34,825 bases of DNA from Pinguiococcus pyrenoidosus (taxonomy: Eukaryota > Sar > Pinguiophyceae > Pinguiochrysidales > Pinguiochrysidaceae): NCBI GenBank assembly GCA_019677205.1, contig JAAMXY010000681.1, forward strand, positions 49,238 through 84,062, in the 5' to 3' direction. The position numbers and the translations under genes are program-made. Positions 1-34,825 of the stretch are shown in pieces; the stretch's first letter is position 1, and the number at the start of each line of letters is the position of its first letter. The notes under the pieces were generated by a model. That model did not search any database. It was given only the letters and a program-made list of their open reading frames with translations, and was not told where the DNA came from.

Positions 1-1674
1 AATGATGTAGAAGAAGCTGAAGGGAAAGCTGACAATGATGATCATGGAAGAGCAAACGATGGAGTTCCTTCAGGGGCCGTAGTGGACGGCGAGGAGGACG
101 TAAATGCTGTAGAGGATGAAGCCGAAATCGAAGCCGAAATCGGAGCCGAAATCGGAGCCGAAATCGGAGTCGAGACACTAGACCAGATCGACTATGAAGC
201 AGATGTGGAAACCGATTCTGAAGCCGATGCTGGCATTAGGGGAGAAGCCGAAGCCGAAGCTGAAGCTGAAGCTGAATGTGATAGCCATGTCGGAAGGGAG
301 CCAAATGCCGAAGCTCAATATGCTCCGTGTTCGGACGTTACAGTCCAAGTGGAAGTTGATGCCGGATCGGAGCTCCGAGCAGAATCGATACTTCACGACG
401 AAGCTTCAGATGGCATAGAACCAGAAGCAAGTACTAGGGCGGAAGCGGAAGCGGAAGCGGAAGCGGAAGCGGAAGCGGAAGCGGAAGTGGAAGCGGAAGC
501 GGAAGCGGAAGCGGAAGCGGAAGCGGAAGCGGAAGTGGAAGCGGAAGCGGAAGCGGAAGGGAATAATAGCCTGCCGGAAATGACTCCGATCGGTGGAGGA
601 CTGACGGAGATTCTACCTTCACAAGGTGTCGCGGAATCTTCAAACCCATTGATTGAAACGGTTGAGCCTTCCGAAGTGGCCGAGGCGGTCGCCACCAATG
701 AGTGCCATGTACCAATCGAGCCCAAAGATATCGAGACAGCGATCAGAGAGCCCGTGGTCGAATCTGCCTTGGAACTTGCTTCCACTGCGGAACCCGCTGG
801 GATCCAGCGGATCGATCCCAAGACTTCGACCGAGATGCTGCAGGAAGGGCACGAGCTCTCGTCCGCAACACCAAGGACCACCGAAGCGAGTGAAAATGAT
901 CACGAGCCTCACCAACTGAACACGAAGGAGAGCGTCGGCGAAGTGCAGCTTTCGGACGAGGCTTCGCACTTCACTGAAGAGCCACCACCCCTGAAACCAA
1001 GTGCATCGGCCTCTCTGCCCACGGAGGAGATGACTGCGCCGGGCATTTCGATCACGCAACCACCCGTCGTCGAAGCAAGCGTGTCGCATCGAGCGCTGCA
1101 GCAGACCTCAGCTTCGTCAAGCAGTCTTGCCGAGTCTGCGCCGTCACGTCACGATGAGGCGCAAGGGAGCAGCTCAAACATGTTTGAGTTTGAGCTGGAT
1201 GGCGACTCGCTCCTGTCCGACGGTACTGATGAAGCCAGCAGTGACCCTCCCGAATCGTCCAGCGTGCTACTCTCGGGGGAGAAAGCTGAAACAGAAGAGA
1301 AAAGTGGCATCCAAGGTGTCGGGGATGAAGCAAAGATCGGGTTGGCCTCCTCCGCAAGCGAGGAACTGCCTGCATCTCCGACAGCTGGCACAATGCACAA
1401 GGCCGAAGCGCAAAAGGAGAACGAGGACGCCGAACTCGTCTCGCGGACGGCCCAAGGTGGCGCTGCGATGCAACCTGAAGACGCTTTTGAGTTGGGAGAC
1501 GAGTCCTTGGAAAGTCACCCAAGCGAGGTCGCCAGCACCGACGGCAAAGCGGCTTCTCGCGGGAACGCTGCGGCCCCGGCTCCCCAAGCAGTGGAGGCGG
1601 TCGAGAGAACTGCTTCTGGCAACCAGACTTCCGAGGCTCGCGTCTTTGACCTCAGCGACGAGGACTCGGATTAG
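1..1674 (+). CDS. Acidic Glu/Ala-repeat protein, 5' end outside the window
   Basis: The frame is open from base 1 to the TAG at 1672-1674, giving 557 residues with no start inside the window, so this is the 3' part of a larger gene. The N-terminal third is almost entirely Glu and Ala, with runs of alternating E-A encoded by GAAGCG-type hexamers. The rest is Ser/Glu/Thr/Pro-rich and looks disordered. Near the C-terminus three similar acidic phenylalanine motifs recur: FEFELDGDS, AFELGDES and VFDLSDEDSD, the last ending the protein. I see no catalytic domain, signal peptide or membrane segment and do not recognise a family. Such chains are often acidic scaffolds or chaperone-like regions, but that is only inference. 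The gene is convergent with the NUP188-like gene; the two stops lie about 216 bases apart. That the frame is coding is supported by its length and by the repeats staying in phase. Confidence 0.65.
   Translation, partial: NDVEEAEGKADNDDHGRANDGVPSGAVVDGEEDVNAVEDEAEIEAEIGAEIGAEIGVETLDQIDYEADVETDSEADAGIRGEAEAEAEAEAECDSHVGREPNAEAQYAPCSDVTVQVEVDAGSELRAESILHDEASDGIEPEASTRAEAEAEAEAEAEAEAEVEAEAEAEAEAEAEAEVEAEAEAEGNNSLPEMTPIGGGLTEILPSQGVAESSNPLIETVEPSEVAEAVATNECHVPIEPKDIETAIREPVVESALELASTAEPAGIQRIDPKTSTEMLQEGHELSSATPRTTEASENDHEPHQLNTKESVGEVQLSDEASHFTEEPPPLKPSASASLPTEEMTAPGISITQPPVVEASVSHRALQQTSASSSSLAESAPSRHDEAQGSSSNMFEFELDGDSLLSDGTDEASSDPPESSSVLLSGEKAETEEKSGIQGVGDEAKIGLASSASEELPASPTAGTMHKAEAQKENEDAELVSRTAQGGAAMQPEDAFELGDESLESHPSEVASTDGKAASRGNAAAPAPQAVEAVERTASGNQTSEARVFDLSDEDSD
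121..171 (+). repeat. 12-bp coding tandem repeat (GCCGAAATCGGA)
   Basis: About four tandem copies of a 12-base unit, GCCGAAATCGGA with small changes, lie inside the acidic protein gene. They encode repeated A-E-I-G/E residues and stay in frame. Confidence 0.8.
440..559 (+). repeat. Hexamer (GGAAGC)n coding repeat
   Basis: About 120 bases are built almost only from the hexamer GGAAGC, with two interruptions to GGAAGT. In the gene frame they encode (EA)n with two E-V steps. Hexamers keep the frame when copy number changes, so the tract is probably length-variable between strains. Confidence 0.9.
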
Positions 1675-1890
1675 CCGTAGCCGCTGCTTCTCCTCTAGTT
1701 TTCGCGGCAGTTCCCATACATGGCGAAGGGTCTGACATCGGCAGGGCCTTGGAGGCGCTGCATTTACAGCCTTGCTATGTGCTTTTGATCGCTCGTCAGG
1801 CAGAATGCTTCAGACGAGAGCCTCGGTTGTATCCAGAATGCTTTGTTTTGTATACATACGCATTCGCTAGTCTAATGACCGGCTATTCAG

Positions 1891-4800
1891 TCATACTTGC
1901 ACGTATCTCCGCACATGCTCCCAGAGGGTCAAGAGCCGCTGCAGGTGCAGCTGCACACCCTCATCGAGTGCCAGGGGGCTGGGCCCGTACGAGTCCTGCG
2001 TGAAGCTCAGGATTCCGGTAGTGCGGCGGCTCGTCTCCAATGGCGCACTATACTGCTGACCGATCCGTCTCATCACGTCCTTGAAGCGACGCAAGAAGGA
2101 CGACAAGCCGGGTCCAAGCGATTGGTGGAACATGTAGCCATATCTACTGCATTCGGAAAGGAGCATGCAGAACAGCGTCAGCCCTTGCAGGTCTTTCTCA
2201 GTGGGAAAGGCAAGTGGCTTCCTGTCCTTCGGTCTCGAGGGCTTCGCCTCGTCGAAACGGATCAGAACCTCCAGAAGCGGGTGGTAGAAGTGCAAGAGAG
2301 AGATCACGGTGTCGAGGGTCGGCGCCTCTTCTTCTCGCACGGCGCACAGCAACCCAACAAGGCCACGGAGTACGCAATGGAAGTACTCCAACTGGGACCA
2401 CGTCCCTCGAGAAGTCGAGGACGCGTCAGCTGCCTTTGAGGACTTGCCCTTCTTCGGCGGTGGCTCTCTCCCAACCTCAAGCTCCCGGCTCCTATTGGAG
2501 ATGTGAAGACAGGCAGTTTGGCTTTTAGCGCAGGCCACTGCGAGAGACAAACCTTCGTGGACAGTCGATACCTGCTCTCCTTCCAAGCCAGCAAGATCGG
2601 ATCAGCGAGGAGCTCCCGAGTGTATCCGCTGCGCACAACAATGGGCGCAAAGAATTCGTCGTAACAGCATCTCATGAAGAGATTGGCGGCGGACGAATGG
2701 ACCAGCTACGTGAGCGAAGCCGCGCGCGTCAGTTGATGTTGCCCACGTGGAAGTGGCGCTCCACCGACAACGCCTACCTGAGCAGCCCCCGCCTCCGAGG
2801 ATAGCAACACAGACCCGCTGTGCAGCAGACCCTGATGGCGTTCCACTTTTGACTGAAGAGATGCCAGAGCCGAGTCAAACTTCCGACCCCACACGCGAAG
2901 CACTCCGAAGATGGCATGCACAAGGCTCTGGCGTTGGCTTATCGACAGCTGCACAACTGGTTCTTCGTGCTTCGGAGGAAACGACGGCAGCAAGGACGAC
3001 AGGAGGCTGATGGCGATGCCAGTCAGATGCGCGGAGACATCTTCTCCGTCGCTTTCCACGCCCTGAACAAAGACAAGCGCCTTGTTAGATCTCACGGTCC
3101 CGACGCCACCCAAGCAGACGGAACCATCAATGAGATCCTACCTCATTCTCGATTTGAAGGGTCACGAGGCAGTGGTCAACCAGAGTTTCGAGCCTCAGGG
3201 TGCTGGGCTTCCGGTCGGCCCCTTGATACGGCGCGCTGAGCGACGTCTGCCCATCTTTCGGCGTCTTTCCCTCCTCTTCCGCACTTGTTACGGTGGCGGC
3301 GTCTCGAGAGAGATGGGCCTTGGTGAGCAGAAGCGCGGCTGTCAGCATGTGCAGCCGCAGGCGGCGAGCGGCATCGCCTCGCTCCACTGCTGGATTGGCA
3401 GTGACGTCGCCAATCAGGCTCAGCAGGCGATTGCAGCCTTGCACGACCAGCTTCAGGATCTCCTCACTTGATCGGAAGATCTTCGAGTCGATCCGAGGCT
3501 CCACCTGTGACAGCGACGGCTCCTGCGTCTTGGTCTTCACCTCATGCAGGCCGTGGTGAAGCATCGAAGCCAGCAGCGCAGCCATCTCCGCTCCGGGACC
3601 ATAGAATCCTGCTCCTCCTCGGGAAGACGCTAGGATCTTGGCGCAGTGGCGCGCAAGCGTGTAGCTCCTGAGATCGCCGCTGAAATCGGACGTCAGAATG
3701 ACCGACGACGGCCCCGGGGAATCCGACGGGGATTCCCCGGCCGAGCCGAGGCTCAGTCGCGTTACCGAGTCTCGCGTCTTCGTTCGGGAGATAATCGGCG
3801 ATTCCGAAAGCTGCGGATGCGGAAGGGATCTTCTTGACGGCGTCTCGGAAGCTGTTCCCGCCGCGGTGATTCTCGCATTGCGCTTGCCCAGCACGCAAAC
3901 CTCCATGAACGTGCGCCATGCTGTGATCAAGGCCCCTCGCGCGTCCGCGAGCGCCCACTCCACGTTTGCCAGGGCCACTGCCCGCAGGACCTGCTTCGCC
4001 TCTTGCCCAAAGCCGATCCTGGTGGCCAGTACGTCCGTATCCCAAATGTAGGACCTACCGAAGGCCAGGTCGAGACCCGCGCCGGACGACGCGATCGGAA
4101 ACGACCGACGGTCCCGGCCGCTGCGGCTCAAGAAGTGATCCAGCAGCAGGCCGCGCTCCTTGGTCAGCTTCGCCGCGTTCGCTAGGATGCCAACGTCCAT
4201 GTCAAAGCGCATGAACATCTTCATCCATTTCAGGTAGAAGTCCCCATGAGCTGCTTTCCTGAGCACCTCTACCACGCACTCGTGTGCCACGGAGGCAGAA
4301 GCGCGCGGATCAGAGAAGAGCACGAGGACGAGGTTGCTTCTCGCGGCGTCGAAGGAGTTGACGTCTGTCGCCTTCTCAATTGCCGAAAGAACTTCGCTTC
4401 CGGTGGCCTCGGCAGACACAGAGACCGCAACATTCCTGCGCTCATCCAGTTCAAGCCAGACGTCCAATTGAACGTCTTCTTGGCCACCGGCCCCTCCTTC
4501 GGAAGCCTGACGATCCGATTGAATGGCCTCCTCCGCCAGAGCGACGATGCCCAGCCCCTCCAGGTAGGGCAGCTTGTCCTCGGCGCAGACGAAAAGAGTC
4601 TTCTTCTCGCCGTTCTTGACGCCGTAGTCTTTCAACCCTTGCTCCTTGCTCACAACGGTGAAAGTCTTTCGGTGCAGTGCACCATGTCGTTCCGCCGCGA
4701 GTATGTGCAACGCAGACGCTCTTGCGCCGAGGCGGTAGCAATGGTGCACAATGGGAAGGATTTGGCGGCGGCCGCTGTCCTGGCCCGAGGCCGCCCCAGC

Positions 4801-7800
4801 TTCCTCGACGCTCCCCGGTTCGCTCGTTTCCCCGGCAGGGCTCGTGTCTCTCAAGGCCTCGCTGGACGTTCCATCGCCGAACCTCAGTGACAGATCATCC
4901 GGCAGGTCTTTCCAGAGGATGTTCGTGACCCCGTTCCAGAACTTCCTCTCTCGAGCGACCACGAGGGCCGACGTACCCACGCGGGCCGTCCGGCTTTCGT
5001 CAAAAAGCAGGCGGAAGAGCTCAAAAAGCTCGAAGGTGAGCATCGGGCTCTCATCAAGCAAGCGCGTGCTCTCCTGCAGCTTCCCCAGCAAAGCGCTCTG
5101 CAGCGGTCCGGGGGAGCTGGCACCCGAGCCTCTCAGGACAAGCGACAGGAGCACTGGCTCTCCGATGGACAGCTCCCGGAGAAGCTGCACGACGGCAATT
5201 TTGGATTCGTCGGCGGCATTGTCGTCTTCGATGATCTTGGCGAGGCTCTCCCCGAAGGGGAACACGTTCTCGATCCCTAGCGCGTCAAGGACTCCAGCTC
5301 CACTCAATCGGCGAATGGTCAGGGTAAGAACACGGGTGGCACGGACTGTCAGTTCTGTCGACGGATGGTCCAGGAGGCTCGCGATCAGGAGCAGCTGGCT
5401 AGGAGAAGACGCCGAGCCCGCGGCTGGGGGCCTCAGCAGCAGCTGTGCCGCCTTCAAACCAATCTCACCGCTGAGCAGGACTTCCAGGACCACCAGTGCA
5501 CTTTCGGTCAGGGCCTCCCCGACGTTTGGGGCCAGCCGCGGCAGCGCGCTGCTTATTCGCATCCCAGCGTCCAGGTTGAGCGGCAGAATGGCATCCGCGC
5601 CAGCTCGGAGGGGAACCGAGAGACGTCCGCTCGACGCGGGAAGCAGGTCTCCCAGCACCCGGGGGGTCACGCTATGGACCGGGATGCTGCGCCGCAAGGA
5701 CTCCAAGGGCAGCGAGACTGCGTTGAGGACGATTCCGCTCCAAAGCTGATCGTCGGCGAGGAGCCGGCTTCGGAGGTGTCCCCGAAATCGGTCGTGTTCC
5801 TCCGCAATCGCTTCGGCCTTGGGGACCTTCGTCGCAGTGCCATGGCTCGGGTTGCCCGACTGGAGCAGCTGCGCCAGGGTGCGGAGAGCCAGCGCGGAGC
5901 ATCTACTACCGCACTCGAAGGACGTGGCGCACAGTTCGACGATCTCTACCGCCATCGTGAGCAGCTTCTGTCGTCCAGCCGTGCTGCTCTTGGAGCGATC
6001 CCCTTCGAGGAGATGCTGCATCAAGACTCGCAGCTCCGCCTCTGCTTCCGCCTGCTCGTCAAAGACGTGGGATGCGCTGTCGCCACGCTCGTCCGCCGAG
6101 CGTCCGCTCTCCAGCGCGAAGCCCAGGAATTCCTCGTAGTCGACAAGGCCGCTGCCGTTCAGATCCATTTTCTTGTAGAGCCGGCTTAGCGCCGCGGAGC
6201 TCAGCCGCAGCCCGGCTACCCTCTGAAGCCCGTCTGCAAACTCCACGCGATCCACCGTGCCGCTGCCGTCCGTATCGAAGCGACTGAAAAGACCTTTCAA
6301 GTCCCGCCTACTCGCGGGAGTCAGGAGATCCTTCGCCAGGAAGGAGCAGAAATGGAGGGCAGCCTCCACCAGCTCTCCTCCGCCCCTCTCCGCGATGGAG
6401 GTGACGAAGCTTTGCCCTTCCGCCTGCTCAAGAATTGCTTCCACGACGCTGCTGGACCACCTCGCCGTGTCGCGAAGCATGGCGGCCAGCGCGTCGAGGC
6501 AAGACACCGCGGTGGATAACCAGTGCTTGTTCAGGGCCTGATACAGCAGTCGGGTGAGAAGTCTTGCCAAGCTCAGCTCCTCGTCCAAGTAGTCGGACGG
6601 CTCGCATTCTTGATAGCCGTAGCATCTGCTGGCGAGGTAGAGGGCCTGGCTCTCCGGGAGCCGCACCCCCGCGGTTTCCAACGCAGCGACCGGATCGCGG
6701 AAGAGGATCGGGAGCGTCAGGCCGCCCTGTGCGCAAACGCTGATCACGTCCTCGGCCAGTCCCAACGATCGCAGAAAGGAGCTGCAGCGGCACCTGGCAA
6801 TGTGCTGAACGAGTCTGCAGGCCAGGCTGGTGTCGTACCGAAACACCTGCTGGATCAAGCGGGATCCCGTCGCAGCCAAGGGCTCCTGGGCATGGCCTCC
6901 TCGGGCCATTCGCGTCAGCCGTGCCAGAAGGACGAACCAGCCGGAGTACATGACTTTGAAGGAGCACGCCTTGAATCTCGCGGCGCCATCAGCCCGATCG
7001 AAGGTCACGCCAACGGTTCCCCTCGGAAGGACGACCGCGCCATCTTCCGTGTACACGTCGTTTGCCACGAGGACGAGGTCGTCTCCCGGAGCAGCAGCCA
7101 GGGAGGCCACGTCCAGGTCGCCGGCGAAGACGCTCATCTCCGCAAAATACATGAACACGTTCCTCGCCGTGAAGGCGTCTGCACTGAGAGAACCCAACAG
7201 CTGGAGCAGCGGCTCCATGCGGAGGGGGTAGACCATATTGCATGCCACGAGCAGATCGATGCCCGGATCGGAGTGCTTCCCGCTGCCAGAGGCAGCACGC
7301 GACAGGATGGACGAGACGTCGTCCTTGCCCTCGGCAGAGTCCGCGTTGGCGAACTCGATCCAGAAGTCCCGGCAGAGCGGACTTCGGTCGAAGTAGACCT
7401 TCGTGATGAGCTGGTGCAGCAGCTCCGCATTCGGGTTTGCGACCCTCGGCTCAATGGACAGCTTCGCTCCGAAGCCTTCCGGACTGTAGAAGACTTCCAT
7501 GACGGCCATGAGCACCTCGCGAAGCAGGCAGCCCGCGTGCACCATTGAAGCATCCATGGCAAGCGGGGCCTCGCCCAGCAGCTCAGCGCCGCTGAGCCCC
7601 CCCGCCTCCGACGCCGTCTCCGCGTCTCGGATGCGCTGCAGAAAGCGCTTCTCCAGCTCTAGGCCCGTCGACTGCAGAGCGGCGTCCGTGCGTCGGAAGA
7701 CGCTCTGCTCGGCGGTCAGGATGTCGAGCAGGTTCTCGAGAAACGTGAACGCCCCGCGATCATTCGCGGCGACGCAGAGCACCCTGTCAGAGTCGCCGAC

Positions 7801-8886
7801 GTCAAGCTTGGCTCGCCTCTTTGCAAGGTTAAGGAAGAGTCCGAATCCGAGCTGAATCACGGTGGCCGGACCCATCATGGCGCCCACGTGGCCCTGCGTC
7901 CCTGCGCCAAAGTCCGCCATGCCAGCCACCACCGCGCGCAGGTCTTCGAGATCCTCTGGCATCTCCCCACGCAGGACCCCATCGAGAAGGGGATGCTCCG
8001 ATATCTCAACGTCGTCGCGGCCGAAGCGCCACAGCTGCATCGCCTCCAAGGCGCAGAGCGTGGCTTTGGCCGGGCGGTCCTCCGCTTGATCCGCAGCTTC
8101 GTCGACAGCCACGAAGAAGGATCGGTCCTTCATGATCTTCAGAAACGCCAAGAGATCCGAACGTCTGCAGCTGACGTGCAGCAGCAGCAGCGCATCCAGG
8201 AGAAGCCCTTCCTGCTGCCGGCGCTGCCGCTGGCTCTCCCACCGGTGCATGGCCGAGAAGGTGTCGTCAAGCATCTTGGCGTGCGCCAGGTACTTTGACA
8301 GCCGGAAGGGCTCCGCGCCTCTCGCTCGCTTGTGGCCCCCTCCGAGGATGTCCAGGACCGTCTTGTGGATATCATGGGCCAGGAGCAGTTGCACGGTCTT
8401 GAGCACGATGTCGAAGGATGGGTGCATTTCGTCCTCGGCCGCTCGCAACAGATAGGTGAGAGACCGCAAGTTGTACAGCTGCTGTGTGAAGAAGTACGCC
8501 CGCAGCCTCTCGAGGGTCTTGGGGCTCTCCAGCTCGTCGAAGTCCACGTCCTTGGTGTAGTTGGCCTCCAGGAAGCGCAGGAAGACCCGGCCGGCCTGGA
8601 CTTCGTCGATGCCCACGAGACTCGCGAAGGCCAAGATGAGCTTCGCAGCGGCTTTGCCGCCCGGCAGGCTCTCTTCTTTGCCGCCCTCGACGACGTTGAT
8701 GCGCTCCGCCTCGATTTTCGCCCGGGACGCCGCGCTGGGCGGCTCGTAGAAAGCTTCGAGCAAGCGGAGTCGTTCGAACACCTCTCCCCGCGGATCCAGG
8801 ATCCGCTCCAGGACCTCCGGTGGGCCGCCGGCCTCCAGCCGGGTGTACACGAGGTAGTCATCGATCCAGCTGGTCAGATCATCCAT
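1891..8886 (-). CDS. NUP188-like scaffold nucleoporin with an internal EF-hand pair (four exons)
   Basis: Likely inner-ring structural component of the nuclear pore. Exons on the minus strand: 8886-3142, 3062-2778, 2705-2572 and 2491-1891, with introns of 72-80 bp (GT-AG; phases 0, 0, 2), giving 2254 residues. The chain is almost wholly helical and repeat-like. The NUP188 call rests on one region. A PLLQLLGSL...VFMYFAEMSVF stretch is followed at about residues 599-659 by a segment with LPRGTVG and YSGWFVL, matching the SH3-like insertion and its PQGTVG motif as I remember them from animal NUP188. At about residues 870-920 there are two canonical EF-hand loops, DTDGSGTVDRVE and DLNGSGLVDYEE, with Asp/Asn at 1 and 3 and Glu at 12. 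They lie inside the 5745-base first exon, so they are not a splicing artefact. I chose the MDDLTSW start because the 74 upstream codons look non-coding. A NUP205 relative is the main alternative. Confidence 0.72.
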
Positions 8887-9043
8887 GCTGAAAGCGACAG
8901 GAGAGGGGATCGCGGCGTCGCTTGGCGCCTTTTTGGCCCGACGAGAACCACCAACCGCAGCTTTAAATGGCGGACAAGGAGAGAGAGACGTCCAAGAGAC
9001 AGACGACGAGATGAGGATCCGACTCTTGTTTTTATTACTGTGC

Positions 9044-9089
9044 CTTTGCGAGCTTTGCGAGTTTGCGAGGGTTTTGCGAGCTTTGCGAT
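9044..9089. repeat. TTTGCGAG short tandem repeat
   Basis: About five imperfect copies of an 8-10 base unit, (C/G)TTTGCGAG, lie some 160-200 bases upstream of the NUP188-like start codon, in its 5' leader or promoter. A similar GCGAAA-rich tract appears at 34727-34785. Confidence 0.75.
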
Positions 9090-9159
9090 CGTGTGTCGCG
9101 CAGCCCACGCGGTATGGTGTCGCGCACTAGGAAAAGCTCCAAGCTCCAAGCTCAATGCT

Positions 9160-9256
9160 GAAAACCGAAATGCCCAAAAACCGAAATGCCCAAAAACCGA
9201 AAAACCGAAAAACCGAAATGCCGAAATGCCGAAATGCCGAAATGCCGAAATGCGGA
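9160..9256. repeat. CCGAAATG / CCGAAAAA tandem repeat
   Basis: About a dozen imperfect copies of the 8-base units CCGAAATG, CCCAAAAA and CCGAAAAA lie in the intergenic region. The last five are nearly perfect CCGAAATG copies. It is a microsatellite-like tract with no coding evidence. Confidence 0.85.
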
Positions 9257-9931
9257 AATTGAAAATGCACAAATGCTTAAAATAGAGAAGTAGTCCATTG
9301 GAACAGCTAAATTCAAAATTTAAAAATGCCAAGGAGCAGCAGCTGGGGAAGGAATACCATGGTCGGATAACATGAGACCAAGGTACTCGAGTTTCGGAGA
9401 GGGGTACTACCCAGAATCCCTGGCCCACGTTGGCCCACGTCATATCGGTTTCTCCTCCGCTTCCGGGTAGACATGACGTCCTCACCGTATCGCCAATCAG
9501 TCAGCGAGAATCCCGACTTCTCATTTTTGTGATTGGCGATTCCATCTCCCCTTCTCCGCTCGAGGCGTTGACCGCACCAATGCCGGAGTCGGCGCCAAGG
9601 ATTGGACCATTTGGACCAATCCCCGACATCGTCTTTCGATGTCCGGCCCATACTCCCGCGTAGCATGACCGTATAAGGCGCCATGCACTCGCGAATTTCG
9701 CCCCGGCTCGACGTGGCCACTTCAAGCACGTCTTCGGCTAGGAAACAGTAGGGCACAGAGAGCAACTAAAATCCTTACCGATGTCCAATCCACATTCACA
9801 ATGAAGAGCTAGGATCGGCTATCCAAATGCGACATCGGAGCATTTGCGTATGTCAGTGCCAAAGCAGAAGGATCCGACGCCTTGAGAGCCCCACCGTCCG
9901 TGCTCCCGCGCCGCTGTTCGTCTCCAGCAGT

Positions 9932-11528
9932 ATGTTCAAGTTCGCCGCTGTCGTCGTTGCCCTCCTGGCCGCGCAGGCCTCCGGCTTCCGCACCGGCCGC
10001 CGCGTGGCCTCCTCGCCGCTCCGCATGAGTACGACCGAGGAAGCCGCCACGAGCCTGAAGGTAAGCACCGATCGCCTCGCAGGCGTCCGCTCGCGCCTCG
10101 AGCTGAAGCGTGGTGTGGCTTGAAGAGAAGAGTGCGGTGCGAGAGAGACGGGGGGACGGGCGGTGAGACGCGCGTGTGCCGGGCTGGGCGCGCGGGCTTG
10201 AAAGAGCGGACGGTGCCCTTAGGGTGACGCATGCAGCTTTTTGAAGTTTCGGAATCGGCGCCACGGGAGCGCGCGTTCGCTTCCCAGCGCGCCCTGGGCG
10301 ATTGCAGAGTGCTCAGCGAGGACAGGGCCGGGAGGAGGAGGTGGCAGCCGAGGCTCGGGGTGTGAGGACGTCCGACTCGGACCTTGCATTCGGATCCGAA
10401 CCGTCCGCTCACGTCGTGGCTCCGTCTCCCCCTCTCTTGCGTGCCTTGCAGATGCCCGAGTCGGTGAAGCCGGGTGTCGTGACCGGCAAGGCCCTTATGG
10501 ATCTGCTCGAGTACGCCAAGGCCAACAAGTTCGCTATCCCCGCCGTGAACTGCGTGTCCTCCTGCTCCATCAACTCCTGCCTCGAGGCCGCCAAGAAGCA
10601 CGGAGGCCCCATGATTGTCCAGTTCTCCCGCGGTGGCGGCCAGTTCCTGGCCGGCAAGACCGCCGATAACACCGATGATGCTGCTGCCATCGCTGGGTGC
10701 GTCGCCGGTGCCCTGCACGTGCGCCAGGTCGCCGAGCTCTACGGCGTGCCCGTCATCCTCCACACCGACCACTGCCAGCGCTCCTGGCTGCCCTGGTTCG
10801 ACGGCCTGCTCGAGGCCAACGAGAAGTACTACGCCCAGCACGGCGAGCCGCTCTTCAGCTCCCACATGCTTGACCTGTCCGAGGAACCGCTCGAGGAGAA
10901 CATCGCCACCTGCAAGGAGTACCTGGACCGCATGGCCAAGGTCGATCTCCTGCTCGAGATGGAGCTTGGTGTGACCGGCGGAGAGGAGGATGGCGTCGAC
11001 AACACTGGAATAGATAACTCGCTTCTTTACACGCAGCCGGAGGAGGTGTACGCCGTGTACGAGGAGCTCTCGAAGGTCGAGGGAGGCATGTTCACCATCG
11101 CCGCGGCCTTCGGCAACGTGCACGGCGTGTACGCGCCGGGCAACGTCAAGCTCACCCCGGAGATCCTCCACAACAGTCAGAAGTACCTCGTTGAGAAGAT
11201 TGGCGACAAGTACGGCGACAAGCCGCTCTTCTTCGTCTTCCACGGCGGCTCCGGCTCCAGCCGCGAGGACATCCGCTACGCCATCGAGGCCGGCACCATC
11301 AAGATGAACATCGACACCGACACGCAGTGGGCCTTCTGGGACGGCATCCGCGAGTACGAGGCCGCCAACCGCGACTACCTGCAGGGCCAGATCGGAAACC
11401 CGGATGGAGAGGACAAGCCGAACAAGAAGTACTACGACCCGCGCATGCCGCTCCGCTCCGCCGAGGAGAAGATGGCCGAGCGACTGGGCGAGGCCATGGA
11501 CGACTTGAACTGCATCAACGTCGTCTAA
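9932..11528 (+). CDS. Plastid class II fructose-1,6-bisphosphate aldolase precursor (two exons)
   Basis: Reversibly cleaves fructose-1,6-bisphosphate into dihydroxyacetone phosphate and glyceraldehyde-3-phosphate, probably in the plastid Calvin cycle. Exons 9932-10060 and 10452-11528 are joined across a 391-bp GT-AG intron in phase 0, giving 401 residues. Exon 1 encodes a hydrophobic signal peptide ending AAQASGF, the aromatic cleavage-site type of complex red plastids, then an Arg/Ser-rich transit peptide. Exon 2 holds the full enzyme: HTDHC with the catalytic Asp and a zinc His, GVTGGEEDGVDN, FGNVHGVY with the second zinc His, FVFHGGSGS with the third, and MNIDTDTQWAFW for phosphate binding. 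These place it in class IIA, like the E. coli FbaA group. Exon 2 itself begins with ATG, probably the ancestral start. A plastid-targeted class II aldolase is characteristic of algae with secondary red plastids. Confidence 0.93.
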
Positions 11529-12909
11529 GTTGTCCAGAGAAGCTAAGGCGGTTGTGATGAACAGACCTGGATCTGCACCTACGAAGCGCCAACGGGCGAA
11601 AGGTTTGCATGTTCGCTTCTGTCTCAGGCATCTTCCCTTCTGGCGGGGGCAGATAGTGGGGCGATCTCGTGTTTGGTGTGGTTGTGTACGGTCCGCATGC
11701 GCTCTTTCTCTTCGTGTAGCCCCTTTGTGCTCTGCCTTGTCAAGGCGGTGGAGAGGTTTTGAGAGAGCCGTGTGAAATTCCTTTCTTTGTGACCATCGAC
11801 GTGTTTTTCACTGCGGGCATCGCTTGTGTTTATGGGGTGGGGACGGTGACTAAACAGGGCTGCTGCCGATGTGCAGCTTTGCTCTGCCACATGGCAGGGT
11901 GGAAACCGTGACGTAGGTCGGAGTGCATAGGTCGTTAGATTCATCCAACGCGTACTTGTCAATTCCTTCCATCATCCCTCCGCACCACGAGAACGTCCCA
12001 GCCTGAGCAGTTGGCAAGCAGGCTACTACCACCCGCAACCGGTGCGACTTGACAGAACCAAAGTCCGCGTCAGGGCCAAAGTCCGCATCACATTGAAACT
12101 CACACGTTGCTCGAGACCCGAGCTGCAGCGGCAGCTGCAGCTGCACCCGCATCCGAGGCGAGCACGGGCCGATCAAGCCTTGCGCAGCTGGGCTGCCCGA
12201 ACCGGTCCTCGCTCTATGCTCAGCTGCGATTATGAGGGAAGTCTGACCATGGATGCGGCTTCAGCCAGCCGAAAGGGGGTACGAAAATTGCCGCTACGCC
12301 TATTGCGACCCATGCCACCGCCATTTGCTGCAAAAGATCCGGCTTGAAGAGGAGGATCACCGGCAGGAGAAACGTCACTGTGCTCCACACGTTGATGGCC
12401 ACCGCCTTCATCGAGATCCCGAGGTCCGTCATGGTTGCGGAAGCCTACGAAAATCAGCTTCCAAATGGTGCAGCGACCGCGTCAGTCCCCAGTGGCAGGT
12501 CAACGACAGAGAACATCCGAGTGCCTCCGAGGCAGTGGGGGAGCAGCTCACCTACGACAGCGTTGCTACCCCCGGTGAGAGGGCTGGCGATCCTTGTCCA
12601 CAAGATCCTAGGGCTTCCAGAGGCCAGGCAGCTGTCGCGGCAGTCCCCGGCGTGCTAGCTGCTGTGTAATACAGCGGCCGTCGTCTTCGCATGGCGTCGT
12701 CAGTCTTTTCTGTCCAGCTGTCACGCGTGCGGGCTTCGCTTCTGCACCAACCTGATCCCCGCACAGCCTCGATCTTGACGTGCTTCTGTCCGTCACACGC
12801 ACCGGTCTGATCTGATCGACCCGCCCAGAAGCCACTATCGATCCTGAGCGGGTCAGGGCTTCCAACAGCTGTGGAAAAGGCGCCACCTACGGCAACGTCA
12901 GCTGACGCC
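11529..12909. other. Intergenic region, aldolase 3' side to LZIC-like gene
   Basis: This 1.4-kb gap holds the aldolase 3' UTR, a possible minus-strand membrane-protein fragment at 12240-12436 (listed separately) and the LZIC-like promoter. Minus-strand frames at 11850-12176 and 12552-13046 are open, but they show no motif and I could not join them to the hydrophobic stretch by a convincing splice. Confidence 0.5.
12240..12436 (-). pseudogene. Possible membrane-protein fragment or orphan exon
   Basis: The minus strand encodes about 60 residues with two strongly hydrophobic segments, NVWSTVTFLLPVILLF and MAVAWVAIGVAAIFVPPF, unlike the surrounding non-coding composition. Just upstream, in another frame, a short stretch reads KLIFVGF. 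It would continue smoothly into ATMTDLGISM if one base were absent at about 12436, which suggests a frameshift. An alternative is an intron ending TTTTCGTAG just before the stretch, but no upstream donor gives an open phase-compatible exon. I cannot name a family. It may be a decayed transporter remnant, one exon of a gene I could not assemble, or chance. Confidence 0.25.
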
Positions 12910-13500
12910 ATGGCCTCCCACGGCGTGTCGGAGACCTCTTTGCTACGTACGAATGTGGAGGAGCGGATGAGCACGCTGCTGCAGCAGCTAGGCGACCTGG
13001 AGGAGCTGCGGCCGGAGATCGACGACGAGGAATATGAGGGCCTCAAGGAGGAAACGCGGGAGCAGCTGCGGGAGCTGGAGGAGCAGCTGCAGCGAATGGC
13101 CGAGGGGGACCTCAGCCTTGTGGACGAGCTGGGAACCTACCGCTTGGCCATCCAGGCGGCCATCAAAGAGGCCTTCAAGACGCCCGAGGTGCTGGCGATG
13201 TTCGCCAAGGGAGAGCCCATGGCTCTGCGGGGCAAGCTGCAGCAGCTGCGGGAGAGCCGCGACCTCGGCAGGCTAGGCAAGGAGGACTATGAGCAGCAGG
13301 CCCGCGAGATTTTGCTGCTGCTGCGAAGGATGGGAGAGGCGCTTTCCTCCGAGGAGCAGAGCCTGCTGGGCGACCAGGCTCAGAAGGGCCTGTTCGTGGA
13401 GCTGGACGGGGACGAGCTCGGAGCCTCCGGCGTCGAGTCGATCCTTCAGCAGGCCAGAGATGCGGACAAGAAAGCGCACGCAACGAAAGAAGCCTCTTGA
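12910..13500 (+). CDS. LZIC: LZIC-like protein (leucine zipper plus ICAT-type domain)
   Basis: A single-exon protein of 196 residues, close to the roughly 190 of animal LZIC. The order matches that family as I remember it: a coiled coil with LLQQLGDLEELRPEIDDEEY, then LSLVDELGTYRLAIQAAI, FKTPEVLAMFAKGEP, and a C-terminal ICAT-like part with LGKEDYEQQAREILLLLRRM. The start chosen is MASHGVSET, because animal LZIC starts at the equivalent place; an in-frame ATG 13 codons upstream (12871) is possible. ICAT in animals binds beta-catenin. LZIC has been linked in animals to cell-cycle and DNA-damage responses, but its function in algae is unknown. It is convergent with the duplicated-module gene, with only 65 bases between the stop codons, so the 3' UTRs very probably overlap. 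Confidence 0.85.
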   Translation: MASHGVSETSLLRTNVEERMSTLLQQLGDLEELRPEIDDEEYEGLKEETREQLRELEEQLQRMAEGDLSLVDELGTYRLAIQAAIKEAFKTPEVLAMFAKGEPMALRGKLQQLRESRDLGRLGKEDYEQQAREILLLLRRMGEALSSEEQSLLGDQAQKGLFVELDGDELGASGVESILQQARDADKKAHATKEAS

Positions 13501-13565
13501 TTCCTTCTTTGCCGTCCCGTCTGCCCATCAGCGCGAGGAGCCTGGGCGGGCGGAAACAAGCACAG

Positions 13566-14739
13566 TTATTTCTCTCCAGGACGTCCTAAGGGACGCCCGG
13601 TGCGATCCCAGGGGGCTCGCGAGCCGCCCGCGTCGTTGCCCATCTTCTTGCGAATCTCCGCCAGCTTCGCACTGAGGTTCTCGTCGGCCGGCAAGTGATG
13701 CGGCAAGGCAATCTGTTCGACGACGAAACCGACGCAGGGTTGGTTGGTGGTGGGCTTCAGCTTCGGGCCGGCTTCGATTGCCTTGGATGCCTTGTCTTGT
13801 TGCCTACCTTGCTTGACATGGGAGCTCCACGGCCCGGCGCCGTCTTGCTGTCAGCCTTTTCCAATGGGCGTGCCATGCCGCGGGCGCTTCCCGCCTTCGC
13901 AAGGGCCTTTGCCGACGCCTTTGCTCTTCCGTTGCCTGCCTCCGTCTCTGGCGTTGTCCCTCGATCACGGGCCAGTGACAGAGAAGTGTCGCTTCCTTTC
14001 CCGTCCGCCGGCCGCAGCTCATCCCCCATGACCTCGATGCGCTTTGCCTCCGCAGCTTTTGCTGCCTGCGCGAAGTCCTCTCCCAGCACCTCCCTGAGCT
14101 CCTCGGCCTTTGCCATAGCTTTCTCCATGTCCGCCTTCATGGCCTCTGTCGTCTGCCAGATACTAATCTTGCGCAGCTCAGGCCAGCCATCAACACCCTC
14201 GGGGAAGGCGCGGATCTGATACCCTCGACCTGTTGGAGAAGATTGGTGAGATGTCTGCCATCCGGACGGCCCGCGTTCGCATGGTGTCTTGCGAAGCACC
14301 TTTTCTTGAGACGTCCGGAAAGGTGCTGTCGAGAAGCATCTGCTCGGACTTCCCCTCCGTGAGCACGAGGAAGAGGGAATCCTGGTACAGGATGAGCACA
14401 AAGACAAAGCCCCGGGCGTCGTACATCTTCGAGGTAACTAACTCTACGTCCTCGAACGCCCGTTTCATGGCTCCTTCGTTGGCAAAGTTGAACTCGAAGA
14501 AGGAGTGGTTGGCGTCGCCGTTGAACCAGGACTCCAGCGTGTCCGCAAGACCCATGGATCCCATGCGCTCCAAAAGAGCCGATAGGACTTCCTCGGCGTC
14601 CACCACCAGATCATTGAGAAGGCCATGTAGGTCCAGCGTCTTCGCCAGCGGAGCTACGCAGAAGCAAGCTGATGAGCCTTCGTCCCCCGGGATCTGTCTC
14701 TCTTTTCTCGGAATGCCCAGAGCAGCGTCGCGCATGGCT

Positions 14740-14775
<36 letters not shown>

Positions 14776-15991
14776 ATAAACAAATCATTACCTGTGTAAA
14801 TGTCGTCTCGGGGCATCTGGCAGACATCGAATCGGAACTGCAGTCGGGCCTGCTGGGCGCGAAGCGCGGGGATGAGGTGGGGGATGTCCGCCAGCGTGAA
14901 GGTCTGCACGAGTTGCACTTCTCCAGAATAGCACCATGAGCCAAAGCGGAACATGGCCTCCCGGATGGCCGGGTCTTTGGAGCCTTTGGAAGCCTGCGAA
15001 TCGGTCTTGAGCAGGCAGTAGGTTTGCATGTATCGATCACTGCTGATGTCGGTGACTTCGTTTGGGTTGCGCTTCATTGGCATGAGGGGCCGGATGTCCT
15101 GGCCAAGGCTCTGCCACAGCGTCAGCTTCCCGAGGAGGCAGTCGTCGTAGGGCCCGACGCCAACCTCCTCATCCAGCGCGATGGTGAGGCCCTGCCCATG
15201 CTGCGAGACGTCGGGAAAGCGGACGTCCAGCAGCGGCTGATCGCCCGTGCCGTCCTTGATGACCATGTAGAAGGCGCTCTCGAAGTAGATGGTGATAATC
15301 ACGAGGCCCCGCGCGTATGTCTTGGATGCCATGGCCTCGATCTGCGCGGGACGAGGCGAGGCACTCAGCACCGCATCCCTGCAGCTTCTGCCTCGCAGCC
15401 AGGCTCACCTTTCTAAGATAGGACGGAGGCTCCGCGATGCGCAGCTCGAAGTAGGTCGGCTGCGTGTCGTCCTCGATCCATGGGAACACCTTCGCCCAGC
15501 GGTCCAGATCGTTGGTGGCCGTATCGCTGGAGATCTACGCAGGGAGCAACGCAGCGTCGTTTTCCTGAGGATCATCATCGTCCATGGCTTCTGCGAGCTG
15601 CTGAGCCTACCTGTCTCGCCGTGTACTCCGTGGCGTCGTGCATGAGCCGCATGGGCTCTGCGTATGCGCTGGAGGCCGGCACTTTCTGGGCGTTGCAGGT
15701 GAAGCTGAGCTTGTTCTGCTGGCGTTGCAGCAGGGGGATGACGCGTGGCATGTCCTTCAAGGACACGTTGTCGTGGCCGAGATACACGCTGCCCGAGTAG
15801 CACCAATTGCCGCAGCGAAAGAAGACCTTCCTATCGCCTCCCTTGGCGTCGTCCCACTCCTTGGCATCGTCCTCCTTCAGATCCTCGGGGTCCACGGAGC
15901 GACGCTTGATGATGTACGTCTGGTTGTAGCCCTGCGTGACGCGTGGGGGCGCCTCCCCCATCTCCGGGGTGCTCTTCTCATCCAGACTCAT
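13566..15991 (-). CDS. Unrecognised two-module repeat protein (six exons)
   Basis: Exons on the minus strand: 15991-15611, 15534-15409, 15341-14792, 14653-14300, 14229-13808 and 13712-13566, with GT-AG introns of 67-138 bp, giving 659 residues. The protein is a tandem duplication. Each copy starts with an [TY]..K block, then FR.G.WCYSG.V, L.D.P..IP.L..QQ..L.F, an acidic aromatic stretch (FELRIAE / FEFNFAN), then AMASKTYARG / VTSKMYDARG, a beta-rich segment, and LLD..FPDVS followed by L.LWQS / ISIWQT. Copy 1 is about residues 22-260 and copy 2 about 275-540. The tail is Lys/Ala-rich, coiled-coil-like, ending in a basic Arg-Pro-Gly segment. There is no signal peptide or membrane segment. I do not recognise the family. 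The last splice site is ambiguous: the intron at 13713-13807 is open in the exon-6 frame. The start is the first ATG after an in-frame stop. Confidence 0.7.
14747..14775. repeat. (CAG)n / (CTG)n trinucleotide tract in intron 3
   Basis: Nearly ten perfect CAG units (CTG on the transcribed strand) lie inside the 138-bp third intron of the duplicated-module gene, close to its 5' splice site. Read as coding, the intron would give a poly-Ala run, but the frame ends nearby, which supports intron status. Confidence 0.85.
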
Positions 15992-16716
15992 TGCACGAGC
16001 GGCAGACTGTGCAACGGACTGCGGCGCCGTAGGCAGCACTCGCAGAGCGCAACGCGAAGCCAGAACATTGGGGAAGAAACCGGCTGAGCCATCAGAATCA
16101 GTCTCTCAACTATATCTATTTATCTTTGACCTGAACTCCTCATTATAGCATAATGATGGTAGATAATGTGGATGGTTTGTGGTACGTAACGTAAGTTCGA
16201 GGATTTCAAATGGAGCTGGAGGAGAAACGCAAGTGCGGAGTTGTTCCGGCGTAGGATGCTGGATCAGCTGCAACCCAAAACGCTCCGGATAGGCCGACGT
16301 GGGTCTGACTTTCGGCCCTACCCCTACGTCCACCAGTGAAGGCTTCCCAACCCCTGCGGATGCAAACCAATCGAAGGCGCCGGGAGACTATGCTGGGGAA
16401 TGTGGCCAATGAACAAATTCCACCTTTTTCCACTTCGGCCAATCCCGAGAGCCTGTTGTGCAACAACGTCGACCCGCCCGCAAACATCATCCATGATTGG
16501 CTCCCTGCAAAACTTGTTTTGCTCTGTGGAACGAAACGTCAACGCGCCTCTCATCCTTATCCACGCGTGTCAAGGCTCTTGAGTGAATCATATGATCGAC
16601 CGGCGCGGAACACGCTCCGCTCCCTCCGCATCAAAGGCCCATCTTCCGTTTCCGCGTTCTGCTACGCGCTCGCGCTGCAGGCCCGCAGAGAGCGCCCCGC
16701 CGCCGAGCAGCGCAGG
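15992..16716. other. Divergent intergenic region, duplicated-module gene to DUF1800 gene
   Basis: Likely shared promoter region for two divergent genes. An AT-rich patch at about 16110-16155 (TATATCTATTTATC, TATAGCATAATG) stands out from the GC-rich surroundings and is a candidate core-promoter area. The plus frame is open from 16336 into the DUF1800 gene, but its 127 codons before 16717 are of mixed composition and show no targeting or domain motif. Confidence 0.45.
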
Positions 16717-19700
16717 ATGAGTCGCTTTACGCCTCGCGAGGGACCCGCCAATGGCGGCGCGGTCGTCGTGCCTGGCGACGCCGAGACGGGAGGCAAGCCT
16801 GGCGATCCGGGCTTCTCTGCCTCCGCGAAGGGGAACAAGAGGAATCTCATCTGCGGTCTGAAGAAGACCACGGCCGTGGCCATTGTGGTCACCAGCGTCC
16901 TCGTGATTGCGGCGGCTGGCGTCGGCTACATGCTGACCAATGCCGGCTCTGACTCCGACTCGTCCGGCGATGGCCCGGTGCAAGCGCCGGAAGTTGACGG
17001 CGAGACGACGACGCTGAGCCCCGGCCCCGTGCGCCTGCAATCCAGCGATGCCAGCACGCTGTACACCGTCTCTCGCGTGACCCCGGAAAGCGGGGACGGC
17101 GTCTACACCCCCGGCGCGAGGTCCTACGACGGCAACACCTGGGAGCCCGTACCGCCGCTCTACCTCGAGATAGCCTGTAAAGACGACGTCTGCGTCAGCA
17201 ACATTCCCAACGACGGCGCCGAGTACGTGCTGCAAGGCGTGAGCGTCCGCGGGGAGGCGGACGTGATCGCCGTCTCGGACGAGGAGCAGATTGCGCGCTT
17301 CTTGATCGACGGCACCTTCGGTCCCACCCGAGAGATGATTGAGAACTTCCCCGGCTCGGCCTCGCAGGACTTCTCCCGCCGAGCCCAGCAGTGGCTCGTG
17401 GACCAAATGAATGCGCCGGCGACGCTGCACAGGGCGTACATTCGTGAGCGCGCGAATGTACGCATGGCCTCCACGTTCCCCACGCGAGGTCCTTGCGACC
17501 TGAACTCCCGCTGGCTCCGCTTCGGCATCACCCACGAGGACATGGGCCGTACCTTCGAAGTATCCTCCACCACCTTGGAGCTTCGGGTCGACGGAGCCCT
17601 GCGCACCGTCCTTACCGAGTTCCCCGGCGCTTCCACGGACACGGAGTACACCATCTGCGAAGTCGAAGACTGGCTTGGCGGAGACGTCGAGTTCGGCGAC
17701 GGCTGCGACCTGACGATGCCGAACCCGGCGGTGGCCTTCCCCGGCGCCAGCGTACCGACTGCGTCGCTGGTGCACGCAGGCGCCACGTTCTCGCCGATCG
17801 AGTCGCAAAAGGCGGGGGTCATGACGCTCACGGCGCGGCCTCAGTCCCAACAAGACTGCGGGGTGAATGTGGCGCCTCCGCTCTTCGCCACCGACTCGGA
17901 CGGGAACTGGCTCATCTTCGAGCGCCGCCTGCGGCTGCTGGACAACACCCTGGCCAATCCGATGGCCAACACCGAAGGCGCCCTGAGCGACGATCCGACG
18001 ATCAGCTGCCCGGTGGTACCCAAGACGTTCCTAAACATCGAGACCTGCGTCCCCGAGGCCAGCGCCTGTGTGACGCCGACGTTTTCGTCGACCATGATGA
18101 GGCTGTCGGAATCCAACATTCGCAACTTCTTCACCACCTCGGCCAAGTACGTGTATGTCATCCGTGGCCTGCCCAGCAGGAACTTGGGAGAGCCTTGTAC
18201 CAGTGGCAGGTCGCGCTGGCTGCGCCAGACTGGGACGTGCAGCGACGCAGACACCATCGACGCAAGTACTCTCACCGTGATCACTGAAGCTCTGGAGAGC
18301 GCCGACGACGGCGCGACGGTAGTGGACATCAACGTGGCCTCCGACGACGGCTGCACCGACACCAACATCTCCGGCGCGAAGATCAACGCCGCCTACAGCA
18401 ACGGCAACACCGTGTGCTGGGAGCAGGTGCACGACGACCTCTACAGCGTCTACGACTTCTCGGACTGGACAGTCATGCACTTCGGCAACGACGATGCCCA
18501 CCGCGCGGGGAGAGACAACCCCATCACGGCCTTCGCGGAGAGAGATGGCAGCTCGTTCTTGGACTACCCGTCCTCGCACTCCATCGAGCGGTGGGAATCG
18601 AATCGCGACTTCCCATACCTCGGGCGCTTTGGCCAGGAGGTGGACTTCGCCTCGTTGCCACAGAGCGTTCGCACCAAAGAGATGGCCGCCTTAGTCGGCT
18701 CTGCCATCTCCTACGCTGGCGGCATCGGCGAAGAGGCCTGCGGTTCGCCAGGCGAGGTGCGGAACCTGCCCATGAAAGGCGCGCACTATCCCTTCGCCAT
18801 CAACAGCATAGAAGAACTTCGTACCCAGGAGTTCGACCAACCCCTGTTCCGCGACCGCTCGATTGACGGCAAGTACCACGTATGGCTGAACGTGGCGCTC
18901 AAGGCCTCCGATCAATTGCGCCAGCGCATGGCATGGGCGCTTGCGCAGATCTTCGTGATCAACGAAGAGGGCGCCGGCTCGCAAAACTTCCAAGAGGCCT
19001 ATGCGACCTACTACGACATCTTCGTGCGCCACAGCTTCGGCAACTTCTTCGACGTGCTGCGGGAAGTGAGCTACTCGCCACTCATGGCCTCCATGCTCAC
19101 ATTCGTGAACTCGCGGTCCCTCCAGTACCAGCTGGACCGCGGGCGCCGGATCTTCCCTGACGAGAACTACGCCAGAGAGATCATGCAGCTGTTTACCATC
19201 GGCCTGTGGAAGCTGAACGCCGACGGCACGCCGATGCTCGACGCGAACGGAGAGCGAATGGCTACCTACACCAACGATGACATCCTGTCGTTTGCCCGCG
19301 TTTGGACGGGCTTCGTCCGCCAGCCGGGCCGTGAGAACATCGAGCAGCTCTACAACGTCAACAACATCGACCCCATGCGCATTCGGGCCGACTATAGGGA
19401 CGTCTTCCCCAAGGCCGGTCTGGACGGCGCCTTCATCGGAGATGGGTATCCCTTGTGCACGCAACTCCCTGCGCAGCCCTTCCTCAAGAAGGGCGCCAAG
19501 TTTGTCTATCTCGGGAACAGCCCGCTACCCAAGCTGCAGAATGACCCAAGCGACTTCGTAGAATCGGGCGTGCTCCGCATGACGCTGAACGCGGACACGT
19601 CCGCTCTCTACGAGACCCTCTGTAACGACGACGGCTCCGGCTCCTGCCGCTTCCGAAGCGTCGTCGAGCTGGCGGAGAATCTCCCTTGCGACGGCAACGA

Positions 19701-22700
19701 GTGCAACGTGGACACCGTCCGCACGGTGCTGCTCATCCTCGACGGCGGTCGCCGGGTCTACTACGAGTACCGGCGCCAGCCCTGCGTCAAAATGGCGTTC
19801 TACGAGAACGGACGAACCGTCTCCAGGAGCAACCGACAAAGAAACGTCTGCGCCGATCCTGGTACCTTTGCAGGCAGCACGGCCTGCGGCGACGACGTTG
19901 GTGACTCCGTCGCCGATCGCGTGTGCCCTTACTACAACAACGAGAGGGTCAGCTACGATACCGCGCAGGCGCGCTGCGAAGCCAATGGCAACAAGACCAT
20001 AAGTACCTGGACCCGCATCACCCTGAACAGCTGCACGTGGGAGACGCCCGTCTGGTCCGCCTTGCCGTGCCAGGTGCAAGCCAAGGTGACGGAGGATGGT
20101 CGTGTGGCTTCGGTGCATGTGATTGAGGATGCATTCCGGAGCAACAGGCTTCGACGCGAGCTGAACGAGGAGACGCAGAACATCTTCCGGGCGAACTGGC
20201 TGAACGAGCAATACCCGAAGCCCAGTGAGGGCTGCCGTGGCGGCGACTGCGACTTCGTCGCCGACCTCGACGCCTGCATGTGCAACGCGACCGTGACGAC
20301 GTCGTCCGTCTTCGACTCCATCCCCAGCGTCGACGAGGCTCTGCAGCGCCTTCGTATCGGGTCGATGCCTCCGGATGCCTACGAGGCCGGAGCTTATGAA
20401 CAATGCGACACCGCGGCATGCCAGCAGAGCGCGGCCGCCGGCGTCACCGTGTACACCGAGCGAGGGGCGAACGGCCTCAGCGAGAACAGCATCTTCAAGG
20501 TAGAGACGCCGGCGCGGGAACCACGCTACTTCCGCAACCTGGCGTCCGCGGTGTACGTGGGCGATGGCATGGGCTTCCACAACCCGCCGTCCTTCTTCAT
20601 GCAGGACGAAGTGACCGTGCGCGACGCTGAGGACGAGACCGACGCGGTGCTGAAGCACCTGCTCTACAACGACAACACGCCGGTGTTCTTGGCCGACTTC
20701 CTCATCAAGCGCTTCACCACCTCCAACCCGGCGCCGAGATACGTGGCGAGCGTGGCGAATGCCTTCCGCATGGGAGCCTACAACGGCATCGGCAGCGGCA
20801 AGTATGGAGACCTCGGCGCCACCCTCGCCGCCATCCTGCTCGATCGCGAGTCGCTGTCTGCCGCGGTAGCGCTGGACCCGATGCACGGGAAGGTGCGCGA
20901 GCCCTTGGTGAAGTTGGTCCACTTCATGCGAGCGCTGGACTTCGATGCCAAGGAGGCGTGGGAGATCCCCATGCGCGACCTGGACAGCGACATCGGGCAG
21001 ATGATTTGGAGATCCCCCAGCGTGTTCAACTTCTACCAGTCCGACTACCAACCGCCGGGTCCCGTGGTGGGCGCCAACCTCGTGGCGCCGGAGGCGCAGC
21101 TGCTCACGACGCCCAACATCATCAGCTACCTGAACGGCATGCTGAGCCTGGTGCGGTTCGGCCTGCTCGACTGCTACGGCGGCTTTGGCCACGACAACTA
21201 CTTCAACCCGTCTTGCTGGCAACTGCGGCGCGGAAGCATCAACGCCGAGGACTACAACTGGGGACAGCTGGAGTACGAAGCGCCCATCGGCGCCAACAGC
21301 TCCCAAGTCATTGACGACTTGGATCTCCTTCTTACGGGCGGGCGACTTCACCCTGCCAATCGCAAGATTCTGCAAGACGTCTACGACGCTAGGTACGAGG
21401 ACGGCGGCAACTTGGACGACGCGCTGCGAGGCGCGCTCACCCTCTTCGCCGGCACGCCGGAGTTTCAATTCACGGGCGGGCTACACCGACCACTTGGTAG
21501 TGCGCTGTCCAATGACACCCAGAGCGAGCCCACGGAGCGGCCGTTCAAGGCCATCGTGTACCTCTTCTTCTCCGGCGGGATGGACTCGCACAACCTCGTG
21601 GTGCCGCACTCCGAGTGCGGTGCAACCGACATGTACGACATGTACAGCGACGTCCGGACGGACATAGCGCTGGCAAAGGACGACCTGTTGCAGATCGACG
21701 TGCCGGCGGGGACGCAGCCTTGCGGCGTCTTCGGCATCCACCCAGACCTGCCGTACGCCAAGGAGCTCTACGAAGACGGAGATCTGGCCTTCGTCGCCAA
21801 CGTCGGGCCTTTGATCGAGCCGGTGACGAAGGAGGAGTACCGCCGGCGGTTGAAACGGCTGCCGGCGTCGCTCTTTGCCCACAATGTGCAGTCGAAGGTG
21901 ACCAAGACGGTGTATGGCCAAGCCAGCACGCCCACCGGCGTCCTGGGCAGACTGAACGACGCGCTGACCGAGAACGGCTACAACACGGCGTCCTTCTCCA
22001 TCAACGGCCCAGCCATCGTGTTGGATGGCTACCCTGGCGCCTCTCAGGCGGCCGACGTCCTAAGCTCCAATGGCGGGACCGTGACGTTCGATGTCGGCGA
22101 ATTGGCGACGGACCTCAGCGAGCCGCTGCGGGAGCTCAACCAGAACTTCTCCAAGTCGTACTTCGCGGGAACCTGGTCGAACCGCCTGGAGAGCGCCCTG
22201 AGCCGTTCGAAGATTCTGGAGGACGCGCTGGAATCGTCGGAGCTCACCAAGGACTTTGGTGCCGCCGGCCGCCTCGGCGCCCAGCTGGAGCAGGTGGCGC
22301 GGCTCCTGTCGGTCCGCGGGGAGTTCGGAGCGGAGCGCCACTCGTACTACGTCGAGCTGGGTGGCTTCGACACCCACTCGGACAACGGGCAGGTGCTGAC
22401 CCGAAAGTTCGTCGAGCTGAACGGTGCGCTCCGGAGCTTCAAGGAAGAGATGGAAGGCCAAGGTCTGTGGGACAGCGTGGTCCTCGTGGGCGCCTCCGAG
22501 TTCGCGCGGACTCTCACGAGCAACGGCGCCGGTACGGACCACGGTTGGGGAGGGAACATGTTCTTCACCGGTGGCGAGGTCAGGGGAGGTCAGATGCTCG
22601 GCAGGTATCCCTCGGACATCACCGACGACGGCGAGCTCAACATCGGCCGCGGAAGACTGATTCCGACGATGAGCCTGGAAGCCGTCTGGAATGGCATCGT

Positions 22701-22821
22701 TGAGTGGTACGGAGCGAGCAGTTCGCAGAAGCCTGCCGTCCTGCCGAATATCGGCAACTTCCCGGACGCGGATCTGCTCTTCCGCAGCGATCTGTTCGAC
22801 GTTGAGGACCTGGGAGTTTGA
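16717..22821 (+). CDS. Giant membrane-anchored DUF1800-DUF1501 fusion protein
   Basis: An intronless 2034-residue protein. Start MSRFTPREG is chosen because it gives a short cytosolic tail, then a single membrane segment at about residues 51-75 (AIVVTSVLVIAAAGVGYM): a type II anchor with the rest outside the cytosol. DUF1800 features follow: ARFLIDGTFGPTREMI at about 190, LRQRMAWALAQIFVI at about 735, NYAREIMQLFTIGLWKLN at about 815, and FLADFLIKRFTTSNPAPRY at about 1325. Cys-rich, probably beta-type insertions separate these blocks; one at about 1065-1120 carries NNERVSYDTAQARC. Residues about 1608-2030 form DUF1501, with FSGGMDSHNLV, GGFDTHSDNG, SEFARTLTSNG and DHGWGGNMFF, resembling the alkaline-phosphatase/sulfatase-like superfamily. 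In bacteria the two families are typically separate neighbouring genes. The fusion and the lack of introns suggest bacterial ancestry. Substrate and role are unknown; a surface or wall function is inference. Confidence 0.85.
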   Translation: MSRFTPREGPANGGAVVVPGDAETGGKPGDPGFSASAKGNKRNLICGLKKTTAVAIVVTSVLVIAAAGVGYMLTNAGSDSDSSGDGPVQAPEVDGETTTLSPGPVRLQSSDASTLYTVSRVTPESGDGVYTPGARSYDGNTWEPVPPLYLEIACKDDVCVSNIPNDGAEYVLQGVSVRGEADVIAVSDEEQIARFLIDGTFGPTREMIENFPGSASQDFSRRAQQWLVDQMNAPATLHRAYIRERANVRMASTFPTRGPCDLNSRWLRFGITHEDMGRTFEVSSTTLELRVDGALRTVLTEFPGASTDTEYTICEVEDWLGGDVEFGDGCDLTMPNPAVAFPGASVPTASLVHAGATFSPIESQKAGVMTLTARPQSQQDCGVNVAPPLFATDSDGNWLIFERRLRLLDNTLANPMANTEGALSDDPTISCPVVPKTFLNIETCVPEASACVTPTFSSTMMRLSESNIRNFFTTSAKYVYVIRGLPSRNLGEPCTSGRSRWLRQTGTCSDADTIDASTLTVITEALESADDGATVVDINVASDDGCTDTNISGAKINAAYSNGNTVCWEQVHDDLYSVYDFSDWTVMHFGNDDAHRAGRDNPITAFAERDGSSFLDYPSSHSIERWESNRDFPYLGRFGQEVDFASLPQSVRTKEMAALVGSAISYAGGIGEEACGSPGEVRNLPMKGAHYPFAINSIEELRTQEFDQPLFRDRSIDGKYHVWLNVALKASDQLRQRMAWALAQIFVINEEGAGSQNFQEAYATYYDIFVRHSFGNFFDVLREVSYSPLMASMLTFVNSRSLQYQLDRGRRIFPDENYAREIMQLFTIGLWKLNADGTPMLDANGERMATYTNDDILSFARVWTGFVRQPGRENIEQLYNVNNIDPMRIRADYRDVFPKAGLDGAFIGDGYPLCTQLPAQPFLKKGAKFVYLGNSPLPKLQNDPSDFVESGVLRMTLNADTSALYETLCNDDGSGSCRFRSVVELAENLPCDGNECNVDTVRTVLLILDGGRRVYYEYRRQPCVKMAFYENGRTVSRSNRQRNVCADPGTFAGSTACGDDVGDSVADRVCPYYNNERVSYDTAQARCEANGNKTISTWTRITLNSCTWETPVWSALPCQVQAKVTEDGRVASVHVIEDAFRSNRLRRELNEETQNIFRANWLNEQYPKPSEGCRGGDCDFVADLDACMCNATVTTSSVFDSIPSVDEALQRLRIGSMPPDAYEAGAYEQCDTAACQQSAAAGVTVYTERGANGLSENSIFKVETPAREPRYFRNLASAVYVGDGMGFHNPPSFFMQDEVTVRDAEDETDAVLKHLLYNDNTPVFLADFLIKRFTTSNPAPRYVASVANAFRMGAYNGIGSGKYGDLGATLAAILLDRESLSAAVALDPMHGKVREPLVKLVHFMRALDFDAKEAWEIPMRDLDSDIGQMIWRSPSVFNFYQSDYQPPGPVVGANLVAPEAQLLTTPNIISYLNGMLSLVRFGLLDCYGGFGHDNYFNPSCWQLRRGSINAEDYNWGQLEYEAPIGANSSQVIDDLDLLLTGGRLHPANRKILQDVYDARYEDGGNLDDALRGALTLFAGTPEFQFTGGLHRPLGSALSNDTQSEPTERPFKAIVYLFFSGGMDSHNLVVPHSECGATDMYDMYSDVRTDIALAKDDLLQIDVPAGTQPCGVFGIHPDLPYAKELYEDGDLAFVANVGPLIEPVTKEEYRRRLKRLPASLFAHNVQSKVTKTVYGQASTPTGVLGRLNDALTENGYNTASFSINGPAIVLDGYPGASQAADVLSSNGGTVTFDVGELATDLSEPLRELNQNFSKSYFAGTWSNRLESALSRSKILEDALESSELTKDFGAAGRLGAQLEQVARLLSVRGEFGAERHSYYVELGGFDTHSDNGQVLTRKFVELNGALRSFKEEMEGQGLWDSVVLVGASEFARTLTSNGAGTDHGWGGNMFFTGGEVRGGQMLGRYPSDITDDGELNIGRGRLIPTMSLEAVWNGIVEWYGASSSQKPAVLPNIGNFPDADLLFRSDLFDVEDLGV

Positions 22822-23165
22822 GGTCGCCTGAGTTGCTTCAGCAAGACTTCTCTGCGTGTCTGTGTGCGAGGTCGGGGTTCGGGGTGGGTTTCTACCTCAG
22901 TGGTTGCGGAGGGACGTGTTGGATGTGAGAAATCTGAGACACGTGAGAACCGCCATCAAGGAATGGACAGAATTCCCTTCGAGGAATCAAGGTTTCCTTT
23001 GACGAATCAGAAAAAAATCCTTTGAAGAATCACTCAAAGCCCTCCTGACGAAACCGGCTTTGGTCATGTTCTTGCGCACGCATCACTCGGTCATGGCCAA
23101 CCTAATGGCTCACGACTGGCTGGCGTCCACGTCACCGCCGTGGCGAGGGGCAAGATTCCGACAAG
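22822..23165. other. Convergent intergenic region with a short direct repeat
   Basis: 3' flanks of the DUF1800 and HAD genes. At 22975-23033 three 16-base direct repeats occur about 20 bases apart (CCCTTCGAGGAATCAA, TCCTTTGACGAATCAG, TCCTTTGAAGAATCAC). No gene is seen. Confidence 0.6.
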
Positions 23166-23783
23166 CTACTGGACATGGTCGTGATACCGAACGAGCGCCT
23201 CCAAATCGTCCCAGATGTCCTCCGGAGACTCCGGGCGGAAGAGAATCGCCCGTACGCCGTGCTCCAGGGCGATGCGGATGTTCCGCAAGTCATCGTCGAT
23301 GAGCAGCGTCGTCCCGCGCTCGATGGTCACGCCATACGTCTGCAAGATCTCCTCCGCGGCACTGGCCATGTGGCCTTGCTTGCCAGCCGACTCGCCGCCG
23401 CCTCGATACGACCACGAGTTGTCGCCGCCGCGGACCGGAATCTGTCGCGCCAGCGCCTCGCCCAGCGCCTCCTCCAGCACGCCGCGAACCAGCTCGGTCT
23501 GCGGCGTGAAGGTCACGACGCTCACGAAGATGCCGGCGCGCAGAACCGCCGGAATCAGCTCGCGAAACAGGTCTCTCACGTAGTACGCCAGGTCCTGCGA
23601 AGAAGAGCGCCACGCGCCTTCGGTGTGCGTGGACAACAGCGTCCGGTCGAAGTCGATCGCGACCAGCTTGACCTGCGCGAGCCTCAGCTGGGCAACGACG
23701 GCCGAGACGTCCGCCACGGGCGCGTGGAAGGCCGAATTTCCAGCGGGTTCTGCCTCCGCCACCAGTTCCATGACCTCCGACAT
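23166..23783 (-). CDS. Small HAD-superfamily phosphatase-like protein
   Basis: A single-exon protein of 205 residues with all four HAD motifs. Motif I is VAIDFDRTLLSTHT (DxD nucleophile pair). Motif II is VVTFT. The motif III lysine is in GKQGHM, and the motif IV acid pair is in LLIDDDLRNI. The spacing and the W..S..L...VR..F..L......GI.V..VTF block match a HAD subfamily common in protists and lacking a named substrate. The start MSEVMEL is the first ATG giving a sensible N-terminus; the same frame stays open far upstream, but that part is Arg/Pro-rich and unlike the family. No targeting signal is evident, so it is probably cytosolic or nuclear. It diverges from the RBBP6-like gene and converges with the DUF1800 gene. 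Confidence 0.8.
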   Translation of the reverse strand: MSEVMELVAEAEPAGNSAFHAPVADVSAVVAQLRLAQVKLVAIDFDRTLLSTHTEGAWRSSSQDLAYYVRDLFRELIPAVLRAGIFVSVVTFTPQTELVRGVLEEALGEALARQIPVRGGDNSWSYRGGGESAGKQGHMASAAEEILQTYGVTIERGTTLLIDDDLRNIRIALEHGVRAILFRPESPEDIWDDLEALVRYHDHVQ

Positions 23784-24174
23784 GCTGTGCACCAGGTCGT
23801 TTCGCCTCACACGCCGCACCGCACCGCCGCTTCGCCAGGAATGTCCGCGGCAAAGCCGATTGGGCTTGGAGAGCCGCAGATGGACGCTCCAACGCAGGGG
23901 GAAAATGGCGCGAAAAGGCCGCCGCTTCAGATACGGCATAGGATATCCGATGGGCGGTTTCGCGCGGATCCCAACGTTCAGTGGCGGGAAACTCCGAGGT
24001 GGGACAGACGGAAGCCTTTTTGAACGTGTCGAAGTACCTTGGCAAGTACCACAGACACGATACTCCTGTGGATAGCGCTCTGGTATCCGAAGGGTACTGA
24101 AGTACCCCGTGGACAGAGACGGCCGAAGCGTCCCCGCTCTCTCCTTTTGGCGCCACGCGGCGCGGGGGCGCAAG
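23784..24174. other. Divergent promoter region, HAD gene and RBBP6-like gene
   Basis: A 391-base gap holding both 5' ends. It contains AAGTACC at three places near the RBBP6-like start (about 24032, 24044 and 24101) and the palindrome listed separately. No gene is supported. Confidence 0.55.
24092..24107. promoter_or_regulatory. 7-bp palindrome GGGTACT-GA-AGTACCC
   Basis: A perfect 7-base inverted repeat with a 2-base centre lies about 68 bases upstream of the RBBP6-like ATG, near two further AAGTACC half-site-like sequences. A dimeric transcription-factor site is a plausible inference; there is no direct evidence. Confidence 0.3.
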
Positions 24175-27100
24175 ATGGCGTCGCAGGTGTTCGTGCGCGC
24201 CAAGCTGGGCAAGAAGTTCGAGACGGTGACGTTCGAGGGCGATGCCATCCGGGTGGTGGACCTGAAGATCAAGATCATGCAGAAGAAGCGCATGGACAAG
24301 GCTAGGGACTACTTCTTGGAGCTGTCCTTCGCGCAGAACGGCGCCAACGTGCTCACCGACGACGACTCGGTGCCCAAGAACTCCCAGGTGCTCTTCCGGA
24401 GGGTGTCCGCCAAGGGAAAGGCCAAGAGAGCGCCGGCGGCGCCCGTAAAGAACGAGGAACCGAAGGCGGCGGAGCCCGCGAACGACGAGAACGCCGAGGA
24501 CGACGCGATCTTCCAGTCCATCAACGCCATCTCGAGCGAGTTTCGTCCGGGTGGGGGCGAGAAGTCGCAGCGCACCTGGACCAGCGAGTCGGAGTCTCGG
24601 GCGGGCAGTCTGATCGGGGGCTCTTCGGCGATGGCCGAGCGGCCCTCCGGCCATCGCGGAAGCGGCGGTCTGTCTGGGCTGATGAATCACCGGCAGCACC
24701 GGCAGTTCGGCCGGCCGCCGCCGGACTATGTGTGCAAGCGCTGCGGCATCCCGGGCCACTTCGTGCAGCACTGCCCGACGAACGGCGACGAGCGCTATGA
24801 CATCGCGCTGGTCCCGAGCTCGAAGGGCAAGCCTCAGAGCACGTTCAACTACATCACGGAGGAGGAGGCGAAGAACTACGACCCGTCCAAGAACATGGTG
24901 AAGACAAGTTGGGGATATGCGCTCCTCAAGGCAAACGACGCTGACCTCAACAAGCTGAAGAACAGCAACTATTCCAACCTCAGCGGCATCTACGAATCGG
25001 AGAATGTCCCGGACGCGCTCAAGTGCAAGATCTGCTTCCGGCTGATTCGTGATGCCTCCATTCTCCCGTGTTGTGATGAGACAGCTTGTGATGAATGCCT
25101 GCGAACGAGCCTGATTGAGGGAGAAATGAAATGCCCTTTGTGCCACACCCTCAACGTGTCGCCAGAGTCTCTGCGCCCGAACAAGGGCATCCGGAAGGCC
25201 GTCGAAGAATTCTTGGAGAAGCACAAACTAGAGAAAGAGCGGGAACTTGCCGAGCAGAAGTCTGGAAATGCCACCGTGCCGGTGCTGCCAGAGGAAGAGA
25301 AGATGTCCGGGACGGACGCAGTACTCGAGCTCCTACCAACTGAGGAGACACAGGAGGATGTCAAACCAAAAGAACAAATGCAAGATGATTCCGAAAAGCC
25401 CCTTTCAGACGACTCAGCCAGGCAGACGGCGGACGGACCCGAAACGCAAGGTGCTGATGACAACGCTAGGCATCCCGTGGACGGGTCCGCGCCTCCAGGT
25501 GCGATCCCTCCCGAGCAGCAGGGCTTCCGCGGCCCCGGCGCTCCTCCTGGGCCGGCTCCGTGGATGGGGCGGCCCACGTGGGGAGGGCCGCCGGGCGGTT
25601 GGATGGGAACCCCACGGATGGGACCCCGGGGAATGGGCCCGCCCGGCATGGGGCCGAACGGAATGGGCCCGTCCGGCATGGGGCCGCCCGGCATGGGCCC
25701 GCCCGGCATGGGGCCCCCAGGCATGGGCCCGCGAGGCATGGGCCCGCGAGGCATGGGCCCGCGAGGCATGGGACCGCCTGGGATGGGACCGCCTGGGATG
25801 GGACCGCCCGGCATGGGGCCACCGGGGATGGGACCGCCCGGCATGGGGCCACCCGGGTATGGCTTTATGGGGAACGGGCCGCCGCCGTACATGGGCCGAG
25901 GACGCGGGCCATACAACAACATGGGCCGTCCGCCGATGCAAGGCCCCATGGGCCATGGTCCTGGGCGAGGGCCTGGCGGAATGCCACGGCCATCCCAGAT
26001 ATCTCGACGACGTCCGATGCCTGGAGCGGGCCCGGATCCGATGCCCGGGCCTCGTGCGGCTGGTGCACCACGCGCGACGCCAGGCCCCGGGCCAGGTCAG
26101 TCACCAGGCGACTTCCCCGGGCCGATGGACGGAACTGGGCCAAACGACAGCCACGTGCAGGAGGAAGCGGCAAGAGCGGGACATAACAATCCTTCCCAAG
26201 GAGACGAACGCGACTTTCAGAGACCCGAACAGGAAAGGTCCAACGCGGGCCAAGGCCCGTATCCCGGCGACTCTTTCAGCTCGTTTCCGGTGGAGCGTTC
26301 TGACGCCGATCGGGGTAGAGCTCCGCCGCGCAGAAAATCTCCGCAGCGCGTAGGAAAAGTGCAGTACGCAGATATGGCCCGCCGATCATCCCCCCACGGC
26401 GACGACTCCCCTCGAGGAAGAGGGTATTCGTCTCGCGACAGGAGCCGCTCTCGCGACAGGAGCCGCTCTCGTGATCGACTGCGTCGCGCTTACACTTCGG
26501 GTGTGCGGGACGATACAGGGGAGCGTGAAGGAAAGGATCGAAGTCGAGGTCCGGACAAGGATTACGCTCGAGTGACGCACGAGCGTAGCAAGTCGTATCG
26601 ACCTGAGCACGACGATCGAAGCGAAAGAGCCCGAGGGAGCTATCGTGATGGCGATCGTGATCGTGATCGTGATCGTGACCGCGACCGTGAGCGTGACCGT
26701 GACCGTGAGCGTGACCGTGACCGTGATCGCGACCGAGGCCGCGACCGCGACCGCGACCGGGACCGGGACCGGGACCTGGACCGGAACCGTGGCTATGGAA
26801 AACCCCAGGGAAGGGAACGGGATAGAGATCGTCGAGATGCAGATCGGGTTCGAAGCCGGGTGGTGGAACTGGGTCCGGATAGGGGAGATGGGGACGACGA
26901 ATCCAACGCTAAAGGCATGGAAAGCGGCCGAGAAGCTCGTTCAAGTCGAGTAGCAGATGGGCGCCGAATTCACGACTATGACCGCCATCGCCAGCGGAGT
27001 CGCGACCGCGACCACGCCCGCGACCGGGACAGCGAGCGTGACCGCGATTGCAACCGTGACCGTGCTCAAGATCGGAACCGAGATCGGGATCGTGCCCAAG

Positions 27101-27456
27101 ATCGTGCTCAAGATCGTGCCCAAGATCGTACCCGGGACCGCGACCAAGATCGTGCCCAGGATCGTGCCCGTGACCGCGACCAAACCCGAAATCGGCAACG
27201 AGATCGTGACCACGCCTTCGACCGAGAGCTCGCGCACGGTAGAGACCGCGTTCACGACCATGATCGCAACAACGCTCGTGATCGTGAGCGCGGTCCGGAC
27301 AAGGATAAGGAGCAGAATCTAAGTCGCAAGTGGGTCGAGGTCGAAGAAGGAGACAAGGACCGTAGAGAGAGCCGGGAAGAGCGCAAAGAGCGGAAAAAGG
27401 AGAAGAAGCGCCGAAAGCGCGAGCGCGAAGAGAAGCGTCGTCGCCGTGACGCATGA
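24175..27456 (+). CDS. RBBP6/Mpe1-type protein (DWNN, zinc knuckle, RING, RS/RD tail)
   Basis: Probable nuclear mRNA cleavage/polyadenylation cofactor with RING-type ubiquitin-ligase architecture. The 1093 residues have the family's domain order. A ubiquitin-like DWNN domain spans about 3-80 ([19 protein letters not shown]...LFRRVS). A CCHC zinc knuckle lies at about 186-200 ([14 protein letters not shown]). A C4C4 RING lies at about 283-325 ([17 protein letters not shown]...CDECLRTSL...CPLC), followed by [19 protein letters not shown]. Residues about 475-562 hold about fifteen Gly-Met-Gly-Pro-Pro/Arg units. The C-terminal third is Arg/Asp/Ser-rich with RDRD tracts and ends in a Lys/Arg tail. 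The start MASQVFV is fixed by the DWNN domain, which begins at the N-terminus in this family. The gene is intronless. Human RBBP6 has extra p53- and Rb-binding regions that I cannot see here; yeast Mpe1 and plant PCFS-linked homologues lack them too. Confidence 0.92.
25615..25858 (+). repeat. 15-bp coding repeat encoding [10 protein letters not shown]
   Basis: About fifteen tandem 15-base units of the form GGCATGGGCCCGCCC encode Gly-Met-Gly-Pro-Pro/Arg/Asn/Ser inside the RBBP6-like gene. All stay in frame. Near-identical neighbouring units suggest recent expansion. Confidence 0.9.
26641..26790 (+). repeat. 6-bp coding repeat encoding Arg-Asp/Arg-Glu
   Basis: Hexamer repeats of the type CGTGAC/CGTGAT/CGCGAC encode long RD and RE runs in the RBBP6-like tail. 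A less regular tract with CGTGCCCAAGAT units continues at about 27050-27190. The same DNA gives long open frames in other phases, which are shadows. Confidence 0.85.
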
Positions 27457-27738
27457 CCAGATTCCCACTGAGGGCCTCGTTTCAGGAAACAGACATGCAT
27501 GCTGGCACTCCGTGCCTGCATGCGAGAGCTTTGGTTTCGGCTTCTGCCTGGCGTTTCAGGCTTCCATCAGCTTGGACTCAAACCCCGCATCGAGGGACGT
27601 TTATGATTCATTCGTCGCCTCCACCTGCATCATCTTCCATCTGCACCACCAGGTTTTGCCGCCTCCACCTGCATCATCTTCCATCTGCACCACCAGGTTT
27701 CGCGCCATCCGCTGCACGGAGCAGCCGCTCTTCGCTAT
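27457..27738. other. Convergent 3' region of RBBP6-like and amine oxidase genes
   Basis: No gene is supported. It holds both 3' UTRs and the 44-bp-period duplication listed separately. Confidence 0.5.
27616..27700. repeat. Two-copy tandem duplication, 44-bp period
   Basis: A 41-base sequence at 27616-27656 (starting CGCCTCCACCTGCATCATC) is repeated without change at 27660-27700, with three bases between. It lies between two convergent genes and encodes nothing recognised. The perfect identity indicates a recent local duplication. Confidence 0.9.
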
Positions 27739-28920
27739 CTACCCCCGGGATTCCTCAAGCTGTTTGAATGCACGTTTCGCGGCTCCCACAGCACCTTCCA
27801 CAAGCTAGAAGTGCGGAGGGCAAAAAGGACCAACGACGTAAGCTGCGCATGTACGGCTTCGTCAGGCATCGTGCACATTTCAGCGTACCCCTGGCTCCCT
27901 CAAGTCTGTCTCTGTGCCTGCAAACAGAAGCTTGCCATTCCACTCTGGCCGGCTCAGTGCTGGGACTGGGTGAGGATGAGGGTACACGGTCTTCGGACTG
28001 GGGTTGGCGCTGACGAACGGCTCCTTCGACCAGCGCTGGACGAAGAGCGTGCCGTAGGCCTTTGCAGCTGATGCAAACTCATCCCCCGGTGCGCCTCCAG
28101 TGAGCTCATGGAAATGCAAAAGCTGCTCAAGGCATTGCTGCGCGAACTCCTCGTCCGTCAGGTCGACCTCGCTGAAGGCAAAGAAAGTGATTCCCACAAC
28201 GCTCTCATCCTCGGTCGACGCGTCGTACACCTGAAAGGCCGGTCCGCTGCTCCCGACACCGAGGCCTTTCCCGTGCCAAAACTTCGAATCATAGGTCATC
28301 ACGACCTTTGTCACGCCCGCCATCCATGTCTTCGCGGCCCTCATCGCTGCAATGCGTCGCGATGGTAGCTCGGGCTCAAAGCTGATGCTCTCGGCAATCA
28401 GCTCTGGCGGTACTGCAAGGACGCATCGCCGGGCACGCACCGTGGCTCCTTCCGTGCTCTCTACCACCAAATGCTCCCCGCAGACGTCGTCTTTGCCTTT
28501 CTCCGTGTTCGGTTCGCCATTGTCGACTTCCAGCGTCGCCCCTTCGTCCGGCACGAGGCTGATCCTCGCGACGGGGAAGTCTAGGCGCAGCTTTTCCTTT
28601 GGCAAATCCGCCGCTATGCGCTCGATCATGGCGTAGGTTCCTCCTTCCACCCGGAAGGAGTCCATGCCTTGCTGCGGCTGGGGAAAGAGTCGCAGGCCCA
28701 GATCTTCCGCCAGTTGGGGCGCATGCCGCTGCCCGTACTGCGGCCACACCCAGGCCGCCCCCAGGTCCAAGCCCTCTGGCGAGTTGCGGAGTCGCCCGCC
28801 AAGCGTCGTAGGGTGCGCCTCCAGCAGCGCGTAGCTGCCGCAGCCCTGCTGCTCCAGCTGCCGTGCCAAGAACAAGCCGCAGAGGCCCCCGCCGACGATG
28901 ACCACGTCATACACTGCCAT
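27739..28920 (-). CDS. Small flavin-containing amine oxidase-like protein (two exons)
   Basis: FAD-dependent oxidoreductase of the monoamine/polyamine oxidase fold; substrate not predictable. Exons 28920-27889 and 27804-27739 are joined across an 84-bp GT-AG intron in phase 0, giving 365 residues. The N-terminus MAVYDVVIVGGGLCGL is the dinucleotide-binding Rossmann motif, followed by the acidic LLEAH and TTLGGRL with the Gly-Gly-Arg typical of this family. The C-terminus has LLFAGTETD, the FAD-binding block. The terminal exon completes it with LVEGAVGAAKRAF, equivalent to the usual GYxEGAVxSGxxAA; without it the protein would stop three residues past EPG. It is shorter than most members (about 450-500 residues), with a reduced substrate domain. 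The start could also be MLTAPRS, eight codons upstream. The frame is open 76 codons upstream of my start in Arg-rich sequence; a targeting role is not convincing. Confidence 0.85.
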
Positions 28921-29476
28921 GCTCCGCGGAGCCGTCAGCATCCAAGGACGCCGCCCCGAGCACCTCCGTCTTCTCCCGCGACGAAGACCCGCTTCGCCAC
29001 TGCTGCCCAGCTGAAAAAAGTCGACGACGCCGATGAAAGTGTCGCGAGGCGGCGTCGTGTCTGTCGCAGCGTCGAGAAAAGTCCGGACCCTTCGCTGCGG
29101 TTCCGGGGATCCGGCTGTCACGCAGAGGCCAAATTGTTCCGACTTCGGCGGTTAATCCGCAGCGGATGTGCGCCGATGGCGCGAAGCAGCGGGACGGCGG
29201 TGCACGTGGGATTACTGTAGGCGCCGCAAGAGCCGTGGTGATTGGGACGGGAGCTTCGGAGGTGGAGGAGGCGCAGGCGCGGTGGTTGAAGTGTGGGTGA
29301 TCTTGCTGCAAAGACAGAGCTGCCTTCTTTGGTCGGGTGAAGCGCCATGCCGCGGGATTTCGTCGTGTCTCTTCAACACGGTCCTTGGCCAGAGGACTTG
29401 CAGGGCATGGCGTCGTTTTGAGATGGAGGGAGCGTAGAGACTTGACGCGATCTGCCCCAGACTGAGCAGCGCAAGG
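28921..29476. other. Divergent intergenic region, amine oxidase and membrane protein genes
   Basis: Holds both 5' ends. A plus-strand frame at 29168-29437 ends at the TAG just before the first exon I accept for the membrane protein. It includes a weakly hydrophobic VVEVWVILL stretch and could be an upstream exon, but no splice I tried was convincing. Confidence 0.4.
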
Positions 29477-31988
29477 ATGCTCAGGAAGCAGGAAGAGGAG
29501 GCGGGGTTCTGGGAAGATCGCGCGGCCGGAAGCGTCAAGAAGGATGCACGATCACTGCTCCGATGTCTCTTGGCCAGGTGCGAATGTATTCGAAGCGCTC
29601 TGCTTTTTGCAAGCCCCTTCACACAACGCGCTGGGTGCGCAGGTTCCGGCCTTCCGTGGGACTGTGGTGGAGCGAGAAGATCTTCGTCCTCTTGGATACT
29701 TTCCAATGCTACAGCGTCCTGTGGACAATGAGCCAGCCTTGGCCTTGGCCCTTTGCGTGGCTGACGTTCACGCGATTCACCACCCTCTTCAGCTTGGACT
29801 TCTTCAGCATGTCCGACAGAGGTGCTCGCCAGTTCGCCCCTGGAATGAGAGCACCGTACAGAGCCCATCTCTTCGTCTGCGTACCTCTTCGTCTTAGTTC
29901 CTTCCTCTCTTGGTCCGCGTAGGGGCGCTCATGAGCCGCTCGAATCTTCCGCAGTCAAAGTATGGGGTCATGCAAGGCTATCTACTCTACGCCTTTGCCT
30001 ACAACGTCCTTTGCCTAGCGTTCATCGCGACGTATGTCTATCGCCGCCAGCTCGTTGCCGCCACTCACGTGGCTCTGCGATTCTTCAGCATCGATGACGA
30101 TCATCATCGGTGCGTGCGCAGCGATGCTGGGACCAGGCCTTTATCTAACCTTGCGCCGTTCCTCTTGTAGAAGCCTTTCCACGTGGCTGCTCAACTGGAA
30201 CAGCGAGTTTGAGCGGGCTTGGCTCGCCATGGCCTGGTGCTTATTCCTCCCTATCGGGCTCGCCGGAAGTCGTCTCACTCTCTGCGAAGATGATAAGGTG
30301 CGCAGTATTCACGATCTGCGCAACTGCGGAACACATGTTGACGCAGTCGACGGGCAGCTCGCCGCGGATCCGTCCGTGGTCTGTGGAAGCGCAGGTCATG
30401 CACTGTCCATTCTTCTCTACGGCCTTGTCTGGGTCAGTGCGGCGGGGGCGTTCCTACTCGCGACCTATCGATTGACCACCGCATCCTACGTCTTCGAAGA
30501 CGACAGAGATCACGAGCGCGTGGTGCAGCAAATGGAAATCGAGTACGCTCTCGGTGAGTTCTTGACGGGGGCGGACACAACGCGGAGAGAGAAGCAGAAA
30601 GGGAGCTGCCATAGACGTCTGATCAAGATTGTCGGCAGGTCTGAACGATGCATACGTTCGCACGAGGTCATATCTCTTGGCGAGCTTTCGCCGGAGTGGC
30701 CTCTGGTATCCATTTGCGACGCTTCTGCTGAAGGTGCTTCTCGTGGCGGCGTTCTTGCTGCTGAGCCCGGTGGCGACGCTGCAAGTCGTGGCGTACTGGT
30801 GCACCTACATGTCCTACCTCATGTACTTCTCGCTGGTGGGGCCCTTTCGCCTGGCCTCGTCAAATCTGATCTTCCGCGTCAGCGCGCTGACTATGGCCAT
30901 CAATGCCACGTTCGGGTTTATGACGGGCCTGCGAGCCCGAAGCCCACTTCTGGTTGCGCGGACTCAGTCGATCATCCTGATCTCTCTCAACAGCTTCGCG
31001 CTGGCGCTCTTGATCGGAAGTGTGCTCTTCTATGCTGTCATCGCAAAGGTTCGTTTCTTCTGGTGGCGGAGAACGAGCAGCGGTCGGTGATGACTGTGAA
31101 AGAACTCACCCGTGGCGTCGGGCTGTGTGTGTGTAGGAGAACTGGCCCAGCAAAGACACGCTCGAGCGCATCTTCACCCAGCACAAGAGTGCTTCGACGT
31201 GGATACTTTGTACCAAAAGGCTGAGCGACTTTCTGGAAAGCTCCTACTTCACGTCGGAGAGATGCGTTCTGGTATCTGCAGAGCTCAGAATCGTAGTGGG
31301 GGAATGGAATCAAGAGCTAACACCACATGTCTCGAGTAGCTGCTAAGGCTTGAAGAGCTCCTTCGCCAAGCTCGGTTTTGCTGGTTGGAGGCGAAGCTCA
31401 AGGACTCGATCATGGAGGTGAGCACGATTGATCGATTGGTTGATTGATTGGTTGGTTGATTGATTGGAAGGAAAAAAGTCCACGTGCACGAGGAAGGCTG
31501 CTTATCTGAAGAGTCTGTGCGCGAAGGCAATCATTCGCAGCGTTCTTGACCAGGCGCTTCGCCTGCACGAAAGAGTGTGCGAGCAAACGATCTTTGCAGG
31601 TACCGACTTTGTGGACCATCCGCTCTGGCAGTATGCCACGCAACTAATGGCAGATGTAGATCGCAGGTTGCACGATGCTTGGATGGAGAGCTACGGGGCC
31701 ATGAGAGATCGGCGAGGGCGGTTCATCTTGAGTTCACCCAGCCACCTGCGCTTGCTTACGAAGCTTCGAGGCGTTGCCCTGCTCCTGCAGGGCCTGCACA
31801 AGAATGTCGAGCGGAAGGACATGCTGCCAGAGGATGTCGACAGCATTGAAGGGGAGGAGGGGGGGAGGGCACCGAGTTCTGATGGGTTGGGAAAGTCGCT
31901 CGGGTTTACGGAGGGAAGCAGCCAAATCGCAGCACACCACGCGGAAGACCACACCATGGATAGGACGGTAAAAATTTGCAAAACTTAG
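29477..31988 (+). CDS. Polytopic membrane protein of unknown function (eight exons)
   Basis: Exons: 29477-29577, 29643-29821, 29923-30109, 30171-30553, 30639-31048, 31137-31271, 31340-31417 and 31497-31988. All introns are GT-AG (61-101 bp) with matching phases 2, 1, 2, 1, 0, 0, 0, giving about 654 residues. Splicing restores one continuous chain across frames that are each interrupted by stops. About eight or nine hydrophobic segments are visible: WSEKIFVLLDTFQCYSVLW, AWLTFTRFTTLFSLDFF, LLYAFAYNVLCLAFIATYVY, WLAMAWCLFLPIGLAG, LSILLYGLVWVSAAGAFLLA, LLLKVLLVAAFLLL, then three more. The C-terminal 200 residues are soluble and helical, with charged coiled-coil-like stretches. The layout resembles large multi-pass proteins that oomycetes, diatoms and dinoflagellates carry in many copies, but I know no assigned function. 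Doubts: the start (an in-frame TAG lies 42 bases upstream, but a spliced upstream exon is possible) and the last acceptor (31497 or 31512). Confidence 0.6.
31427..31466. repeat. GATTG/GGTTG short repeat in the last intron
   Basis: Tandem copies of GATTGATTG and GGTTG fill the 5' half of the 79-bp intron between 31418 and 31496 of the membrane-protein gene. This is simple-sequence DNA without coding capacity. Confidence 0.75.
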
Positions 31989-32338
31989 ATCAAGCAGGAT
32001 TCCAAATAGCTTGTCCCTTCACAAACCTAGCCTTGAGACCGCGAAACGCTCGTACTATCCTGCCGTCTCGAATCCCTCGCACGTCATGCCTTCTCCATCG
32101 CCCAACACCTTGCTTGCTCCATGTGCGCTGCCCATTCTATCTGACTTGCTTTTCGTTTCGACCGAGTCGACATCGCTACTATTTATCTGCACAAAACGGG
32201 ACTGCTAGGGTACGTGTATCGATAAGTCTCCTTCCCAGCCACAAGGTCTATCATCCGCTGGCGCGCGATGCTCCATCCGATCCAACAGCACAGCCCTCAC
32301 GCGAGACCGATCTGAAATCTGTCCGGACGGACAGGGTC
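31989..32338. other. Convergent intergenic region, membrane protein and VDE-family genes
   Basis: A 350-base stretch with no gene seen; it holds both 3' UTRs. A GTAAAA donor-like site at 31968 could add a further exon to the membrane-protein gene, but no convincing coding continuation follows. Confidence 0.45.
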
Positions 32339-34115
32339 TTACTTCTGCACCAAGTCTGCAAAGGGAGACGTCTCCAGGGGTTGCTGGAGGACGACCCGCT
32401 CCTGCTGCGCGAGGAGCCAGTCACTGACGAGGGTCGGATCCCCAAACCAGTCGGACAGCTCCTGCGCTACGCTCCTGGTCATCTCAAAAATCGGGAACCA
32501 GCCCCGCTTCTGCTTCGCCTGCGCTTGCAGCTTCTGGGAGCCCGGGTTGGCGTAGGGCGCGTCTTCGCTCAGGAAGCACGTGTTGCGAATCCGGCAAAAC
32601 TGGGTGATGTCTAGGCCTACTTGCTTCGCCGCCGCCTCGATCGCTGGCTCATACTTGGCGGGCAGAATCGGCTCCCGGGAGTAGACGAAAGCGCCCTTGT
32701 AGTTCCCTTGGAGCGTGTGGCCCGTGTAGTAGATGAACTTCCAGGCAACTCCTTGATCCGGATCCACGACTGGCGTCCCCGTCAGCGTCGTCTGCGTCTG
32801 GATCGTCGCCGGCAGCGCTGGAAGAGGAGGTTTGGAGCTCCAGAAAGGGGACTTGACGGAATGTGCCGCCTCCTGAAGCCTGCCCCTCAGGACTCCTGCC
32901 GCCTTCAGTGCCTCAGCGGACTCCTCCGCGACGCTGGAAACCAGCGTCAGCTCGCCACTTCGCTTCGGCGAGGCTGGAACTGGGGCTGGGGCAACTGGAT
33001 TGGAGAATTTGCCGTTTCCCGTGATGAAGGACCCATCCGGGTTTCCCTCCGCCACGACGTAGTAGTTCTCCCAGAAGGTGAGACCGAACATGCGGCCCTT
33101 GCTGTGCATGGACCGCGGCGAGCCGGGGCCGTCGCCGATGATCTCCTCCTCCACTTCGTTGCGATATCCTCTTTCGTCGCGCGGGCGCGGGAGCGTGAAC
33201 TTCACCTCCATCTTCATGCGGTACCCATCGTTGTTGCTCTCAGCCACGGCCTGCCCTTGCTCGTCCGCGGCAATCGCCTGCTTTCCCCGGATAAATGACT
33301 CCAGGCCGTCGAACAAGCCCACGGCCTCGCGGCTCCCCGCGTTCTTCACGATCTCCCACTTTCGCGGCGTCCTGCCCAGGCTTGACCTCGTGGGGGAGGG
33401 CTTTCCCGGCGGCGCGCCCTGGGTCTGGAAGCTGTTGACCTGACAATCAAAGCAGTCGTAGCGCTGGTCCCAGCCCATGACCTTGTACCAGCTCCCCTCC
33501 AGGCTCTTCATGTCGAAGCTCTGCACTACGGTGGGCCGCTCGTCGCTGGGATCGACCGCCCAGGTCGCCCGGCCCTCGTCGCGGGGGACCTTGACGCAGT
33601 CCTCCTTCTCTACCGAGCAGTACAAGATCTTGTTCAACCTCTCGGAGCCGTAGGCGGCAAAGCAGCCCGTGCTGCACGTCCCCTCTCCCTTGCAGCGAGC
33701 GAGGCAGCTCAGTCCCTTGAGGCACGTGGGGTCGTTCCCACACTCCGTGGTCTCCAGAATGCACTTCCGCATGAAGCACATGCTGTCCACCTAAGACGTC
33801 ACCCAAGAGCAACACCAAAGGCCTTAGCAATTCAAATCGCTGGCTCGAGCAGCTGCTGACCACCCGTCCCATCTCGCCCATTCCATCTCGTACCTCCACC
33901 TTGTTGCCGTCGGCGGCAAAGCTAGCCAGCTCATCGTCGGCCAGCGCCACGGGAGCCCCGCAGGCCAGCACGGCCCCCAGCGCGGCGGCGGTCACCGCGC
34001 GCTGCTGCTGGTGCAGGGCCTTGCGGAAGGTCTCTCCGGCGCTCTGCAGCCCCTTCCGCACGGAGAAGGGGTTGCAGGCCGGCAGCATCGCCAAGAGAAG
34101 CAGCAGTGGCCTCAT
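32339..34115 (-). CDS. Violaxanthin de-epoxidase family protein, thylakoid lumen (two exons)
   Basis: Probable lumenal xanthophyll-cycle enzyme or a VDE-like/VDE-related paralogue; the family's known reaction is ascorbate-dependent de-epoxidation of violaxanthin. Exons 34115-33894 and 33790-32339 are joined across a 103-bp phase-0 intron, giving 557 residues. Exon 1 encodes three targeting steps: a hydrophobic signal peptide (MRPLLLLLAMLPACNPF), a basic transit region, and a lumenal signal ending in AlaLeuAla before DDELAS. Exon 2 begins with the Cys-rich domain (MCFMRKCILETTECGNDPTC, then LSCLARC, GTCSTGCF, LYCSVEKEDC). The lipocalin follows, with LEGSWYKVMGWD and YDCFDCQVNSF, the Asp before CQ matching the proposed catalytic position of plant VDE from memory. 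A Pro/Ala/Ser-rich insert of about 75 residues splits the lipocalin before WKFIYYTGHTLQGNYKGAFV. Plant VDE's Glu-rich C-terminus is absent, which argues for the VDL or VDR branch. Confidence 0.85.
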
Positions 34116-34570
34116 GGTCGGCGGGCTGTTGCAACTGGCGGCGCTTTCCGCGAAAAACAGGGTTCCACGTCGGAACCAAAAAGAGCGTCGGAGGGCCGCG
34201 CCCCGGGGAAAAGTGGGCCCCTGGCCGCTCTTGCGCGCCCGACTGCTCAGTCTCGCCCGTCCGAGCGCGGCGGGAAGCCTTTGGACGAAATTGGCCAGTC
34301 GGGTGGCGCTCCGGGCGCGAATGTGGCGCTTGGGAGTTCAAAGAGTTTCCGTGCAGGATCGATCCTGTGGAGTAAATCATTGATCTTCAACAAATTAGGA
34401 TCGCGCAACATGGATCGACTTCAAGCACAACCTGCTGTGCATACGGGGAAAGTAATGGAGATTCCCAGCGAGAACAAGCGCTGCACCAATAAAAGGGCGC
34501 CATTTGCCAGCTGGTCGACATGCGGCGGCCGCGGCCAATCATCGTGCGACAGAATGCGTTGCGACGCTTG

Positions 34571-34712
34571 TTTTCATCCTTCGGGGGAAACGGAGGAACG
34601 GAACTGAGGCCGTTCGTTTCCAGTGTCTTCTTTTCATCCTTCCCCGATCCTTTTGCTGTTTCCATGCTTCCCAAAGAATCAGCTGAGCCGTACTGCTCTT
34701 CTTTTCATCCTT
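34571..34712. repeat. TTTTCATCCTT, three dispersed copies
   Basis: The 11-mer TTTTCATCCTT occurs at 34571-34581, 34631-34641 and 34702-34712, spaced 60 and 71 bases apart on the same strand. A spaced direct repeat in a promoter-side region may be a binding-site cluster, or on the minus strand a degenerate repeat. Confidence 0.55.
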
Positions 34713-34726
34713 ATCGTTGTGAAATT

Positions 34727-34785
34727 GCGAAAACGCGAAACCGCGAAAACGCGAAAATCGCGAAAACCGCGAAAACCGCGAAAAA
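34727..34785. repeat. CGCGAAAAC short tandem repeat
   Basis: About seven imperfect copies of CGCGAAAAC (9 bases) run from 34727 to 34785. Read on the other strand the core is TTTTCGCG, close to the tract upstream of the NUP188-like gene (TTTGCGAG). Confidence 0.8.
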
Positions 34786-34825
34786 TCTCTCTTCTTATTC
34801 TTATTTTCATTGCTCCGAAGGACTT

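Follow-up and report, generated by a model that had tools for sequence, protein, structure and literature searches.

Introduction

Whether nuclear pores respond directly to calcium has long been debated. In EF-hand proteins, ligand residues that are acidic or polar occupy positions 1, 3, 5, 9, and 12 of a 12-residue binding loop flanked by helices. One such protein, centrin 2 (Cdc31), is described as associated with pores (PMC8622359). In contrast to the algal protein reported here, centrin is separate and soluble, and it is listed with NUP107-160 and with SAC3/GANP rather than as part of an inner-ring scaffold chain (PMC8622359). In yeast, the inner ring is reported to contain two NUP188 copies in each of its eight units; Nup188 meets Nup192 over a broad interface involving Nup188 residues ~174-819, and in the constricted pore the SH3-like domain of Nup188 reaches Nic96 of the adjacent unit (PMC9061825). 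According to PMC3679522, all Nup188 orthologues possess the SH3-like insert, at a conserved position, and Nup192 lacks it. In the literature searched, with most subscription journals outside its scope, we found no report of EF-hands inside NUP188 or NUP205.

Here, we analyzed a 34,825-nucleotide stretch of DNA (the window) from the alga Pinguiococcus pyrenoidosus (contig JAAMXY010000681.1, positions 49,238 to 84,062 of the forward strand), the minus strand of which encodes a NUP188-like protein carrying two EF-hands. Coordinates of the gene, its conserved segments, and a related gene elsewhere in the genome are collected in Table 1.

Table 1. Features of the NUP188-like gene and of its relative in the same genome. 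Positions are those of the window unless another contig is named; aa, residues of the predicted protein.
Feature	Position	Strand	Extent and basis
Exon 1, NUP188-like gene	8886..3142	-	5,745 bases, aa 1-1915, ATG at 8886; open frame, translation, splice model
Putative exon 2	2778..3062	-	After GT-AG intron 3141-3063 (79 bases); predicted
Putative exon 3	2572..2705	-	After GT-AG intron 2777-2706 (72 bases); predicted
Putative exon 4, including stop	1891..2491	-	After GT-AG intron 2571-2492 (80 bases); predicted
N-terminal NUP188 block	8113..8769	-	aa 40-258, corresponding to human/Xenopus NUP188 residues 42-245; phmmer against PDB
Second block	7135..7431	-	aa 486-584, Pfam Nup192 match below cut-off; aa 542-587 correspond to human NUP188 430-474
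Candidate SH3-like insert	6910..7092	-	aa 599-659, LPRGTVG ... YSGW; limits from the earlier note
EF-hand pair	6118..6306	-	aa 861-923; Pfam EF-hand_7, model, Foldseek
EF loop 1, DTDGSGTVDRVE	6276-6241	-	aa 871-882
EF loop 2, DLNGSGLVDYEE	6165-6130	-	aa 908-919
GTAGG...TTTGCAG stretch across EF loop 1	6311-6234	-	78 bases, frame-keeping GT-AG; caution, no intron proposed
Nup205/Nup192 gene, contig C179	L014 2169-7842		1.7e-15; two open stretches match Pfam Nup192

Results and Discussion

Gene Model and Identity of the Host Protein

The minus strand contains an open frame of 1,999 codons (9126-3127) without a stop. When read unspliced from its ATG, the gene yields 1,919 residues before a stop codon is reached. 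Three GT-AG introns were picked by eye, the third being one among many frame-keeping options, and the resulting spliced protein is 2,254 aa long and ends at position 1891. The earlier note on this DNA had claimed the same joined length, which we reproduced under that choice of third intron. The EF-hands lie well within exon 1, and none of the three modeled introns reaches them.

To keep calmodulins from dominating the results, the EF-hands were removed from queries used in searches of the PDB (177,635 sequences). Only three sequences were returned for aa 1-850 at E ≤10, i.e., human NUP188 (2.4e-4), Xenopus NUP188 (2.6e-4), and KIF-binding protein (0.33), and the two NUP188 sequences were alone below E 0.1. 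Likewise, both sequences found with aa 1-480 were NUP188 (Xenopus, 1.5e-4; human, 0.023). Within the second of the two matching blocks (Table 1), aa 542-587 scored 71 against human NUP188 (z 10.9), with none of 500 shuffles performing as well; the corresponding count for Xenopus was 1 of 500. The match of Pfam Nup192 to the second block (aa 486-584; 17.5 bits, E 6.7e-4) fell short of its cut-off of 28.7. We also built a profile from stretches of three solved NUP188-type sequences, namely human, Xenopus, and 9sob_B, the last of which is named Nucleoporin (DUF3414) and is related to human NUP188 at E 1.1e-11. This profile scored 11.4 bits against the 1,919-aa protein (no shuffle out of 1,000 exceeded 4.7), and the segment it matched, aa 549-589, coincides with the aa 542-587 block. 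Since the aa 40-258 and aa 542-587 blocks both match human (5ijo_J) and Xenopus (7wkk_B) NUP188 and are collinear with them, the host protein is very probably NUP188. It differs from these proteins in its greater length, as the splice model gives 2,254 aa compared to chains of 1,749 and 1,739.

The strong support for this identity is confined to the N-terminal half. NUP188 was absent from PDB searches with aa 935-1915 and with exons 2-4, neither of which produced a relevant match, and aa 471-850 alone found KIF-binding protein (0.11) as its sole match and not NUP188. The earlier description of a NUP188-like nucleoporin is therefore borne out by the two blocks and the profile in the N-terminal half and goes without a NUP188 match in those three segments. 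A local match from aa 1324 on, equaled by 1 (human) and 4 (Xenopus) out of 500 shuffles, was not counted as evidence for NUP188, as it leans on a stretch rich in S, P, and E. Pfam Nup188_N and Nup188_C searches of the alga's own genome gave no match, but they gave none in the control genomes either, and this negative result therefore carries no weight.

The SH3-like segment that the earlier note had placed at aa 599-659 follows directly after the aa 542-587 block, at the position expected in NUP188, and its LPRGTVG ... YSGW motif has the counterpart IPQGTVG ... YSSW in human NUP188. Position and motif speak for the claim, but the alignment is weak: when aa 620-650 were compared to human NUP188 513-539, 7 of 500 shuffles were as good, and for Xenopus the number was 139. 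Neither a 131-aa piece around the candidate nor aa 471-850 found NUP188 in the PDB. Beta strands appear at the candidate in a model of low confidence (mean pLDDT 45.8). The assignment is therefore weakly supported.

The alga's own genome (23.7 Mb in 768 contigs) was also searched for Nup205/Nup192, a family paralogous to NUP188. A Nup205/Nup192 gene was found on another contig, C179, two open stretches of which matched Pfam Nup192 at 58.8 and 33.6 bits. The search that found this gene at 1.7e-15 matched the NUP188-like gene weakly (0.0353), and the two genes are distinct. When aa 1-850 served as the query, the own genome contained no match at E ≤1 other than the gene itself. Within these searches, then, the genome holds one Nup205-type gene together with the present gene, which is the pattern expected of NUP188. 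In contrast to the NUP188-like gene, the paralogue has no EF-hand in the two open stretches scanned by Pfam.

The EF-Hand Pair

An intact EF-hand pair lies in frame with the NUP188-like sequence. Pfam EF-hand_7 matched aa 861-923 at 40.4 bits (E 4e-10; cut-off 30), and the two loops, which share the same open frame, are spaced 37 residues apart. When scanned with a PROSITE-like 12-residue pattern, the 1,919-aa protein matched at these two loops only; across the whole window in six frames, the pattern had one further match, which was unpaired (30502-30537, plus strand). Shuffling the protein 10,000 times gave at least one loop in 247 cases and a pair spaced 30-45 residues apart in none. Both loops have ligand residues at positions 1, 3, 5, 9, and 12 as well as flanking helices, as seen by Pfam, the structural model, Foldseek, and the pattern. 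A phmmer search of the PDB with the whole ORF returned 388 distinct sequences at E ≤1; among the best 60 of these, radial spoke protein 7 was on top and most were calmodulins, matching at the EF segment.

The coding character of the ORF runs unbroken through the pair. GC content at codon positions 1/2/3 was 0.66/0.42/0.77 in aa 861-925 compared to 0.66/0.46/0.77 in the remaining ORF, and the synonymous-codon score of the EF stretch was 0.162, with a mean of 0.222 (SD 0.071) elsewhere in the ORF. The claim of two canonical 12-residue loops, spaced as an EF-hand pair within one uninterrupted exon, is thus confirmed by the Pfam score, the shuffles, and the continuous codon usage.

When aa 845-935 were modeled alone (mean pLDDT 74.8), five helices were obtained, four of them around the loops, along with two short strands in the loops. 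Foldseek returned zero matches for the modeled pair at E ≤0.001; its best matches were calmodulin N-lobes at E 1.5e-3, with TM-scores of 0.65 by query and 0.76 by target, and TM by query length rose to as much as 0.66 (calmodulin N-lobe). In this model, the isolated pair is predicted to fold like the N-lobe of calmodulin, with which it shares two helix-loop-helix units and short loop strands. However, calmodulin is a free sensor, whereas here a single lobe is located inside a large scaffold protein. Since every side-chain ligand position is filled, both loops are likely to bind calcium.

Placement and Origin of the Pair

The pair lies ~200 residues past the SH3-like position. For aa 770-862, immediately upstream, 28 of 500 shuffles aligned to human NUP188 as well as the real sequence did, and 1 of 500 to Xenopus NUP188; for the longer aa 665-860 the counts were 107 and 20. 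Downstream of the pair, shuffles as good numbered 464 (human) and 162 (Xenopus) of 500 for aa 928-1010; for the longer aa 928-1120 they numbered 340 and 359. For the EF segment itself, they numbered 257 of 500 (human) and 352 of 500 (Xenopus). A MAFFT alignment of the middle part set 61, 59, and 58 of the 63 EF columns against NUP188 residues and misplaced the SH3 motif. The pair may have been inserted between helices or may have taken the place of a repeat.

No EF loop was found by the pattern in the solved NUP188 stretches, i.e., human 427-1093, Xenopus 427-1086, and 9sob_B 457-1056. Considering this, and that the EF segment does not align to NUP188 above the level of shuffled sequences, we read the pair as a gain in this lineage. 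For the earlier proposal of such a gain, the absence of the pair from the solved stretches compared is favorable, but no algal relative was found by which the gain could be dated. Among 5.8 billion proteins, no relative was found using the whole ORF (E ≤0.01), aa 481-850 (E ≤0.01), or aa 470-858 (E ≤10), where each search scored ~8,000 candidates sharing 5-residue words and, by our estimate, could miss relatives of ~40% identity; a scan of a collection of viral contigs with aa 1-850 also gave none. The EF pair matches at least 23 other places in the own genome at E ≤0.001. The best-scoring of these is 39% identical and none exceeds 43% among the matches listed, and judged by these identities the pair is no recent copy of any of them.

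Proposed Role and Alternative Explanations

Taken jointly, the results lead us to favor, if by a little, a NUP188 with a calmodulin-like calcium-binding lobe in its central region, acting as a calcium-sensitive contact of the inner ring. The lobe would sit in a central, presumably helical, region of the protein. Calcium binding would open it and expose a hydrophobic face, and the open lobe could then shift the packing of adjacent solenoid helices or dock a partner, such that the contact between NUP188 and the remaining inner ring would become calcium-sensitive. Since yeast Nup188 meets Nup192 across residues ~174-819, a calcium-dependent change in this region could matter, and by analogy an effect of the EF pair on Nup192- or Nic96-type contacts is possible. 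An inner ring with its own calcium sensor, in which 16 responsive lobes per pore would alter NUP188-NUP205 or NUP188-NUP93 contacts and with them pore width or traffic, extends the analogy further and appears unlikely. If it were true, a rise in nuclear or cytosolic calcium would translate into altered pore width or traffic. A nucleoporin of the scaffold that contains an entire EF lobe would offer a genetic handle on the question of calcium and the pore, and the pair, if truly part of NUP188, would mean that the pore's conserved core has gained a domain.

Two alternatives concern the protein that carries the pair. The gene could encode another helical-repeat protein with EF-hands that resembles NUP188 in places only, a proposal with which the lack of relevant PDB matches for aa 935-1915 and exons 2-4, the failure of aa 471-850 to find NUP188 by itself, the Pfam Nup192 score under its cut-off, and the weak SH3-like segment would all agree. 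However, two collinear blocks indicate the NUP188 family, and no other protein scored better than NUP188 when the PDB was searched with aa 1-850, which exclude the EF-hands; we regard a different protein as very unlikely. Alternatively, the EF segment might not, or not always, be present in mature NUP188, owing to an optional intron (exitron), a gene-model fusion, or an assembly join. The gene model is predicted from genomic sequence, and the sole GTRRG donor-like site in aa 820-940 lies at 6311, just ahead of the EF pair. Removal of the 78 bases from this donor to a TTTGCAG acceptor (6311-6234) would keep the frame and lose loop 1, and removal of 270 bases from the same donor would lose both loops. 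The 78-base stretch is close in size to the modeled introns (79, 72, and 80 bases), and introns 1 and 2 also start with GTAGG. Nevertheless, exon 1 has 11 GTRRG sites, and for 6 of them an acceptor of this kind follows at 60-100 bases, which makes the signal unremarkable; moreover, the 78 bases code for a canonical EF loop, unlike an intron, and the frame of 1,999 codons has no stop and unchanged codon usage. Loss of the EF segment from the mature protein is, on balance, highly improbable.

The closest rival to a calcium-sensitive contact is a genuine NUP188 in which the inserted EF pair is passive, holding calcium or magnesium permanently for the sake of its own fold or tethering a partner independently of calcium signals. 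In favor of this, the pair is complete by Pfam and the model, NUP188 is a scaffold, and no coupling of the lobe to the solenoid is visible in the model of a longer piece, most of which has low confidence. On the other hand, all side-chain ligand positions are retained in both loops, which points to lasting selection for metal binding. In addition, since the best-scoring EF-hand elsewhere in the genome is 39% identical and none is above 43% among the matches listed, the pair looks old and undecayed. We therefore consider a passive insert the less probable explanation, albeit one of real weight, and retain a calcium-sensitive NUP188 contact as our preferred reading.

Neighboring Genes

Several other features were noted in the window. 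At its beginning, an acidic frame (1-1674, plus strand) has, by eye, long Glu-Ala repeats at ~430-560, and no Pfam match at E ≤0.01. Short CCGAAATGC-type tandem repeats occupy 9150-9260, between the NUP188-like gene and a class II fructose-bisphosphate aldolase gene (9933-11528, plus strand) that was recognized from its translation. Downstream, the single protein encoded by a 2,170-codon frame (16309-22821, plus strand) contains both Pfam DUF1800 (E 1e-54) and Pfam DUF1501 (E 7.1e-27). A frame of 1,126 codons (24076-27456, plus strand) has DWNN, CCHC zinc knuckle, and RING matches, all below cut-off, a layout that we take to be that of RBBP6-type proteins. On the minus strand, 32339-33790 encodes a violaxanthin de-epoxidase lipocalin domain (Pfam, E 4.5e-61). 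The leader of the aldolase is on a separate first exon and resembles, by eye, a secondary-plastid targeting signal; together with the violaxanthin de-epoxidase domain, the aldolase suggests a photosynthetic eukaryote whose plastid is secondary.
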